Source of the DNA: Fulvivirga maritima
GTDB taxonomy: Bacteria; Bacteroidota; Bacteroidia; Cytophagales; Cyclobacteriaceae
Length of the DNA: 64,000 nt
Direction of reading: 5' to 3'
Assembly (NCBI RefSeq): GCF_021389955.1
Contig: NZ_CP089980.1
Location: forward strand, 62,001-126,000
The notes beneath the pieces are model-generated. The model was not told the origin of the DNA. It was given only the letters and a program-made list of their open reading frames with translations, and ran no database searches. Position 1 is the stretch's first letter. Each line of letters begins with the position of its first letter. Made by a program: the position numbers and the translations under genes. Of the stretch, positions 1 through 64,000 are shown in pieces.

Positions 1-1121
1 AGGCCAAAAGAAATAAATTGATCTCTCCAGAGGAGCCCAGTCTTTTGTCTACCAGCTCTTTAGCATTTTGATGCGCATATTTGGTAAAGGTTTTATTGAA
101 AGAAAAACGCTTTCTTACATATTCAATTAAAGTGGCTGCCTTCTGTGTATCATCTAACCCCTCCAGGTTAATTTCCTCTAGCAGCTTTTTGGCCTGCCTC
201 TGACTACTTTTTATATACTTTCCGAAATAATCATTTTTATATAGACTCTTGGTAAGCTCAGGCCATGACGTCATTATTTCACGATCTCCCCCTTGCGGGC
301 TATGGAATTTTGCCAGCTGAAAATCAATTTTCATAATGTAATCATCCACAGAAGTAATAAAGCCTTCGTCTTTAAAAGCAGGCACATCTTCCATAGCGTA
401 AGTGTGCACATAGTCTGAATATTCAAAACCAGACCCTATATTTTGACCGTAAGACTTAGCTATGCTCCCAAATTTACGTTTGCGCTTGCCTACTTCTGAG
501 TTCTGATAATCAAACTTTCTAATGCCCTGAGCAATATAGATGTATTCATAAAAAGGCACCATTTTTACCGTATAGCGGCTATATACGGTAGGTATTTCAT
601 CCTGAAACTCCCAATCGGGTAAGTTAAAATGAAAAGGCGTTTCCAGCTCGTACTGATACTCTATCACTGTACCCACTTTCACATCAGGGAAAGCAAATTT
701 TTTCACATTCCATCGTTCGTTGATCTTTTCTTCATAGATGGTTTTAGGGTTGAGCTCCTTTTTTCACAATCTGCCCATTTTCCTTATTGTAAGTGTAAGC
801 CTCTATGTTTCTCACCACTTCTGTTTTCCCGTATCCATCTTCGTAATAAGGAATTCTCACGGTGGCATAATCCGTACCTGAAGGCTTTAAAATCTTGATC
901 CTTTTAGTACGCACAAACTTAATGTTGTAAGTATCATCCAGAAATTCCGAAAGGCCTAAATCAAACAAGATCACAGCTTCCGCTTCAGGATCTTTATCAT
1001 AGGTCTCCATGTCCATTTCCAAATCACCAACTTCAGTGAATTCTCTTGAAAACTTCTGCTCCTGCGCCCACACCCAAGCTGGCATTATAACTGCCATAAA
1101 AATTATCAATAATATTCTCAT
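1..1121 (-). CDS. DUF3857/transglutaminase-like exported protein, partial, split by +1 frameshift
   Basis: The first 120 residues carry a signal peptide (hydrophobic residues 3-19, cleavage after WAQ) and the start of a DUF3857 domain. The frame breaks at an A6 run (plus-strand T run 759-764). Removing one A restores a reading frame open to the window edge, which continues with KKELNPKTIYEEKINER and reaches a transglutaminase-like region (VRKRFSFNKTFTKYA, then GSSGEINLFLL). In that last motif the usual catalytic Cys is absent, as in many DUF3857 proteins, so it may be a non-enzymatic fold. The gene starts one base from the stop of the downstream-coded homologue at 1121-2965, so the two form a translationally coupled pair. 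The break is probably a sequence error. The function is unknown; the protein is likely periplasmic or outer-membrane associated. Confidence 0.8.
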
Positions 1122-2965
1122 TATAGAGGGGTTAAAATAGTGGATGAGCCCTTTTTAAAGGCTTTAATTGTATTAATGAAATTGTAAAATTCCTTGTAAT
1201 CAGACAGTGGATAGTCTGCCATGTATAACTCGAACTTCCTGACATAAATTACCTTATTGTTTTCACGAAAGCACGATAACTGAAAATTGCCAAATCTGGA
1301 ACTGAGCTCAAATGTTGACGGCAACTCCAAAGCGTATTTTTCCAGGTCATCAATCTCATAAATAATAGAATCAATATTATTAATAGGATAATTGATTCTT
1401 ATTGGAGACTTTCTTTCATCTGGCTTTTCCAGATCCATATTAAAAATATTAGGGCTAAGCACCTTCATACCGGCTACATGATGAAACTGATCGCGTACTT
1501 TAAAATCAAGATCAATTGATAAATGATCGTCATCTCTGGCCACAGAATCAAAATGCCACTGGATAAGCTCTGATTTCGGTATATTCAGGTACTCACTAAA
1601 GTAATCATGAAGATCATCCTTAGTATAATTTACCTTCATGTAAAGGTAATCTTCAAACAAAGTGCCTTTTAGCTCTCTTTCCAGCTTCAAATTTCCATTG
1701 CCATGTGCATCAATGGTATAATGGTATTTATCTACAGTGAGACAATCCTCGGCTTTTAAGGCAGGAGTTTTTACAAACTGGCTATTGGCACCATCTACCA
1801 TAAAAGCATATCGGTTTTGTGTAAAAGTACCCAGATGATTAAAAGCATCAATTTTAGAGGTGTTTTCTAACCAAATGGTATCACCTGCCAGCGGCACCAT
1901 TAAAATAACATGATTAAATTGCTGACTAGGAAACGCTTTATTCACCCGCTCCTGATTGACTCCCGCTGAAACTAAAGTATAATAAGACGGTATGTTAACA
2001 AATGACAGCATCGCTTTCATATAATTAGTAAGCGCTTTACAATCACCATACTTGTTTTCACAAACATAAGTGGCAGGGTAAGGCTTCATGCCTCCAAAAT
2101 CAATATCTACATTGATATAGCGGGTGTTATCTTGCAGGTAGTGATATAATATTTTCACTATCTCCTTCTTGTCATTCACTCCTTCTATCAGCTGAGCTAT
2201 TTTATTCTTCTCTGTAAAAGTAAGCTCTTCCAGCCCTTCATTTAAGTCATTTATCCACTGCCCAAATTCCGTCCAGGTTTTTAGTGATCCTTTCACCTCA
2301 TAATCAAACTCCGCGGGAACTATCTCCACCATAGGCAGCAACTCATCTTTTGGAGGCCCAAAGGCTTCGACGTCATCTATCTCTTCCAGGTCTTCTATCT
2401 CCCAATGGTCCACCCGTTCCTCTTCACCATCGCTAGATTCATGCTTAATCTCATCATCATAATTCATATACAATTCAAAATCAACAGGATAATGAATAGT
2501 AAGCATGGCCTTTTTAACTGGTAAGCTCGGCTTTTTATAGGCTGACCAATAAGCGACATATAGATAATCTCGCATTGAGTATTCATAGCTATACTTTATG
2601 CGATACGGAAATTCATGCCATATAAGATCAAATTCCATGACCATGTCATCAGCATGAAAAGCATCTGACGAAAAATAATTATGAATAATAAGATCCTTGT
2701 TCTTCAATTTACGGATTGTATTCCCTTGCAAGTCCTGTATTTCTGCAGTCAGTAATTTGGTGTTTCCCTTTGTATAAGGGATGCTTATTTTACCTTCATT
2801 AGTATAGTGCCTACTCTTGATCTCATACAGGTAGGTCTCCCGTACATCAAGCGTATTGTTGCGCTTAACATAAATTTCAGTATGGCTTTGAAGCAAAATA
2901 GCTCCTGCTTGCCCCACACTATTATGCCAGCAAAAAATTAAGACTATTGGTATAAAAATTTTCAT
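1121..2965 (-). CDS. DUF3857 domain-containing transglutaminase-like exported protein
   Basis: The protein has 614 residues with a signal peptide over residues 1-19. A DUF3857 domain covers roughly residues 30-220. A transglutaminase-like core follows, with KYGDCKALTNYM (Cys309), FNHVIL (His352) and WLENTSKID (around residue 365), so this paralogue keeps a plausible Cys-His pair, unlike its neighbour at 1-1121. A C-terminal beta-rich region follows. It is the first gene of a two-gene operon with the 1-1121 gene and their ends overlap. Bacteroidota often carry such tandem DUF3857 proteins. The substrate is unknown; activity as a peptidase or transglutaminase is inferred from the fold only. Confidence 0.85.
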   Translation of the reverse strand: MKIFIPIVLIFCWHNSVGQAGAILLQSHTEIYVKRNNTLDVRETYLYEIKSRHYTNEGKISIPYTKGNTKLLTAEIQDLQGNTIRKLKNKDLIIHNYFSSDAFHADDMVMEFDLIWHEFPYRIKYSYEYSMRDYLYVAYWSAYKKPSLPVKKAMLTIHYPVDFELYMNYDDEIKHESSDGEEERVDHWEIEDLEEIDDVEAFGPPKDELLPMVEIVPAEFDYEVKGSLKTWTEFGQWINDLNEGLEELTFTEKNKIAQLIEGVNDKKEIVKILYHYLQDNTRYINVDIDFGGMKPYPATYVCENKYGDCKALTNYMKAMLSFVNIPSYYTLVSAGVNQERVNKAFPSQQFNHVILMVPLAGDTIWLENTSKIDAFNHLGTFTQNRYAFMVDGANSQFVKTPALKAEDCLTVDKYHYTIDAHGNGNLKLERELKGTLFEDYLYMKVNYTKDDLHDYFSEYLNIPKSELIQWHFDSVARDDDHLSIDLDFKVRDQFHHVAGMKVLSPNIFNMDLEKPDERKSPIRINYPINNIDSIIYEIDDLEKYALELPSTFELSSRFGNFQLSCFRENNKVIYVRKFELYMADYPLSDYKEFYNFINTIKAFKKGSSTILTPL

Positions 2966-3077
2966 AAAACCAGACTAAACAAACGACAATGCTAATTATC
3001 TAATTTTGATAATTAAATCAATAAAAATAGCAAGAATCATTTAATCGCCATTATTAAGAAGCTGAAATAATCTTTTA

Positions 3078-3204
3078 ACAATCCGTTAACCCGGCTTCTT
3101 TGGCTACCATAAAAGGCGTGATTAATTTCGGCACCAAGTACCACGTGGATAGATCAATCTCAAACCCGAATGTTTACGACTACTCAGGAAAAGGCCTATT
3201 CTAA
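3078..3204 (+). pseudogene. possible C-terminal remnant of an unidentified gene
   Basis: The intergenic region ahead of the crystallin-like lipoprotein contains an open frame of about 40 codons that ends in IKGVINFGTKYHVDRSIS... and DYSGKGLF before a TAA. It has no ATG and its composition looks coding. I do not recognise the family. It may be a leftover of a deleted gene or chance. Confidence 0.2.
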
Positions 3205-3235
3205 GTAGACAAAACATTTAATTAAACTAAACCAA

Positions 3236-4546
3236 ATGAAAACACTGAAACGTACATCGTTATTCAGCAAGGCCATTATTGCCTTATATTTTACTTTATT
3301 TATGAGCTGTAAAGATCATATTATAGAAGAAATGACCGATGAAAAAGCTACCGCAGAACAAGCTGTGGTCACCAGCACCCAAGCCAGAACTTCAGCTGAT
3401 GCCCTGGTAAAAAGATGGGCTCCCATTCATTATATGGATGTAGACGTGACCGGTACTTACGCTGAAAATGGCAAGTCTGACTACATCACAGCCATTAATT
3501 ATGATGGTGACTGGAATGCAGAAAACAACTGGGAGAATTTGTCTACCTACGGAAATGACCTTTATGCACATGTGTACTACTCTGTAGTGGAGACCTCCAC
3601 CCACTGGTATATCATTTATGCCTTTTTCCACCCCAGAGATTGGACGGACATAGCCTTGCTCTATTACCTTGATCAGCATGAAAATGACCTGGAAGGTATA
3701 TTAATGATGATAGAAAAAGATGGCAGCACTTATGGAGCATTACGAGGCGCTGTAACCGTGAGTCACTCAGACTTCTTTTCTTTCACCCCTTCGGGCAGCC
3801 CGCTGACTAATGGCCATGAAAATATTGATGGCACGCTACAGTTCGCTAACTATAATGGTGAAATGCACCCCGTTACTGCTCAAGAAGCTAAAGGTCATGG
3901 GTTAAAAGCCTGGCCCCAGTATGATATCAACGGAGATGGCATTATTTACTACCCTTCTATGAATGACATAGCTGAAAAGCCTGCTGATGAATATGATAAT
4001 CATGTAGAGTATAAACTCGTGAATATATTTGAAAGCAATGGTTTATGGGCACAACGAAACAATACGGCCTTATTTTATGATGCCGGTGGAGATTTCAGAG
4101 GTAACAATTTTAAAGATGGAGGAGCCAATGCACCCTGGGCCTGGAATGATGGTAACGACGGAATTGTAAATGGAGGAGAAATGGCCACTGACCCTGCAAA
4201 GCTTTTTGACAACTATTTTGAAGGCATCAGTAACATATCTCATATATACACCAGCAATACTTACAACCCCAATGGTGGTGGAGTAGCTACTTTATATGAG
4301 GACTGCAACTACAGGGGCTATGCAGTATCATTGCCTGTGGGTGATTATACCCTAAGCCAGCTGGAAAGCAGAGGCATTTCTAATGATGATGTATCTTCCT
4401 TAAGAGTAGAAAATGGCTACAAGGTAGTTTTATATTGGGATAACAACTTCTCTGGAAGCTCAATAACCAAAACCTCTAATGAAGGCTGCCTGGGCAACCA
4501 GGGCTGGAATGATGAACTTAGCTCCGTAAGAGTAATGCATAATTAA
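3236..4546 (+). CDS. Lipoprotein with Vps62-like N-terminal region and C-terminal beta/gamma-crystallin domain
   Basis: The 436-residue protein has a lipobox (LFMSC, Cys25), so it is probably anchored to the outer membrane. The middle region (about 50-340) begins with KRWAPIHYMDVD and contains HWYIIYAFFHPRDW and HENDLEG, which resemble the Vps62/DUF946 family found in secreted proteins. Residues about 350-434 form a beta/gamma-crystallin domain: two Greek-key halves, each with a calcium-clamp motif (NDDVSS and NDELSS). Those motifs suggest Ca2+ binding. There are no obvious catalytic residues. A 16-bp inverted repeat lies just downstream. The function is unknown; a surface structural or calcium-stabilised role is an inference. 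Confidence 0.75.
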   Translation: MKTLKRTSLFSKAIIALYFTLFMSCKDHIIEEMTDEKATAEQAVVTSTQARTSADALVKRWAPIHYMDVDVTGTYAENGKSDYITAINYDGDWNAENNWENLSTYGNDLYAHVYYSVVETSTHWYIIYAFFHPRDWTDIALLYYLDQHENDLEGILMMIEKDGSTYGALRGAVTVSHSDFFSFTPSGSPLTNGHENIDGTLQFANYNGEMHPVTAQEAKGHGLKAWPQYDINGDGIIYYPSMNDIAEKPADEYDNHVEYKLVNIFESNGLWAQRNNTALFYDAGGDFRGNNFKDGGANAPWAWNDGNDGIVNGGEMATDPAKLFDNYFEGISNISHIYTSNTYNPNGGGVATLYEDCNYRGYAVSLPVGDYTLSQLESRGISNDDVSSLRVENGYKVVLYWDNNFSGSSITKTSNEGCLGNQGWNDELSSVRVMHN

Positions 4547-4568
4547 ATTTTTAAACATATAACCCCAT

Positions 4569-4622
4569 AGAGTTTCATAAAACCGTAATTTGTTGTGAAG
4601 GCAAAAGGTTTTATGAAACTCT
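4569..4622 (+). terminator. Long perfect inverted repeat between lipoprotein and phosphatase genes
   Basis: The arms AGAGTTTCATAAAACC (4569-4584) and GGTTTTATGAAACTCT (4607-4622) are perfectly complementary over 16 bp with a 22-nt loop. They follow the stop at 4546 by 22 bases. The right arm ends 13 bases before the ATG at 4636, so the hairpin could terminate the upstream transcript or occlude the phosphatase ribosome site. Confidence 0.6.
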
Positions 4623-4635
4623 CTTATTTACACAC

Positions 4636-5886
4636 ATGACAAGATCACTCGTATTCAACCTCTTTCTTATCACCACAGCCGCATGGCTTTGTGCATATTG
4701 TTCTTCCCCTAAAAAGGAACTATCACAAGCTACACTACTACGAAGCCCCTATTTGCAGTGCGCTTTTAAAGACAGCCTTACCATACTTTGGCGAACAGAC
4801 AGCGGAGAGGTTTGTCATGTAGAATACCGATCTGCTGACCAGGAAAAATGGCAGCAAGCCACAGGCATCACCCGAGCTACTAACACGGCAGCCATTGAAA
4901 ACGAAGTGGTGCTGCATCACCTGCTTCCAAATAAAAAATATGAGTATAAAATATTTACTAATAAGCAGGAGCAATTACCAGATGAAAAGTTTTGGTTCCG
5001 CTCTCCATTAACCAAAAAAGACACTGCTTTCACCTTTTTTGCTGTGGGAGATATAGGTGAGCCTGTAGATGAAGGTGGCACACCCGATGTGCTGGCTAAA
5101 GCCCTGGAACCGCACAAAGACTCATTAGCTTTCGGTCTGCTGTTAGGCGATATTGTTTACCCTGACGGCTCCAGCCAACGCTATGACCAAAACCTTTTTC
5201 AATATTTCACTAAAGTGTTTCCTTATGTGCCTACCTATGCCTTGCTGGGCAACCATGATTGGCAGCTACCTGATGACTTCACTAAAGAGTGGAAACTCCC
5301 TAACAACGAGCATTATTATAGCTTTGATTATGGAAAAACCCATTTCATAGGCTTAGATTCTAAAATTGGCGACTTCTATGATTATGAAGAACAAGTAGAA
5401 TGGTTCAAAAATGATTTACAAAAACGTGCTAAAGACACCGAATGGACCATTGTTTTTCTCCATCATAACGGCAAATCATGCACATACAAGCAAGATTATG
5501 AAAATGTAATAGCCCTCTACCCTATTTTTGAAGAAGCGAAAGTAGACCTGGTGCTCAATGGCCATGCGCATACTTATGAAAGGCTCAACCCTATGAACGG
5601 ACAAGGGGAACCAATATCGCAATACATTGGCAAAACAGCGACCTACGCCAACCCAAGCGGATTTATAAGCATAACCGTGGGCAGCGGCGGGAAGCTAAGA
5701 GGCATAGGTTCCGACCCGAAACCATTCACCCCTGATCCTGAGCATTGCCGACACCCGAACCTGGTAGCGAAGGCCAACCATCTCTGGGCTTATCTACAGC
5801 TGAGCATTGAAGGCAGAAAATTAAAAGCTAAGGCCATTAGCACTGAAAAAGGTGATGTTGTAGATGAGTTTATTATTGAAAAATAA
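4636..5886 (+). CDS. Purple acid phosphatase-like metallophosphoesterase
   Basis: The 416-residue protein starts with an export signal (hydrophobic residues 6-21, then C22 that may be lipidated). Residues 35-125 form a fibronectin-type N-terminal domain typical of purple acid phosphatases. The metallophosphoesterase core has all five metal motifs in order: GDIGEP (Asp139), GDIVYPDG (Asp172, Tyr175), GNHD (205-208), LHHNG (His276/277) and GHAHTYER (309-316). The Tyr after GDIV is the family's iron-tyrosinate ligand position. It is expected to hydrolyse phosphomonoesters in the periplasm or at the cell surface. It is transcribed alone. Confidence 0.87.
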   Translation: MTRSLVFNLFLITTAAWLCAYCSSPKKELSQATLLRSPYLQCAFKDSLTILWRTDSGEVCHVEYRSADQEKWQQATGITRATNTAAIENEVVLHHLLPNKKYEYKIFTNKQEQLPDEKFWFRSPLTKKDTAFTFFAVGDIGEPVDEGGTPDVLAKALEPHKDSLAFGLLLGDIVYPDGSSQRYDQNLFQYFTKVFPYVPTYALLGNHDWQLPDDFTKEWKLPNNEHYYSFDYGKTHFIGLDSKIGDFYDYEEQVEWFKNDLQKRAKDTEWTIVFLHHNGKSCTYKQDYENVIALYPIFEEAKVDLVLNGHAHTYERLNPMNGQGEPISQYIGKTATYANPSGFISITVGSGGKLRGIGSDPKPFTPDPEHCRHPNLVAKANHLWAYLQLSIEGRKLKAKAISTEKGDVVDEFIIEK

Positions 5887-5957
5887 GGCTTTTAAAAAAA
5901 TGTAATTGGATAATGCCATCAGACCTTTTAAATTGGATCGTTTAAAATTAACTTTAT

Positions 5958-6311
5958 ATGCAAACGGCGATTTTCACTTTACTGGGCACCATTTTAGGAG
6001 GTCTGATATCCTACTTTCTGCAAAGGCAAAAGTTCTCTCACGACTTAAAAATAAGACGAGAAGCAGATAAGACCGATTTCATGGCCGAAACCACCGCCCG
6101 ACATTTCCTGAGCCACAAATCATACACAGATCGCTCCTTTGAGACCCTAAAAAAACGCTTAGGTGGGTTTGAAGATGATGAATTGAGAAAAATCCTGGTT
6201 CGCGCCGGAGCCATAAGAGACATCCGCCATGACGGCACAGAATGGTGGCGCCTACTCTCCAGAATGGATGAATATATAGAGAAAAAGAAGGCGGAGCGGG
6301 AGGAGGATTAA
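5958..6311 (+). CDS. Small membrane-anchored helical protein of unknown function
   Basis: The 117-residue protein has one N-terminal transmembrane segment (about 2-20, AIFTLLGTILGGLISYFL) followed by a charged helical cytoplasmic region that ends in a Lys/Glu tail. The region ending IRDIRHDGTEWWRL is the only distinctive stretch. It follows the phosphatase by 71 bases on the same strand. I do not recognise the family and infer no function. Confidence 0.55.
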   Translation: MQTAIFTLLGTILGGLISYFLQRQKFSHDLKIRREADKTDFMAETTARHFLSHKSYTDRSFETLKKRLGGFEDDELRKILVRAGAIRDIRHDGTEWWRLLSRMDEYIEKKKAEREED

Positions 6312-6518
6312 TTTAGGTTGGAGGTATTTCGGCCTGATCTTTATTATCTGATCACCTGCCTTTACGGCATTTGTAACGCCATCGATAATTCAACAATCTG
6401 AATTTATTAAAATCGTAATTTAATTACGGTAGAGCTATAATCTTTCAACATAAAAATTAGCGATTATACCTATGAGTAGTATGTAGCCTTCAAGATGCAA
6501 CACTTGATCAACTCACAC

Positions 6519-7031
6519 TTATTTTTGTTTCAGGACGGCTATTGCTTCATTAATTATTGACACTAAATCACTAAGATTAACAGGAATACTTTGAATAGCT
6601 GCTTTTCCTGATGCAATCAAATGCTCTGTATCCAAAAATTGATACGTTAAAAAGAAGCTATCATGGTGAGGTATGATAAAACAACTAAGGTTATCAGTAG
6701 TTGGTCCCCAATTTAAAAAATTATAGAATGGGTAAATATTATCGTCCTCTATGTCATATTCATCCGTTTCAGGTATTCGTGTACGAAATATAAATTCATA
6801 AATTTCAGTAATACTTTTTCTTTCGAAATATTGCACATATTTACTCCAATCCTTTTGAAGAATCCGCTCAACATCTCCTTGCATACTTGCTATTAACTGC
6901 GGCACGTAAGCAGAATTATCTGCATAACACACATATTGATTATCTATAACAATATCTACTGTTAAAATTTTAGCGCCTATTTCTTTATCGTCTATATCAA
7001 ATGCAAAGGTTGACTTATCCCCTATAATCAT
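6519..7031 (-). CDS. Imm42-like putative immunity protein
   Basis: The 170-residue soluble protein begins MIIGDKSTFAFDID, followed by beta-rich sequence, which resembles Imm42 immunity proteins of contact-dependent or type VI polymorphic toxin systems. The assignment is from memory of the family start and is not certain. No toxin gene lies beside it, so it would be an orphan immunity gene. The neighbour at 7125-7697 is a lipoprotein, 93 bases upstream on the same strand. An alternative is a generic SMI1-unrelated hypothetical protein. Confidence 0.5.
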   Translation of the reverse strand: MIIGDKSTFAFDIDDKEIGAKILTVDIVIDNQYVCYADNSAYVPQLIASMQGDVERILQKDWSKYVQYFERKSITEIYEFIFRTRIPETDEYDIEDDNIYPFYNFLNWGPTTDNLSCFIIPHHDSFFLTYQFLDTEHLIASGKAAIQSIPVNLSDLVSIINEAIAVLKQK

Positions 7032-7124
7032 ATTTGGCCTCTGGGTATTAAAAAATAATTGAACTTAAGTGTTATTGCATCTAAAACTGTGTACAATGAA
7101 ATTTATGAGTAGGCCGACTTAGCT

Positions 7125-7697
7125 TCACCTCATCCATCTTAATATAAACTTTGTGTACTCCCATTGTTTATTATTTTTCAAGAATATAGCAGCTTTACCC
7201 TCTTCATAGCCACTATCAAAATAATCGTATTGTACATATACCGCTGAAGAGTCAGCATTAAAAATAGGTAAATAAAAGATATACCAGCTCTCATCATTCT
7301 GAAACTTTACGCCAAGTTTGTCATCTCCTAATGAGCTCAAATTCACCTTATTAACAATCTTTTTAGAATTTATGATTTGACTCTTTAGGTATTGTCTGGT
7401 AACTGAATCATCAAAATACTGAGGCTCTTCTAATTGTTCTACAATAGTTGTTTCATTCAACCATTGAGATCCTTGTGGAGGTGGATAGCTTATTCCCTTA
7501 TCCGTGAATTCTAATTCATAATATTCATAATGCTGTAATTCTGAATCAATAAACCCATGATAATTAAGAGAATCCGCCAAAATACACTTTTCTATTAAGG
7601 CTATTATCAGGTTCTGGTTTACTGATTCAACTTCATCTCTATTATGCCCGCAAGAAACTAAGAAAATGAAAAATACGATTATGATTCTATGCATCAA
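7125..7697 (-). CDS. Hypothetical lipoprotein
   Basis: The 190-residue protein has a short signal and lipobox (FLVSC, Cys16), then an acidic, tyrosine-rich region with no family I recognise. Its C-terminal part (WYIFYLPIFNADSSAVYVQYDY) is beta-rich and looks like a small secreted sensor or lipocalin-like fold, but this is only an impression. It is encoded just upstream of the Imm42-like gene and could be part of the same transcript. Confidence 0.55.
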   Translation of the reverse strand: MMHRIIIVFFIFLVSCGHNRDEVESVNQNLIIALIEKCILADSLNYHGFIDSELQHYEYYELEFTDKGISYPPPQGSQWLNETTIVEQLEEPQYFDDSVTRQYLKSQIINSKKIVNKVNLSSLGDDKLGVKFQNDESWYIFYLPIFNADSSAVYVQYDYFDSGYEEGKAAIFLKNNKQWEYTKFILRWMR

Positions 7698-7819
7698 AAA
7701 TATAGTCTAGTAGATTGGGTTCAGCTATTTCCGGCCATAGTATGCCTGCTTATCCACTAGACACGCTCATAACTGTATTAAAGTAATAATTCCCGAAATA
7801 CTATCTAAGCTGTATGGTC

Positions 7820-8953
7820 TCAATACCCTCTATCAGCATAGTTTTTAATTGCCCCCATTCTTTTATAAATATGAGGGTGGCTTAAAAACTTTTCACTTAG
7901 CCAAACCCAAAAATTATTATTATCCTTTGAGTCTTCTATAAACTGGCTGGTATTGATTTTTGAATAAATTTCTTTTCCTGTAGCCAGAATTAAAATCCCT
8001 TCAACTGAACCTATAGCTGAAAAATGGAACCCTATTCTATCACAAGTATATTCACAAGCTCTGGAATGTGCTAACTTAAGAAAAGGTATTATTGCCGATG
8101 GTGCAAGAAAAAATTCATGGTTCAGATGTTGTCTTTTTATATGACCTAGTTCATGACCAATTACGAATTTTAAAACTTCAAAATCTCCTTTAGAAGCAGT
8201 TTCAAGTACTTCTGAAAACAATACCAAGTGCTTGTTGCGGGCAAGCTTTGTTACAAATGCATTAAAGTGTCCGTGAAGCACATATATATCTGGCATCTCT
8301 TTAATTCCTATTCTCTGACATTGATCTTTAACTATAAAATAGATTTCCGGGTATTGCTTCTCGTTCAGTCTAACAGAATTACCTTGTATTAACCCTATAA
8401 AAAATCCCTGCCCAATCCTTTTTAATAACCCAAAAAGCAGAATAAAAGCTATAAGCCCAACTACAGCCATTACTCCAGAAATAGCTGATTGAAGAAAAGT
8501 AATAACCAACATGGCTAAAATGGCCAAATAGACGCATGAGCTAAAAAATACTCGCCATTGATAGTATCTCCTTTCTTTAGGATGCACTTTAAAATCCAGG
8601 TTCTCAGCTCTAACAGCAGAAGATGAGACATGGATATTATGAGATTTTTCCTTCTCCTGAACTTTTGATTGATACCATTCCTCTATTTCTTCATTTGGGA
8701 AATAGTGTTGAACTAAATAGTCTAAAAACCCTTTCCTCTCTACCTCTCCAATAATTCCCAGCGTGTGATCATACCCAGCCTGCTCTACGGTCATTAGGAA
8801 ATCACCTGGTGAATCTTCTATTTCTATGGAAACACCCCCTTTCCCTTGCCTGGACTCCACTGCGGTGAATAGCTCATATAAATTTTGAAAATCTTCAATT
8901 TGATTATTAAATAAGATCCATTTTCTATAATCCTTTTCTATGTTAGCATTCAT
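7820..8953 (-). CDS. M48-family zinc metallopeptidase with N-terminal extension
   Basis: The 377-residue protein has an unusual soluble N-terminal region (1-130), two membrane helices (about 136-157 and 160-177) and an M48 protease domain. The zinc motif HELGH is at 267-271 and the third ligand is Glu301 in RACEYTCDRIG. M48 membrane peptidases take part in membrane protein quality control (HtpX) or lipoprotein processing. The N-terminal part with YDHTLGIIGEVERKGFLDYL is not part of classic HtpX, so the substrate is unknown. The start at MNANIEKD is supported by the AT-rich region upstream. Confidence 0.8.
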   Translation of the reverse strand: MNANIEKDYRKWILFNNQIEDFQNLYELFTAVESRQGKGGVSIEIEDSPGDFLMTVEQAGYDHTLGIIGEVERKGFLDYLVQHYFPNEEIEEWYQSKVQEKEKSHNIHVSSSAVRAENLDFKVHPKERRYYQWRVFFSSCVYLAILAMLVITFLQSAISGVMAVVGLIAFILLFGLLKRIGQGFFIGLIQGNSVRLNEKQYPEIYFIVKDQCQRIGIKEMPDIYVLHGHFNAFVTKLARNKHLVLFSEVLETASKGDFEVLKFVIGHELGHIKRQHLNHEFFLAPSAIIPFLKLAHSRACEYTCDRIGFHFSAIGSVEGILILATGKEIYSKINTSQFIEDSKDNNNFWVWLSEKFLSHPHIYKRMGAIKNYADRGY

Positions 8954-9276
8954 TTTTAATTATTGATTTGATCATTCACTTTAGAAAAAGCAATCACATT
9001 ATTTTTCTATTTTTATTTGCAACATAATAAATTCGCATCAATAATTTAATTTTTATAATTAATTAAATATTTAATTTAAAACTAAACCTTAATGAGTTAA
9101 TGATACCACCGTATTCATTTGAGCTTCCTGTTCTAATAATACAAGCTTCTTTGGGTAACACTTTAATAACCCACTCCCCAATTCACCCTCGTTTTGGTTA
9201 CAACATGCGCTGAATCGGTTACTGCTCTTGCCCTGCCAATCATGAGCTTTGCCTTATAATTTAAAACACAAACAGC
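8954..9276. other. AT-rich intergenic region
   Basis: This 323-base stretch separates the M48 peptidase (minus) from the extended SDR (plus) and should hold both promoters. It contains AT-rich alternating tracts at about 9040-9080. I see no gene, repeat family or clear regulatory palindrome in it. Confidence 0.5.
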
Positions 9277-10152
9277 ATGAAAATATTTGTAACAGGAGCC
9301 TCAGGTTTTATAGGGTCTGCAGTAGTAAGTGAGTTGATCAACTCAGGTCATCAGGTACTTGGCTTGGCTCGTAGCGAAGCATCTTCCATAAAAATAAGTG
9401 ATGCAGGTGCTGAGCCTTTAAAAGGAGACCTTAAAGATTTGGAGAGCTTAAAACAAGGAGCATCACAAGCTGATGGGGTAATTCATACTGCGTTTATCCA
9501 TGATTTTAGCCAATATTTAAAAGCAGGTGATATTGACCAAAAAGCCATTAAAGCCATTGGCGAAGTATTAGAAGGCACAAACAAGCCTTTGGTAGTGACC
9601 AGTGGCTTACTTGGTTTACCGCTCATCAATGGATATATTACAGAAGAGAGCATTTTACAGAATGGGCCACGAAGTTCTGAACCTACCACATTAGCACTTG
9701 CGGAAGAGGGAATCAATGCTTCAGTGGTTAGACTCCCTCCTTCGGTGCACGGTAAAGGAGACCAGGGTTTCATACCTTTCATTATCAATCAAGCTAAGAA
9801 AAATGGTATATCCGCATACCCCGAAGATGGCAACAACCTTTGGCCGGCCGTTCACCGGTTAGATGCCGCCAGGCTTTTCCGATTGGCAATAGAAAAGCCA
9901 CATAAAGGTGCAGTATACAACGCGGTGGGAGATCAGGGAATTACTCTAAAAAGTATTGCTGAATTAATAGCCCAGAAATTAGATTTAGCCGCCACCTCAG
10001 TGAGTGGTGAAAAAGTTACTGAACACTTTGAATGGATGAGCAGATTTATTGGTTTTGATAACCCGGCAACTTGTGTAATTACGAGTCAACTACTCAACTG
10101 GCAACCTTCCGAAATTGATTTATTGCAAGACATGAATGAAAACTATTTCTAA
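9277..10152 (+). CDS. Extended (atypical) SDR, NAD(P)-dependent epimerase/dehydratase-like
   Basis: The 291-residue protein opens with the Rossmann motif TGASGFIG (6-13) followed by VVSELINSGHQVLGLARS, as in nucleoside-diphosphate-sugar-epimerase-like SDRs. No classical YxxxK pair is visible after the central sheet, where the sequence reads SGLLGLPLINGYITEES. It therefore belongs to the atypical group, which may be reductases or non-catalytic NAD(P) sensors. It is followed by a terminator-like hairpin and an AraC gene on the same strand, which may regulate it. The substrate is unknown. Confidence 0.82.
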   Translation: MKIFVTGASGFIGSAVVSELINSGHQVLGLARSEASSIKISDAGAEPLKGDLKDLESLKQGASQADGVIHTAFIHDFSQYLKAGDIDQKAIKAIGEVLEGTNKPLVVTSGLLGLPLINGYITEESILQNGPRSSEPTTLALAEEGINASVVRLPPSVHGKGDQGFIPFIINQAKKNGISAYPEDGNNLWPAVHRLDAARLFRLAIEKPHKGAVYNAVGDQGITLKSIAELIAQKLDLAATSVSGEKVTEHFEWMSRFIGFDNPATCVITSQLLNWQPSEIDLLQDMNENYF

Positions 10153-10165
10153 ATTAAAATAATTA

Positions 10166-10196
10166 TCCTCCTTCAATTAGTCTAATTGAGGGAGGA
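10166..10196 (+). terminator. Terminator hairpin after extended SDR
   Basis: TCCTCCTTCAATTAG (10166-10180) pairs with CTAATTGAGGGAGGA (10182-10196) with one mismatch. It starts 13 bases after the SDR stop. Confidence 0.55.
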
Positions 10197-10232
10197 TTAA
10201 CTATAACACCAACATTTCATAAATTTGAAATA

Positions 10233-11159
10233 ATGAAAATCAAAGCCCCTATACATGTAAAAAGCATTAGTGAGTTTCATAAACTGAGGCGACTACCACC
10301 ACCAGAGCATCCACTGATCAGCCTCATTGATTATGCTTCTATACAAACCCGTGATAGCGACGAGAGTGAGGCACTATTCTTTGATTTTTACCTTATTTCT
10401 ATAAAGAAAGGCCTTACAGTAAAGCTAAAATACGGACAGCATACTTATGACCATGATGAAGGGGTAATGTCATTTATGGCACCACACCAGATACTAAAAC
10501 TTGAAAGAATAAAAGGAGCCTCACCCCCGCGTTCTGGCTGGATGCTGCTCATACATCCTGATTTTATTTGGAATACCTCTTTAGCCAAAAACATTAAACA
10601 ATACGATTTTTTCGGGTATGCTGCTAATGAGGCTTTATTTCTCTCTGAAAGGGAAGAAAAGATGCTTGATGGCATAGTACAAAATATTAAACAGGAGTAC
10701 CTTAATAATATTGATAAATTCAGCCAAAACATTATAGTTTCTCAAATAGAAACCTTACTCAATTATTCTGAACGTTTTTATCAACGCCAATTTATTACCA
10801 GAAAAAAGGCAAGCCACCAAATATTAGAACAATTAGAAACCTTGCTTGAAAATTATTTCAGCAATAACAATCTGTTGGAAAACGGCCTACCTACACCTCA
10901 TTTTGTTTCTGATCAACTTAATCTTACTACCAGCTATTTAAGTTCATTACTCAAATCACTCACCGGCCTGAGTACACAACAACATATACACCAAAAGCTG
11001 ATTGAAAAAGCAAAAGAAAAACTCACCACCACACCCTGCTCAATAAGTGAAATTGCCTATGATCTGGGTTTTGAGCATTCTCAAAGTTTTAGCCGGTTTT
11101 TTAAACAAAAAACGAACATATCTCCGCTGGAATTTAGGAATTCATTTTTACAGAATTAA
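10233..11159 (+). CDS. AraC-family transcriptional regulator (paralogue of 18323-19237)
   Basis: The 308-residue protein has an N-terminal cupin-like sensor region (1-190) and a C-terminal AraC-type double helix-turn-helix (about 205-305, with ISEIAYDLGFEHSQSFSRFF in the second HTH). Its N-terminal stretch SISEFHKL and EHPLISLIDY is also present in the AraC protein at 18323-19237, on the opposite strand, so the two are paralogues that bracket the SDR island. It probably controls the adjacent SDR gene, as is common for these Bacteroidota cupin-AraC proteins. The effector is unknown. Confidence 0.87.
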   Translation: MKIKAPIHVKSISEFHKLRRLPPPEHPLISLIDYASIQTRDSDESEALFFDFYLISIKKGLTVKLKYGQHTYDHDEGVMSFMAPHQILKLERIKGASPPRSGWMLLIHPDFIWNTSLAKNIKQYDFFGYAANEALFLSEREEKMLDGIVQNIKQEYLNNIDKFSQNIIVSQIETLLNYSERFYQRQFITRKKASHQILEQLETLLENYFSNNNLLENGLPTPHFVSDQLNLTTSYLSSLLKSLTGLSTQQHIHQKLIEKAKEKLTTTPCSISEIAYDLGFEHSQSFSRFFKQKTNISPLEFRNSFLQN

Positions 11160-11207
11160 CTAATAAAAAATTGACAAACAGAAAGTTACAACCTTAAAAG
11201 AATTATT

Positions 11208-11243
11208 ATTGAGGTAAGCTTTTTAGGCATTATAGACCTCAAT
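11208..11243. terminator. Bidirectional terminator-like hairpin
   Basis: ATTGAGGT (11208-11215) pairs with ACCTCAAT (11236-11243). It lies between the convergent AraC (plus) and DUF1304 (minus) genes. Confidence 0.4.
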
Positions 11244-11313
11244 GATGGTTTCAATATATCCCTTTCTAATTTGGTTTGTATGTTCTATTTCACCTTTCGA
11301 AGTCTTAGCGATC

Positions 11314-11694
11314 TTATTCAATCGAAAACAATAGAATTATAACAAATAAAAGGGCTAGCAGAGCCGGTAATGCCTGTACAAAAAATATTTTCTTGCTAGC
11401 TGTAATCGCCCCAAATATTCCGGCAATTACAACGCACAGCAAAAAGAATAACCGAACATTAACCACCCACTGAATATCTGAAATGAAGAAAGTCCAAATT
11501 AAGCCGGCAGCCAAAAAACCGTTATAAAGTCCCTGATTGGCCGCTAATACCTTAGTTTTAGGAAATAAGTCTCCTGGGATTGACTTAAAAGTCTTCCTTC
11601 CTTTAGTTTCCCATGCAAACATTTCAATCCACAAAATATACAAATGCTCTAGAGCCACTAAACCAGTTAACAGGTGTGCGATAACGTTTATCAT
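11314..11694 (-). CDS. DUF1304 family membrane protein
   Basis: The 126-residue protein has four predicted transmembrane helices and the family's N-terminal pattern (HLLTGLVALEHLYILWIEMFAW) and the NQGLYNGFLAAGL motif. DUF1304 proteins are small integral membrane proteins with no established function. It is monocistronic, convergent with the AraC gene and divergent from the tetR fusion remnant. Its length fits the family. Confidence 0.85.
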   Translation of the reverse strand: MINVIAHLLTGLVALEHLYILWIEMFAWETKGRKTFKSIPGDLFPKTKVLAANQGLYNGFLAAGLIWTFFISDIQWVVNVRLFFLLCVVIAGIFGAITASKKIFFVQALPALLALLFVIILLFSIE

Positions 11695-11868
11695 TGAATA
11701 GGTACTTAAATTGATTATATATCACATCAAGATAGACGAATAAATTAATATATGTACAAGCATTACTTTTAAATAACCAATAAGTTGCCAATCTCTATTT
11801 AATAATTGATCTCCAAAGGTTGTGTAAACCTGCATAGTAAAGGAAATGGTAAGTGATTGAAGAAACAG

Positions 11869-11882
11869 ACAGACTTATCTGT
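11869..11882. promoter_or_regulatory. Candidate TetR operator
   Basis: The palindrome ACAGA-CTTA-TCTGT lies 39 bases ahead of the tetR start. Autoregulatory operators of TetR proteins typically sit here. Assignment is by position and symmetry only. Confidence 0.35.
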
Positions 11883-11921
11883 ATGTATATAATTCTGTAT
11901 TTCTGCTGAATATGATTAACC

Positions 11922-12339
11922 ATGAACTCACCAAGAGAACGAATTTTAGAAGTTACATCAGAATTATTCCATCAACAGGGGTATAATAGCACAGGCATAA
12001 ATCAAATAATAAAAGAGGCCAAAGTTGCTAAAGCTAGCTTATACAGTAGACAGTCAATGGAGAAATAGAAATCTATTCATTAACGGTCGGGAAGAAATTA
12101 CAGCCTTCCTGTCCAAAAAATGGCAGAATGAATTAGACTATAAACTCAAGAAAGAATATTGGAGCCATTCTGACAATAGAATAGCTGTACGCTTTGAATA
12201 TGGATACAGAAATCTGAATGGTCAATGGTTTAGAGCCTACGGAAACGAAAATTGGGAATTTGATGAAAACGGTCTGATGGCAAAAAGATTTGCCAGTATA
12301 AATGATCTGGAAATGGCAGAAAATGAAAGGTATTTATAA
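11922..12339 (+). pseudogene. tetR::DUF1348 deletion fusion (TetR N-terminus joined out of frame to an NTF2-like protein)
   Basis: An ATG at 11922 opens a TetR N-terminal DNA-binding domain (ERILEVTSELFHQQGYNSTG, then INQIIKEAKVAKASLY) that stops after 48 residues at 12066-12068. In another frame, from about 12037, the sequence is the C-terminal two thirds of a DUF1348 (NTF2-like) protein: AYTVDSQWRNR, GREEITAFL, ELDYKLKKEYW, WFRAYGNENWEFD and RFASINDL. Both genes have lost their other half. The junction at about 12036-12044 reads GCTTATAC, which fits both TetR (ASLY) and DUF1348 (AYT). A deletion between short identical sequences in two adjacent genes is the simplest explanation. The TetR fragment might still be translated but lacks a dimerisation domain. 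Confidence 0.8.
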
Positions 12340-12349
12340 TATCTCTATC

Positions 12350-12371
12350 GGTCGTAGTGAAGGCTACGACC
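12350..12371 (+). terminator. Hairpin after DUF1348 remnant
   Basis: GGTCGTAG (12350-12357) and CTACGACC (12364-12371) form a perfect 8-bp stem with a 6-nt loop, 10 bases after the DUF1348 stop. This is the probable original terminator of the deleted gene pair. Confidence 0.55.
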
Positions 12372-12565
12372 TACTTATTTTGCCTCGAAGTAATTATATT
12401 TTACCTTTTTATGTATGTAGAAATTGCCATTCTACCAGAACTTATAGAATTGGCTTTTTATGAAAGTGAGGGGGCGCCTCTAATGTGAAACAGTTATGGT
12501 ATAACCAATATTTCTCAAGGAGACACCTCATATGCCCCAAATTCACTTTTATAATTATAATGACC

Positions 12566-13303
12566 TCATCCATTCATCCTTTTAAAGCGTGTTTCATTTT
12601 CAGGTTTACCGAAAAACCTAACTTCTTCCGAGCTTCCAAAGCCCACTTCCATTTCATCATTTACTAACCTATTCATTACGGAAAGGGTAAATTCTTTAAC
12701 ATCTACCCCATAAGTATGTAAGCCTTTGCCTCCCAAATCTGTATTTACTGCAGGTGGTATAATTTCAAGAACTCCAATACCCGAATTTTTGAGTTGATGC
12801 CTTAAAGAAAGTGTAAAAGAATGAATCCCTGCTTTAGTAGCACTGTAAATCGGCACGGCTGCATAAGGCACAAAACCCAGACCTGAGGTTATGTTAATAA
12901 TATTAGCATTCGATTTTTCACGCAAGTGACTTAATAATAAAGCAGTTAGATGGATAGGCGCCTCCAGGTTGATCTGTATTTCTGTCTGTAAATATCCCCA
13001 TTCCGCAGAGTGTAATTCATTGAGATTTATGAATTGTTGCATCCCTGCGTTATTCACCAAAATATTTAATTGAGGGAAATCTACCAAAATATTTTCAACT
13101 AACCGAACTCGTTCCTCTGCATTACTCAAGTCACACACCAGGATATGCAGATTCGGCATAGCTCCCCTGGCCTCTTCCAGCACTTCGGCCCTTCTGCCAC
13201 AAATAATCACCTCACTACCATGATCATAAAAGTATTTTGCTATTTCCAGCCCTATTCCACTACCGCCGCCTGTTACTAGTACTGTGTTATTTTTGATATT
13301 CAT
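12566..13303 (-). CDS. SDR family oxidoreductase (DltE-like)
   Basis: This classical SDR of 245 residues has TGGGSGIG (11-18), NNAG (84-87), Ser140 and the YSATK catalytic pair (Tyr153, Lys157). The sequence after the active site (PPAVNTDLGGKGLHTYGV) resembles DltE-type SDRs of uncertain substrate. It is the last of three SDR genes on the minus strand (14916 to 12566), 22 bases after the next one, so the 12566 and 13326 genes are probably co-transcribed. The direction of the reaction and the substrate cannot be read from sequence. Confidence 0.85.
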   Translation of the reverse strand: MNIKNNTVLVTGGGSGIGLEIAKYFYDHGSEVIICGRRAEVLEEARGAMPNLHILVCDLSNAEERVRLVENILVDFPQLNILVNNAGMQQFINLNELHSAEWGYLQTEIQINLEAPIHLTALLLSHLREKSNANIINITSGLGFVPYAAVPIYSATKAGIHSFTLSLRHQLKNSGIGVLEIIPPAVNTDLGGKGLHTYGVDVKEFTLSVMNRLVNDEMEVGFGSSEEVRFFGKPENETRFKRMNG

Positions 13304-13325
13304 TTTTGATTAGCTTTAATTAAAA

Positions 13326-14072
13326 TCAATGACTGGCTCCACCATTCACTAATAGGTGCTGGCCATTAACAAAAGAAGATAAGTCACTGGCAAAAAATTC
13401 GGCTACATTGGCCACATCATCTACATGAGCCATACGTTTCATAGGGTTAGCCTCTATTAGCCATTCGATTGATGGTTCGTTATGATCCGTAAAAATTCCT
13501 GCATCACTTACTGCATAGGGTATGATAGAATTTACAGTAACGCCACGATGTCCTATTTCCTTTGCCAAAACCTCAACGAAATACTTAGGTGCAGTTTTAC
13601 TACCTCCATAAAGCGCTACCCCCTCAAAAGGATATTCAGTAGTACTGGAAGATATATTAATAATGCGCCCTCCATCAGCAACATGCTTTGCCGCTTCCTG
13701 CAAGGTAAAAAATGTTCCTTTGGTATTAATGCTAAACAATTTTTCAAATTGCTGTTCAGTAATGTCATTTACGGGTACATCTACCAACTCTATTCCAGCA
13801 TTGGCCACCACAATATCTATTTGATCAAAAACAGCTTTGGCTTCCTGAAATAGACGTTTTACTTCATGCGGCTTGCTTATATCTGCCTGAACAGCAATAG
13901 CCTCCACACCATGAGCCTTTATGACCTGCAAAGCCTCCTCTGCAGCAGCCTTATTATTAGTATAATTTATAATAATATTAGCCCCTAAGAAGGCATATCT
14001 TTCGGCAACAGCTCTCCCTAAACCACGACTAGACCCCGTGACAATGGCTACTTTATTCTGAAGTATTTTCAT
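13326..14072 (-). CDS. SDR family oxidoreductase (FabG-like)
   Basis: The 248-residue classical SDR has TGSSRGLG (12-19), ANAG in place of NNAG (90-93), SSS (141-143) and YGGSK (Tyr155, Lys159). The C-terminus FVNGQHLLVNGGASH is the usual SDR end. Arg17 in the glycine motif and the INYTNN loop suggest NADP(H) preference, which is an inference. It is close in sequence to the SDR at 14176-14916, so the two are probable tandem duplicates; a strong hairpin separates them. Confidence 0.86.
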   Translation of the reverse strand: MKILQNKVAIVTGSSRGLGRAVAERYAFLGANIIINYTNNKAAAEEALQVIKAHGVEAIAVQADISKPHEVKRLFQEAKAVFDQIDIVVANAGIELVDVPVNDITEQQFEKLFSINTKGTFFTLQEAAKHVADGGRIINISSSTTEYPFEGVALYGGSKTAPKYFVEVLAKEIGHRGVTVNSIIPYAVSDAGIFTDHNEPSIEWLIEANPMKRMAHVDDVANVAEFFASDLSSFVNGQHLLVNGGASH

Positions 14073-14103
14073 TTTAATTGATATTTTATTCGCGTCAAAA
14101 TAT

Positions 14104-14140
14104 TCTCAAGCAACTATTTTAATAAGCTAGTTGCTTGAGA
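14104..14140 (-). terminator. Terminator hairpin downstream of SDR 14176-14916
   Basis: TCTCAAGCAACT (14104-14115) and AGTTGCTTGAGA (14129-14140) form a perfect 12-bp stem. It lies downstream of the SDR at 14176 on the minus strand, so that gene is probably transcribed separately from the next two. Confidence 0.6.
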
Positions 14141-14175
14141 GAATAATTACCTAACGCCATTAGAGATGAAAAAAA

Positions 14176-14916
14176 TTAGGACATGCCTCCATTAGCTCCA
14201 ATGCTTTGACCAGAAATCCATTTGGCTTCGTCCGTAGCTAAAAATGCTACCACTTGAGCTATTTCTTCTGGTGTACCTAATCGTTTATAAGCATTATTTG
14301 AGGCTATTTGCGCAATCAGTTCTTCTGATTTTCCTTTAAGGAATAAATCGGTACCTGTAGGTCCGGGCAGCACACAATTAACATTAATTCCTCTTGCACC
14401 TATCTCCTTAGCAAAAACCCTGGACAATTGCTCTACTGCAGCCTTGGTAGCCGAATAAACACCATAAGTAGGAAAAATAGTACGTGTTACGGTAGAAGAT
14501 AGATTGATAATACTTCCATTATCAGCTAATTTGGTAGATGCTTCCTGCAAAGCATAGAACACACCTTTGAAATTGATATCGATTTGCTTTTCAAACTGAT
14601 CTTCACTCAAATCTTTAATCATGGCATTGAGCATCACTCCTGCATTATTTACCCATATGTCAATTTTACCAAAATGACTAATCGCTTCATCAAACAAACG
14701 GGTTACATCAGCCCTTTTACTCACATCAGCCTGAATCACAACAGCTTCACCACCTTTTCCTTTAATGGAATCAAGCACTTCCTCCGCTGCCTCTTTATTA
14801 CCATTATAATTAATTACTACTTTTGCTCCTGCATCCGCTAGTCTTAGCGCAATGGCTGCGCCTATTCCTTTTGAAGATCCTGTAACTACGGCTACTTTAT
14901 TGGTTAGTGTACTCAT
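14176..14916 (-). CDS. SDR family oxidoreductase (FabG-like)
   Basis: The 246-residue classical SDR has TGSSKGIG (12-19), NNAG (90-93), the LSST active-site Ser near 140 and YSATK (Tyr154, Lys158). It shares the INYNGNKEAAEE loop with the neighbour at 13326 (INYTNNKAAAEE), which supports a tandem duplication. Its start lies 99 bases from the AraC gene at 15015-15935 on the same strand, and that AraC protein is its most likely regulator. The substrate is unknown. Confidence 0.87.
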   Translation of the reverse strand: MSTLTNKVAVVTGSSKGIGAAIALRLADAGAKVVINYNGNKEAAEEVLDSIKGKGGEAVVIQADVSKRADVTRLFDEAISHFGKIDIWVNNAGVMLNAMIKDLSEDQFEKQIDINFKGVFYALQEASTKLADNGSIINLSSTVTRTIFPTYGVYSATKAAVEQLSRVFAKEIGARGINVNCVLPGPTGTDLFLKGKSEELIAQIASNNAYKRLGTPEEIAQVVAFLATDEAKWISGQSIGANGGMS

Positions 14917-15014
14917 CTTTATTATTGTTTAAATTTGATATTACAAAGATGACCATAGTAATCAGCATGGCTGATGCGAATAATTAAGGAAGACTTGCAA
15001 ATATCTAAGGTGAG

Positions 15015-15935
15015 TTAAAAAAGATAGTTTTTACGGTAAGTAGCCGGGCTATCTCCGCTTTGTTTTTTGAAATAATTACTAAAATGAGCGCTTTCTAAAA
15101 AACCCATCTGGTTAGATATCTCCTTAATACTAAGTGAAGGGTTTTGGAGAAGAATTTTGGCCGTAGAAATGGCTTTTTCATTAATCCAGTATAGCATAGG
15201 CTTCCCTGTTTTGTTGCTAATAACATTAGAAAGGTAGTTTACATGCAGGTTTTGCTGATCAGCAAAATATTGTACCCGCATAGGTTGTTCCATTCTACCT
15301 TCCAAGACTTCCTTAAAATATTGCTCTACGTTTAATTTAAAATCCTTTACAATTTGTGAGCTGCGATTACCCTCATAAATAGGATTATAATCTAAGTAAC
15401 AATACTCCTTAATTATCCATAATAAACCCACTAACAAACTACCTATAACCTTATTTTGAAACGCTGAAGGAGATAGAAACTCTTGCTCTATCAGGTTGTA
15501 AAGCCGCTCCACCCTAGCAAATTGATCTTGGGTTAACACCCTGGGCCGAACAGTTTCAGTTAATAAATATGGAAATTTCTCAAAGATGTCGCTATCTGTA
15601 TATTCCTTCAAAAATGCCTCGTCAAAAGTAATAAGACGAGCATCCGTTAGCCGCGTCCACTCAAAAGTTCTGAAATTACCTGGGTTAGTAAAATATACAG
15701 TCCTGTTCTTTACCGGGAAGGCATGATCATCTATGGTATAACTTCCATCTCCATCTTTGCTAAAAAGAAAATTATAGTAATTCGGCCTAAAACTTTGTGT
15801 TCTATATGGTAGTTTTCTGATAGAATCCTGAACATGATGGATCGTAAATCCATTTACCGAGCTATTTGGAGTTTGCGTTATCCCCATTTTCTCGTAGAAC
15901 TCATGTAAATTTTCAATACTATTAAGATCCGTCAT
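15015..15935 (-). CDS. AraC-family transcriptional regulator
   Basis: The 306-residue protein has a cupin-type N-terminal region (about 25-165, with YRTQSFRPNYYNFLFSKDG) and a C-terminal AraC DNA-binding domain (about 205-303, with SIKEISNQMGFLESAHFSNYFK). It is divergent from a related AraC gene at 16141-17037 and the 205-base gap should hold both promoters. It is upstream of, and on the same strand as, the three SDR genes. It probably activates them on binding a small molecule, as seen for similar genes in this phylum. Confidence 0.87.
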   Translation of the reverse strand: MTDLNSIENLHEFYEKMGITQTPNSSVNGFTIHHVQDSIRKLPYRTQSFRPNYYNFLFSKDGDGSYTIDDHAFPVKNRTVYFTNPGNFRTFEWTRLTDARLITFDEAFLKEYTDSDIFEKFPYLLTETVRPRVLTQDQFARVERLYNLIEQEFLSPSAFQNKVIGSLLVGLLWIIKEYCYLDYNPIYEGNRSSQIVKDFKLNVEQYFKEVLEGRMEQPMRVQYFADQQNLHVNYLSNVISNKTGKPMLYWINEKAISTAKILLQNPSLSIKEISNQMGFLESAHFSNYFKKQSGDSPATYRKNYLF

Positions 15936-16128
15936 TAATTCTTCTCTTTGGTTTAGCTATGAAAACCGAATTTAACATATAAATTTTACTAGCTTGGTGC
16001 AGCCTACTTCCGTCTAGTTGGTTTATTTTACCTGATTGACATCCTTTCCTACAGCTCCTTTATTATAATACAGCTATCCATCTGTGCTTACCTGAAATAA
16101 AAAGCACATGCTTATTATTTGAATTTCG

Positions 16129-16136
16129 TATCTTTG
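16129..16136 (+). promoter_or_regulatory. Bacteroidota -7 promoter element (TATCTTTG)
   Basis: TATCTTTG matches the TAnnTTTG -7 consensus and ends 4 bases before the AraC ATG at 16141, so the transcript would be nearly leaderless. No well-spaced -33 TTTG is seen. Confidence 0.35.
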
Positions 16137-16140
16137 TTAA

Positions 16141-17037
16141 ATGAACCACATTGAATCATTAGACGATTTTTATAAGCAGCGATTAAAAACCACTCCTAAA
16201 CCTCTGCAAAATGTAATAGGACATTTTAATGTGTTTGCTTTTGATGATTTAACAGGATGTAGCATAAAACCTATTCCTTATAGCCGAAGGGGTTATTTTA
16301 AAATCAGTTTGATCAAGGGAAAGAATAAAGTTCATTATTCAGACAAAAGTATTAAAATTAAAAAACAAGCATTGCTATTTGCCAACCCACAGGTACCCTA
16401 TAATTGGGAACAAATAAACAACGACCAAAGTGGGTTTTCATGCGTTTTTACAGAGAATTTCTTCCATCATTTTGGAAATCCTTTAAATTATTCTTCTTTT
16501 CAGCCTGAAGGTACTCCTATTATAGAACTAACAGACGAGCAAACCAGCTGGGCAGAACAGGTCTTTTCAGAAATGATCTCAGAGTGGACTTCTGACAATA
16601 AACATAAATATGATAAAATGCGAATGCTGGTATTTGAACTGTTATACCATGCTGAAAAACTACAACCTCAAAAAACAGACACAAAAAACCACACAAACGC
16701 TTCTCAAAAGATATCTACTCAGTTTTTAGAGCTATTAGAGCGTCAGTTTCCCGTTGAAGATGCCAGGATAGTTCCCTTACGGTCAGCCTCAGAATTTGCC
16801 GATAAGCTATCAGTTCATGTTAATCATTTAAACAAGGCCTTAAAAGAGGTTTTAAACAAGTCCACCTCCATTATAATACAAGAGAGAATGTTAGTTGAAG
16901 CTAAAATTTTACTTAAGCACACCAATAAAGATATCTCAGAAATTGCTTTTGCATTGGGATTTAAAGAACCCACCCATTTTCATAACTTCTTTAAGAAGCA
17001 TGCCGAAATAACTCCAAGCCAATTTAGAATTGATTGA
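16141..17037 (+). CDS. AraC-family transcriptional regulator
   Basis: The 298-residue protein has an N-terminal sensor region that shares its pattern (SLDDFYKQRLKTTPKP, ANPQVPYNWE) with the divergent AraC gene at 15015-15935. The C-terminal AraC domain contains DISEIAFALGFKEPTHFHNFF. It is immediately upstream of the SDR at 17119-17931 on the same strand and probably regulates it. The effector is unknown. Confidence 0.87.
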   Translation: MNHIESLDDFYKQRLKTTPKPLQNVIGHFNVFAFDDLTGCSIKPIPYSRRGYFKISLIKGKNKVHYSDKSIKIKKQALLFANPQVPYNWEQINNDQSGFSCVFTENFFHHFGNPLNYSSFQPEGTPIIELTDEQTSWAEQVFSEMISEWTSDNKHKYDKMRMLVFELLYHAEKLQPQKTDTKNHTNASQKISTQFLELLERQFPVEDARIVPLRSASEFADKLSVHVNHLNKALKEVLNKSTSIIIQERMLVEAKILLKHTNKDISEIAFALGFKEPTHFHNFFKKHAEITPSQFRID

Positions 17038-17089
17038 TTCTCGTACTATTGAGATTGATTTTTGTTTAAAATCTGATGTGCCACCATTC

Positions 17090-17097
17090 TACCTTTG
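17090..17097 (+). promoter_or_regulatory. Bacteroidota -7 promoter element (TACCTTTG)
   Basis: TACCTTTG matches the TAnnTTTG consensus and ends 21 bases before the SDR start at 17119. Its position argues that the ATG at 17095 is inside the promoter and is not the start. Confidence 0.5.
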
Positions 17098-17118
17098 TAC
17101 AACAAAATTTTCAGAAAA

Positions 17119-17931
17119 ATGGCAAAAACAATTTTTATTACAGGAACTTCTTCAGGAATAGGAAAAAGAACCGCAAAATACTTCCAACAAAAAGGATGGA
17201 ACGTAATTGCTACTATGCGAAACCCTGAAAAAGAGACCGAATTAACACAGCTAGATAACGTTACCGTATTACCTTTAGACGTTACTAATTCAGAACAAAT
17301 CAAAACCACTGTAGCAAAAGCAGTTTCGTTAGGTAAAATTGATGTTGTACTAAACAACGCGGGTTACGGAACAGTGGGAGCTTTAGAAGGCACTACAGAA
17401 CAGGAAATAGAGCAAGTGGTAAACACTAACCTGGTAGGGGTTATAAAGTTAACAAAAGAATTCATCCCTCATTTCAGAGAAAACAAAAGTGGTGTATTTA
17501 TTACAATCTCTTCCATTGGTGGCTTAGTGGCATATCCTTTCTTTTCATTGTACCATACTACAAAATGGGCTATTGAAGGTTTTACCGAAAGCTTAGCTTT
17601 TGAATTAAATCAGTTAGGCATACAGATAAAAACGGTTCAACCCGGCCCTACAAAAACTGATTTCACAGGACGTTCTTTGGTTATTCCGGAACACGCTGCT
17701 TATGACGATATTTTTGACAGCTTCAAAAATATATTCTTTAGCGATGCTGTCTTAGATAATCTTGCTCCTGCAGAAACTGTTTCTGAAGTTATTTATGAGG
17801 CTGCTACTGACGGGAAAAACCAATTGCGTTATCTAGTAGGATCAGTTGCTAATGGTGACTACAACAAACGTTTAGAATTAGGAGCTGAAGAATTTCACAA
17901 AGATTTAGACAAAACCTTTTTTGGTGAATAA
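17119..17931 (+). CDS. SDR family oxidoreductase
   Basis: The 270-residue classical SDR has TGTSSGIG (8-15), NNAG (79-82), ISS (130-132) and YHTTK (Tyr145, Lys149). The C-terminal extension (FHKDLDKTFFGE) and the conserved GLVAYPFFSLYHTTKWA region place it with SDRs often paired with AraC genes in Bacteroidota. The start at 17119 is chosen because MAKTIFITG is the normal N-terminus and a -7 promoter element lies at 17090-17097. It is regulated in all likelihood by the AraC gene just upstream. Confidence 0.87.
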   Translation: MAKTIFITGTSSGIGKRTAKYFQQKGWNVIATMRNPEKETELTQLDNVTVLPLDVTNSEQIKTTVAKAVSLGKIDVVLNNAGYGTVGALEGTTEQEIEQVVNTNLVGVIKLTKEFIPHFRENKSGVFITISSIGGLVAYPFFSLYHTTKWAIEGFTESLAFELNQLGIQIKTVQPGPTKTDFTGRSLVIPEHAAYDDIFDSFKNIFFSDAVLDNLAPAETVSEVIYEAATDGKNQLRYLVGSVANGDYNKRLELGAEEFHKDLDKTFFGE

Positions 17932-18322
17932 TCAGCTTTAACAAGCTACCTTTAAAAGGTAAATTTTAAGTCACATTGGTACTTGAAATCTTCAGTATTA
18001 AAAGTAGGGAGATATTTCAAGTGCTTTAATGTGACTTTACTCCATGTTAGAAAAACTAGGTCAATCTTAGCAATGATAACCTACCCCACCTGGTAATCAT
18101 GAAGATGATATGAAGAAGTAATTTTGATATTATGGAAATCAGACTGCTCTGGACAGCAGAAGCAAGTTCGAGATTGCTTCACTACACTTCATTAAGTTCG
18201 CAATAACCAGTTTTCTTTGGTCAGTTACGATCTTGCAGTACCGTGGTGAGGTAAAAGGGATTGAAAAGCAGGCTTTTCTCAAGTCCTTAGTGGCAGTTCA
18301 ATGAGTACTCATGGCAACTGAA
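17932..18322. other. Intergenic region with imperfect inverted repeat
   Basis: This 391-base region between the SDR and a convergent AraC gene contains an imperfect inverted repeat: AAGTCACATT (17968-17977) and ACTTGAAAT (17981-17989) pair with ATTTCAAGT (18014-18022) and AATGTGACTT (18028-18037). It may act as a terminator. The rest has an open stretch of about 60 codons ending QYRGEVKGIEKQAFLKSL at 18302, which I do not recognise and do not call a gene. Confidence 0.4.
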
Positions 18323-19237
18323 CTAATTAAATGATTTTCTAAACTCCAGAGGGGTTTGGTTAGTATTTTTCTTAAATAATTTACTGAATGATTGAGGACG
18401 CTCAAAGCCTAGCTCGTAAGCAATCTCACTCACAGTCAGATTAGTAACGGTAAGTTTTTCTTTGGCCTTCTCTATAATTTTATTTTGTATATGCTGCTGC
18501 GTATTCTGTTTGGTATACATTCTTAAAACACTACCCAGATAATTAGCTGAGATATTAAGTTCTGAGGCAATCATGTTAACAGAAGGAATACCATTTTGTA
18601 CTGATATATCTTTATCAAAGTAACCAGACAACACCTGTTCAAACCTGGCGACTAACTCCACATTTTTTTTCTTACGAGTTATAAATTGGCGTTCATAAAA
18701 TCGCTCAGAATAGATCAGCAACATTTCCAATTGTGCCACAATCAGCTCCTGACTAAAACGATCTATATTAGATTGATATTCCCGTTCTATATTCTTAAGA
18801 ATCTCTACAATAACTGCCTCCTCCTTCTCAGAGAGGAACAGTGCCTCATAAGCGGCATATTGAAAGAAATCATATGACTTTATTTTCTTAGCCAAAACAG
18901 TACCGAAGAGAAAATCAGGGTGAATAAGTAACAACCATCCGGATGGCTCAACCTTCACTTTAGGGTTCATCTCAATTTTGAGAAACTGCAATGGTGATAC
19001 AAAAGTGAGCACCCCAGCATCAAAATCATAAGATTGCTGCCCGTAATTGAATTTGGCATTAACATTTCGCTTCAACCCTATTGAGTAAAAACTTTGTATC
19101 CACTGTAGTTCATGATCATTAACAGGGTATTTCACCTTACTATAATCTATTAGACTAATTAATGGATGCTCAGCCGCTGGCAGGTTACAGAAATGATGAA
19201 ATTCAGATATTGAGTTGAAACGAAATGCCTTTTCCAT
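18323..19237 (-). CDS. AraC-family transcriptional regulator (paralogue of 10233-11159)
   Basis: The 304-residue protein shares long stretches with the AraC protein at 10233: SISEFH, EHPLISLIDY, GWLLLIHPDF, YDFFQYAAYEALFLSE and ERQFITRKK. The C-terminal HTH domain contains VSEIAYELGFERPQSFSKLF. It is downstream of the Atu4866-domain gene (19256-19510) and the SDR (19543-20286) on the same strand, with gaps of 18 and 32 bases, so the three form an operon with the regulator last. Confidence 0.88.
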   Translation of the reverse strand: MEKAFRFNSISEFHHFCNLPAAEHPLISLIDYSKVKYPVNDHELQWIQSFYSIGLKRNVNAKFNYGQQSYDFDAGVLTFVSPLQFLKIEMNPKVKVEPSGWLLLIHPDFLFGTVLAKKIKSYDFFQYAAYEALFLSEKEEAVIVEILKNIEREYQSNIDRFSQELIVAQLEMLLIYSERFYERQFITRKKKNVELVARFEQVLSGYFDKDISVQNGIPSVNMIASELNISANYLGSVLRMYTKQNTQQHIQNKIIEKAKEKLTVTNLTVSEIAYELGFERPQSFSKLFKKNTNQTPLEFRKSFN

Positions 19238-19255
19238 AAATACTAATTCATAAAT

Positions 19256-19510
19256 TTAAAGCTCTTTGTAGAAGATCATACCTCCATGGTATAATATTCC
19301 ATTTTTAAACTCGCCATCAGCAGTAAAGCCAGTGTCATCTTTATAATCGATGTGATTCCCCGTTACTCTATAACTTCCCTGATAAGCACTTTTTCTAGAG
19401 CCACGAGCTTCATCGTATCTCATTGTTTGCAACAGTTCATGACGAATATGCCCATCTTCAGTTACCCACATACCTAAATACTCCTTGGTTTCTTCTATTG
19501 TTTTTTCCAT
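19256..19510 (-). CDS. Atu4866-domain protein
   Basis: The protein has about 84 residues and matches the Atu4866 family across its length: YLGMWVTEDGHIRHELL, RYDEARGSRKSAYQGSYRV, GNHIDYKDDTGFTADG. The family adopts a streptavidin-like beta-barrel fold; its ligand is unknown. The start MEKTIEETKEY is chosen over an upstream in-frame codon because family members begin there. It sits between an SDR and an AraC gene in one operon, an association common in proteobacteria as well, so it may bind the SDR substrate or product. Confidence 0.85.
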   Translation of the reverse strand: MEKTIEETKEYLGMWVTEDGHIRHELLQTMRYDEARGSRKSAYQGSYRVTGNHIDYKDDTGFTADGEFKNGILYHGGMIFYKEL

Positions 19511-19542
19511 TGACTTTAATTTTCTTGAAATCAAGCTTCAAC

Positions 19543-20286
19543 TTAATATGCTTTTTGAGCCGTAGGTCTCACCACCAATTCATTTACATCTACATCAGTG
19601 GGTTGAGCTATGGCAAAGGCAACGGCTTTAGCTATGGCCAAACCTGGAATAGTATCTTTTCGGAACGATTCAATCGCCATTTTCTTTAATTCCGGATCTG
19701 ATATCGTATTGGGTAGCTCTGATTCTGTAGCTCCCGGTGCCACTAAAGCCACACGTATATTTCTACTAACTTCTTGCCTAAGACCATCTGAAATGGCTCT
19801 TACCGCAAACTTAGTAGCACTATAAACTGTAGAAGTAGGCCCTACCCATCGATCACCTACAGAAGTGATATTGACAAACTGCCCACTGTCTTTTGATTCA
19901 AATACAGGAAGTGCCGCTGCAATACCATGCAAGACACCTTTTACATTTACATCTATCATCTGGTGCCATTCTGCTATTTTGTAATTATTGATCATAGATA
20001 AGGGCATAAGTCCGGCATTGTTAACAAATACATCTAACGTGTCGTACTTGTCAATAGCATATTCTACAAATGCCTTTACATTATCGGGTTGAGTCACATC
20101 CAAACTAGTATAAACTGCCTCCCCGCCATTTTCCAGGATCGAATTAGCAATTACCTCCAGCTTTGCAGTTCTTCTTGCTCCTAATACCACTTTAGCCCCT
20201 AAGGAAGCTAAATGCCTGGCAATTGCCTCACCTATACCACTGCTAGCTCCTGTAATAGCTACTACTTTACCTTTTACATTTTCCAT
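19543..20286 (-). CDS. SDR family oxidoreductase
   Basis: The 247-residue classical SDR has TGASSGIG (12-19), NNAG (89-92), ITS (140-142) and YSATK (Tyr155, Lys159). The middle section QFVNITSVGDRWVGPTSTVY resembles the YdfG/clavulanate-dehydrogenase-like group of SDRs. It is the first gene of the SDR-Atu4866-AraC operon. The LGARR loop after the second strand suggests NADP(H) binding. The substrate is unknown. Confidence 0.87.
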   Translation of the reverse strand: MENVKGKVVAITGASSGIGEAIARHLASLGAKVVLGARRTAKLEVIANSILENGGEAVYTSLDVTQPDNVKAFVEYAIDKYDTLDVFVNNAGLMPLSMINNYKIAEWHQMIDVNVKGVLHGIAAALPVFESKDSGQFVNITSVGDRWVGPTSTVYSATKFAVRAISDGLRQEVSRNIRVALVAPGATESELPNTISDPELKKMAIESFRKDTIPGLAIAKAVAFAIAQPTDVDVNELVVRPTAQKAY

Positions 20287-20591
20287 CTTTTATTGATTTT
20301 TTGTTAAAAATGATAATGCAAAAGTGAGGGAAGGTAGAATCAAAAGAGTCGCTCAATCCGTGTTGGATGTATCCAAATCGTGAATGACAGTAAATTACGG
20401 GACTTTAAGGAAACGAATTTCGAAATATAAACAGTCGCAAGGCTACAGCTTCTAAAAGCAACCATATATTTGAAAAGCCTATGCTAATTAAGTATATGGA
20501 TGTCTCCTTTAGTACATGACTCCGGATTTTTTGAGTTAGTTTCTGATAAAAAGTTTTATTACCAAAGAAGTGATTAGTCATAACTCTATCA

Positions 20592-20706
20592 CGTCATCCC
20601 GGCCGCAACGAAGTGAAGAGCCGGGGTCTCGCTGTTCTGATAACACTAACCGAACAGTGAGATTCCTTATATCATTGCGCTATGCTCCATGATTCAGGAA
20701 TGACGG
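20592..20706. repeat. REP/MITE-like palindromic intergenic element
   Basis: The element begins CGTCATCCCGGCCGCAACG and ends with GGAATGACGG, which are imperfect inverted ends, and contains GAGCCGGGGTCTC and an internal GAGATTCC. Elements of this kind with GTCATCCC and GGGATGAC-like ends are scattered in many bacterial genomes. It carries no gene and lies in the spacer before two small membrane-protein genes. Confidence 0.6.
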
Positions 20707-20913
20707 CTTTTATTTGCTAATTAGTGTGTGTGACCTGCTTTTCACAACTGAATCATAGCAGGTGCTACGATCCATATATTGCTTGAGCATCCGCTCAAAT
20801 TCTTTTCTTTATGTAGAAACACGTATTCATGAAATACTGCCTGTGTAGTGTAGCCTTAGCCATTAACTTATCTTATTCCAACAAAACACCATGCAGAGCA
20901 TGGCGGGAACGAA

Positions 20914-20935
20914 GCACAAACGGACACTTGCCACA
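20914..20935 (+). repeat. Direct repeat copy 1 (GCACAA..GGACACTTGC)
   Basis: This 22-base sequence matches 21582-21603 at 18 positions. The two copies flank the two small membrane-protein genes at 21015-21580. Confidence 0.5.
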
Positions 20936-21014
20936 AAATAAAACTCAGACAGCCCTCATAGGACTGAAGTTTGCAGCAAAATTTAATGTAAAAAATACTT
21001 TAAAGTAAAAACTA

Positions 21015-21227
21015 ATGAGCCAAGTCGAATCAAACACCTCATCTGTAAAAAATGCTGCAAAAGGATTCTTTCAGTCCTTTCGTGAATTAACCACTTGGAA
21101 GCCAGGAGATAGTTTCTTAACTAAAACAGGGAAAGTGCTCCTACATATTGTGGGTATTTTCCTTCTCATTGCCCTAAGCCCTGTCCTTTTATTTTCTCTT
21201 ATTGTGGCCTTTTTAATAGCATTATGA
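21015..21227 (+). CDS. Small membrane protein of unknown function
   Basis: The 70-residue protein has a polar N-terminus and one strong C-terminal transmembrane segment (about 45-70, LLHIVGIFLLIALSPVLLFS). Its stop overlaps the next start (ATGA at 21224-21227), which shows translational coupling. I do not recognise the family. Both genes lie between the two copies of a direct repeat. Confidence 0.6.
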   Translation: MSQVESNTSSVKNAAKGFFQSFRELTTWKPGDSFLTKTGKVLLHIVGIFLLIALSPVLLFSLIVAFLIAL

Positions 21228-21580
21228 TCAAGAGATTTCTCCATTATAGCTTTTTGGTGCCACTTGTAATCTTTTTAAGTCATCAGTTGCTCGAGGGCAT
21301 TTTTAAAATTAGCGTCCCCTTCATTGATTATTACGTGGATCCATTTTGCATGAGTGCACTCGCCCTACACCTACTGGCGGCAGAACGATATTGGTTTTTC
21401 GATCAATATATGCATACCATTGACATCATTATTACCACTGCTTTTTTAGCAATCGTATCCGAGGCATTATTTCCTTATCTGTCAGATCGATTCGTGGCAG
21501 ACGTTTTAGATGTATTAGCTATTATTCTTGGTTCTTTATGGTATGTAATAACCAGACCACATTCTCATATGCCCGAATAA
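21224..21580 (+). CDS. Multi-spanning membrane protein of unknown function
   Basis: The 118-residue protein has about four membrane segments. The pattern (LVPLVIFLSHQLLE, then PFIDYYVDPFCMSALAL, then ISEALFPYLSDRF) is reminiscent of small Bacteroidota proteins annotated as magnesium-citrate transporter-like, but this naming is weak. It overlaps the upstream gene by 4 bases and is the second gene of a two-gene unit. Confidence 0.6.
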   Translation: MIKRFLHYSFLVPLVIFLSHQLLEGIFKISVPFIDYYVDPFCMSALALHLLAAERYWFFDQYMHTIDIIITTAFLAIVSEALFPYLSDRFVADVLDVLAIILGSLWYVITRPHSHMPE

Positions 21581-21581
21581 G

Positions 21582-21603
21582 GCACAAGTGGACACTTGCG
21601 CCA
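21582..21603 (+). repeat. Direct repeat copy 2 with perfect core palindrome
   Basis: This copy contains the perfect palindrome CAAGTG-GA-CACTTG inside GGCACAAG...CTTGCGCC. It starts 2 bases after the stop codon of the membrane protein gene and could also act as a terminator. Confidence 0.5.
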
Positions 21604-21779
21604 GGTTTTATAAATCTTGGAACAGTTTAGGGTTTCAGTTTCATGTCCACCAAAAACCAAATTAGGTTTGCAGTTTAAGGCAATCTCTCAAAAGAAGGGG
21701 ACAAGTTTCACACTCTATTTCACATTATTGATTTTTCAAATAATTGTACTCCTCCCTTTAATATCAATAACCTAATATA

Positions 21780-22343
21780 TCACTTCACCACAATCCCATA
21801 TTTAAATAGCAGTCCGGCTAGTTCTGATTGAGAGAATTGTGCTTTTTTCAGTCTGTTATTTTCGGGGTCTATCAAAAAATTGAAGGAGGTGCTTAAGTCG
21901 GCCTTTTCCAGGTTAGTTCTGTCAAAAGTGGCTCCGGCGAAGTCACATTCATAAAAAAGGCTTTCTGACATGTCTGCTTCTACCAGGTCTACCTCGTACA
22001 TAGAACAGCGTATCAGCCGGGTTTTCTTCAGGGACTTTTTATAAAAAGAGGAGAAATTTAAAATACAATCTTCAAAGGCCACTTCAAAAAGGAAGTCATT
22101 ACACTCATCAAAGTGTGCTCCTATAAGCTTGCAGTTTTTAAACCGCACTTCGCGCATGGCACTATCAGTAATTTTTATGTTGCTCAGGTCACAACCGTCA
22201 AATTCACAATCTACAAAGGTAATTCTACTCAGATCAGCTCCTGCAAATGAACACTGATGGAAACTACACTCTTCATATTCTATGGCTTCAAGGCCTGCAG
22301 TAAAATCTTCCTTATTAAAACTCTCCTCTTGAATGGTATTCAT
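21780..22343 (-). CDS. Pentapeptide-repeat protein, Qnr/McbG-like
   Basis: The 187-residue protein is built of pentapeptide repeats with the central Phe/Leu pattern: CSFHQCSFAGADLSRITFVDC, then CEFDGCDLSN and similar units throughout. The C-terminal segment SFNFLIDPENNRLKKAQFS and the final hydrophobic helix resemble the capping region of Qnr-type proteins that bind DNA gyrase by mimicking DNA. It is 29 bases downstream of an AraC gene with a GyrI-like domain, which supports a gyrase link. Protection from quinolones or a natural gyrase toxin is an inference. Confidence 0.78.
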   Translation of the reverse strand: MNTIQEESFNKEDFTAGLEAIEYEECSFHQCSFAGADLSRITFVDCEFDGCDLSNIKITDSAMREVRFKNCKLIGAHFDECNDFLFEVAFEDCILNFSSFYKKSLKKTRLIRCSMYEVDLVEADMSESLFYECDFAGATFDRTNLEKADLSTSFNFLIDPENNRLKKAQFSQSELAGLLFKYGIVVK

Positions 22344-22372
22344 TTATATCTATTACTTATTGTATATTATGC

Positions 22373-23284
22373 TTACTTCACAAAAACACATAGCTCCAGC
22401 AAGCATTTTCGCTCCGGATGCTCCTGCCAGTTACTATGATAAATTTCAAAACACGGTCTTTCTGCCACCTGATAGTCATTGGCATTAAGCCACATAAACA
22501 TGCTGGTCCAGGCTTTTTCCAATTCATCTACTACCAGCTCCAACTTAGCTACCATGCATTTCCCGCCATCAAAATCCATTTTGAGCACCTCTCCTTCCTG
22601 TTCTATTTCCTCATTCAAAGTAATAGCCGCACTAAACCGGGCATTTTCTGCAGGAGTAATTTTCAAACTATCATGATATATCAGCATCAGTTTAGTGCTG
22701 GGAAAATCCAGCACGTTTCGTTTATCTGCCCATGATAAAAGCTTGCTAAAACTATCGCCTATATTATTACAATCACCAATATGACTAACATAAGCCAATA
22801 GCTCTTTTTCTCTATCCAGCAGCCGTATGTCGGCCGCATTAATAAACCATTCTAATTGTTCTTCCATACGGTAAAGGTAAGCTTCAAAAGAAAGTGGCTC
22901 TTGTCCGATCTTGCTATGATCTATTTTGGCATATCTATCCGGACTGGCCTCTCTAAACTGGGAGGGACTCGCACCATAATGTTTTTTAAAAGCCTTAGAA
23001 AAGGCAGCATTATCAGCAAAGCCCACCTCATAAGCAATATCCGTGATAGAAGTATGAGATCGCATGAGTAGAGCGGCAGCTTTCTCCATTCGGCGTCGCT
23101 TTACATAGATCAAAAAAGGCTCCTGGATGAGTGCTTTGAATATGCGGTGGAAATGAAAAGGAGAATAGTATGCCTGGGCGGCCACCTCATCAAGCGTCAG
23201 TGATGCTGATAAATGATCATCAATAAACTGGAGGGCTTTTGAAAGGCGCGAAAGGTACTGATTTATCTGATCATGCTGCTTCAC
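22373..23284 (-). CDS. AraC-family regulator with GyrI-like ligand-binding domain
   Basis: The 303-residue protein has an N-terminal AraC domain (about 8-110, with TSITDIAYEVGFADNAAFSKAF) and a C-terminal GyrI-like (SOUL/BmrR-type) domain (about 145-302, with AYVSHIGDCNNIGDSFSKLLSW and a C-terminal CLLELCVFVK). The order is HTH first, as in Rob, Sox/MarA-type sensors and PqrA. Such domains bind hydrophobic compounds. It is upstream of the Qnr-like gene in the same operon and probably controls it. Confidence 0.86.
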   Translation of the reverse strand: MKQHDQINQYLSRLSKALQFIDDHLSASLTLDEVAAQAYYSPFHFHRIFKALIQEPFLIYVKRRRMEKAAALLMRSHTSITDIAYEVGFADNAAFSKAFKKHYGASPSQFREASPDRYAKIDHSKIGQEPLSFEAYLYRMEEQLEWFINAADIRLLDREKELLAYVSHIGDCNNIGDSFSKLLSWADKRNVLDFPSTKLMLIYHDSLKITPAENARFSAAITLNEEIEQEGEVLKMDFDGGKCMVAKLELVVDELEKAWTSMFMWLNANDYQVAERPCFEIYHSNWQEHPERKCLLELCVFVK

Positions 23285-23297
23285 GCCTTTAAATTAT

Positions 23298-23342
23298 AAT
23301 TTAGTTTCAAGGGAGACAAACGGTCTCCCTTGAAACTAAATT
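23298..23342. terminator. Perfect 20-bp inverted repeat, strong terminator
   Basis: The arms AATTTAGTTTCAAGGGAGAC (23298-23317) and its complement (23323-23342) pair perfectly over 20 bp with a 5-nt loop. It lies 10 bases after the permease stop on the minus strand, so it most likely ends the permease transcript and insulates the AraC gene. Confidence 0.75.
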
Positions 23343-23352
23343 CTTTGTTAGC

Positions 23353-25722
23353 CTATTCACTCCTCAACGACTTCACCGGATTAGACCGGGCGGCTCCCCA
23401 GGCCTGATTAGCCACAATGATAACGGCAAAAGAAAGGGCTATAAAGCCTGTAAGCGGAAATACCCACCAGTCGATATTGGTACGAATAGGGTATCGGTCT
23501 AAGTATGAGTTAAGAAGCCACCAGGCCAGCGGAGCCGAAATTATAAATGAAATAATTACCAACCTGGAAAATTCACTTGAAATAAGTGCCACCAAACTGC
23601 CTACCGAAGCCCCAAGCACTTTTCTTATGCCTATTTCTTTAGTGCGTTGCTCAGCTGTGAAGCTTGCCAGGCCAAACAGTCCTAAACCAGTTATAATAAT
23701 GGCCAGAATAGCAAATATGCCAGCTAACCGACTGGTAAGATTAATAGTGGTGAATTTCTTAGCAAAGTCTTCATCTACAAACCGATATTCGAACGGATAG
23801 GCAGGGTTATGTTTCTCAAACACACCCTGCACCTGAGCTACAGCGGCCTTTATGTCATCTGTTTTGCTCAGCCTTACGGTAACCAAATTATTACTCCAGT
23901 CCTGATCTATAATAATAAACATCGGCTTTATTGGGGCGTAAGGAGAGCCCATCAAGGTGTTATCTACCACGCCTATCAAGTTTCGTTTATCACCCCAAAG
24001 ATCCAGCTGAGTGCCGATAGGTTCTTCCAGTTCCATGAGATCTAATGCTGCTTTATTAATTACTATTGCCGATGAATCACTTTTAAAATCTTCAGAAAAA
24101 TCCCGCCCTTCAAGCACTTCTATCCCCATGGTTTTGGTATAATCATACCCAGCCGCAATGGTGGTAAAAATCACTTTTAAATCCTCTGGCTTTCCGGGCC
24201 AGCTCATAAAGTTGTTAGAATTAATAGATGTAATGGAGCTATTGGACTTGGTTACCGACTCTACCACCCCAGAACTTAGTAATTCCAATTTCAAAGGCCT
24301 AAAGTTTTTAATCATCTCATTATTCATAGGTATGGATAGTAAATTCTCCTGATCATACCCCAAGTCACGACTCTGCACCAATTGTATCTGTTTATAAATA
24401 ACAGCGGTGCCTATAATCAGCAAAATAGCAAAACCGAACTGCAGCGTCACCAATACTTTCCTGGGTATACTACCATTTTTACCGACCTTCACTTTTCCTT
24501 TGAGCACTTTTACAGGCTGGAAAGAAGAAAGGTAAAATGCAGGATAACTGCCTGCCACTACTCCTACTAGTAAAATAAATGCCACGGTAACCATCCAAAA
24601 TTCAGCAGAGAGATATTCAATAAACAATTGCTTTTCTACCAGCTGATTGTACAAAGGAAGTATCAGCTGAGCGAGTAAAATGGCCAGCACATATGAAATC
24701 AAGGTGATAAATATAGATTCGCCAATAAACTGAAGTACCAGCTCCACTCTGCCAGAGCCTACGCTTTTTCTCACCCCCACTTCCTTAGCTCTGCGCTCAG
24801 AACGTGCGGTGGCCAGGTTCATGAAATTAATACAGGCTATTAAAACAATAAAAACGGCTATTATGGTAAAAAGCTTCACATAATCGTTCATGCCGCCTTT
24901 AGCCACACCGTTTTCAAAATTAGAGTTGAGGCGCCAATCATCCATAGGGTGTAAAAAGAATGATCGGGGCATATCATCCTGTCCATTTTCTGTTAGCAAT
25001 GGAGCTACCGCTTCATTTGCAGCCAACTCATGCGCAGGATCATCTAGCTCCACAAAAATCTGAAACGAGTAATTTCCCCAATTGTCTTCATTGTTTCCCA
25101 CCCAGGGTTGTATCATGGCCTTAAACTTCCAGGGATATAGGTATTCAAATTCAAAGGAAGAGTTATCCGGGATGTCTTTAAGAATTCCGGTAACTTTTAA
25201 TTCATGTTCATCATCAATTCGAACGAGCTGTCCCATAGCCTCCTCATCGCCAAATAATGACTGAGCCAAAGACTCTGTTATTACTATAGAATAAGGCTCA
25301 TCAAGCACGGTAGAAGCATCACCTTTTATAAGTGGAAACTCAAACATATCCAGAAACTCCTCACTCACAGCGTATCCATCCTTATTAAAACGGGTGTCTT
25401 TCCAGCTCAGCAAGTGGGTACTCCCCCAGCCTGTAACTGCAGAGTTTACAATATTGGCCTGTCGGTTTTTAACGGCCTCATAAGTGGGCAGCGGCACCGA
25501 CCTCCAACTATTCATTTTACCATCAAATTCGGCATTAGCCCAAACCTGATATAGCCTATCATGCTTAGGAATAAACTTATCGAAAGAAGTTTCATGTTTT
25601 ACCCAGAGTAAAATAAGGATACTGCAGGCAATACCTATAGCCAGACCTGTAATGTTGATGAATGAATAAACACGATTTTTTAACAGGTTGCGAATAGTTA
25701 CTAGTAAGTAGTTTTTGAGCAT
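23353..25722 (-). CDS. ABC transporter permease, FtsX/MacB family (two permease domains)
   Basis: The 789-residue protein has an N-terminal membrane helix (about 21-43), a periplasmic MacB_PCD domain (about 45-245), a FtsX domain (about 285-410, with MNLATARSERRAKEVGVRKSVGSGR), a second periplasmic domain, and a second FtsX domain (about 670-785, with RTKEIGIRKVLGASVGSLVALIS). This is the usual layout of Bacteroidota ABC permeases that form export or efflux pumps for peptides or antibiotics. No ATPase gene is adjacent, so its partner is elsewhere. Confidence 0.88.
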   Translation of the reverse strand: MLKNYLLVTIRNLLKNRVYSFINITGLAIGIACSILILLWVKHETSFDKFIPKHDRLYQVWANAEFDGKMNSWRSVPLPTYEAVKNRQANIVNSAVTGWGSTHLLSWKDTRFNKDGYAVSEEFLDMFEFPLIKGDASTVLDEPYSIVITESLAQSLFGDEEAMGQLVRIDDEHELKVTGILKDIPDNSSFEFEYLYPWKFKAMIQPWVGNNEDNWGNYSFQIFVELDDPAHELAANEAVAPLLTENGQDDMPRSFFLHPMDDWRLNSNFENGVAKGGMNDYVKLFTIIAVFIVLIACINFMNLATARSERRAKEVGVRKSVGSGRVELVLQFIGESIFITLISYVLAILLAQLILPLYNQLVEKQLFIEYLSAEFWMVTVAFILLVGVVAGSYPAFYLSSFQPVKVLKGKVKVGKNGSIPRKVLVTLQFGFAILLIIGTAVIYKQIQLVQSRDLGYDQENLLSIPMNNEMIKNFRPLKLELLSSGVVESVTKSNSSITSINSNNFMSWPGKPEDLKVIFTTIAAGYDYTKTMGIEVLEGRDFSEDFKSDSSAIVINKAALDLMELEEPIGTQLDLWGDKRNLIGVVDNTLMGSPYAPIKPMFIIIDQDWSNNLVTVRLSKTDDIKAAVAQVQGVFEKHNPAYPFEYRFVDEDFAKKFTTINLTSRLAGIFAILAIIITGLGLFGLASFTAEQRTKEIGIRKVLGASVGSLVALISSEFSRLVIISFIISAPLAWWLLNSYLDRYPIRTNIDWWVFPLTGFIALSFAVIIVANQAWGAARSNPVKSLRSE

Positions 25723-25982
25723 GGTAATTGATTTTTAAGGTATACTCAAGATTTCCGAAATGGTGACAGTCCAACATTCAAAAAATCTTAAATCGTCCAA
25801 AAGACCAAGCCCAAAACAAAAGGTTGCATGCTGATCAGCACGAACATCCTTTTACCCTATTATGAGAATCAAAATATTGATATATAAAGATTGCGGTTTT
25901 ATTTAAAATTAGTCTAAATAGTTGCTCTTGTCTTTCATCCACCATACATTTGTCATTGTTTAGAATAAGTTTAAATAATGGT

Positions 25983-26117
25983 ATGGTTTATATAAAAATA
26001 GCTAATGAAGAAGGCATATTTATCTACGAAGTAAATCCTGAAACCTACACTGCTACCAGAGGTGCTGAAATCACATCTGCTGCAGCTGTATTCGGACTCT
26101 TTGACCTTAGACCATAA
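25983..26117 (+). CDS. Small protein, 44 residues, unknown function
   Basis: The ORF MVYIKIANEEGIFIYEVNPE... ending in GLFDLRP is too short for most gene finders. It lies in the 456-base region upstream of the DUF4198 operon, 61 bases before the next start. Its composition, with the soluble beta-like start and an Ala-rich helix, looks coding. No family is recognised. Flanking sequence 25723-25982 holds no other gene I can see. Confidence 0.4.
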   Translation: MVYIKIANEEGIFIYEVNPETYTATRGAEITSAAAVFGLFDLRP

Positions 26118-26178
26118 TTTATCTATAGCAACTATCACAACCTGTGATTAATTTCGCAGGTTGTTTTAATATTTTATA

Positions 26179-26910
26179 ATGAAAGCACACAAACTAATCC
26201 TTTTACTATTACTTATCACTTCTCAATCTGCCTGTGCCCATTATTTATGGGTAGAAACCAATGAAACTGGCATAAAAGGCCAAAAACAAGAAGTGAAAGT
26301 TCATTTTGGCGAGTATACTTATGGACTTATTGAAGACCCTAACGGAGAAAACTTCGCTGGTGTCAAAAATTTCGAACTATGGGTAGTAGCCCCTTCAGGC
26401 AAAAAGCAAGCTATAAAAACCAGTGCCAAAGAAGATGCTTTTATAGGCTCTTTCACTCCTGATGAAAATGGCGTTTACACAGTAGTGCTAAACAACAAAG
26501 AAATTGATGTGATAGATTATACTAAATATGACTTTGGTATTTTCAGAACACATTATCACTCTACCGCTAAGGTAATAGTAGGTGGCGAGGTAAAAAGCTC
26601 AGCTTCTACTAATGATACCGGCCTGGCTATAGTCAACCTCAGCACTGAAAAAGCAAAAGAAAACGCCGAAGTTTCACTTCAGGTATTATACAAAGGTGAG
26701 CCTCTTAACAAACAGGAAGTAGATATTTATATAGCTGACCTATGGAGCAAAAAACTCACTACTAATGAAGAAGGAATAGTAACTTTTAAACTTCCTTGGG
26801 CTACCAAATACACTGTAGAGACCACTAAAAAAGAAGAAACTCCTGGCACTTACAAAGGAAAAGATTTTGAATTCATCTGGCATTGCGCCACTTACTGTAT
26901 CGCTTTATAA
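26179..26910 (+). CDS. DUF4198 domain-containing periplasmic protein
   Basis: The 243-residue protein has a signal peptide (residues 1-20, QSACAH) and the DUF4198 fold, a carboxypeptidase-regulatory-like beta domain often found with nickel or cobalt uptake genes. The first residues after cleavage (AHYLWVET) carry a conserved His and Trp typical of the family. It ends with CATYC. It starts an operon with two small membrane proteins and a PepSY protein (gaps 6, -1, -4 bases), so a role in capturing a metal or its complex at the cell surface is inferred. Confidence 0.82.
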   Translation: MKAHKLILLLLLITSQSACAHYLWVETNETGIKGQKQEVKVHFGEYTYGLIEDPNGENFAGVKNFELWVVAPSGKKQAIKTSAKEDAFIGSFTPDENGVYTVVLNNKEIDVIDYTKYDFGIFRTHYHSTAKVIVGGEVKSSASTNDTGLAIVNLSTEKAKENAEVSLQVLYKGEPLNKQEVDIYIADLWSKKLTTNEEGIVTFKLPWATKYTVETTKKEETPGTYKGKDFEFIWHCATYCIAL

Positions 26911-26916
26911 GGCAAT

Positions 26917-27246
26917 ATGATTACATTAAGCATAATATTAACTTTCATTGGTTTTTGGTGCTTTTACCAAAAATCTAACCGTGCAGAGCTGGCAAAACCC
27001 AATGGCTTTGAGAAATGGATACGAGGCCATAAAGAACAGAGCTACATTATAGGGCTATTCGGTCTGGTATTAGGTTTTGTCTTCTGCCTGTTCTCCTTCG
27101 GTGTTACCTCTGGTATATTTACTTACCTGATTACCCTCACGGTAATAGCCAGCCTAAGCATAATTCTGGGGCCTTTGGGCTATCTTAACCGCTGGAGCAT
27201 CAGCATTTTTTTCGTTTTAGCCTTAATTTTTGAAACTACCTTTTAA
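26917..27246 (+). CDS. Small membrane protein, DUF3325-like
   Basis: The 109-residue protein has three predicted membrane helices. Position, length and topology fit the DUF3325 protein that sits between periplasmic and PepSY genes in iron-uptake operons of proteobacteria. Sequence identity to that family is not obvious, so the call is by context. It overlaps the next gene by one base. Confidence 0.5.
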   Translation: MITLSIILTFIGFWCFYQKSNRAELAKPNGFEKWIRGHKEQSYIIGLFGLVLGFVFCLFSFGVTSGIFTYLITLTVIASLSIILGPLGYLNRWSISIFFVLALIFETTF

Positions 27247-27554
27247 TGCCAGCCAATAAGAAATACCTCAATCCTTCTTTTCACCAGCGGTTCGCTAAAA
27301 TCACCGCTGGCTTTATTGGAGGATTTTTAATCACCAGCATTTTATTTCTATTATTCGCTTTAATAGTGGATCATGCTGCTGTTTTTATGACCTTAAAATT
27401 TGCAGGTTTCATAGTATGGTGCGTACTTATGATCCTGCCTTTTCTCTTTAAAAATGGCTGGAAGGCATGGGCCATATATCTGGCAGCCATTATTGTACTG
27501 GGAGCCTTATTCTATTTTTTAAAGCCTTCACCTGAACTATTATCTGCCTTATGA
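27246..27554 (+). CDS. Small membrane protein, DUF3649-like
   Basis: The 102-residue protein has three predicted membrane helices after a basic N-terminus (KKYLNPSFHQRFAKITAGFIGG). In proteobacterial iron-uptake operons a DUF3649 protein of this size precedes the PepSY gene. The start overlaps the previous stop and its own stop overlaps the PepSY start by 4 bases. The name is context-based. Confidence 0.5.
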   Translation: MPANKKYLNPSFHQRFAKITAGFIGGFLITSILFLLFALIVDHAAVFMTLKFAGFIVWCVLMILPFLFKNGWKAWAIYLAAIIVLGALFYFLKPSPELLSAL

Positions 27555-29194
27555 GTAACCGCATATATAACGTCCTTTTTCATACCCATACCGTAAGCGG
27601 ACTGGTAATCAGTGTAGCCCTTTTTGTTATTTTCTTCGCCGGTTCTATCAGCTTTTTCAGAGATGATATTGTAAACTGGGAGCGACAACAGCCCATAGTG
27701 AATAACACTCAAATGGATGTGGATTTTGATACCATGCTGGATTCCGTTGCCAACTCTAACCCGCTGTATGGTAGAGATATTACGCTTAGGCAGATCCATC
27801 AGGAACGCAGAGTAATGGTATCAATTACGCCATCAAAAGATACCACTGCTGCAGAAGCAGCTCAAGGCAGGGCCTTTTTCTATCAAGATCCGGCAACACA
27901 AAAGAGCTATAACTACTTTCAGGACATTACTCTGGGAGAATTCATCTATAGACTACATTTCTTCGCTCAGCTCCCCTACCCCTATGGTTACACACTGGCT
28001 GGGTTTGTCTCCTTCTTCTTTCTGTTCGCCATTATAACTGGTGTTATCGTACACTGGAAAAAAATTATTAGCAACTTCTACCTTTTCAGACCCTGGGCTA
28101 AGCTAAAGACAGTATGGACGGATGCGCATACCGCATTAGGATTAATAGGCCTTCCTTTTCAATTTATATATGCCGTTACCGGAGCCACACTCATTATTGG
28201 TTCCACTATTATGCTTAGCTCCGCCACCTCCTTTTTTTATGATGGCGACAGGCAGCAAATGTTTGAAGACTTATCTACTGATGTAGAAGCATTACCGTTC
28301 ACCAATACACCTACTGCCTACACAGGCTCTATTAATGCCCTGGTAGCACAGGCAGAAAGCCAGTGGGAAGGCGTGTATGCTGATAAAGTGCTGATTCAAA
28401 ACTATGGCGATGCAAATATGCAAGTGGCCGTAGACGTGAAACCAGTTAATAAAAAGCAGTTTTCAGGATTGGGACAAGTAGCCTTTAAAGCGAACAGCGG
28501 TGAAATCACCTTCAAAAGAACTCCTTATGGAGAAACTCCTTATATAGCCAGTGTTCAGGATTTCCTGATAAAGCTGCATTATGGGAATTTTGGTGGCTAC
28601 GCACTCAAAATCATTTATTTCTGCTTCGGTATTATTAGCTGCTTCGTTATTCTTTCCGGAGTACTCATATGGGTTGAAGCTCGCGATAAAAAGAGTAACA
28701 CCCCATTTAAAAGAAAAGCAAATGAATGGGTAGCCAGTATTTTTATGGCTATTTCACTGAGCATGTATCCGGTTACAGTGATAAGCTTTTTGGCTGTAAA
28801 GTTATTTAAAGATGTAAATGATCCCGCTCCGCACGTTTTTCTTTACAAAGTATACTTCCTGAGTTGGTTGGTGCTATCCATTTTGTTTTCTATCAAAAAG
28901 AATAACTATTTCACTAACAAATGGTGCCTGATCTCTGGTAGCATTTTAGGTTTTATGGTACCGATAGCCAACGGCATAGTTACTGGCGATTGGTTATGGA
29001 CTACCTTTAATGAACAGCAAATACAAATATTTGTGGTAGATGCCTTTTGGTTGACCACTTCAATAGTGACCCTTATCATCTGTTTTAAATTAAAGCCTGG
29101 CAAAAAGAAAACAGTAACCTCAACAGAAAGCACTACAAAAAAGACAAAACCTAAAAAACAGTTTAAGCCTAAAGTGAAAGCAAAAGCTGTTTAG
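27551..29194 (+). CDS. PepSY-associated membrane protein (PiuB-type iron-uptake reductase-like)
   Basis: The 547-residue protein starts FHTHTVSGLVISVALFVIFFAG, the first helix of PepSY_TM (PiuB) proteins, and contains RLHFFAQLPYPYGYTLAGF, WTDAHTALGLIGLPFQFIYAVTG and DFLIKLHYGNFGGYALKI with conserved His residues that could bind haem. PiuB-like proteins are thought to reduce or transport iron-siderophore complexes at the inner membrane. A basic tail ends the protein. Iron uptake is the probable role, copper the alternative. Confidence 0.85.
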   Translation: MSNRIYNVLFHTHTVSGLVISVALFVIFFAGSISFFRDDIVNWERQQPIVNNTQMDVDFDTMLDSVANSNPLYGRDITLRQIHQERRVMVSITPSKDTTAAEAAQGRAFFYQDPATQKSYNYFQDITLGEFIYRLHFFAQLPYPYGYTLAGFVSFFFLFAIITGVIVHWKKIISNFYLFRPWAKLKTVWTDAHTALGLIGLPFQFIYAVTGATLIIGSTIMLSSATSFFYDGDRQQMFEDLSTDVEALPFTNTPTAYTGSINALVAQAESQWEGVYADKVLIQNYGDANMQVAVDVKPVNKKQFSGLGQVAFKANSGEITFKRTPYGETPYIASVQDFLIKLHYGNFGGYALKIIYFCFGIISCFVILSGVLIWVEARDKKSNTPFKRKANEWVASIFMAISLSMYPVTVISFLAVKLFKDVNDPAPHVFLYKVYFLSWLVLSILFSIKKNNYFTNKWCLISGSILGFMVPIANGIVTGDWLWTTFNEQQIQIFVVDAFWLTTSIVTLIICFKLKPGKKKTVTSTESTTKKTKPKKQFKPKVKAKAV

Positions 29195-29206
29195 CAAGAA
29201 ATCTCT

Positions 29207-29242
29207 CCTCTCTCAGGTTCCTGCAGAGTTACCTGAGAGAGG
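29207..29242 (+). terminator. Terminator hairpin after PepSY operon
   Basis: CCTCTCTCAGGT (29207-29218) pairs perfectly with ACCTGAGAGAGG (29231-29242), 13 bases after the PepSY stop. Confidence 0.65.
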
Positions 29243-29490
29243 AAATTAACCCCTCCCTCCTGTACATATAAAAGGCTTATTTTGATAATTATGATTCATT
29301 CTTTTCATAAGTCTTAGCTCTCATTTCTCCATAGTTGCTTCTAAAGCACTCAAAACCAATCCAACAGACTGATTGACAATATTTTGAGTAAATATTCCTA
29401 TAAATCTATCATGATTAATAAACAGATAAATTTCCGTTTTTAAGAGATCAATTATTCTCCCACCTTGAAGCTTCACCATAATGACTGACT

Positions 29491-30240
29491 ATGAATAGAT
29501 TAGACGGAAAAGTAGCTTTAATAACCGGAGGAAATAGCGGAATAGGTCTGGCCACGGCCAGGCTTTTTGTACAACAAGGAGCTAAGGTGGCCATTACTGG
29601 TCGGCGGCAGGTAGCATTAGATGAAGCCATGGCACTTATCGGAGAGAATGCTATTTCTATTTTAGCAGATGCCTCCAGCATTTCTGCCAATAAAGAGGCC
29701 ATAAAGCAGACTGTAGAAGCATTTGGCAAGATCGATATTCTCTTCTTAAATGCAGGAATAGCCAAGTTCTTACCCATCAGCCATATTTCTGAAGAGCACT
29801 TTGATGAACATTTTAACACGAATGTAAAAGGGCCATTTTTCACCATAAAAGAAGCCTTGCCTTACATGAATGATGGCGGCACCATTATTAGCAATACTTC
29901 TGTAGCCGGCGGTAAGGGATATGTAGGCACTAGTGTATATGCCGCCACCAAAGCCGCCTTACGCTCTCTAAGTAGAGTCCTGGCCAATGAGCTGGCAGCT
30001 AAAAACATCAGAACCATGAGCATAGCTCCAGGACCAGTAACCACGGCCATATTCAGTAAAATGAAGCTCAGTAATGAAGAGTTCGATGTGATGGAACAGC
30101 AGTTTTTAGATCAGGTACCGCTGGGCCGCTTTGGCTCCTGCGATGAGATAGCTGAAACCGTGCTCTTTATGGCTTCTGATGCGGCCTCTTATATAAATGG
30201 AATAGAGCTGAATGTAGATGGAGGCATGAGTCAAGTATAA
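29491..30240 (+). CDS. SDR family oxidoreductase
   Basis: The 249-residue classical SDR has TGGNSGIG (12-19), LNAG (86-89), NTS (135-137) and YAATK (Tyr150, Lys154) and ends ELNVDGGMSQV. The ITGRR loop after strand 2 suggests NADP(H). It lies apart from the SDR island and has no adjacent regulator. A hairpin follows it. The closest annotation style is a glucose 1-dehydrogenase/FabG-like enzyme, but the substrate is not known. Confidence 0.87.
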   Translation: MNRLDGKVALITGGNSGIGLATARLFVQQGAKVAITGRRQVALDEAMALIGENAISILADASSISANKEAIKQTVEAFGKIDILFLNAGIAKFLPISHISEEHFDEHFNTNVKGPFFTIKEALPYMNDGGTIISNTSVAGGKGYVGTSVYAATKAALRSLSRVLANELAAKNIRTMSIAPGPVTTAIFSKMKLSNEEFDVMEQQFLDQVPLGRFGSCDEIAETVLFMASDAASYINGIELNVDGGMSQV

Positions 30241-30246
30241 GAAAAA

Positions 30247-30291
30247 GGCTGTATCAAAAGTAATTTTCAAATCATCCCTTTTGATACAGCC
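30247..30291. terminator. Bidirectional terminator hairpin
   Basis: GGCTGTATCAAAA (30247-30259) pairs perfectly with TTTTGATACAGCC (30279-30291) over 13 bp. It sits between the convergent SDR (plus) and REC-HATPase (minus) genes. Confidence 0.65.
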
Positions 30292-30327
30292 CATCAATTA
30301 CTCCTCCATAGTAGCGAGATTACTCAA

Positions 30328-31422
30328 TCAGCTATATTGGGGTAATAACAGCTGGATAGTAGTGCCTACTTTGGGTTCACTGGTAATACGCATTTCTCCA
30401 CCTAGCTCATCCAGCAATTCCTTAACTATGTATAAACCAATGCCTACAGTCTTGTAATCTGCATCAGCACTATAAAAAACATCAAATACATTAGGAATAG
30501 CATCCTTTTCAATACCAATTCCATTATCATCGATTTCCAGAATAATGTAGTTATTCTGTTTTACTGCCGTAAGTGTCATACGGTTAAGCTCTTTGGCGGT
30601 ATCTTTAAAAAGCATACTATTTCTAAAAATATGTCTTAATATCACCTTCAACACTTTTACATCCCCCTGCCAGGTAAGATCTTCTGAAATGTTATTTACC
30701 ATTACAACATCAAAAAAGCGACTTTCCAGCAATTCGAACCATACATTAGTAGTAAGCAACCTGAGGTTAATAACATCACTGTTTACTTCAGAAAGCTTCA
30801 ATTCTGCCATTTCTTTTATACAATGGCTTACATAACGCATTTGCTGCGTTTGCGACTTAATTTCTCTGTATTGGAAATTCCGATACTTAGCACACAACGC
30901 TTCATTCTGCATCAGATTAGTCATACCATCAATAGATTGAATTTTTTCATTCAGGTATTTCGTAAATTTTAATGCAAAAGAATTGGTGTCTATTTTAGGC
31001 ATTGACATAGCTTCTGCAGTTAGGTTTTTCACTCCACTGCTCACCCAGCTTCTATGCTTACTGAGTGCTTGTTTCACCACATCTGGTAAGAGATCAAGAT
31101 CTTTCTTAAGAACATAGTTATCCACCCCTAGTGCTAACAGTGACTTGGCTGTCTCCTCAGGCAGCGTGCCAGTAACCACTAAAAAAGGAACACTTCTGCG
31201 TTCTTTATGGCAAATCTGCAAAGCATCCATGCTGCTAAAATTTGCCATAGCATGATCCGAAATAATCAAATTAGGATTTGATTCATGAAGGGCGTCCAGG
31301 AACTCATCCCTGGTGTCTACACAATGTAGAGAGCAAGGAATCTGATTCTTTTTCAGAATCCGTTCCATCAAATAGAAGTCGTCTTTAGAGTCTTCTATTA
31401 CGAGAATATTTATAGTTTCCAT
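30328..31422 (-). CDS. Response regulator-HATPase hybrid lacking an obvious phospho-acceptor His box
   Basis: The 364-residue soluble protein has an N-terminal receiver domain: acidic pair Glu10-Asp11, phospho-acceptor Asp56 (ISDHAM), Thr84 and Lys106. After a linker (130-235) it has a HATPase_c domain (about 250-364) with the N-box (RNSMLF), EIDDNGIGIEKD and VGIGLYIVKELLDELGG. I see no clear H-box between them. It may be a two-component protein that uses a degenerate dimerisation domain, as in REC-HATPase proteins that act as light or redox sensors' partners. No cognate sensor lies beside it. Confidence 0.78.
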   Translation of the reverse strand: METINILVIEDSKDDFYLMERILKKNQIPCSLHCVDTRDEFLDALHESNPNLIISDHAMANFSSMDALQICHKERRSVPFLVVTGTLPEETAKSLLALGVDNYVLKKDLDLLPDVVKQALSKHRSWVSSGVKNLTAEAMSMPKIDTNSFALKFTKYLNEKIQSIDGMTNLMQNEALCAKYRNFQYREIKSQTQQMRYVSHCIKEMAELKLSEVNSDVINLRLLTTNVWFELLESRFFDVVMVNNISEDLTWQGDVKVLKVILRHIFRNSMLFKDTAKELNRMTLTAVKQNNYIILEIDDNGIGIEKDAIPNVFDVFYSADADYKTVGIGLYIVKELLDELGGEMRITSEPKVGTTIQLLLPQYS

Positions 31423-31757
31423 GACCCATTAGTAATTAGTAGTAGCGTATATATACAAAACTATTTCTTTGTTAAAATAATTTCCATAGGTACATACACG
31501 TATTTATACAAATTAAAATTATTTTAATTCAAATTAATTACTGATAAGAAAATTAATCGACTGATTATCAATAAATTACATGAAATGAGCAAAACTGCCA
31601 CCGCGAAACAGAGAAGCTAAAACCCTGATTTTGAGCCGTAATCAGGTAAAAATAAATTTATGATTTTTGTCAGGATTTTGAGTTACTACCAATGAATACC
31701 CTATGATCTATATTTAGACTTTGAAAAAGGAAAAATGAGACTATTTAGGAGGAGCTA
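31423..31757. other. Gene-free intergenic region
   Basis: The 335-base region between the REC-HATPase gene and the end of the PspA-polyamine operon is AT-rich. It contains one 7-bp stem, CCTGATT (31624-31630) with AATCAGG (31640-31646), and nothing else I can identify. It probably holds the promoter of the minus-strand REC-HATPase gene and the terminator of the operon. Confidence 0.4.
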
Positions 31758-32783
31758 TCACTCCCCTTCCTTCACCCCAAAAATAGTCTCGAGTTTAGAT
31801 TTTGTATTTCCATCAGAGATAAGGATAAGGTAATCTCCGGCATTAATGATCTGCCCTTTGTTAGGGTTCTTTATGATTTGTCCGTGGCTCACCATACCAA
31901 TGGCTACTGCATTAAACTTCTCTTTGAGTTCATGAAAAGCATCCATATACTCCGCCCCGGCCAGCTTATTATCTTTCAAAATTCTATATTGCTGAATATC
32001 AGAATCAAATCCCGAGATACTGGTTGTAATAAGGTCTTCAGTATAAGAAGCCACAAAAGGCTCAAATATATAGCTAGCCACCAGGCGAGAGGCTACTTCG
32101 CTCTGCGAGATGACATAGCGAATGCCTGCATTCACAAAAGTATCTTTGAGTTCCGGATTAATACAGGTAACTACAATATTACTATTAGGATATGCCTTTT
32201 TAAGGTTAAGCACAAATACCAGCGTTTTAGTATCTTCTTCAAAGTTTACAAATACGCCTTTAGTCTTTTTTATGTTCACCTTTTCATAGGCTTCCATATT
32301 ATAATAATCAGCAAACAGGCAGAAGCAATTATCTCCCGGAAACACATCTTTGATCAGGTCTACATCTGCTTTTGAGTTAACTACAAAAGCGATTTTATGG
32401 CCAGAGTTAAATATTTGCTCTGCCACCTGCCGACCAAAGGGATTCCAACCAATGATGATATAGTGTCCTTCAAAGTCTGTACCCCAGAAACCATATTTTT
32501 TCTTTTCCATATACCGATTAAATTTACTGGTGATTTCGCCTATTACATAGCCTAATACGCCTATACTACCTATAATTACAATTAAACCTACCACTTTCCC
32601 TATTGGTGTAACAGGATAAAAATCTCCGTACCCCACGGTGGTTAGCGTAACTATAGCATACCAAAAGGCATCTGAAATACTCTTAATATTAGCATCTGGC
32701 GATTGTTGTTCTACCACCCCGATCAGGCAAATAATGCCGATGTAGGCTAATGATGCTAATATGTAGTATTTCCATTTTTTCAT
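31758..32783 (-). CDS. K+ channel protein with RCK (TrkA-N/TrkA-C) domain
   Basis: The 341-residue protein has two membrane helices around a pore loop with the K+ selectivity filter TVGYGD (49-54), so it is a two-TM potassium channel. A cytoplasmic RCK_N Rossmann domain (about 105-235, starting HYIIIGWNPFG) and an RCK_C domain (about 250-335) follow. RCK domains gate such channels by nucleotide or ion binding. It is the last gene of the eight-gene PspA/polyamine operon, 16 bases after speD. Polyamines are known to block potassium channels, so a feedback link to the operon's polyamine is possible. Confidence 0.88.
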   Translation of the reverse strand: MKKWKYYILASLAYIGIICLIGVVEQQSPDANIKSISDAFWYAIVTLTTVGYGDFYPVTPIGKVVGLIVIIGSIGVLGYVIGEITSKFNRYMEKKKYGFWGTDFEGHYIIIGWNPFGRQVAEQIFNSGHKIAFVVNSKADVDLIKDVFPGDNCFCLFADYYNMEAYEKVNIKKTKGVFVNFEEDTKTLVFVLNLKKAYPNSNIVVTCINPELKDTFVNAGIRYVISQSEVASRLVASYIFEPFVASYTEDLITTSISGFDSDIQQYRILKDNKLAGAEYMDAFHELKEKFNAVAIGMVSHGQIIKNPNKGQIINAGDYLILISDGNTKSKLETIFGVKEGE

Positions 32784-32799
32784 CTATTGCTTATTTTTA

Positions 32800-33165
32800 T
32801 CATGAAGACCCCGGACAACTCTCAGTCATCTCAGGGGTTTCCCATTTCATTTCAAAATCCATAAACTGAACCTGCTCTTTAAACAGGTTAGTCTTCTCCT
32901 TGTTACAGCCGCTGAGCTCTATATAACTCCAGCCGTTTTGAGGGAAAGTGTGAATAGCCAGGTGAGATTCTGCCAGCAGCCATATAGCCGTGTATCCCTG
33001 AACCGGAAAGAAATACTCCGAGAAGTTAAGCACTTTAAATTCAGTGCTATTGAGCAACTTATCAAAAGTAATTTTCAAATATTCCGGCTCTATGGTCTTT
33101 ACCCATAACCTAAGGCTGTAGATATGCGCCGTTAATGATTTATGTTCTGGTGTAATATGCTCCAT
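32800..33165 (-). CDS. speD: S-adenosylmethionine decarboxylase proenzyme (SpeD, bacterial type)
   Basis: The 121-residue protein has the pyruvoyl-forming motif ESHLAIHTFP with Ser67 as the processing site, His72, and Cys87 in ELSGC. The spacing Ser-His (+5) and His-Cys (+15) is the same as in the Thermotoga enzyme (Ser63, His68, Cys83). It decarboxylates S-adenosylmethionine to give the aminopropyl donor for the neighbouring aminopropyltransferase. Length fits the class 1B prokaryotic SpeD. The gap to the aminopropyltransferase gene is 8 bases. Confidence 0.92.
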   Translation of the reverse strand: MEHITPEHKSLTAHIYSLRLWVKTIEPEYLKITFDKLLNSTEFKVLNFSEYFFPVQGYTAIWLLAESHLAIHTFPQNGWSYIELSGCNKEKTNLFKEQVQFMDFEMKWETPEMTESCPGSS

Positions 33166-33173
33166 AGCTTCGG

Positions 33174-34739
33174 TTAGTATAAATCCCAGTTTCCTTTTAA
33201 GTAATATTTATAAAGCACCGGATCATGTATTCGGTTAATTTTAACCGGCCCCTTATTGTCTCCTACATAAATATCTTTCCCAAATGAGGTGATCAGCTGC
33301 ATGGCTTCGTGGTCTATCCACTGAGTATCTACAGAAAACTGCAGTTTTTGAAGTGTACCTTTCAGATCATCATAAGGACTGGCTTTTTGACCTAAACTCC
33401 ACCCCCATTCGCCCATAGTAACTACCTGATTATGCAATGGAACAGTGTTAAAGCCTGCCTCTTTCATAGTCTTTACTATGCACTTAAAGGCTTTAGTCGC
33501 AAAATAAGGACTTCCGGCCTGAGTTACAATTACTCCCTGAGGCCTGAGCAACTTATAACAGCTTTTATAAAACTCATAACTATACAGCCTGCCTAGCTCC
33601 ACAGTACGAGGGTCTGGCAAGTCAATAAAAATAGCATCATAAAAAGAGGTATCCTTTTGAATATACTGATAGCCATCTGTATTAATCACCTTTACCTTCT
33701 CATTATCAAGAGAGTTATGATTCAGCTCTTTGAGTATAGGGTTATTTTGCCCTAACTCCGTCATAGCAGGATCAAGATCTACCAAAGTAATATTTTTAAC
33801 GCTAGGGTACTTCAGAATCTCTCTGGCAGCACAACCATCTCCACCACCTAATATCAGCACGTTTTCAGGGTGCGGATGCAAGGTGAGTGCCGGGTGCACC
33901 AAAGGCTCATGGTACATCACTTCATCTCTGGTAGAAAGCTGCTGATTACCGTTTAGGTACAGCCAATAATCATCTTTCCACTGAGTCATTACTATTCTTT
34001 GATAGGCCGTCTGCTCAGTAAATATTACCTTATCTTTATATTTAGACTGTTCTCCATATATAATAATAGGCTTGGTAACTAATGACCCTACCACCAGAAT
34101 AACTAAAATGGCTGAAGCCGAAGGCAGTAATACTTTTTTATCTGAATCGCTCATCACCTTTCTTAAAGAAATAATTAAAGCTATAGCTACCAGAAGATTT
34201 ACCAACCCTAATACAAATGGCGTATACATAAGCCCTAATACAGGCAAACCTATAAAAGCAAAGAAAACACCTCCTAAAAGGCTTCCATAATAGTCATTTT
34301 CAAGTATTCCTGAAATATTATACTTCAGCTCTTCAAACTCATTATTGATACGTACAACCAAAGGTACTTCCATACCTATGAGTGTGCCTATGCCTATAGA
34401 CAGAACATATATCAATGTTTCATATGAAGTACTCCATGCTGACATGGTATACACCGAAAGTGGCGCAAAAGAAACCAATAATGACAAGGCAAACTCCACA
34501 AATAGAAACCATTTAAGCAAATGCTGATTAAAGGCTTTACTTATGCGGCTACCAACCCCCATGGAGAAAAGCATCAGCGAGATAATCATAACCCACTGAA
34601 AAATAGAATCTCCTAAAAAATAGGTAGCGAGTGTAGAAAGTATGTATTCGGCTACTACGCCTGAAAAACCAGTAGCAAAAATGGCTGCTTTTAAAAGCGT
34701 TGATCTACGACCAAGCATATTTTTAATCCGTCCCTCCAA
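33174..34739 (-). CDS. speE: Membrane-anchored polyamine aminopropyltransferase (SpeE-like)
   Basis: The 521-residue protein has about seven membrane helices in its first 225 residues, then a spermidine-synthase-type catalytic domain (about 240-500). The dcSAM-binding motif GGGDG is at 298-302, followed by LVDLDPAM, then DLPDP (373-377), LYSYEFY and GEWGWSLG. The active-site features are intact, so it should transfer an aminopropyl group to an amine acceptor. The membrane-embedded N-terminus sets it apart from cytosolic SpeE and is typical of the PspA-linked form. It is flanked by speD and a DUF350 gene in one operon. Confidence 0.9.
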   Translation of the reverse strand: MEGRIKNMLGRRSTLLKAAIFATGFSGVVAEYILSTLATYFLGDSIFQWVMIISLMLFSMGVGSRISKAFNQHLLKWFLFVEFALSLLVSFAPLSVYTMSAWSTSYETLIYVLSIGIGTLIGMEVPLVVRINNEFEELKYNISGILENDYYGSLLGGVFFAFIGLPVLGLMYTPFVLGLVNLLVAIALIISLRKVMSDSDKKVLLPSASAILVILVVGSLVTKPIIIYGEQSKYKDKVIFTEQTAYQRIVMTQWKDDYWLYLNGNQQLSTRDEVMYHEPLVHPALTLHPHPENVLILGGGDGCAAREILKYPSVKNITLVDLDPAMTELGQNNPILKELNHNSLDNEKVKVINTDGYQYIQKDTSFYDAIFIDLPDPRTVELGRLYSYEFYKSCYKLLRPQGVIVTQAGSPYFATKAFKCIVKTMKEAGFNTVPLHNQVVTMGEWGWSLGQKASPYDDLKGTLQKLQFSVDTQWIDHEAMQLITSFGKDIYVGDNKGPVKINRIHDPVLYKYYLKGNWDLY

Positions 34740-34762
34740 TATTTACAGTCCCTCTTTTACTA

Positions 34763-35632
34763 TTACAAGCACCAGGTAATCAGCACTGAACCTCCTATAT
34801 AAGCAAAGGCCTCTACTATGGCTGCTCCAATATTTGGCTTCTCCTGATTGATAATCTCATCAGTTAAATTCTCACCAGGCAGTAAAATTTTATCTGTAAT
34901 ATACCGCATTACAGGTAGTAATATTAGACCAACTACTACTTCTAGTCCAGCTTCAGAAAGGGTGGCTCCCCAGCTCTCAAACTCTCCCATCAGGCCAAAT
35001 TTGATAAGGTTACCCATAGCTACTAACGCTCCTGCAAAACCAATACCCACAGCCACATTATCTTTTTCTATATGCTCATGGATGTCATAAGGAGTGATCA
35101 GGTTATATACCCAACCAGTAAGTAAAAGGGCTAACTGCCCCAAGAACCAAAATGCAAGCGCTGAAATAATTCCCGCAGATATGCTGCTGCTTTCTCCGGT
35201 TACGGCTCCAAATATTATAAGACCTGAAGCTATAGAAACGGCTCCTTCTACTATTCCTGTACCCTCATTCTGATCCTCTATTATTTCCTTTCTTACAGAA
35301 AAACGACTGAGCAACACCCTATCTGTAATAATGATAGAAACATTGAGCAATACTATAGCTAAGGCTCCATAGATGGAGATAACGATGACATCATTCCAAA
35401 GTCCTTGAGACGGACCAACAATAGCACTACCAATGGCTATAAGTAATCCCACAAAATAGCCTACATGTGATAAGCTAAAAGCCAGATTATCCTTTTTAAC
35501 CAGCTCCTCTTTTACGTTGATGGTATTATGTATTAACTGATAGACAAACTTGCCTATTAAAAAGAAAATGAAAGCCAGTGCTATGTATATAATGGCCTCA
35601 TATACAACAAATGAAAATTCAGAGAGACTCAT
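34763..35632 (-). CDS. DUF350 family membrane protein (YjfL-like)
   Basis: The 289-residue integral membrane protein contains two DUF350 repeats (about 50-140 and 190-285), with repeated short stretches such as LAFSLSHVGYFVGLLIAIGSA and VAVGIGFAGALVAMG. DUF350 proteins such as E. coli YjfL are linked to PspA-like proteins and polyamine-related enzymes. It could be a channel or a membrane partner for the PspA coat. The function is unknown. Confidence 0.87.
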   Translation of the reverse strand: MSLSEFSFVVYEAIIYIALAFIFFLIGKFVYQLIHNTINVKEELVKKDNLAFSLSHVGYFVGLLIAIGSAIVGPSQGLWNDVIVISIYGALAIVLLNVSIIITDRVLLSRFSVRKEIIEDQNEGTGIVEGAVSIASGLIIFGAVTGESSSISAGIISALAFWFLGQLALLLTGWVYNLITPYDIHEHIEKDNVAVGIGFAGALVAMGNLIKFGLMGEFESWGATLSEAGLEVVVGLILLPVMRYITDKILLPGENLTDEIINQEKPNIGAAIVEAFAYIGGSVLITWCL

Positions 35633-35662
35633 AAATTATTATATTTTTCAATATGGAGTGTA

Positions 35663-36526
35663 TTATTTACCAAATCCGCCACTTCTAGACCTAAACGATG
35701 ATCCTGATGATGATCTTGAAGAACTACGAGAGGTTCTACCGTAGCTACTACCAGAAGAATACTTTCTGGAGCTAGACGAAGAAGAAGATCTGGCTACGCG
35801 GGTTCTTACCTTATCTTTAAATGTAGATGGCTTAGAGGCCCAGGTAGTGCTTCTACCAGAACTGGAAGAGGTGTAATTCTTTGTTCCATATATTGTTCTA
35901 CCAGAAGGACCATAATATGATCGGCCAGTACCATAGTAGCCTCCATGGTAATCATCCCAATAAGATCTTCTTACAGGATAACTCATCATGTTGAACATAG
36001 AACGCATGAAAGCATATTTACCATAAAACTCCCAGAAGGAGCCTCCGTTTCTATTTACCCAATGTCCATATTTTTCATTACCTACATAGTTAGTATAACC
36101 TGCAGGAGCGGCTTGTTTATGCACAACCCCATCTTTTTTAGAGGCTATTTCCATACCCATATCATTTAAATGCTGCTTAAAAAAACCAGCTGATACAGGG
36201 TACCACTCTGTTTCTTTTGCCTGCACAGTATCAGGCTTCTCTACTATTACTCTATACTTATGCTTGTAGGTATCTCCTGACTCATCGGCATCCATATCAT
36301 ACAATATGATAGAGAAGTTTTGCTCGTCAGAAAGAGATTTTATTAACTCATCCACAGGAGACTTTTCCCAGTTCTCCATTTGCGATGAGCCTCCGTAATC
36401 ATTACGCCGGTTATTACAAGCTTTAATAACTACAAAGCCTATTATTACCACAATAATAAGTTTTACAAATCCATTGTTCATTTTTTTCTTTTTAGTGTTA
36501 GTGGGGCCATTTTCATGATCTGCCAC
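35663..36526 (-). CDS. Membrane-anchored protein with Ser/Gly-rich tail, DUF1190 (YjfM)-like
   Basis: The 287-residue protein has a basic N-terminus, one membrane helix (about 21-38), an extracytoplasmic domain, then a tail of about 90 residues rich in Ser, Gly, Arg and Tyr ending SFRSRSGGFGK. The ending and overall layout resemble the DUF1190 proteins (YjfM, YgiB) that occur with PspA- and DUF350-family genes, but the identity is from pattern memory. It is 6 bases after the DUF4178 gene. Confidence 0.6.
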   Translation of the reverse strand: MADHENGPTNTKKKKMNNGFVKLIIVVIIGFVVIKACNNRRNDYGGSSQMENWEKSPVDELIKSLSDEQNFSIILYDMDADESGDTYKHKYRVIVEKPDTVQAKETEWYPVSAGFFKQHLNDMGMEIASKKDGVVHKQAAPAGYTNYVGNEKYGHWVNRNGGSFWEFYGKYAFMRSMFNMMSYPVRRSYWDDYHGGYYGTGRSYYGPSGRTIYGTKNYTSSSSGRSTTWASKPSTFKDKVRTRVARSSSSSSSRKYSSGSSYGRTSRSSSRSSSGSSFRSRSGGFGK

Positions 36527-36532
36527 TCCCCT

Positions 36533-37087
36533 TCATGTATCGCCCGAAGGTAAAATATTAGAGATTTCAAATTCTTTTATGTATTTACCTGCTGAAGCCT
36601 CAAACTCCTTCTCTCCCCATTGCTCCACGGTAAGGATGTACTCTCCCTTATCATCTTCATAATCCCAAGACACAAACTCTTCCCAATCATCACTTCTGCC
36701 TATATCATGAAAATATCCGGGAGATTCTTCTTCCAGATAATAAGTTCTGCCATCATAAGTGATCTCAGAAGGGGGCTTTTGCTCAGTCATAAGCTTATCT
36801 ACCACCTCAGAGCCTAGCGCCCTTACTTTTATTTTTGATGAAACAGAAAGTTCGAGCTCATCATCTTCTTCTAAAGACAAAAAGAGTGATTTTTCTCCGT
36901 TACTAATTTTATACTCTCTGGTAAAGTAATTATCGCCCCAGTCGTATTCATAAATATTATTCACCTCCCAGGTAGAAAGGTCATAATCGAATACAAACCC
37001 AACATCTAAGTCCTGCACTCTGATATCTGTGCTATCATAGTGAGGCTCTTTCTCTTTTTTCTTAAAGAAGTTATCAAACAAGCCCAT
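36533..37087 (-). CDS. DUF4178 domain-containing protein
   Basis: The 184-residue soluble acidic protein has the DUF4178 pattern: DLDVGFVFDYDLSTWEVNNIYEYDWGDNYFTREYKI, then a beta-rich repeat LFLSLEEDDELELSVSSKI. DUF4178 proteins commonly stand beside PspA-like and polyamine-enzyme genes and are thought to work in the same membrane-related pathway. It follows pspA by 15 bases. E. coli YjfK is a likely functional counterpart. Confidence 0.8.
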   Translation of the reverse strand: MGLFDNFFKKKEKEPHYDSTDIRVQDLDVGFVFDYDLSTWEVNNIYEYDWGDNYFTREYKISNGEKSLFLSLEEDDELELSVSSKIKVRALGSEVVDKLMTEQKPPSEITYDGRTYYLEEESPGYFHDIGRSDDWEEFVSWDYEDDKGEYILTVEQWGEKEFEASAGKYIKEFEISNILPSGDT

Positions 37088-37102
37088 TTGCTAATTATTT
37101 AA

Positions 37103-37810
37103 TTACTGTCCTTTATTTTTCATCTTAGCTTTCAGCTCTTCTAATGAAGAAGACGCTTTAAATGATTTCTCATCAAGAGCAGAGTCTATCTCATCATCAA
37201 GACTTTTGCTTTCATTAGCGATGTCTCCATAAGCCTCTGCCATAGCCTCTTGCTGCGCTACTTTGTCTTTCATTTTTTCTAGCATACTCACTGTACTAGA
37301 GCTGTCTATGCCTGACATTTGCTTATTGATTTTTTGAGTAGCCTGGCTCACGCGTGAACGTGCTTTTAGCGTACGCAATTCATTTTCATATCTGGTGATA
37401 GAAGATCTCAACTTCTTTACGTTAGCATCTAACTGAGCTATGTTGGTCTCAAATCTTTGCACCTCTTCTTCACTTCTTTTGGCACTTTCTGTAGCCTCTT
37501 CTTTTCTGGTAAGTGCTTCAGTAGCTAACCTATCAGCCTCAGCAGGATCTAAATCACCTTTTTCAGCTCTTTGTAAAAGCATAATAGCCTTTTGCTCGTA
37601 AGATTCTGAAGTAGCTTTATGGTCATTAAGCTCTCTCTTACTTCTAATAGCCATCGCTTTTACCTCTGCTAAGGCTTGTAGACTCTTATCAAGATCCACT
37701 TTAAGGTCTCTTATGCCCTGCTCAGTCATTTTGATAGGGTCTTCTAATTTATCTATTGCCGAATTTGTTTCGGCTTTACCTATGGTAAATAACCTGCTAA
37801 ATATTCCCAT
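37103..37810 (-). CDS. PspA/IM30 family membrane-stress protein (YjfJ-like)
   Basis: The 235-residue protein is almost all heptad coiled coil, starting MGIFSRLFTIGKAETNSAIDKLEDPIKM, the PspA/IM30 amphipathic start. Length and structure fit the ESCRT-III-like superfamily that oligomerises on damaged or stressed membranes. It is the second gene in the operon, 11 bases after the YbjN-like gene. It is probably of the YjfJ subclass, which partners with DUF350 and polyamine genes rather than PspBC. Confidence 0.9.
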   Translation of the reverse strand: MGIFSRLFTIGKAETNSAIDKLEDPIKMTEQGIRDLKVDLDKSLQALAEVKAMAIRSKRELNDHKATSESYEQKAIMLLQRAEKGDLDPAEADRLATEALTRKEEATESAKRSEEEVQRFETNIAQLDANVKKLRSSITRYENELRTLKARSRVSQATQKINKQMSGIDSSSTVSMLEKMKDKVAQQEAMAEAYGDIANESKSLDDEIDSALDEKSFKASSSLEELKAKMKNKGQ

Positions 37811-37821
37811 TCTTCTTTTAA

Positions 37822-38217
37822 TTAATTTTTTGAAAATTCTATTATATCAGCTGCATACTCACTTAGCAATAACTCTAATGAGTTTAGCGTTCCTTCCAGC
37901 TCATTAAGATCAAGATTCTCCAGCTGTAAAGTATCTCTAAATAGCACTTTAGATCCGGACTCATCCAAAACAAAAGCACCATGAATAATCTCTCTGTTCT
38001 TCTTAAGCAGCTCTTCAAAAAGCTCTAATGACTTGTTGTTTATTTCAAAAAGCACCCCTTCTATAATTAAAATAGGGTCTTCGCAGTCAATAATAAGGTT
38101 GGCTATACCTGAGCCATCTTTTTCCACTACAAATAATTCTTCTTGAGGGTCTTCATGAAGCAGCGTAAACTCAAGCTCCAACAAAAACGATTTTACTTTA
38201 TCAAAATTTGCACTCAT
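37822..38217 (-). CDS. YbjN/DUF2170-like chaperone-fold protein
   Basis: The 131-residue acidic protein (residues 1-130 mix beta strands and helices) ends with LFRDTLQLENLDLNEL and LLLSEYAADII, which recall the YjfI (DUF2170) and YbjN proteins of the type III chaperone fold. It is the first gene of the operon, so its upstream region 38218-38361 should hold the operon promoter. The position as PspA partner matches YjfI beside YjfJ in E. coli. Confidence 0.68.
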   Translation of the reverse strand: MSANFDKVKSFLLELEFTLLHEDPQEELFVVEKDGSGIANLIIDCEDPILIIEGVLFEINNKSLELFEELLKKNREIIHGAFVLDESGSKVLFRDTLQLENLDLNELEGTLNSLELLLSEYAADIIEFSKN

Positions 38218-38361
38218 TTTTCACTAGTATTTTAATATAACAAGTTTATATATTTATCGACAAACCACATAAATTTTATAGCAAATTTGGGTCATTGGCA
38301 ATATTTGAATTTAAACAGAACTATCTGATGATCAGTAGAACGCTTATATTCATTACCTACC

Positions 38362-39600
38362 CTACTTTTCATTCTTTATAGCCGCCAACCTGGCCAAAAG
38401 TGGTGGATGCGAGTAATTTACAAAAACATATGCCGGGTGCGGATATAAATTACTTAAATTATCTACGGAGAGTTTCTTTAATGCGGTAGCCAAAGCATCT
38501 CCATCATATGTTTCTCTCGCATAAGCATCGGCTTCATACTCATTTTTTCTGCTAAAAATATTCATAGCTATGCCCAGCAAGGTACTAATAGGAGAATATA
38601 ATAGACCGAAAGCCAATAAATTTAAATGCACGCCCATTTGCTCGGCACCAAGAGCAAGAGAAAGGTTTTCATTATAAATCATCGTAGACATAACGAATAG
38701 CATTACTCCTATTTGCATAATAGAAATAGCAAAGCCGTAAATAATGTGCTTTTTCTTAAAATGTCCCACCTCGTGAGCCAGTACCGCCACAAGCTCTTCT
38801 GTGGTATGGTTATTAATTAAAGTATCATATAACACTATTTTTTTCTTCTTTCCTAAACCAGAAAAGAATGCATTTGCCTTGTTAGATCTTTTTGATCCAT
38901 CTATTACATAAATACTGTCTAACGGAAAAGCTATCTTCTCGCTATAAGCCTGTATTGCACTTTTGAGTTCACCATCTTCTAACGGCGTTAGCTTATTAAA
39001 AAGAGGAAGAATAAGTGAAGTGTAAAACATATTTACAAACAAGATAAACACAGAAGCCACCAGCCAAAAATACAACCAGAAGTTCTCACCGATATTCAAT
39101 ATCAGATATAATAAGGCACCCACCAGCACCACTCCCAGCACGGCAGAAAGCGCGTATCCCTTTATTTTATCCAGCACAAAAGTTTTAGGTGTAGTTTTAT
39201 TAAAGCCGAAACGCTCTTCTATCACAAACGTGCTATACCATTGAAATGGGATGTTAATAACATCAGACACCACATATAAAACTCCAAAATTGGCTAATGC
39301 CAGCCATATTTCATTTTCAAAATACGGCCTCAGCAGCTGATCGATATAACCAAAACCACCAAGCGAAAGCATTAAAAATGAAATGATAAAACTAAAGGAT
39401 GAGGTAATAAATGAAAATCTGCCAGAGACTTTCTGGTATTCCTGAGACTTTTTATACTTCTCTTCATCATAAAATGAAGCTATTTCTTCAGGCAAATCCA
39501 CCCTCTTAGACTTATGATTGAGGTAATCTAAAAGCTGATCTACCGCAAAGTCTATAGTAATAATTCCTAAAATAATATAAAGAATAATATTTGGTGCCAT
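38362..39600 (-). CDS. M48 family metallopeptidase, Ste24 (CAAX prenyl protease 1)-like
   Basis: The 412-residue protein has about seven membrane helices and the M48A zinc motif HEVGH (276-280), with a third ligand at NEYEADAYA and the conserved SNKANAFFSGLG before the active site. This is the full-length Ste24 layout. Bacterial members act as membrane-embedded quality-control proteases. It is 144 bases upstream of the PspA operon on the same strand and could be functionally linked to membrane stress. Confidence 0.87.
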   Translation of the reverse strand: MAPNIILYIILGIITIDFAVDQLLDYLNHKSKRVDLPEEIASFYDEEKYKKSQEYQKVSGRFSFITSSFSFIISFLMLSLGGFGYIDQLLRPYFENEIWLALANFGVLYVVSDVINIPFQWYSTFVIEERFGFNKTTPKTFVLDKIKGYALSAVLGVVLVGALLYLILNIGENFWLYFWLVASVFILFVNMFYTSLILPLFNKLTPLEDGELKSAIQAYSEKIAFPLDSIYVIDGSKRSNKANAFFSGLGKKKKIVLYDTLINNHTTEELVAVLAHEVGHFKKKHIIYGFAISIMQIGVMLFVMSTMIYNENLSLALGAEQMGVHLNLLAFGLLYSPISTLLGIAMNIFSRKNEYEADAYARETYDGDALATALKKLSVDNLSNLYPHPAYVFVNYSHPPLLARLAAIKNEK

Positions 39601-39787
39601 TAAGAGTATCTAAGTAGTTAAAGCTCAAATATAATAAAGTTGACCGAGAAGCCCCTTTCTCAATTTGAAACAAAATCCCAATAAGAGAATAAAACAAGCC
39701 TTATTAATACTTCAAAAAACTGAAATACAGCACTTTACAAAACATGGTATGCAAATTGGTACCGACATGTCAAATCCTTAAAGTTAA

Positions 39788-39916
39788 ATGAATAAACGTA
39801 CAAATATATTTGGGAAAATAAAGGACGCCATTAAGCACCCTTACTTTATCCCTGTAGTGGTCTTCATCCTGGGAGCAATCACTATTATGGTAGAAATATT
39901 ATTACTGGTATCATAA
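39788..39916 (+). CDS. Small single-span membrane protein, 42 residues
   Basis: The ORF starts MNKRTNIFGKIKDAIKHPYF and ends in a single membrane helix (FIPVVVFILGAITIMVEILLLV). It lies 109 bases before sdhC on the same strand and is too short for usual gene callers. The pattern of a basic N-terminus followed by one helix is typical of small regulatory membrane proteins. No family is recognised. Confidence 0.4.
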   Translation: MNKRTNIFGKIKDAIKHPYFIPVVVFILGAITIMVEILLLVS

Positions 39917-39954
39917 GTCTATTTAGAATGTTTTAAAATAGCTGACCATGATTG

Positions 39955-39982
39955 TTTGATTAGTTTTTGGCTTGTACCTTTG
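39955..39982 (+). promoter_or_regulatory. Probable sdh operon promoter
   Basis: TACCTTTG (39975-39982) matches the TAnnTTTG -7 consensus. TTTG at 39955-39958 (16-nt spacer) or TTG at 39952-39954 (20-nt spacer) may serve as -33. The leader to the sdhC ATG at 40025 is about 40 bases. Confidence 0.5.
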
Positions 39983-40024
39983 ACAACGTCAAAATGTTAC
40001 AACTTAAACTATCAAATTATACAA

Positions 40025-40709
40025 ATGAGTTGGTTCACGAACGCTATTTCTAGCTCCTTGGGAAGAAAGCTTCTCATGGCTTTAACGGGATTATTCCTTA
40101 TCGTATTTTTAGTGGTTCACTTAATTGGTAATTTCCAATTATTACACCACGATGGTGGCCAGGCATTTAACACATATGCCCGATTTATGACCTCCAATCC
40201 TATTATCAAAACTACATCCTACCTACTTTATGCCACTTTCATTATCCACATTGTATGGGGTATTGGATTGGTAGTGAGTAACAAAAAGGCTCGTCCTGTA
40301 GGATATAATGTATCTAAAGGTTCTACAAATAGTACCTGGAGCTCACGAAACATGGGCTTGTTAGGAACTATTATTTTCATCTTTTTGGTAATACATCTGA
40401 AAAACTTTTGGTATGAAATGCACTGGGGGAGGGATCCCTACGGTAACGTATGCTGGTGAGTCTTACAATGACCTTTACACGGTAACTGCTGCGGCTTTTG
40501 CCGAATGGTGGATTGTAGCTTTCTACACTATTTCTATGCTTGCTCTAATGTTTCACCTATATCATGGGTTTAGCAGTGCCTTTCAAACTTTGGGTCTCAA
40601 TCACCCTAAATACAATCCTTTAATTAAAGGGGTGGGATATGGATTTGCCATTATTGTTCCGGCACTTTTCGCAGTGATTCCCATTATAATGTTTTATCAA
40701 AGTATTTAA
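40025..40709 (+). CDS. sdhC: Succinate dehydrogenase cytochrome b subunit (SdhC), split by +1 frameshift
   Basis: The first part (MSWFTNAISSSLGRKLLMAL, FLVVHLIGNFQLLHHDGGQ) and second part (ESYNDLYTVTAAAFAEWWIV, MFHLYHGFSSAFQTLGLNHP) belong to one five-helix cytochrome b558-type protein of about 227 residues. The frame is lost in a G5 run at 40425-40429; deleting one G joins them as FWYEMHWGGIPTVTYAG. The His residues in HLIGNFQLLHH and FHLYHGF should bind two haem b groups. It is upstream of sdhA and sdhB, and no sdhD exists in this type. The break looks like a sequence error, because Sdh is central to respiration. Confidence 0.85.
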
Positions 40710-40735
40710 AAAAAGAACTCTTAAAAGCTTGATAG

Positions 40736-42670
40736 ATGAAATTAGATTCTAAAATACCAGAAGGCCCAATAGCCGAGAAATGGTCAAAGCATAAATTCAA
40801 TATAAAATTAGTAAACCCTGCCAATAAGCGAAAGTATGACATCATTGTGGTCGGTACAGGTTTGGCAGGAGCTTCAGCCGCAGCCTCTTTTGGTGAACTA
40901 GGTTATAACGTGAAAGCCTTCTGCTTTCAGGATAGCCCCAGAAGAGCGCACAGTATTGCTGCACAAGGTGGTATAAACGCTGCTAAAAACTATCAGAATG
41001 ATGGTGACAGCGTTTTCCGTTTGTTCTACGATACCGTAAAAGGAGGTGACTACAGATCAAGAGAAGCTAACGTACACAGACTTTCTGAAGTAAGTGTAGA
41101 CATTATAGACCAGTGTGTGGCTCAAGGTGTTCCTTTTGCCAGAGAATACGGTGGTTTATTAGCTAACAGATCTTTTGGTGGAGCGCAGGTTTCCAGAACC
41201 TTCTACGCCAGGGGCCAAACCGGACAACAGCTTCTACTAGGTGCCTACAGTGCGCTAAGCAGACAAATCGCTAATGGTAAAGTAAAAATGTACCCTCGCG
41301 AAGAAATGCTTGACCTGGTAATGGTAGACGGAAAAGCCAGAGGTATTGTAACCAGAAACCTGATCACAGGTAAAATAGAGTCACATAGTGCTCATGCCGT
41401 AGTTTTGGCTACGGGAGGTTACGGTAACGTATTCTACCTTTCTACTAATGCTATGGGCTCTAATGCTACCGCAGCATGGAGAGCACATAAAAAGGGCGCT
41501 TACTTTGCTAACCCTTGCTTCACGCAGATACACCCTACCTGTATTCCTGTTTCTGGAGATCACCAGTCAAAATTAACTTTGATGTCTGAATCTCTAAGAA
41601 ATGATGGACGCGTATGGGTTCCTAAAGAAGTATCTGATGCTGAAAAAATCAGAAGAGGAGAATTAAAACCTACTGATCTTCCTGAAGAAAAAAGAGATTA
41701 TTATCTGGAAAGAAGATATCCTGCATTTGGTAACCTTGTACCTCGTGATGTGGCGTCTCGTAACGCTAAAAACATGTGTGACGATGGCAAAGGGGTTTCT
41801 AAATCAGGCTTAGCAGTATTTCTTGATTTTGCTGATGCTATTAAAAGAGATGGCAGAAGCACTATAGAAGGAAAATACGGTAACTTGTTTGACATGTATC
41901 AGCAAATTACCGGTGAAAATCCTTACGAAACACCGATGATGATCTATCCTGCTGTTCACTACACCATGGGTGGACTTTGGGTAGACTATAACCTGATGAC
42001 TACCGTAGACGGTTTATACTCTCTCGGAGAATGTAACTTCTCTGATCACGGAGCTAACCGATTAGGAGCCAGTGCATTAATGCAAGGTTTAGCAGACGGA
42101 TACTTCGTAATTCCTTACACTATCGGCGATTACTTAGCGAAAATGTCTTATGATAAGGTACCTACTGATCATGAAGCATTTAAACAAGCTGAAGCTGATG
42201 TAAAAGGCAAAATCGAAAAACTGCTTTCTATAAAAGGAGAAAAAACCGTTGATGATTTCCACAAAGCACTAGGAAATATTATGTGGGAATACTGCGGTAT
42301 GTCTAGAAACGAAGCTGGCCTGAAAAAGGCAAAAGTAGAAATACAAAAATTAAGAGAGGAATTCTGGCAAAATGTTAATGTGATTGGATCAAGCGATGAA
42401 TTAAACATCAGTCTTGAAAAAGCTAACAGGGTGGCTGATTTCCTTGAATTGGGTGAATTAATGGTAGATGATGCACTCCACAGATCTGAGTCTTGTGGTG
42501 GTCATTTCCGTGAAGAATCACAAACCGAAGAAGGAGAGGCTAAAAGAAAAGATGATGAATTTTCTTTTGTTTCAGCTTGGGAATATACTGGCCCTGAAGC
42601 TCCTGCTACCTTACATAAGGAAGAACTGGTTTTTGAAAATGTTAAATTGACCCAAAGAAGCTATAAATAA
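40736..42670 (+). CDS. sdhA: Succinate dehydrogenase flavoprotein subunit (SdhA)
   Basis: The 644-residue protein has the FAD-binding [17 protein letters not shown] motif (about 40-56), [13 protein letters not shown] with the His that attaches FAD covalently, [22 protein letters not shown] and the C-terminal [25 protein letters not shown]. It oxidises succinate to fumarate in the TCA cycle at the inner membrane with SdhB and SdhC. The gap to sdhC is 26 bases. The layout matches the Bacteroidota Sdh/Frd enzyme that lacks SdhD. Confidence 0.96.
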
Positions 42671-42709
42671 GTACAGGGACTATACCCATTTACTTTTAAA
42701 AGTTTTATT

Positions 42710-43460
42710 ATGAAAATCACATTAAAAGTCTGGAGACAGAAAAACGATAAAGAAAAAGGTGCATTAGTTACCTATCCATTAGATAATATTTCTTCTGACA
42801 TGTCTTTTCTTGAAATGTTTGATGTCTTAAACGATCAACTAGAAAGAAAAAGGAGAAGAACCCATTGCCTTTGACCATGATTGTAGAGAAGGTATTTGCG
42901 GTGCTTGTAGCATGTACATAAATGGTAAGCCTCACGGCCCCAAACAAACTACTACCTGCCAGCTTCACATGAGAAGCTTTAAAGATGGAGATACCATAGT
43001 AGTAGAGCCCTGGAGAGCTAAAGCTTTCCCTGTAATCAAAGATTTAGTAGTAGATAGATCAGCATTTGATCGTATTATTACATCTGGAGGTTATGTTTCT
43101 GTAAACACAGGAGGTATTCCTGATGCTAATGAAATTCCTATTCCTAAAAAAGTAGCTGATGAAGCTTTTGATGCTGCTACTTGTATAGGTTGTGGTGCTT
43201 GCGTAGCTGCTTGTAAAAATGCTTCTGCCATGCTTTTTGTAAGTGCTAAAGTGTCTCAATTGGCCCTTTTACCTCAAGGTAAAGTAGAAGGTAAAACCAG
43301 AGTTGAAAACATGGTAGCTCAGATGGATGAAGAAGGATTCGGATCTTGTACTAACACCGGAGCCTGCTCAGCGGAGTGTCCTAAAGGAATCAGCTTAGAG
43401 AACATAGCAAGACTTAATAGAGAATTTTATAGTGCTAAAGCTAAATCTGATAATCTATAA
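42710..43460 (+). CDS. sdhB: Succinate dehydrogenase iron-sulfur subunit (SdhB), split by +1 frameshift
   Basis: The 5' part ([19 protein letters not shown] to [10 protein letters not shown]) and the 3' part ([19 protein letters not shown]) join if one A is removed from the A5 run at 42847-42851. The joined protein has about 249 residues. It has the 2Fe-2S cysteines (CREGICGAC and the later Cys), then [13 protein letters not shown] and [14 protein letters not shown] for the 4Fe-4S and 3Fe-4S clusters. It passes electrons from SdhA to quinone. The disruption is most likely a sequence error. Confidence 0.87.
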
Positions 43461-43482
43461 GTTTTAAATTATATTCCGTTAT

Positions 43483-43516
43483 AAATCCCCTTCAATCATG
43501 AAGGGGATTTTTTTAT
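43483..43516 (+). terminator. Rho-independent terminator of sdhCAB
   Basis: AAATCCCCTTC (43483-43493) and GAAGGGGATTT (43500-43510) form a GC-rich stem followed by a T run. It is 22 bases after the sdhB stop and may also serve the convergent MFS gene. Confidence 0.85.
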
Positions 43517-43520
43517 GCTT

Positions 43521-44730
43521 TTATTTTTTTACGGTTTCAGGCATATACTTATACACTAAGCCTGCCGCTATTAAAGCTGCAGCTCCAGTCACAATAAACG
43601 GCAGCTCAAAAAACTCATTAACCAGCACACCGGTTATCAATGGCCCCACGGCTATCCCCAGAGCAAAGCCCATGGTGATAATGCTCATTTGCCTTCCCCT
43701 CTCCTCCTTTGCTAGATAAATCTGCTGCCAAGGCAAATGCTGGCGCAGCAATTCCTGCCGCCGACACTCCTTGTAATAAACGTAATATTACCATCTGATA
43801 CATTTCTGTCACCTCTCCCATAAGCACTGTACTGATGGCCATAAGCACCAAGCCTATTAAAATAAAAGGCCGCCGCCCCCTCTTATCTGATAAATGCCCC
43901 AATGGTACCTGAAAAATCAAACGGCCAACCATAAGCATACTAAAGGCTACACTAAATCCAAATGCAGTAATATCCAAACGCTCGTTAAACTGATTCTCTA
44001 ATGTAGTGACCATAGAGAAGCAATTAGCCATAGTAAAAGTAGCTAAAGCCGCTGTAAGTATACCTGGTGAGTATAGTGACCAATCAAAAAGTCCTGATTT
44101 TTTAGTTTTAGTAACTGGCTCCTCCACCTTCACTTCTTTAACCCATAGCAGCACCATAATTACTGAAATAAATATTAACACAGCTCCTGCAATAAAAGCA
44201 GAGTTAAACCCATAATGAACTTGCAAATATCCGCCTACCACTGGTCCTATAGCAAAACCAATCATTCTGGAAGTACTGTATACTCCCATTGCCCCTCCTC
44301 TTGATTCCTTTTTGGAAACGGCCGTAATAATAGAGAGAGATGCAGGTATTGTAATGGCCACACCTACACCTTGCAGTATCCTCAAATACAGCAAATGCAT
44401 GAAATTTTCAGCCACTATAAATCCTAACGTACCAGCACAGACAATGAGCATTCCTATTATGATCAGTACCTTTCTCTTATTCAAAGCATCACTTACTCCA
44501 CCCATTACAGGTTGGCAAAGAGAAGTTACAAAGCCGTAAATAGAAATAAGCAGCCCTACCAGCACTGATACAGAAAAGTCAATATGTTCAGTTGGTATCT
44601 TGGCTACGTATACGGGAATTAAAATAAACAGAATGCTATTTCCCATAGCATCAGCCATTCGGGCAAAAGAAAGGGCCAATATAGTTTTATTAAGCCCTAG
44701 TATATCATTTATCGCTTTCTTAAAATTCAA
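43521..44730 (-). CDS. MFS transporter, split by +1 frameshift
   Basis: The protein has twelve predicted helices. The first part (residues 1-333) contains GFVTSLCQPVMGGVSDALNKRKV, the typical MFS loop 2-3 motif, and LGHLSDKRGRRPF in the second half. The remainder (MSIITMGFALGIAVGPLITG and on) is in another frame; one extra base at plus-strand CC 43706-43707 breaks SSKEERGRQMS. The joined protein has about 402 residues and ends YKYMPETVKK. It belongs to the drug-efflux-like DHA1/sugar exporter group, with unknown substrate. The frameshift is probably a sequence error, because the downstream half is intact. Confidence 0.8.
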
Positions 44731-44867
44731 ATCCTATACTTTTAATTTATAAAGTTTACTTAGTAAAACATTTGTAAAGAAATTGTTCCGGTTAAGGCCT
44801 CCTAATCAACTCCTTTTACACTTAGTGTAGTCCTTTTAAAGGAAACACCAATAACCTATAAAAAGAA

Positions 44868-44894
44868 AAACCTGAACATACTATATTCAGGTTT
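44868..44894 (-). terminator. Terminator of the XRE-S24 gene
   Basis: AAACCTGAA (44868-44876) and TTCAGGTTT (44886-44894) form a stem. On the minus strand the hairpin is followed by a T-rich tail (TTTTTCTTTT complement of 44861-44870). Confidence 0.6.
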
Positions 44895-44920
44895 GCGTCT
44901 ATAAATAGATTAGGGAAGTT

Positions 44921-45709
44921 TTACTTCTTTTCTTCTTTAAGCTTTACTATCTCCTTTTGCAGTTCCAAAACAATAGAAGCCAATTGCTCAGTGGAAACAT
45001 CCTTAGAATCATCAGCATCAGGAAATTGCACACTTATATAAGCCTTACTAGCCCATATCTCCAGCACCTCCTCTCCTGCTATCTGGTAAGGAGAATATTG
45101 TCGGTTATCAGACACTAAAAACAGCTTACCTGTATCCTCCAGATAATTAAAAACGCGCTTATAAACTATCCCGTCGTTTTGAGTTACCAAAATATAGGTC
45201 TTCCCATTTTTTATATCTCTAATATCATCTACATATTGGCCTATAATAATAGTACCTGGCAAAATAGGTAACATAGAATCTCCCGTTATCTCAAAAGCCC
45301 GGTAGGTACCAGTAGCCAGTATAGGTAGATTGAATTTAGGCAGTTCCTTTATATACTCAGGGTCAGCATATCCATTCAGATATCCAGCTGCAGCTTTTTG
45401 AGGAACCAGCTCTATATTTTCCTTTTGCTCTTCATTAACAGTTATAGCCAGTACTTCCTTTCCTCTTTTGAATTTGCTTACAATCAGCTCTTCATCAGAA
45501 AGCTTGCTTACATCTTTATTAATGAGTATATCTACAGAAGTACCAAAGAGCTGAGCCATTTTTATAAGATTGCTAATTCGGGGATCTGCTCTCCCCTCTT
45601 CATAGGCTCCTAAAAGAGATCTTTTTATACCCAACTGCTCCGAAAACTGCTCTTGGGTAACTCCCATCTTCTTTCTAAGATATTTGATATTATCGCTTAT
45701 CAGGCTCAT
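44921..45709 (-). CDS. XRE-family repressor with LexA/S24-type self-cleavage domain
   Basis: The 262-residue protein has an N-terminal Cro/CI-type HTH (about 5-60, with QEQFSEQLGIKRSLLGAYE) and a C-terminal S24 peptidase domain. The catalytic Ser145 is in GDSM and Lys184 in YKRV, 39 residues apart, as in LexA. The sequence AAAGYLNGY around 106-113 carries the Ala-Gly pair where such repressors cut themselves. It is probably a prophage-like or SOS-linked repressor. It is 3 bases after an unknown small gene and two matching palindromes lie upstream. Confidence 0.86.
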   Translation of the reverse strand: MSLISDNIKYLRKKMGVTQEQFSEQLGIKRSLLGAYEEGRADPRISNLIKMAQLFGTSVDILINKDVSKLSDEELIVSKFKRGKEVLAITVNEEQKENIELVPQKAAAGYLNGYADPEYIKELPKFNLPILATGTYRAFEITGDSMLPILPGTIIIGQYVDDIRDIKNGKTYILVTQNDGIVYKRVFNYLEDTGKLFLVSDNRQYSPYQIAGEEVLEIWASKAYISVQFPDADDSKDVSTEQLASIVLELQKEIVKLKEEKK

Positions 45710-45712
45710 TAG

Positions 45713-45985
45713 TTAACTGTTAAAAATCAATATTGAATCTCTGGTCCTCCTTAGAGGCTCGGCTAAGTTATATAAATGGCTGTGATAATATGCATCTTTA
45801 GCATCAATATATCTCATTTCTTCTTCAATAGAATTCACCACTTCTTTTAAGGTCGACCCTGACTCTGCCAACATATAACCATGCCAGCGGGCCTGATTAG
45901 AAGAGGATACCACAAACTTAATCTGGCACTTGCCTGACTTTAGTTTCTTACTATACAACTTGAGCTTATAATCTGAATTATTCAT
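45713..45985 (-). CDS. Small unknown protein in operon with XRE-S24 repressor
   Basis: The protein begins MNNSDYKLKLYSKKLKSGK and continues as a soluble 90-residue protein (WHGYMLAESGSTLKEVVNSIEE). I choose the Met at 45985 rather than the upstream ATG at 46009 because a perfect palindrome (45988-46004) lies directly ahead of it and because the longer N-terminus (MNTNKISK) is simply the palindrome translated. It is followed 3 bases later by the repressor gene, so both share an operon. No family is recognised. Confidence 0.55.
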   Translation of the reverse strand: MNNSDYKLKLYSKKLKSGKCQIKFVVSSSNQARWHGYMLAESGSTLKEVVNSIEEEMRYIDAKDAYYHSHLYNLAEPLRRTRDSILIFNS

Positions 45986-45987
45986 TT

Positions 45988-46004
45988 TACTAATTTTATT
46001 AGTA
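45988..46004. promoter_or_regulatory. Operator palindrome 1 (TACTAATTTTATTAGTA)
   Basis: TACTAA-N5-TTAGTA is perfectly symmetric. It lies 3 bases upstream of the chosen start of the small gene and would be an autoregulatory site for the XRE-S24 repressor. A second copy is at 46050-46066. Confidence 0.6.
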
Positions 46005-46049
46005 TTCATCTGCAATAATGCGACTATTATTCAAAAAAGCAAATCTCAA

Positions 46050-46066
46050 TACTAAAAAAATTAGTT
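46050..46066. promoter_or_regulatory. Operator palindrome 2 (TACTAA-N5-TTAGTT)
   Basis: The same half-sites with the same 5-base spacer recur here, one mismatch in the last position, 62 bases from copy 1 (start to start). The pair lies between the divergent small gene (minus) and pcm (plus), so it may repress both. Confidence 0.55.
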
Positions 46067-46133
46067 TTTACTCAAAGTTCAATTTTCGCCTTCATAAAAT
46101 CTAAGGATTATTTTAACTTCACAAATACAAAAT

Positions 46134-46784
46134 ATGGAAGACAGTTACAAACACAGGGGCATGCGCAGATCTCTGGTAAAAATTTTAAAAACCAAGGGAA
46201 TAACTGATAACGGTGTGCTTCAGGCAATTAGCAAAATACCTCGGCATTTTTTCTTTGACAATGCCCTGCTGGGTCACGCCTATCAGGACAAGGCTTTCCC
46301 TATAGGCGAAGGTCAAACAATATCACAACCTTTCACGGTGGCCTTTCAAACTGAAAAGTTAGAGATCAGCCCACAGGATAAAGTACTGGAAATAGGCACT
46401 GGCAGCGGCTATCAGGCTTGTGTATTGGTAGAAATGGGAGCTAACGTTTACACCATTGAATACAATAAAGTACTCTATGAAAGAACGCGCAAGTTTTTAC
46501 CTAAAATGGGCTATAGACCGAAGTTTTTCTGTGGAGATGGCTCCAAAGGCCTACCCAGGTATGCGCCATATGATAAAATAATTGTTACAGCCGGGGCACC
46601 TTCAGTTCCATCCAGCCTCATCAAACAATTATCTGTAGGAGGAGTTCTTATTATTCCTGTTGGTGATAACGAAAAGCAAAAGATGCTCAAAATCACCAAA
46701 GTAGAAGATAAAAAATTAAAGAAAGAGGAGTTCGATTATTTTAGCTTTGTACCTTTGCTAGGTGATGAGGGCTGGGGCAAATAG
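46134..46784 (+). CDS. pcm: Protein-L-isoaspartate O-methyltransferase
   Basis: The 216-residue protein contains GEGQTISQPFTVAFQTEKL and the SAM-binding EIGTGSGYQACVL, the two signature motifs of PCMT. It repairs isoaspartyl residues in aged proteins by methylation. It starts at an ATG 68 bases after the second repressor operator, so it might be repressed by the XRE-S24 protein. Length and motifs fit the family. Confidence 0.93.
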   Translation: MEDSYKHRGMRRSLVKILKTKGITDNGVLQAISKIPRHFFFDNALLGHAYQDKAFPIGEGQTISQPFTVAFQTEKLEISPQDKVLEIGTGSGYQACVLVEMGANVYTIEYNKVLYERTRKFLPKMGYRPKFFCGDGSKGLPRYAPYDKIIVTAGAPSVPSSLIKQLSVGGVLIIPVGDNEKQKMLKITKVEDKKLKKEEFDYFSFVPLLGDEGWGK

Positions 46785-46835
46785 TCTACCTCTTGCACTT
46801 AAGCAAAAGATCAGATTTAGATTTTAATTTAAAGA

Positions 46836-47366
46836 ATGTCAAAAAAACAAAAGAAGTTTGTTCGTGAGTCCTATGTGACCATGACAGAACTGGTTCTTCC
46901 TAATGATACCAATACCTTGAACAACCTGATGGGTGGAAGGCTCATGCACTGGATGGATATTGTATCTGCCATAGCAGCTCAAAAACACTCTAACAGAATA
47001 GTAGTAACTGCTTCTGTTGATAATGTTTCTTTCGGTAAACCTATCCAGCTTGGTAATGTAGTTACGCTTAAAGCGAAAGTAACACGGGCATTTAACTCTT
47101 CCATGGAAGTGCACATTCAGGTAGAAGCTGAAGATATTCCTAGCGGTAAAAAATTTGCCAGTAACAGTGCTTTCTTCACTTTTGTAGCTGTAGATCAATC
47201 TGGCAGACCGATCGATATACCTGAAGCCATTCCTGAAACAGATGAGGAAAGAGACCTATATGATGGCGCATTAAGAAGACGTCAGTTAAGATTGGTGTTA
47301 GCAGGTAGAATGGATCCTGATGAAGCCGTAGAGTTAAAATCAATATTCAATTTAAATAAGGAGTAA
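46836..47366 (+). CDS. Acyl-CoA thioesterase (hotdog fold, YciA/BFIT type)
   Basis: The 176-residue protein has a single hotdog domain with NTLNNLMGGRLMHWMDIVSAIAAQKHSN and RIVVTASVDNVSFGKPIQLGNVVTLKAKV, the signature of the YciA/acyl-CoA thioester hydrolase group. The conserved GGRLMHWMD loop with Asn and Asp is in place. It hydrolyses acyl-CoA to acid and CoA. Its stop overlaps the next start by one base, so it is coupled to the gene at 47366. Confidence 0.9.
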   Translation: MSKKQKKFVRESYVTMTELVLPNDTNTLNNLMGGRLMHWMDIVSAIAAQKHSNRIVVTASVDNVSFGKPIQLGNVVTLKAKVTRAFNSSMEVHIQVEAEDIPSGKKFASNSAFFTFVAVDQSGRPIDIPEAIPETDEERDLYDGALRRRQLRLVLAGRMDPDEAVELKSIFNLNKE

Positions 47367-47911
47367 TGTCTGATAACGCTTTCTTGAAATTTTTCATCAC
47401 TGAGCCTGTATACAAAATAGCAGGTGAAGAAATCATCAGTAATTCTACCGAACAGGAGCCTCAGGAAGAACAAACACCTGAACCTACAGTGGTTGTAGAA
47501 GAAGAAAAGCCTCAAGAAAAGCAAGAGCAGCCTATTTCCATAAAAGGAGCTAATTCCCTGGGGGTTATTGTTATTGTAAACGAACCCTCAGCTGAATTCA
47601 TTACAGATCAGGACGAAGCCTTTTTAGGCAAAATATTGAAAGCCGTAAAGCTAGACATCACTAAGACTGGCATCATCAACGCTCATAACAATCCCGGTCT
47701 TAACCAACATACTTCAATGGACATTGAAGCCAATAAATTCCTGTTATTTGGCATAGATGCTGCACATATATTCAAAAGCGACTTCCCTCACTATCAAATT
47801 ATAGAAGCAGAAAATAAGGTTTTTCTTAACAATCACTCCCTTTCTGAAATCGCAAAGGATTCAGAACTAAAAAAACTGCTTTGGGGTGCCCTTCAGAAAA
47901 TGTTTTTATAA
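47366..47911 (+). CDS. Conserved hypothetical protein with Pro/Glu-rich linker
   Basis: The 181-residue protein has a short N-terminal piece, a Pro/Glu-rich low-complexity linker (about 28-58) and a C-terminal domain (60-181) with LGVIVIVNEPSAEFI and ANKFLLFGIDAAHIF. It might be related to the psi/clamp-loader-associated or other DNA metabolism proteins, but I cannot place it. It overlaps the thioesterase stop by one base. The protein may be restricted to Bacteroidota. Confidence 0.5.
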   Translation: MSDNAFLKFFITEPVYKIAGEEIISNSTEQEPQEEQTPEPTVVVEEEKPQEKQEQPISIKGANSLGVIVIVNEPSAEFITDQDEAFLGKILKAVKLDITKTGIINAHNNPGLNQHTSMDIEANKFLLFGIDAAHIFKSDFPHYQIIEAENKVFLNNHSLSEIAKDSELKKLLWGALQKMFL

Positions 47912-47954
47912 GCTCTAAGCACTCTTTTTTATTTCATTATAAGGTTTGATATCA

Positions 47955-47962
47955 TATATTTG
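47955..47962 (+). promoter_or_regulatory. Possible -7 element (TATATTTG) of the pyrophosphatase gene
   Basis: TATATTTG fits TAnnTTTG, 71 bases before the pyrophosphatase ATG. No good -33 element is seen. Confidence 0.3.
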
Positions 47963-48032
47963 TTAAGGCGGCAAGGCGGTAAAAAACTACCCTGATTTGC
48001 CGTATGTGCAAATTCACTAAACCTCTTTTGTA

Positions 48033-50282
48033 ATGAATAAGATCCTTTATCTTGTTCCACTTCTCGGATTGTTGGGACTCATCATCATGGCATTCAAATC
48101 TTCCTGGGTAAAGAAACAACCAGCTGGAAATGACAAAATGCAAACACTGGCTAATCACATACGTGAAGGAGCCCTCGCTTTTCTTAAGGCAGAATATAAG
48201 GTGCTGGCTATATTTGTAGTCATAGCAGGCATTCTTTTAGCAATAATTGCGTCTCTCGTTGAAACCACTCATTGGTTTATCGTCATTGCCTTCGTTATAG
48301 GGGCATTTTTCTCAGCCGTAGCAGGAAACATAGGCATGCGAATAGCCACTGCTGCTAACGTAAGAACCACTGAAGCTGCCCGAACCAGCTTAGCTCAGGC
48401 ATTAAAAATATCCTTTACGGGAGGCACCGTAATGGGACTTGGTGTAGCTGGCTTGGCCGTATTTGGCTTAAGTTTATTGTTTTCACTCCTTTTCATCTGG
48501 TTTATGGGTGGAGAATGGACTGCTAACGGTGTTCATGACATGACCTTAGTGTTAGAAGCACTTGCAGGATTTTCTTTAGGAGCAGAATCTATCGCTCTTT
48601 TCGCTAGAGTGGGCGGCGGTATTTATACTAAAGCCGCTGATGTGGGCGCTGACCTGGTAGGTAAAGTAGAGGCAGGCATCCCTGAAGATGACCCTAGAAA
48701 CCCTGCCACTATCGCAGATAACGTAGGAGATAATGTGGGAGATGTAGCCGGCATGGGCGCTGACCTTTTCGGCTCTTACGTAGCCACCGTTCTTGCCTCC
48801 ATGGTTTTAGGTAACTATGTAATAAGAGACATGGGCGGCTCTATTAATGACGAGTTTAATGGCATCGGCCCTATTCTTTTACCACTTGTTATAGCCGGCT
48901 TAGGCATCATATTCTCAATAATTGGCACCTTTTTCATTAAAATAAAAGATAATGGAGCCAAAGAAAGCCAGGTACAAAGTGCCCTTAATTTAGGCAACTG
49001 GAGCGCCATAATACTTACAGCCATAGTCTCATTTTTCCTCATCCCCTGGATGCTACCTGAAACTATGCAAATGAACTTCTTCGGTATAGGACTGAAAGAT
49101 GTTAGTTCTATGAATGTTTTTTATGCTGTTTTAGTAGGACTTGCCGTAGGCGGACTCATATCTTACTTCACTGAATATTATACAGGGCTGGGCAAGAAAC
49201 CTGTTTTAGATATCGTTCAAAAGTCAGCTACAGGAGCTGGCACCAATATTATTGCTGGTCTGGCCACGGGTATGATCTCTACCTTTGCTCCAGTATTACT
49301 TTTTGCTGGTGCCATTTGGGGCGCTTATGCCTTAGCAGGATTCTATGGAGTAGCTATTGCTGCCTCTGCTATGATGGCTACCACTGCTATGCAGTTAGCC
49401 ATTGATGCCTTTGGACCTATTGCTGATAACGCAGGGGGTATAGCCGAAATGAGCGAACTACCTGATGAAGTAAGGGAAAGAACAGACATTTTGGATTCTG
49501 TAGGTAACACCACAGCGGCCATTGGTAAAGGTTTTGCTATTGCTTCGGCTGCACTTACAGCCCTGGCACTCTTTGCGGCTTATGTAACTTTCACCGGCAT
49601 AGATGGTATAAATATTTTTAAAGCAGAAGTTCTTGCTGCCTTATTCATTGGCGGAATGATTCCTGTAATATTTTCGGCCTTAGCCATGAACTCTGTAGGT
49701 AAAGCTGCTATGGAGATGGTTAAAGAAGTAAGAAGGCAGTTTAAAGAAATACCAGGAATTATGGAAGGTACCGGCAAACCTGATTATAGCAAATGCGTTA
49801 ATATTTCAACTAAAGCCGCGATCAGAGAAATGATGCTTCCTGGCGCCATCACTATAGTTTCTCCTATAATAATTGGTTTTGTTATGGGCCCTGAGTGCTT
49901 AGGTAGTTATATGGCAGGAGTAGCGGTTTCTGGCGTATTGTGGGCTATATTCCAAAATAATGCCGGAGGCGCCTGGGATAATGCTAAAAAATCTTTTGAA
50001 GCAGGGGTTGAAATAGACGGCCAAATGACCTTCAAAGGTTCAGAAGCTCATAAGGCAGCCGTTACTGGTGACACAGTAGGTGATCCATTTAAAGATACTT
50101 CTGGTCCTTCTATGAACATTCTGATTAAACTCACCTGCCTGGTCGGCTTGGTGATAGCTCCTATTCTGGGCAAAATATATCAAAATGAAGCCTCACAGCA
50201 CGCCTACACTGAAGAAGTAAAAACAGAGATAAAAGTACCAGACGAAAAAACTCAATCTTCAATTACTGCAATTAAAGAGTAG
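48033..50282 (+). CDS. hppA: Membrane-bound K+-dependent proton/sodium pyrophosphatase
   Basis: The 749-residue protein has about 16 membrane helices and the signature [20 protein letters not shown] and [18 protein letters not shown]. The motif [10 protein letters not shown] has Ala at the position that, with the following residue, distinguishes K+-dependent from K+-independent (Lys) enzymes, so this one should need K+. It couples pyrophosphate hydrolysis to H+ or Na+ export. Whether it pumps H+ or Na+ needs residue-level comparison. It is monocistronic and followed by a strong terminator. Confidence 0.93.
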
Positions 50283-50293
50283 TTTTATGACCC

Positions 50294-50336
50294 AAAAACA
50301 AGAAAGAGCCGTTTTATACAGCTCTTTCTTGTTTTT
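50294..50336 (+). terminator. Rho-independent terminator of the pyrophosphatase gene
   Basis: AAAAACAAGAAAGAGC (50294-50309) and GCTCTTTCTTGTTTTT (50321-50336) form a perfect 16-bp stem 11 bases after the stop, with a T-rich tail. Confidence 0.85.
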
Positions 50337-50469
50337 ATTCTTCTAATAAAACTAATTCGATTAGATTTACATTCTTGGCTACGGCCTAAGTGCTAAAGCC
50401 CTTTATAATCAACTGATAAAGTTGTTTGTTTTTATTTATTTTATGTAATATCCTTTAGCAAATATTACT

Positions 50470-50898
50470 ATGATCAAAAAAATCTTGCTATTATTACTTA
50501 GCATAGCACCTTTCCTGTGCCAAGGCCAGGATATTTTAGGTAAGTGGAAAACAATAGATTCTGACTCAGGCGAGGCTCAGTCTATTGTAGAATTATATAA
50601 AAGAGATGGTAAAGTCTATGGCAAAATAGTAAAACTATTCAGAAAAGAAGGTCAGGATCCTGACCCTATTTGTGATGATTGCCCTGAAGACGATCCTCGC
50701 TATGGTAAAAAAATCATAGGCATGGAAATCATCAAAGATTTAGAAAAAGATGGCTCTGAATACGTAGATGGTACTGTATTAAAGCCAGACGAAGGAAGAA
50801 TTTACAAATGTAAAATATGGCTTGAAGACGGAAAACTAAACATTCGAGGATATTGGGGGTTTCTATATAAAACCCAGGAATGGATTAGAGCCGAATAA
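50470..50898 (+). CDS. DUF2147 family exported protein
   Basis: The 142-residue protein has a signal peptide (1-19, FLCQGQD) and the DUF2147 pattern: ILGKWKTIDSDSGEAQSIVELY, GKVYGKIVKL, and YKCKIWLEDGKLNIRGYWG. Its four-Cys/Asp loop PICDDCPEDDPRYGKKIIG is also typical. Proteins of this family are small periplasmic proteins with a lipocalin-like fold; the function is unknown. It sits alone. Confidence 0.87.
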   Translation: MIKKILLLLLSIAPFLCQGQDILGKWKTIDSDSGEAQSIVELYKRDGKVYGKIVKLFRKEGQDPDPICDDCPEDDPRYGKKIIGMEIIKDLEKDGSEYVDGTVLKPDEGRIYKCKIWLEDGKLNIRGYWGFLYKTQEWIRAE

Positions 50899-51012
50899 AG
50901 CACATATAGTAACCTAACCCCTATTTATGCACTTCAGAGAAAATTTTTATAATCGTCTAATAAAGCAAGGGTTACCAGAGTATATTTATATGTATAAAAC
51001 AGCAGAGCTCAA

Positions 51013-51552
51013 ATGAAGGACAATGAGGTTTTCGAACGGATATGCCGTGGTGACGAGACTGCCTTGGAGTATCTTTATAAAAAGTATTATCGGATGATGA
51101 CCAAATTGGTGATCTCCAATAGCGGAACAGAACAAGAGGCAAAAGACATTTATCAAGATGCTCTTGTTGTTTTTTGGCAGAAAGCTACCAGCGGTAACCT
51201 GGTGCTCACGTCAAAGATAAGCACTTATCTCTATAGTATTTGCCAAAATCTATGGAGAAAAGAGCTAGATAGAAAAAGACGCCTTTCCCATGAAGAAAAA
51301 GATGGAGAGGAATATATTGACATCGATACAAAAGAAAGATCTAAGATCATTACAGACTGTATTGGACAACTTGGTGAGACGTGTAAAAAAGTGCTAATGT
51401 TTTACTATTTTGACGGGTTATCCATGCAGGACATAGCTGATAAGCTAGGTTTTGCGAATACTAATACCGCCAAAACGAAGAAATACAAGTGTAAAAAGAA
51501 ATTAGATGAACTAGTCAAATCTCAGTACTCTGAGAGCGACTTCCTTGATTAA
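51013..51552 (+). CDS. ECF-type RNA polymerase sigma factor
   Basis: The 179-residue protein has region 2 (about 10-75, LYKKYYRMMTKLVIS and AKDIYQDALVVFWQKA) and region 4 (about 115-165, CKKVLMFYYFDGLSMQDIADKLGFANTNTAKTKKYK). It lacks region 3, as ECF sigma factors do. It is followed 6 bases later by a membrane-bound partner at 51559-52512 that may act as anti-sigma factor. The stimulus is unknown. Confidence 0.88.
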   Translation: MKDNEVFERICRGDETALEYLYKKYYRMMTKLVISNSGTEQEAKDIYQDALVVFWQKATSGNLVLTSKISTYLYSICQNLWRKELDRKRRLSHEEKDGEEYIDIDTKERSKIITDCIGQLGETCKKVLMFYYFDGLSMQDIADKLGFANTNTAKTKKYKCKKKLDELVKSQYSESDFLD

Positions 51553-51558
51553 TTAAAT

Positions 51559-52512
51559 ATGAGCGAAGTAGAAAAAATCGATGCTTATTTCGGAAACGAA
51601 ATGACTGAAGCAGAAAAGATGGACTTTGAAAACTCAGTTCAAAATGATCCTTCTCTTAAAAAGGAGTTTGAGTTTCAAAATGATATCGTGAATGCTTTAC
51701 GAGAAAACCGAAAAGCTGAACTTAAGGCAATGCTCAACAAAGTTCCTGTATCAGGATCTATGTCGGCTGGCAGTTCGTTTAGTGTAGGAAAAATCGCTTC
51801 ATTAATAGTGGGTGCCGCTATAATGGGTATAAGCGTATACTTCCTGACTAACTCAGACGCTGCTGAAAGTACAGCTACTATAAGCACAACCGAAAACCAA
51901 CCTGTAAAACCTGAAACCTTACTTGAACCTGCAATCTCTAATGAAAAATCAAATTCTGATGAAGAATTGATTTCAATTGAAAGTGAGCAAGCATCAAGTT
52001 CAGAAAGTAATGAAGCAAACGTGCAGAATTTCTCTGATGAACAATCTTCACCTGAGAAATCTGAAGACAATATGACAAGTGTTTCCTCTACTACTAACAA
52101 TACTGAAGCAACTCAGAATGTAGTAGTGAGCAAACCTGAAATTAACAAACCTGTTCTTTCTAACTTTAACGATGCTCAAAACAACGCAGATAGCCTTGAG
52201 GCTCCTGGTGGCAGCCTGGTAAACAAAACTTACAAGGAGCAAAAAAGCATTGAAGTAGAAATAGAGGAAGGCAGCAAAAGACACAACTTCCACTATCACT
52301 TTGTGGATGGGAAACTTTTCTTACTAGGTGATTTTGATAAGAATCTATATGAGATCTTAGAAATTAACACTGATAGTGATAAAGCCATCTTCTTATACTA
52401 CAAAGATCAATACTACAGCTTAGATAAGCAGCAGGAAAAAATAGAGGCACTTACTCCTATCAAGGATAATAGCTTGGTAGCCAAACTTGAAAGAATTCGT
52501 TCTGAAGAGTAA
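51559..52512 (+). CDS. Putative membrane anti-sigma factor-like protein
   Basis: The 317-residue protein starts MSEVEKIDAYFGNEMTEAEKM, an anti-sigma-like N-terminus without the zinc motif, then one membrane helix (about 79-97), a Ser/Glu-rich linker (100-210) and a periplasmic C-terminal region. Its position directly after an ECF sigma gene suggests it keeps the sigma factor inactive at the membrane. No known anti-sigma domain is certain. The C-terminal region (YHFVDGKLFLLGDFDKNLY) may bind a signal or be cleaved. Confidence 0.65.
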   Translation: MSEVEKIDAYFGNEMTEAEKMDFENSVQNDPSLKKEFEFQNDIVNALRENRKAELKAMLNKVPVSGSMSAGSSFSVGKIASLIVGAAIMGISVYFLTNSDAAESTATISTTENQPVKPETLLEPAISNEKSNSDEELISIESEQASSSESNEANVQNFSDEQSSPEKSEDNMTSVSSTTNNTEATQNVVVSKPEINKPVLSNFNDAQNNADSLEAPGGSLVNKTYKEQKSIEVEIEEGSKRHNFHYHFVDGKLFLLGDFDKNLYEILEINTDSDKAIFLYYKDQYYSLDKQQEKIEALTPIKDNSLVAKLERIRSEE

Positions 52513-52536
52513 CCTCTAAAAAAGATTTACACAAAG

Positions 52537-52568
52537 AAGCCTCTGATTATGTCAGAGGCTTTTTTATT
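52537..52568 (+). terminator. Rho-independent terminator of the sigma/partner operon
   Basis: AGCCTCTGA (52538-52546) and TCAGAGGCT (52552-52560) form a stem with a T run after it, 25 bases after the stop. Confidence 0.8.
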
Positions 52569-52648
52569 TGCAATACTTGGCTTTATTTTGCCAGAGGTTT
52601 AATAACTTGGCTAACAATTATTAAATTTGAAATAATCAAATCAACTGC

Positions 52649-53545
52649 GTGGAAAAAGATCAAAGAAGCAAAAAGAAGAAAAAACTAGGTAGCTACCCAT
52701 ATACCAGTGTGATATTCAGTATAACCCTGGCACTTTTTGTAATCGGTTTATTTGGACTTCTTCTCCTGCACACCAATAGACTCACCGAACTTATAAAGGA
52801 TAATATTGAACTTCAGGTATACCTTGATAAAGACATTACTGATAATCAAAGGATCCAAATACAAAAAACCCTTTCCTCTAAAGATTATGCTGCAGAGAAA
52901 GATGATGAAGTTCAAATAAGCTTTGTTTCTAAAGAGGAAGCGGCTGAAGAGTTCATCAATGAAACAGGAGAAGACTTTAGCAGCTTTTTGGGAGAAAACC
53001 CACTTAGAGATGCTTACGTATTAAAAATTGCTTCTGAATTTCAAAAAACACAAAAGCTAGACTCTATTAAACAAGATATAGAAGGTGTAAGTGGAGTATT
53101 TGAGGTAGAGTACGAGAAAAATATGGTAGAATCCATTAATGAAAACCTGGCTACAATAAGCCTGTTGCTTATAGGGTTCTCTCTTATCTTACTAATAGCA
53201 GTAGTCATTTTAATTAATAACACCATTAAATTGGCTCTTTTCTCTCAGAGATTCCTGATAAGAAGCATGCAATTAGTAGGCGCTAAGGCCTCGTTTATCC
53301 AAAAACCATTTCTTTGGAGAGCTACACTTCATGGCATTATCAGCGGGATATTTGCCAGTGCCTTATTGTACCTCTTATTAAATTTCGCATATAGCAAGAT
53401 TAATAATCTGGAAAAACTTTATGAGCCAGATAAGCTCTTGATATTATTTTTAGCTCTGTTTATATTAGGCGCTTTCATAGGTTTTATGAGTACCTATAGA
53501 GCTATTAAAAAGTATCTTAAAATGTCATTAGACGAATTATATTAA
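52649..53545 (+). CDS. ftsX: Cell division permease-like protein FtsX
   Basis: The 298-residue protein has an N-terminal cytoplasmic part, one membrane helix (about 27-47), a periplasmic FtsX ectodomain (about 50-165), then three C-terminal helices, which is the FtsX topology. LQVYLDKDITDNQR is the usual start of the ectodomain. It starts with GTG (no ATG fits the N-terminus). FtsX with FtsE activates wall hydrolases; ftsE is not beside it here. A cluster with DUF3098 and uppP follows. Confidence 0.9.
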   Translation: MEKDQRSKKKKKLGSYPYTSVIFSITLALFVIGLFGLLLLHTNRLTELIKDNIELQVYLDKDITDNQRIQIQKTLSSKDYAAEKDDEVQISFVSKEEAAEEFINETGEDFSSFLGENPLRDAYVLKIASEFQKTQKLDSIKQDIEGVSGVFEVEYEKNMVESINENLATISLLLIGFSLILLIAVVILINNTIKLALFSQRFLIRSMQLVGAKASFIQKPFLWRATLHGIISGIFASALLYLLLNFAYSKINNLEKLYEPDKLLILFLALFILGAFIGFMSTYRAIKKYLKMSLDELY

Positions 53546-53548
53546 ACC

Positions 53549-53774
53549 ATGGAGAATAAAAGCAAACTTCCCTTTGGGAAAAAAAAATTATACCTTAATG
53601 CTAATAGGGTTGGCCGTTCTAGTTGTAGGATTTATCATTATGAGCATCGACTCTGAGCCTTTTGGCTTTGGTTTTTTAGGCCTTACATTAGGACCTTTAG
53701 TAGTGATGGCCGGCTTTCTTATTGAAATTGTAGCAATTCTTCATAACCCTAAAGAGAACAATGAGCCTAATTGA
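53549..53774 (+). CDS. DUF3098 small membrane protein, split by +1 frameshift
   Basis: The protein starts MENKSKLPFGKK and continues NYTLMLIGLAVLVVGFIIMSI in another frame; the change occurs in an A9 run at 53579-53587 and removing one A joins them. The joined protein has about 74 residues and two membrane helices, as in the DUF3098 family, which in Bacteroidota lies between ftsX and uppP. Its end overlaps the start of uppP. The function is unknown. The frameshift is likely an error. Confidence 0.75.
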
Positions 53775-54559
53775 AGCCATTATTCTTGGCATTATTCAAG
53801 GATTAACAGAATTTTTACCTGTCAGCAGTAGTGGTCATATAGAGCTTGGAGCCTATTTACTTGACATACATACAAGCGACAACCTTCTTTTTACTATCAT
53901 AGTGCATGCGGCCACTGCCTTAAGCACCATAGTTATTTTCAGAAAAGATATACTGGAAATAATAAAAGACTTATTTAAATTCCAATGGAATGAATCTACT
54001 CAATTTGTGGCTAAAATAGCTTTGAGTATGATTCCCGTCGGGATTATTGGCGTTCTTTTCGAAGATAAAATTGAAGCTCTGTTTGCCGGAAATGTAACAT
54101 TTGTTGCTTTCATGCTTTTGATAACAGGCTTTTTGCTCACAGTTACTTATTACACCAACGATGGCACTAAGAAAGTAACGTTTGGCAGAGCCATCATAAT
54201 CGGGCTAGCTCAGTCAATAGCTATTTTACCCGGAATTTCAAGATCAGGAACCACTATAGCCACCTCTCTATATTTAGGTGTAGAAAAATCAAGAGCTACT
54301 CGCTTTTCATTCTTAATGGTGCTCCCCCCCTATTTTAGGAGCTGCCTTATTAAAGACTATAGACTTTGTTAAAGCCCCTGAAGTAGCAGCAGACAGCATT
54401 TCAGGTGTTACCTTATTCGCTGGCTTTTTAGCTGCTTTTATCTCAGGCTTACTAGCTTGCCAGTGGATGATTAAAATAGTAAGACAAGGAAAACTAATTT
54501 ATTTCGCCGTTTACTGTATTATAGTAGCGCTAGTTGTATTATCCGTAGTATATTTCTAA
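53761..54559 (+). CDS. uppP: Undecaprenyl-diphosphatase UppP/BacA, split by +1 frameshift
   Basis: The first part carries QGLTEFLPVSSSGHIELG and PGISRSGTTIATSLYLGVEKS, the two catalytic motifs. In a C7 run (54324-54330) one extra base diverts the frame; with C6 the sequence reads VLPPILGAALLKT and continues with hydrophobic helices to TAA at 54557-54559. The joined enzyme has about 265 residues, as usual. It recycles the carrier lipid for peptidoglycan synthesis by dephosphorylating undecaprenyl diphosphate. The end overlaps truB by one base. Confidence 0.87.
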
Positions 54560-55218
54560 TGAATAACACACCTCAGGAAGGCTCAGTACTACTTGTAGAT
54601 AAGCCCTATGAATGGACTTCTTTTGATGTAGTAAAAAAACTGCGCTACGCTCTTAAAGTAAAAAAAATTGGTCATGCAGGCACGTTAGACCCACTTGCTA
54701 CGGGTCTATTGATTTTGTGTACAGGTAAAATGACCAAGCAAATTGAAAAATTTCAAGCTCAGGAAAAAGAGTATACTGGCAAGTTCTATTTAGGCAAAAC
54801 TACCCCCTCTTACGACTTAGAAACAGAAGTGGATAGCGAAACCCCGATTGACCATTTGCAGGAACAGCAGATACATGAGGCTACTGTTCCTTTTACCGGT
54901 CTAATAGAACAAACTCCTCCTATTTTTTCTGCTATTAAGGTTAATGGCAAAAGAGCTTATGAAGGAGCCAGAAAAGGCGAAGATGTTAAATTAAAATCAA
55001 GGCAAGTAGAAATAAAGGCATTTGAAATTACTTCAATTAATTTACCTGAAGTGAGTTTCAGAATTGTCTGTTCTAAAGGCACCTATATAAGAAGTATGGC
55101 TCATGATTTTGGCCAGGCACTTGGAGTAGGTGCATATTTATCAGAGCTACGTCGAACCCGAATAGGCGATTTTTCCGTTGATGATGCTAAAACAATAGAA
55201 GAAGCTATCAGTCAATGA
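54559..55218 (+). CDS. truB: tRNA pseudouridine(55) synthase TruB
   Basis: The 219-residue protein has the catalytic motif GHAGTLDPLATGLLILCTG (catalytic Asp), KEYTGKFYLGKTTPSYD and the RNA-binding GTYIRSMAHDFGQALGVGAYL. It converts U55 in the T-loop of tRNA to pseudouridine. It is shorter than E. coli TruB because it lacks the C-terminal PUA domain, as in most Bacteroidota. It overlaps uppP by one base and ribF by four. Confidence 0.95.
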   Translation: MNNTPQEGSVLLVDKPYEWTSFDVVKKLRYALKVKKIGHAGTLDPLATGLLILCTGKMTKQIEKFQAQEKEYTGKFYLGKTTPSYDLETEVDSETPIDHLQEQQIHEATVPFTGLIEQTPPIFSAIKVNGKRAYEGARKGEDVKLKSRQVEIKAFEITSINLPEVSFRIVCSKGTYIRSMAHDFGQALGVGAYLSELRRTRIGDFSVDDAKTIEEAISQ

Positions 55219-56144
55219 AAATCTACCATGGCATAGATGATTTTAAAAAGCTCGGTTTTGCGGTAGTAACCAGCGGCACTTTTGACGGTGTACATATTGG
55301 GCATCAAAAAATCTTAGAGAGACTTAATGAAATAGCCAAAAAATGCGGTGGAGAAACCGTTTTGATCACCTTTTGGCCTCACCCCAGACTGGTCTTGTAT
55401 CCTGATGACAGCAATTTAAAATTGCTCAATACTTTTGAAGAAAAGGCCGAATTACTTAAAAACCAGGGCATTGATCACCTGATAAGAATACCTTTTACCA
55501 AAGAATTTTCTAACCTTACTTCAGAAGAATTTATTAGACAAATTCTGATTGATACCATCGGCACTAAAAAATTGGTAATTGGCTACGACCATCGATTTGG
55601 AAAAAATAGAGAGGGCAGTTTTGAATACCTTAAAGCCAACTCTGCTGAATATGGTTTTGAAGTAGAAGAAATATCCAGGCAAGATATTGATAATGTAGGC
55701 GTTAGCTCTACAAAGGTCAGAAAAGCCCTATTAGAAGGCGATGCTACCACGGCTACTGAGCTTTTAGGCAGGCCGTATAGCATTAATGGCCGAGTAGTTA
55801 AAGGAGAAAAACTAGGTAGAATAATTGGTTTCCCTACAGCCAATATAGATGTTGACTTCCGCCACAAACTTATTCCGGCAGATGGTTCTTATGCAGTTAA
55901 AATTACTTGTAGTCACAATATTTATAACGGAATGTTGAACATTGGGTATCGCCCTACGGTTTCAGGTACTAGGCGAACCATAGAAGTAAATATTTTTGAT
56001 TTTAATCAAGATATTTATGGAGAAAACATTTTAATTGACTTTATTGGTCGCATAAGAGATGAAATAAAGTTTGAGGATATTGAAGCACTTACTGCTCAAC
56101 TCAAAAAAGATAAAATAACAGCCCAAAAGATATTATACACGTGA
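55215..56144 (+). CDS. ribF: Bifunctional riboflavin kinase/FAD synthetase RibF
   Basis: The 309-residue protein has an N-terminal FMN adenylyltransferase domain (TSGTFDGVHIGHQKILERL) and a C-terminal riboflavin kinase domain (about 185-309, GRIIGFPTANIDVDFRHKLIPADGSYAV). It makes FMN from riboflavin and then FAD. The gene overlaps truB by four bases. The order truB-ribF is conserved in bacteria. Confidence 0.95.
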   Translation: MKIYHGIDDFKKLGFAVVTSGTFDGVHIGHQKILERLNEIAKKCGGETVLITFWPHPRLVLYPDDSNLKLLNTFEEKAELLKNQGIDHLIRIPFTKEFSNLTSEEFIRQILIDTIGTKKLVIGYDHRFGKNREGSFEYLKANSAEYGFEVEEISRQDIDNVGVSSTKVRKALLEGDATTATELLGRPYSINGRVVKGEKLGRIIGFPTANIDVDFRHKLIPADGSYAVKITCSHNIYNGMLNIGYRPTVSGTRRTIEVNIFDFNQDIYGENILIDFIGRIRDEIKFEDIEALTAQLKKDKITAQKILYT

Positions 56145-56160
56145 TATAAATTGAGTTATT

Positions 56161-58134
56161 ATGAATCCGCAGGACACTCCTAAACAGTTATGGTCACCCA
56201 CAAAAGATTTTATTAACCATACTAACCTGTCGGACTATCTCAAATGGCTCAAATCCTATAAAAACCTCTCATTCAGCAATTATCATGAACTGTGGAACTG
56301 GTCTACAGAAAACATAGAACCGTTCTGGGAAAGTGCATGGCAATACTTCAATATCCAAGGGGGAGAATACTCTTCAGTGTTATCAGGAAGTAAAATGCCA
56401 TTTTATAAATGGTTTGAAGGCGCCCAAGTCAATTATGCTGAACATATTTTTCTTTCCTATTCAGATGATATTCCTGCTATTATATCTAAGAAAGAAGGGC
56501 AGCCGACCATAGAAACCTCATGGAGCGAGTTAAAAACCCAAGTAATACAGGTACAACTATTGCTCAAGCAGTGGGGCGTTCAAGCTGGGGACAGAGTGGT
56601 CGCTTATTTACCCAATTGCTTAGAAGCTACAGTAGCATTTCTGGCTGTAAATAGTCTGGGAGCCATTTGGTCTAGCTGCTCTCCTGATTTTGGCCTTAGC
56701 TCTATTATTGATCGCTTTGAACAAGTAAAGCCTAAAGTGCTTATAGGTGTTGATGGTTATAATTATGGAGGTAAAAGCTTCGATAAAACATCGATCATAT
56801 CATCTCTCCAAGAAGCCCTCCCTTCACTCGAGCATACCTTGCTTATACCTTATATTAATGCCGATATCTCTTCATTATCAAATTATCATTTGTGGAACGA
56901 ACTGCCTCCTGCCCATGATAAAACACTAGACTTCAACAGAGTACCCTTTAATGATCCTATCTGGATACTATATTCTTCAGGCACCACAGGAGCTCCCAAA
57001 GCCATCACCCACAGCCAGGGAGGCATTTTATTGGAGCATTATAAATACATGAGCTTTCATCAGAATGTAAAGCCTGGTGACCGGTGTTTTTGGTACACCA
57101 CCACCGGCTGGATGATGTGGAACTACATTCAGAGTGCCCTATTATGCCGCGGCACAGTAGTACTATATGATGGCAGCCCGGCCTGGCCAACAGTAGATGC
57201 CTTATGGAAAATGGCCGATGAACTAAAAGTAAATCATTTTGGCACCAGCGCCGGCTATATCGTTGCCAATATGAAAGCCGAAAAAAAACCGGGAAAAGAA
57301 CACAACTTATCATCATTAATATCCATAGGCTCAACAGGATCACCATTACCTCCTGAGGGCTTTGATTATGTGTATAAAGACATAAAAAGTGATGTCTGGC
57401 TCACTTCTATGAGTGGCGGCACAGATGTATGCAGTGCTTTTGTAGGGGGAGTTCCTACCTTACCCGTCTATGAGGGCGAAATACAAGCAAGGGCTCTTGG
57501 CTGCCATTTATTAGCTTATAATGAAAATGGAGAGCCTGTAAATAATGAAGAAGGGGAAATGGTTATAACCAAGCCTATGCCCTCCATGCCTATATTTTTC
57601 TGGGATGATGAGCACTATGAAAGATACAAAACCAGCTACTTCGAAATGTACCCGGACATGTGGAGACATGGGGATTGGATAAAGATGACATCGCGCCAAG
57701 GCATAATTATATATGGCCGCTCTGATGCCACACTCAATAGAGGTGGTGTAAGAATTGGCACTAGTGAAATTTACAGGGCTGTAGATCAAATTACTGAAAT
57801 ACAGGATAGTCTTGTAGTTTGTATTGAAACACAAGCAGGTGACTTTTACATGCCATTATTCGTTGTAATGCAACCAGGTCAGCCACTGACTCCTGACCTC
57901 ATTTCCAAAGTCAAAAAGGTAATTAGAGAAAGCTACTCCCCTCGTCACGTGCCTGATGACGTGATAGCTATTGAACAAGTTCCGTATACTATAAGTGGGA
58001 AAAAGACTGAAACACCTGTAAAAAAGGTACTTATGGGTAAAGATATTCAACAGGCTATGAATAAAGATGCCTTGAAAAATCCTGAGTCTATGAACTTTTT
58101 TATTAATCTGGCTAAAGAATTAGAGGCTGGTTAA
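56161..58134 (+). CDS. Acetoacetate--CoA ligase (acetoacetyl-CoA synthetase)
   Basis: The 657-residue protein of the AMP-binding family has an ACAS_N domain, ILYSSGTTGAPKAITHSQGG (P-loop) near residue 270, TSMSGGTDVCSAFVGG, YGRSDATLNRGGVRIGTSEIY and the C-terminal SGKKTETPVKKVLMG with the catalytic Lys. The sequence matches acetoacetyl-CoA synthetases rather than acetyl-CoA synthetases (WGWMMWN loop: YTTTGWMMWNYIQSALLCRG). It activates acetoacetate to acetoacetyl-CoA, recovering ketone bodies. It is 16 bases downstream of ribF. Confidence 0.9.
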   Translation: MNPQDTPKQLWSPTKDFINHTNLSDYLKWLKSYKNLSFSNYHELWNWSTENIEPFWESAWQYFNIQGGEYSSVLSGSKMPFYKWFEGAQVNYAEHIFLSYSDDIPAIISKKEGQPTIETSWSELKTQVIQVQLLLKQWGVQAGDRVVAYLPNCLEATVAFLAVNSLGAIWSSCSPDFGLSSIIDRFEQVKPKVLIGVDGYNYGGKSFDKTSIISSLQEALPSLEHTLLIPYINADISSLSNYHLWNELPPAHDKTLDFNRVPFNDPIWILYSSGTTGAPKAITHSQGGILLEHYKYMSFHQNVKPGDRCFWYTTTGWMMWNYIQSALLCRGTVVLYDGSPAWPTVDALWKMADELKVNHFGTSAGYIVANMKAEKKPGKEHNLSSLISIGSTGSPLPPEGFDYVYKDIKSDVWLTSMSGGTDVCSAFVGGVPTLPVYEGEIQARALGCHLLAYNENGEPVNNEEGEMVITKPMPSMPIFFWDDEHYERYKTSYFEMYPDMWRHGDWIKMTSRQGIIIYGRSDATLNRGGVRIGTSEIYRAVDQITEIQDSLVVCIETQAGDFYMPLFVVMQPGQPLTPDLISKVKKVIRESYSPRHVPDDVIAIEQVPYTISGKKTETPVKKVLMGKDIQQAMNKDALKNPESMNFFINLAKELEAG

Positions 58135-58146
58135 GCAAAATCAACA

Positions 58147-58154
58147 TACCTTTG
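58147..58154 (+). promoter_or_regulatory. -7 promoter element of gldC (TACCTTTG)
   Basis: TACCTTTG fits TAnnTTTG, 24 bases before the gldC ATG at 58179. Confidence 0.45.
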
Positions 58155-58178
58155 CTGGTTTAAATAAAGAATGAGATA

Positions 58179-58514
58179 ATGAGGAAATCAGAAATTAACT
58201 TCACCGTAGAATTAGATCAGGATAACATTCCTGAAAAAATCAGTTGGGATGCCACGGAAAAGCCAGAGGGTGAACTTTCAGAGACAAAAAGCATCAGTGT
58301 ATCTCTTTGGGATGATATTCAAAAGAATACCATGCGTATAGACCTATGGACGAAAGACATGCCTGTAGATGAAATGAAAAGGTTCTATGTAGACTGCCTC
58401 GGAGGTATCGCACAAACCCTTCTTAACAGCACTGGAGATGAATTTATGGCATCGGAAATCAATAATATGTGCGAAAAACTAGCAGAACACTTAAGAAAAG
58501 AGACAGAAGGCTAA
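58179..58514 (+). CDS. gldC: Gliding motility protein GldC
   Basis: The 111-residue protein matches GldC over its whole length: KSEINFTVELDQDNIPEKISWDA, MRIDLWTKDMPVDEMKRFY and MCEKLAEHLRK. GldC is needed for full gliding in Flavobacterium and is found in Bacteroidota that glide or carry T9SS relatives. It is a cytoplasmic protein with no signal. It has its own promoter and is not co-transcribed with other gld genes here. Confidence 0.93.
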   Translation: MRKSEINFTVELDQDNIPEKISWDATEKPEGELSETKSISVSLWDDIQKNTMRIDLWTKDMPVDEMKRFYVDCLGGIAQTLLNSTGDEFMASEINNMCEKLAEHLRKETEG

Positions 58515-58659
58515 TCTTAGGTTCTAAAAAAATCTTCGTAAACGATTCCGAAAAACTGACTAATTCTCTTAATTTTTAGAAGAATTTCTTGTACATTGAG
58601 TTAAAGACTGCCTTGCGCTTGCCTGGCAACATTCTCATGATAACTTATTCGTTAACTCA

Positions 58660-61491
58660 ATGACTATGAAAAGAACCTTTTATCAGGGAGTACTTCTCAT
58701 TTTCTTTTTCGTTGGAAGTATTCACTTAAGTCTTGCCCAAACTACTCTATCTGGTACTGTTACAGATGCAGACACAGGAGATCCTTTGGCAGGCGTAAAC
58801 ATAATTGTTAAAGGAAAAGTAATAGGTACCATCTCCGCACCAGATGGTACCTATTCCTTAACAGTACATGAAGACCCTCCTTTTACCTTAGTATTTTCCT
58901 TCATTGGTTATGCTCCACAAGAAAAGGAAGTGACAGGTGGCCTTTCTAAAATTGATATCGCCCTGCCGGCAGAGACCATGCTGGGTCAGGAAGTAGTGGT
59001 ATCAGCATCGCGCGTAGAAGAAAACATACTCCAATCGCCTGTATCCATAGAAAAAATGGACATCAGAGCCATACAAGAGACTGCCTCACCCAGTTTTTAT
59101 GACGCTATTGCCAATCTTAAAGGCATAGACGTCAGTACACAAAGTATGACCTTCAAATCTATTAACCCCAGAGGGTTCGGAGCTAACGGTAACAACCGAA
59201 TAGTACAGCTCATTGATGGTATAGACAATCAGGCTCCAGGGCTCAACTTCCCGGTAGGAAATATTGTAGGTATCAGCGACCTGGACTTGGAAAGTGTAGA
59301 AATATTGCCTGGAGCAGCATCAGCATTATACGGACCTAATGCCATTCAAGGTATAATTCTTATGAATAGTAAAAGTCCATTCGAATACCAAGGACTCAGT
59401 GCCTCTGTAAAGGTCGGGGTTAACCATGTAGATGAAGAAGATGATGACATGTCAGCCTACACTGATTATTCAATACGATATGCAAAAGCTTTTAACAACA
59501 AATTTGCTTTTAAAGTAACCGCTTCATACCTCAAGGCTAATGACTTTAGAGGAGTTGATTACAGAGATCAGAGCAATTTGATTGAAACCAGCCCTGATTA
59601 TGATCCCTCACAAGCTGGCTACAGAGATGGTAACCGTACCTATGATGGCGTAAATGTTTACGGAGAACCATTAGTAAACCTAGGACAAATTGCCGATGGT
59701 GTTATTGCTGGCGGCGGAGCCACAGGAGCTCAGATAGCAGCCATCAGACCTCTTATCCCTAATGGTGAGGCTGGCAACTTCACTCCTCTAGGTTTCACCG
59801 AAAGGGAGTTTGTAGATAACACTACGGAAAGCTTGAAAATGGGAGCCGCTTTGCATTATAGACTTAATGACGCCTTAGAGCTTATCGGTCAGTATAATAT
59901 TGGTTTTGGTAGTACTGTATACACTGCTAATGACAGGTTTGTGCTAGATGATTTTTCTATCTGGACAGGAAAGTTAGAGCTTAAAGGGTCTGACTTTTTT
60001 TTAAGAGCCTACACTACACAGGAAGATGCCGGCGATAGCTATGCTGCTAATACGCTGGCCTCTCTCATGAATGCCAATTCATATATTCCTGCCTATTTTC
60101 AGAACTGGGTTGGAGCCAGAACCACAGGCCAGTCCGTAGAGGCTTCACACCAATTTGCAAGAGCTAACACTTCTCGATTACAAGTAGGCTCCGATGAATA
60201 CAACACATCATTTGATCAGTTAAGGAGTACCCCCATTTCAGAAGGAGGTGCTAAGTTTTTAGATGAAACCAGCCTTTATCATATCGAAGGAATGTATAAT
60301 CTTACGAAGCATATCAACTTTGCTGAGGTAATAGTAGGCGCTAATTTCAGAAGGTATAACTTAAGTTCAGGGGGAACTCTATTCGCTCTGGAAAACATAG
60401 ATACAGGAGATGAATTTGATATTGATGAATTTGGAGGCTATCTGGAAATAAAAAAATCAGTGGCTGATGAAAGGCTGGATTTAACAGGCTCTATCCGTTA
60501 TGATAAAAATGAGTATTTCAAAGGCCAGTTTTCCCCTCGCTTATCAGCTGTTTATTCCATGGGAGAAAACAAGATGCATAACATCCGGGCTTCTTACCAA
60601 AGAGGGTTCAGAATACCTACCACGCAGGATCAGTTTATCAATTTAGATGTGGTAAGCAGAAGATTAGTAGGTAGCAATGAAGCTTTAGTAGATCAGTTCA
60701 ACTTCAGAACCAATGCCGTATACAATCTGGAAGACCTGCAAGCAGTAAGAAATGGAGAGATGTCAATTAATGACCTTACGCCTTGGACTGATTTTGATTT
60801 CGAAACAGAAAAAGTAAGTACTTATGAAATTGGTTATAAAAGCGTAATCAGTAATAAACTAATGATAGATGCCTATTATTATTACAGCAGCTATACTGAC
60901 TTCATCTCGGAAGTAGATCTGATCCAAACTGCAGCTGGCAATAATAATTCCGGCCCCACACCTCTTTATGATGGGCCCGCTGCCTCTAGAGAAGAATTGG
61001 TTAACGGTACTGTACCTGTAGCCAGATATGGATTTGACATTAACTCAGATGAAACTGTTAACGCCCATGGATTTGCTGTAGGTGTTGATTACACACTCCC
61101 TAAAGGCTTTCAAGTTGGCGGCAATGTGGCTTACAATGAGTTGATCAATGAGGACGATCTTAAAGAAAAAGGTTTCAATTCATTCTTCAACACGCCAAAA
61201 TGGAGATATAATCTCAAGTTTTCTAACCGTAAATTAACAGACCATCTCGGATTCTCTATCAATTACAGATGGCAGGATGCATTCTTCTGGGAATCATCAT
61301 TTGGAGAAGGAGTAATCCCCGCGTTCGGCACTGTAGATGCCCAGGTCAGTTACAAACTGCCTAGCTTAAAGTCTACGCTCAAATTAGGTGGATCCAATAT
61401 TTTGAACGAAAGGTATACCACCTCATTCGGTAACCCAAGAATAGGAGCCATTTATTATTTAAGCCTCACGTTTGATCAATTTTTCAACTAA
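58660..61491 (+). CDS. TonB-dependent outer-membrane receptor (SusC-like, CarboxypepD_reg)
   Basis: The 943-residue protein has a signal peptide (about 1-27), a CarboxypepD_reg-like domain (about 29-110, GTVTDADTGDPLAGVNIIVKG), a plug domain (about 120-240) and a 22-stranded beta-barrel. Motif LYGPNAIQGIILMNSKSPFE marks the plug-barrel hinge. It ends with a barrel strand (FDQFFN). It is 11 bases upstream of an SGNH-hydrolase lipoprotein, so the two may take up a host- or alga-derived esterified compound. A second ATG 6 bases after the first is an alternative start. Confidence 0.9.
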   Translation: MTMKRTFYQGVLLIFFFVGSIHLSLAQTTLSGTVTDADTGDPLAGVNIIVKGKVIGTISAPDGTYSLTVHEDPPFTLVFSFIGYAPQEKEVTGGLSKIDIALPAETMLGQEVVVSASRVEENILQSPVSIEKMDIRAIQETASPSFYDAIANLKGIDVSTQSMTFKSINPRGFGANGNNRIVQLIDGIDNQAPGLNFPVGNIVGISDLDLESVEILPGAASALYGPNAIQGIILMNSKSPFEYQGLSASVKVGVNHVDEEDDDMSAYTDYSIRYAKAFNNKFAFKVTASYLKANDFRGVDYRDQSNLIETSPDYDPSQAGYRDGNRTYDGVNVYGEPLVNLGQIADGVIAGGGATGAQIAAIRPLIPNGEAGNFTPLGFTEREFVDNTTESLKMGAALHYRLNDALELIGQYNIGFGSTVYTANDRFVLDDFSIWTGKLELKGSDFFLRAYTTQEDAGDSYAANTLASLMNANSYIPAYFQNWVGARTTGQSVEASHQFARANTSRLQVGSDEYNTSFDQLRSTPISEGGAKFLDETSLYHIEGMYNLTKHINFAEVIVGANFRRYNLSSGGTLFALENIDTGDEFDIDEFGGYLEIKKSVADERLDLTGSIRYDKNEYFKGQFSPRLSAVYSMGENKMHNIRASYQRGFRIPTTQDQFINLDVVSRRLVGSNEALVDQFNFRTNAVYNLEDLQAVRNGEMSINDLTPWTDFDFETEKVSTYEIGYKSVISNKLMIDAYYYYSSYTDFISEVDLIQTAAGNNNSGPTPLYDGPAASREELVNGTVPVARYGFDINSDETVNAHGFAVGVDYTLPKGFQVGGNVAYNELINEDDLKEKGFNSFFNTPKWRYNLKFSNRKLTDHLGFSINYRWQDAFFWESSFGEGVIPAFGTVDAQVSYKLPSLKSTLKLGGSNILNERYTTSFGNPRIGAIYYLSLTFDQFFN

Positions 61492-61501
61492 TAATATTTC
61501 A

Positions 61502-62992
61502 ATGAAAAACTTTAAAAATATTACTTTTCTGATGATCATCTCGGGAGCTATTTTTAGTTGTGACACAGAAGATGAACTCATAGAAGATCGTATTGCAGAT
61601 AATACAATCGAAATTTCTTATAATCAGGGAGAAGCCGATTTCAGTAATTATGTAGCTATTGGAAACTCTCTCACTGCAGGCTTAATGGACGCCGCTCTTT
61701 ATAATGATGGGCAAGCCAGTGCTTTTCCTAATCTTATAGGCATGCAAATGGTAGAAGCAGGTTTTACCGCCTCTTTTAACCAACCAGACATCAATGCTAC
61801 AAATGGTTACAATATAAGCCTCAACAGTAATCCTGCTGAAGCTACTTTTGGCAGGTATATTCTGGACACATCCATACCAGGACCAGTACCCACTACCCCC
61901 GGTGATGTGATCACCCCTTATAGCGGTGATAAATCTGCATTGAATAATTTTGGAGTACCCGGACTGAGAATAGCAGAACTTAACACTCCTGCTTTGGCTA
62001 ATAATGGCTTTTATGCTCGTTTTGCCTCCAACCCAGGTACCTCTACCCTACTTGGTGACATACTAAATGCAGATCCTACTTTCTTTACCCTGTGGTTAGG
62101 TAACAATGAAATACTAAACTATGCCACCGCCGGCGGAGCTGGAGACACCCCACTTACCACTTATAGCCAGGCTCAATTTATGACTGACTACTCTACTATA
62201 ATTGGTCAGCTGGTAAATGAAGGAGCCAATGGCGTTGTATTAAATATACCTCCGGTACTTTTAGTACCCTACTTCAGAGCCGTACCTTATAATCCCGTAC
62301 CATTAGATGAAGCCACTGCCGCTCAGCTTAATGCCGGTTATGCAGATTATAATAATGGAATTCAATTTGCCTTAATGAATGATCTGATAGATGAAGAAGA
62401 AGCAGCCCGCAGAACTATACACTTTGCTGAGGGGCAGAATGCTTTTGTGATGGAAGATGAATATCTTACTGACTTGAATGAATTTGATATCCCTAATTAC
62501 AGACAGACAGAAGCTACCGATCTGATACCGCTCCCTACCTCTACTGCATTAAGTACAGGAATAGGAACCTCCACTCCTGCAGCAGACCAATATGTACTCT
62601 CTTTAGAAGAGCAAACAGCTATAATCACCGCTCAGGCCACCTATAATACAGTGATCAGCGGTATTGCTGAGGCCACACCAGGAGTCGATATGTTTGATGT
62701 ACAGCCTCTGTTCGCTGACCTGGCAGGGCTTACTCCAACACAGGCTGCTATGCTGGCACTCACTCCGGATGCTCAAGCTGCAGCTGACGGGGAGCAGGGT
62801 TTGGAATATGAAAGTGTAACCATAGCACCTGATTTTAGCCCTGCAGGTTTATTCTCAACTGATGGCATACACCCTAATCCTAGAGGACATGCTATCATAG
62901 CCAATGAGCTTATTTATTTTATTAATGATAAATATATGGCTAACATACCTAATTTGAATACTACCACTTACAGAACTGTTATATTCCAATAA
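61502..62992 (+). CDS. SGNH/GDSL-type hydrolase lipoprotein
   Basis: The 496-residue protein has a lipobox (AIFSC, Cys20) and SGNH blocks: GNSLTAG (Ser56), WLGNNEIL with the Gly/Asn of blocks II and III, and DGIHPNPRGHAI with the Asp-His pair at the C-terminus. A 30-residue upstream in-frame extension is ignored because it overlaps the receptor gene and lacks a lipobox. It should be a surface esterase or lipase-like enzyme that works with the TonB receptor upstream. The substrate is unknown. Confidence 0.85.
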   Translation: MKNFKNITFLMIISGAIFSCDTEDELIEDRIADNTIEISYNQGEADFSNYVAIGNSLTAGLMDAALYNDGQASAFPNLIGMQMVEAGFTASFNQPDINATNGYNISLNSNPAEATFGRYILDTSIPGPVPTTPGDVITPYSGDKSALNNFGVPGLRIAELNTPALANNGFYARFASNPGTSTLLGDILNADPTFFTLWLGNNEILNYATAGGAGDTPLTTYSQAQFMTDYSTIIGQLVNEGANGVVLNIPPVLLVPYFRAVPYNPVPLDEATAAQLNAGYADYNNGIQFALMNDLIDEEEAARRTIHFAEGQNAFVMEDEYLTDLNEFDIPNYRQTEATDLIPLPTSTALSTGIGTSTPAADQYVLSLEEQTAIITAQATYNTVISGIAEATPGVDMFDVQPLFADLAGLTPTQAAMLALTPDAQAAADGEQGLEYESVTIAPDFSPAGLFSTDGIHPNPRGHAIIANELIYFINDKYMANIPNLNTTTYRTVIFQ

Positions 62993-63011
62993 ACAGATCT
63001 TTTATAAGTCC

Positions 63012-63045
63012 AAAAGGCTCTCTTCATTAAAAAGAGAGCCTTTTT
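63012..63045 (+). terminator. Rho-independent terminator of the receptor/esterase operon
   Basis: AAAAGGCTCTCTT (63012-63024) and AAGAGAGCCTTTTT (63032-63045) form a strong stem ending in a T run, 20 bases after the stop. Confidence 0.85.
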
Positions 63046-63173
63046 CATGGCCGTTCCATAACATTGCCATTAAGTGAGCGTTTATTTTTTTTAAAAGGAG
63101 GTTGAATAAATTTATTTAAGGTTAAATATTACATACCTCGCCATCTCTACCTTCAATTCTATATATTACCATA

Positions 63174-64000
63174 ATGGCTGAGCGAATAAAAATATCCTCT
63201 TCCCCATCAAACTTTGAAGAAATTGTAGAATCGCTAGATGATATGATTTATGAGCTGGATAATAATGGCTGTTTTAAATATGCCAATGCCAGCTTAGTAA
63301 AATATTCTGGTTATTCTAAAGAGGAACTTCAGCATATACCTTATTATAAAATAGTAAAGCAAGAACAGCGAGATGAGCTGGTTCACTTCTATAAAGACCA
63401 ACGCGACAAGAAACAGGCAGACTCCTACTTTGAATTTATAATGATTTCAAAAAATGGAGATGAGATATGGGTAGGGCAAAATGTGCATATGAGTTTCCAT
63501 GAGGAAATTGTAACATCCATTAGGGCTGTAGCCAGGAATGTTAATCACTTTAAAAACACCAAAAAAAACCTCCTTAACAATGAGTCTCGGCTCGATGAGT
63601 TAATTGCTCATATCGATTTGTTTAACCAAATGACTCTTTCACTGCATTTAAGTGAACAGGAGCAAATACACCAGGCCATTGAAATATTATCGACTTACTT
63701 CGAACTGCCCTTGGGTATAGTGTGTAAGATTGAAAATGATCATTTTCAAATTATCGATTATTATAGTGGCAACACAGAAGTAACAATAAACTCAGAAGTC
63801 GCCCTCAAAAACACTTATTGCGTTCTTCCTTACGAAGAAAAGAAAATTATATCCATTGAAGACACGGCTAAATCAAGCTATAAAGAGCGTGATGGCTTTG
63901 CTAACTTCAAAATAAGAACCTTTATAGGTGTACCTATCTGGGTTAATGGAAACTGCTATGGTTCCTTTAACCTACTATCACCAACTCCGAAAAACACTCC
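63174..64000 (+). CDS. PAS-GAF sensor protein, partial
   Basis: The ORF runs to the window end without a stop (275 codons). It begins MAERIKISSSPSNFEEIVES, has a PAS domain (about 15-140, with DDMIYELDNNGCFKYANASLV and WVGQNVHMSF), a linker coiled coil and the start of a GAF domain (about 160 onward, LPLGIVCKIENDHFQIIDYY). The output domain lies beyond the edge; a histidine kinase is most likely. It senses a small molecule or light by PAS and GAF. Confidence 0.8.
   Translation, partial: MAERIKISSSPSNFEEIVESLDDMIYELDNNGCFKYANASLVKYSGYSKEELQHIPYYKIVKQEQRDELVHFYKDQRDKKQADSYFEFIMISKNGDEIWVGQNVHMSFHEEIVTSIRAVARNVNHFKNTKKNLLNNESRLDELIAHIDLFNQMTLSLHLSEQEQIHQAIEILSTYFELPLGIVCKIENDHFQIIDYYSGNTEVTINSEVALKNTYCVLPYEEKKIISIEDTAKSSYKERDGFANFKIRTFIGVPIWVNGNCYGSFNLLSPTPKNT

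Follow-up and report, generated by a model that had tools for sequence, protein, structure and literature searches.

A conserved PspA operon of Fulvivirga maritima encodes a membrane aminopropyltransferase that may modify the C-terminal lysine of a lipoprotein

The genome of Fulvivirga maritima encodes an AdoMet decarboxylase (SpeD) and a membrane-fused aminopropyltransferase (mSpeE) in one operon with PspA and a K+ channel, which raises the question of what receives the aminopropyl group: a free polyamine or a component of the envelope. We analyzed this locus within a window of 64,000 nt (GCF_021389955.1, NZ_CP089980.1 positions 62,001-126,000), to which all coordinates refer, and searched its eight ORFs against Pfam and NCBIfam. 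The original prediction of a minus-strand, eight-gene operon with gaps of 6-30 bases agrees with the ORF positions, strand, and spacing: all eight ORFs lie at the predicted coordinates within 31758-38217 (-), and the seven intergenic gaps, computed from the coordinates, are 16, 8, 23, 30, 6, 15, and 11 bp. The gene order is CesT/Tir-like protein, PspA, DUF4178, a lipoprotein termed LipX, DUF350, mSpeE (7TM-aminopropyltransferase), SpeD, and MthK-like K+ channel (Table 1). The first gene had been called YbjN/DUF2170-like; a YbjN match exists (E 2e-6), but that to CesT_Tir_1 is stronger (E 5e-54), and no DUF2170 match was listed up to a limit of E 10, in a search whose filters drop most weak matches. 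Excerpts of PMC10948618 liken DUF2170 proteins to CesT/Tir-type chaperones, so the DUF2170 comparison has published structural support to that extent. The DUF4178 protein is probably cytoplasmic, and in one locus (L082) DUF4178 and LipX are fused through a single TM segment.

Table 1. Features of the operon and of the DNA ahead of it
Feature	Position	Strand	Basis
CesT/Tir-like protein (CesT_Tir_1, PF22550), first gene	37822..38217	-	Pfam 182 bits; upstream of PspA, conserved
PspA/IM30 family protein	37103..37810	-	Pfam PspA_IM30 156 bits
DUF4178 protein	36533..37087	-	Pfam 90 bits
LipX lipoprotein, without Pfam family	35663..36526	-	Cys37 lipobox invariant 40/40
LipX C-terminal tail codons, RSRSGGFGK; proposed aminopropyl acceptor	35666..35692	-	Gly-Lys end invariant
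DUF350 (YjfL) double-repeat membrane protein	34763..35632	-	Pfam 185 bits, two stretches
mSpeE N-terminal seven-TM domain, residues 1-235	34035..34739	-	Hydropathy and K/R pattern, 80 relatives
mSpeE aminopropyltransferase domain, residues 236-521	33174..34034	-	PRK03612 569 bits; active-site columns; PDB spermidine synthases
SpeD, divergent AdoMet decarboxylase	32800..33165	-	Pfam AdoMet_dc 44 bits; Ser67/His72/Cys87
Two-TM K+ channel with RCK domain, MthK-like	31758..32783	-	Ion_trans_2 and TrkA_N; PDB best match MthK
Intergenic stretch ahead of operon	38218..38361	-	Position only

The intergenic stretch ahead of the operon is probably the promoter region. Sigma-70-like matches over 31400-39700 were near the shuffled background (37 vs. 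a mean of 28.5, sd 5.7), terminator-like sites were above it (13 vs. a mean of 5.2, sd 2.4), and none of these 13 fell in the gap after the operon. No RNA family exceeded its gathering score in 30000-40500. Horizontal transfer was rejected because G+C is even across 28000-42000 (0.34-0.43).

The same eight genes occur in identical order in 17 of 49 type-A neighborhoods, the window included, indicating that the operon is more than a chance assembly and bearing out the expectation of a neighborhood conserved outside this genome as an envelope-associated module. The loci are not phylogenetically independent. For column counts we used 80 mSpeE proteins (49 type A, 21 type B, and 10 other); in a sample of 296 genomes, mSpeE was defined as a match at E<=1e-80 reaching the N-terminal domain, which 22 genomes have (80/296 have some match). 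Type A is partly defined by a nearby LipX or PspA, and the presence of LipX in 49/49 type-A loci is hence not evidence alone; the evidence used for the tail link described below is the accounting of the 22 genomes and an automated neighbor control.

Both enzymes had been predicted to look active, and judged from alignments both keep their catalytic residues. The window mSpeE lies above the PRK03612 cut-off of 472 bits, contains GGGDG and DLPDP (residues 373-377), and retains D301, D321, D355, D373, D376, and Y276, whose catalytic roles we take to be those of canonical spermidine synthase; 80/80 mSpeE carry the catalytic Asp pair. The canonical lid Tyr, presumably a lid over the putrescine site, is found in 8/8 canonical SpeE vs. 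0/80 mSpeE, where its position is held by Leu, Met, Phe, or Ile ahead of G-[EDQN]-W (GEWG at 443-446 in the window). SpeD is above the Pfam AdoMet_dc cut-off and below that of NCBIfam SAM_DCase_Bsu (39 vs. 76 bits); its predicted triad is kept, with Ser67 and His72 in 41/41 and Cys87 in 38/41 aligned homologs. Across 59 mSpeE, with TM borders placed by hand, mean K+R is 2.8-3.5 for the N-terminus and for loops 2, 4, and 6, against 0-0.07 for loops 1 and 3, a pattern that predicts an extracytoplasmic catalytic domain after TM7, on the same side as the tails considered next.

LipX ends in Lys in 50/50 distinct proteins and in Gly-Lys in 40/40 aligned sequences, while the synonymous codons vary. 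A C-terminal Lys is found in 2/81 mSpeE, 2/42 SpeD, 0/68 DUF350, 9/45 DUF4178, 4/34 PspA, 8/32 CesT, and 2/26 channel proteins of these operons, and in 81/622 background ORFs of at least 200 aa; two small families are often Lys-ended as well (HTH-S24 6/9, AAA giant 4/10). Within the 296 genomes, LipX is present in six, all among the 22 with mSpeE. Eight genomes have a lone mSpeE: in five, LipX copies apart from the mSpeE locus also end in GK, and in three (L065, L075, and L084) none was found. On plasmids, tblastn gave no LipX match; a profile search found a LipX-like protein on an Alteromonas plasmid (L093). By comparison with homologs such as that of L037, the start of LipX may be an internal ATG (35663-36481). 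The predicted label of a DUF1190-like tail protein stands for position and style of tail; the protein itself is a lipoprotein without Pfam family, PF06693 (DUF1190) gave no Pfam match in it, and its tail is GK, not Gly-Gly. Homology to DUF1190 was rejected, as hhalign gave non-significant E values of 0.005-0.006, the alignment at 0.0057 covering the lipobox only.

Type-B mSpeE operons without LipX encode instead an unannotated single-TM microprotein, unrelated to LipX, that also ends in Lys. Such a protein was present in 11/11 type-B operons of an automated scan (which skipped L091 and L092) and in 5/5 held-out genomes; further examples come from L092, L143 (about 1.8 kb upstream of mSpeE), L091, L180, L181, and L179. 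The 22 mSpeE genomes comprise 6 with LipX, 14 with a microprotein, and 2 that combine a Gly-Gly tail with an ATP-grasp ligase. In the automated control, a Lys-tailed single-TM neighbor was found for 46/49 type-A and 9/13 intact type-B loci, 3/10 other mSpeE, and 4/30 random anchors; the type-B misses were a fusion (L148), an overlap with another ORF (L091), a protein just below the hydropathy limit (L151), and L147. No Lys tail was found near mSpeE in a viral-collection locus (L176), nor a single-TM Lys tail near eight type-B copies without the nucleotide-binding acids. The type-B copy of L050 has one multi-TM ORF with a terminal Lys nearby. DUF1190 proteins end in GG in 13/14 cases examined, including 10 of the 11 with a detected or annotated ATP-grasp neighbor. 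The end of the partner protein differs by enzyme: Lys alongside mSpeE, Gly-Gly alongside ATP-grasp. A third enzyme follows the tail as well: an amine oxidase lies within 1.5 kb of mSpeE on the same strand for 16/18 -HK tails vs. 1/54 other tails, and 18/18 amine oxidases carry a twin-arginine-like motif by pattern, the ORF start in L091 being unreliable. The -HK/oxidase association partly follows clades.

These observations suggest that mSpeE may decorate a protein tail rather than make a free polyamine. Our leading reading, tentative and a little short of probable, is that the operon serves envelope-protein modification, in which SpeD and mSpeE would attach an aminopropyl group to the C-terminal Lys of a membrane-anchored protein. 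SpeD would form decarboxylated AdoMet in the cytosol, and mSpeE would move the aminopropyl group onto the side-chain amine of the last residue of LipX, the lysine that closes its Ser/Arg/Gly-rich tail. Chemically, the aminobutyl side chain of lysine amounts to one half of putrescine and, once aminopropylated, would give the tail a spermidine-like end. On the membrane side, the partners may be PspA, DUF350, DUF4178, and the CesT/Tir-like protein, with the K+ channel as a linked effector or sensor. An extracytoplasmic catalytic domain would have to be supplied with decarboxylated AdoMet on that side of the membrane, which to our knowledge is without precedent; should TM7 fail to span the membrane, the modification would need to take place before export.

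The channel motif TVGYGD is invariant in 11/11 aligned sequences, and the channel travels with SpeD: among the 45 type-A loci whose downstream sequence spans 1.6 kb or more, 24 have SpeD, 21 the channel, and 20 both, and L082, outside the 45, has the channel and no SpeD. Against a tie to this module, the same channel family (E<=1e-30) occurs in 5/296 genomes, three of them without mSpeE. Channels of DUF2170-type operons scored 86 and 100 bits in Photobacterium and 61 and 67 bits in Rhizobium vs. 60 for the control, E. coli Kch; a channel subfamily common with the Rhizobium operons was rejected because the control scores alike.

The main alternative, which we consider unlikely, is that mSpeE makes a free polyamine (spermidine or longer) at the membrane that modulates the K+ channel, PspA, or lipids, the Lys tails serving otherwise. 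It is close to the original prediction and to a published suggestion that such systems monitor polyamine concentration. It would account for the score of mSpeE above the NCBIfam cut-off for polyamine aminopropyltransferase and for SpeD in 20 of the 21 channel-bearing type-A loci with enough sequence; moreover, thermospermine synthase 6bq2 shares DLxDP and WGW with mSpeE, whose acceptor site could therefore also suit a longer free polyamine. One genome (G064) combines mSpeE, SpeD, and a spermidine-ligase-like ATP-grasp, as apparently does G158, and a free product is likely there. However, the lid Tyr is missing in 80/80 mSpeE, and the enzyme-matched Lys and Gly-Gly tails would be left unexplained. 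The window genome has one Spermine_synth and one AdoMet_dc match, and no putrescine-forming PLP-type decarboxylase was recognized in it among the families searched, which exclude pyruvoyl arginine decarboxylase; uptake of putrescine is possible. Its two Orn_Arg_deC_N matches are LysA (above cut-off) and a LysA-like protein (below), OKR_DC_1 has none, and nspC is above cut-off in 0/22 mSpeE genomes. A DS-like match adjoining CtlX (138.6 bits, Pfam) is below the cut-offs of all seven NCBIfam models listed, which leaves its identity as a homospermidine synthase unproven. With no recognized putrescine source among these families, a free spermidine pathway was rejected as the sole explanation. Given the enzyme-matched tails and the negative search for a PLP-type decarboxylase that forms putrescine, the predicted free polyamine is probably not the product.

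A still less likely possibility is that mSpeE aminopropylates a lipid headgroup or another small membrane amine, with the Lys tail acting as a signal by which the complex docks or is sorted. The membrane domain, altered acceptor site, and lack of a recognized putrescine source would suit such a target, but the operon contains no lipid enzyme by Pfam and NCBIfam, and a Gly-Gly tail paired with an ATP-grasp ligase is more easily explained as a substrate than as a docking signal. Finally, E. coli Lpp has an N-terminal lipid anchor and a C-terminal Lys, as does LipX with its invariant Lys, and YkuD-domain matches occur in 17/22 mSpeE genomes (two in the window genome), but that LipX is a Braun-lipoprotein-like tether whose C-terminal Lys an L,D-transpeptidase links to peptidoglycan, with mSpeE acting elsewhere, is very improbable, since YkuD was not found in 5/22 mSpeE genomes, including 3/6 LipX genomes (G088, G087, and G005), and both the restriction of LipX to mSpeE genomes (6/6) and the microprotein tails would go unexplained.

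Aminopropylation of a C-terminal lysine can be extended to a periplasmic pathway, which we regard as possible and hold more loosely than the modification itself. There, mSpeE would build a spermidine-like residue on the C-terminal Lys, with an optional Tat-exported amine oxidase for His-Lys ends, ATP-grasp would arrive at a product of the same kind through ligation of spermidine to Gly-Gly, and the polycationic tail, in connection with PspA and the K+ channel, could serve as a tethered sensor in the envelope or as a ligand of the channel. If the lysine-tail reading is true, it names an acceptor for the reported polyamine-independent role of SpeD and makes the question testable, it extends polyamine-type modification to proteins of the envelope, for which E. 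coli K-12 offers a parallel (YgiB/YjfM with YgiC/YjfC), and the C-terminal residue matched to the enzyme becomes a simple rule for finding more substrates.

The core operon was already described in 2024 as one group of PspA operons (PMC11237479, mSystems), defined by a CesT/Tir and PspA dyad with 7TM-SpmSyn, DUF350, DUF4178, and lipoprotein, all of which the window has. With the second, CesT/Tir-PspA group of that paper it shares CesT/Tir, PspA, DUF4178, the Ctha_1186 lipoprotein (equated with LipX by position only), 8TM DUF350, and 7TM-spermine synthase. That group is described with six to seven genes, sometimes with an RHH factor, and the window operon has eight; the K+ channel and AdoMet decarboxylase are mentioned there for the ATP-grasp group and its variants, and the operon with SpeD and channel is, on that description, a variant of the published group. 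The word "lysine" is absent from the main text of PMC11237479, and the Lys-tail observation for LipX is new in this work.

The proposed parallel with E. coli yjfIJKLMC was confirmed for PspA/YjfJ (hhalign E 2e-11) and DUF350/YjfL (5e-9), but not for CesT/YjfI (0.026), LipX/YjfM (0.005), or DUF4178/YjfK (0.064), and CesT and DUF4178 were rejected as homologs of YjfI and YjfK; with the E. coli sequence alone, CesT/YjfI reached 0.0007 at 11% probability. The yjfIJKLMC and ygiBC systems share with the window PspA and DUF350 (yjf), a lipoprotein with a Ser/Gly-rich tail, and an enzyme of polyamine chemistry, but that enzyme is an ATP-grasp ligase (RefSeq names YjfC "peptide--spermidine ligase") in place of SpeD/mSpeE, and the DUF1190 tail is Gly-Gly, not Gly-Lys. 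No ATP-grasp ligase was matched among the eight ORFs by Pfam or NCBIfam, and the predicted substitution by aminopropylation looks right. Cytosolic SpeE (1iy9, 1inl) and 6bq2 share with mSpeE the catalytic domain, a GGGDG-type motif, DxxDP, and the Tyr before the acceptor site; cytosolic SpeE lacks the seven-TM domain, and its lid Tyr is replaced in mSpeE. AdoMet decarboxylase genes linked to membrane-fused SpdSyn were reportedly described by Li et al. in 2019 (Biochem J) and are said to have a polyamine-independent role; the adjoining SpeD and membrane-fused aminopropyltransferase are common to that system and ours, and the proposal of a C-terminal Lys acceptor comes from the present analysis. 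In the hypusination of eIF5A, a defined lysine carries a polyamine-derived group, and Braun lipoprotein is modified at its C-terminal lysine; both differ from the mSpeE system in enzymes, donor, and compartment.

The original prediction described eight minus-strand genes in one operon with gaps of 6–30 bases, and this was borne out: all eight ORFs were placed, with 6–30 bp between neighbors, on the single 6.39 Mb contig of the source genome, of which the window spans G000:C1:62001-126000. The seven-TM aminopropyltransferase (mSpeE) matched NCBIfam PRK03612 at 569 bits (cut-off 472), and the K+ channel, which has two TM segments and RCK, has MthK as its best solved relative. An M48 protease gene lies 144 bp upstream of the operon on the same strand, and a gene for a response-regulator/kinase protein 335 bp downstream; among the loci compared, these two genes occupy the same positions only in Fulvivirga sediminis (L034), the source of the nearest mSpeE relative found (95% identity). 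Kinase-like matches occur at other positions in L045, L046, L064, and L078.

Features with coordinates in the window, in its source genome (G000), and at a compared locus
Feature	Location	Strand	Content
Operon	window 31758-38217	minus	In transcription order: CesT_Tir_1 protein, PspA, DUF4178, LipX (lipoprotein without a Pfam family), DUF350, mSpeE, SpeD (AdoMet decarboxylase), two-TM K+ channel with RCK
HTH-S24 regulator	window 44921-45709	minus	~6.7 kb from the operon, on its upstream side; related to one divergent to CesT-PspA in several relatives
L082 fusion	L082:5009-6421		Natural fusion of DUF4178, one TM segment, and LipX
L134	G000:C1:455000-472000		Second PspA-CesT/Tir pair, with flotillin-like and DUF3686/AAA giant proteins and a divergent HTH-S24 regulator
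L153	G000:C1:3277757-3282182		Deoxyhypusine-synthase-like gene clustered with CtlX, arginine-deiminase-like, and nitrilase-like proteins

The neighborhood proved to be conserved beyond this genome. A contig scan for mSpeE gave 51 loci; profile searches covered these together with loci from the sampled genomes (G-numbers), plasmid loci, and the window. Loci with LipX or PspA near mSpeE and no amine oxidase were designated type A (49 mSpeE genes); type B comprises SpeD, a long DUF4178, a short DUF350, and mSpeE, mostly with an FAD amine oxidase. The complete eight-gene set in identical order was present in 17 of the 49 type-A neighborhoods, counting the window and L079, which has an inserted rhomboid; a rhomboid-family gene lies within the operon at three loci (L047, L079, and L082). 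Among type-A loci with at least 4.5 kb upstream (n = 44), DUF350 was found in 42, DUF4178 in 41, and PspA and CesT in 29; among those with at least 1.6 kb downstream (n = 45), SpeD was found in 24, the channel in 21, and both in 20, the channel count leaving out L067 (opposite strand) and L082 (outside the length rule). In the 296-genome phylum sample, 22 genomes had an mSpeE match (E ≤ 1e-80) reaching the membrane domain, all 22 with an AdoMet decarboxylase, and LipX was detected in six, all among these 22. Because the core is already published (PMC11237479), the class itself is not new; the operon is a variant of that kind, in which the mSpeE core is combined with SpeD and a channel. That paper assigns a K+ channel, DUF350, DUF1190, and DUF2491 to the ATP-grasp group. 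Locus L134 resembles the published band-7 group. On an Alteromonas mediterranea plasmid (L093), the position ahead of DUF4178 that PspA would take in an mSpeE-SpeD operon is filled by a TelA-like protein ("toxic anion resistance").

The 2TM-RCK channel family was found in 5/296 genomes (E ≤ 1e-30), beside mSpeE in G000 and G066 and without mSpeE in G146, G283, and G279. In other genomes, the operon has a six-TM Ion_trans channel within it or close by (L140 and the second cassettes of six loci). That channels of two types accompany these genes suggests that K+ flux has some bearing on the module.

We aligned 80 mSpeE proteins (49 type A, 21 type B, and 10 other). Both DxxDP aspartates are kept in 80/80, and every type-A and other protein has Asp or Glu at both positions of the nucleotide-binding pair, 301/321. 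This pair is lost in 8/21 type-B proteins (Asn at 301 and Pro, Ala, or Val at 321), each of them a second cassette at a locus with an intact type-A copy as well (L049, L050, L054, L060, L072, L073, L076, and L080; minus strand); these copies lie beside an amine oxidase, lack a single-TM Lys-tail partner, and have a six-TM channel at 6/8 loci. The canonical lid Tyr, on the lid that covers putrescine in spermidine synthase structures, was found in 0/80 mSpeE versus 8/8 canonical SpeE; in mSpeE, the loop sequence is G-[EDQN]-W-[GAS]. Aligned by HMMER, thermospermine synthase 6bq2 and mSpeE have DLxDP and WGW in common, but 6bq2 carries the lid Tyr. SpeD is divergent, yet its catalytic triad is kept, as had been claimed. 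The SpeD matches of G005, G087, and G066 (L102, L101, and L108) lie inside longer ORFs of 366–446 aa that also match SpeE, an apparent SpeD-SpeE fusion in place of SpeD beside mSpeE. The deoxyhypusine-synthase-like gene of L153 is under the cut-off of all seven NCBIfam models listed.

In 40 aligned LipX sequences, the lipobox Cys37 and a C-terminal Gly-Lys are invariant, and the tail, rich in Ser/Arg/Gly, mostly reads RSR[GS]GG[FY]GK. A C-terminal Lys was present in 50/50 distinct LipX proteins, compared to 13% of background ORFs and 0–25% of other operon families; two small families outside the operon were more often Lys-ended (HTH-S24, 6/9; AAA giant, 4/10). The tail is encoded by a variety of synonymous codons (GGA/GGC/GGT, six Arg codons), indicating that the protein rather than the DNA is conserved. 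Five of the eight genomes with a lone mSpeE carry LipX at another place, ending GK, one of them with a second paralogue ending RRK; LipX was not found in the other three. The L082 fusion suggests that DUF4178 and LipX lie on opposite sides of the membrane.

The C-terminal lysine of the tail would be the acceptor of mSpeE; on this premise, operons without LipX are expected to hold another membrane-anchored, Lys-ended protein. This prediction held in type-B operons: a Lys-ended ORF of ~45–75 residues with one TM segment lies between DUF4178 and DUF350, ending FYHK, YYHK, PSHK, or similar in 11/11 loci open to the script. L148 has it as a fusion with the DUF4178 protein, and the Novosphingobium copy (L094) bears a hypothetical-protein annotation. 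Further Lys tails were found on an Ensifer plasmid (..PESGK), in G231 (..PSFGK), at two Burkholderia loci (..YGSHK), on two additional Novosphingobium plasmids, and in 5/5 held-out Bacteroidota genomes. Of 15 microproteins aligned, eight share a GN[RQ]-C-C core, and the rest are alike in little but the TM segment and the final residue. An automated search found a Lys-tailed, single-TM neighbor for 46/49 type-A, 9/13 intact type-B, 0/8 acid-less type-B, and 3/10 other mSpeE genes, and for 4/30 random anchors (control); at the type-B loci it missed (L147, L148, L151, and L091), the ORF was seen on direct inspection.

With TM borders placed by hand, the mean K+R of 59 type-A and other mSpeE proteins was 3.47 before TM1 and 0.00, 2.75, 0.07, 2.83, and 3.29 in loops 1, 2, 3, 4, and 6; type B was concordant (3.00, 0.24, 2.10, 0.52, 2.71, and 2.71). 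This pattern, taken with a count of seven TM segments, predicts an outside location for the catalytic domain, on the same side as the LipX and microprotein tails. The last crossing is a weak point, as type A also has 3.5 K/R after TM7; another is that decarboxylated AdoMet is then required beyond the cytosol. A twin-arginine-like motif lies within 75 residues in 18/18 amine oxidases (the L091 ORF start is unreliable), so these enzymes should also act outside, as judged from sequence. Of loci with -HK tails, 16/18 have an amine oxidase on the mSpeE strand at a distance of no more than 1.5 kb, compared to 1/54 with other tails. This association in part follows clades, but among the non-LipX loci alone, the four tails without -HK (ESGK, SFGK, NRVK, and RHGK) have the oxidase in 1/4.

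The pairing of tail and enzyme (the tail rule) is strongly patterned across loci, and aminopropylation of the C-terminal lysine is a putative mechanism that we judge quite possible but short of probable. Alternatively, mSpeE may serve a free-polyamine role; a putrescine-forming decarboxylase was not recognized in the window's genome among the families searched, but pyruvoyl arginine decarboxylase lay outside that search, and uptake is possible. A lipid is another candidate acceptor. A Braun-lipoprotein-like tether role for LipX is compatible with the two YkuD hits in the window's genome but is made less likely by the lack of any YkuD hit in 5/22 mSpeE genomes, three of them among the six with LipX. 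Neither the tail rule nor protein aminopropylation was found in the open-access papers searched; since subscription papers and preprints were mostly outside this search, the novelty of the tail rule and of lysine aminopropylation is provisional.

The 22 mSpeE genomes comprise six with LipX-GK, 14 with a Lys-tailed microprotein, and two with neither (G064 and G158). The latter two fit the tail rule: adjoining mSpeE, they carry a membrane protein ending Gly-Gly and an ATP-grasp ligase related to YjfC (a profile match in G064, read in G158 from likeness to that of G064). Outside Bacteroidota, 13/14 DUF1190 proteins examined end Gly-Gly. An ATP-grasp neighbor was annotated or detected for 11/14, of which 10 end GG, the exception being Azospirillum (GFSGS); profile searches detected no ATP-grasp at two Photobacterium loci, and the neighbor in Rhizobium CB782 has no annotation. 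DUF1190 and ATP-grasp genes form bare pairs in E. coli (ygiBC), Paracoccus, Rhodobacter, Sulfitobacter, and Falsirhodobacter, and two Vibrio plasmids (L087 and L089) bear DUF2170-PspA-YjfK-DUF350-DUF1190-ATP-grasp operons. Pederick et al. are said to have described, in 2023, a peptide–spermidine ligase activity for YgiC and YjfC. In RefSeq, YjfC is named "peptide--spermidine ligase". Glutathionylspermidine synthetase joins spermidine to a C-terminal glycine; a ligase acting in this way would suit a tail ending Gly-Gly, just as a Lys tail would suit an amine aminopropyltransferase.
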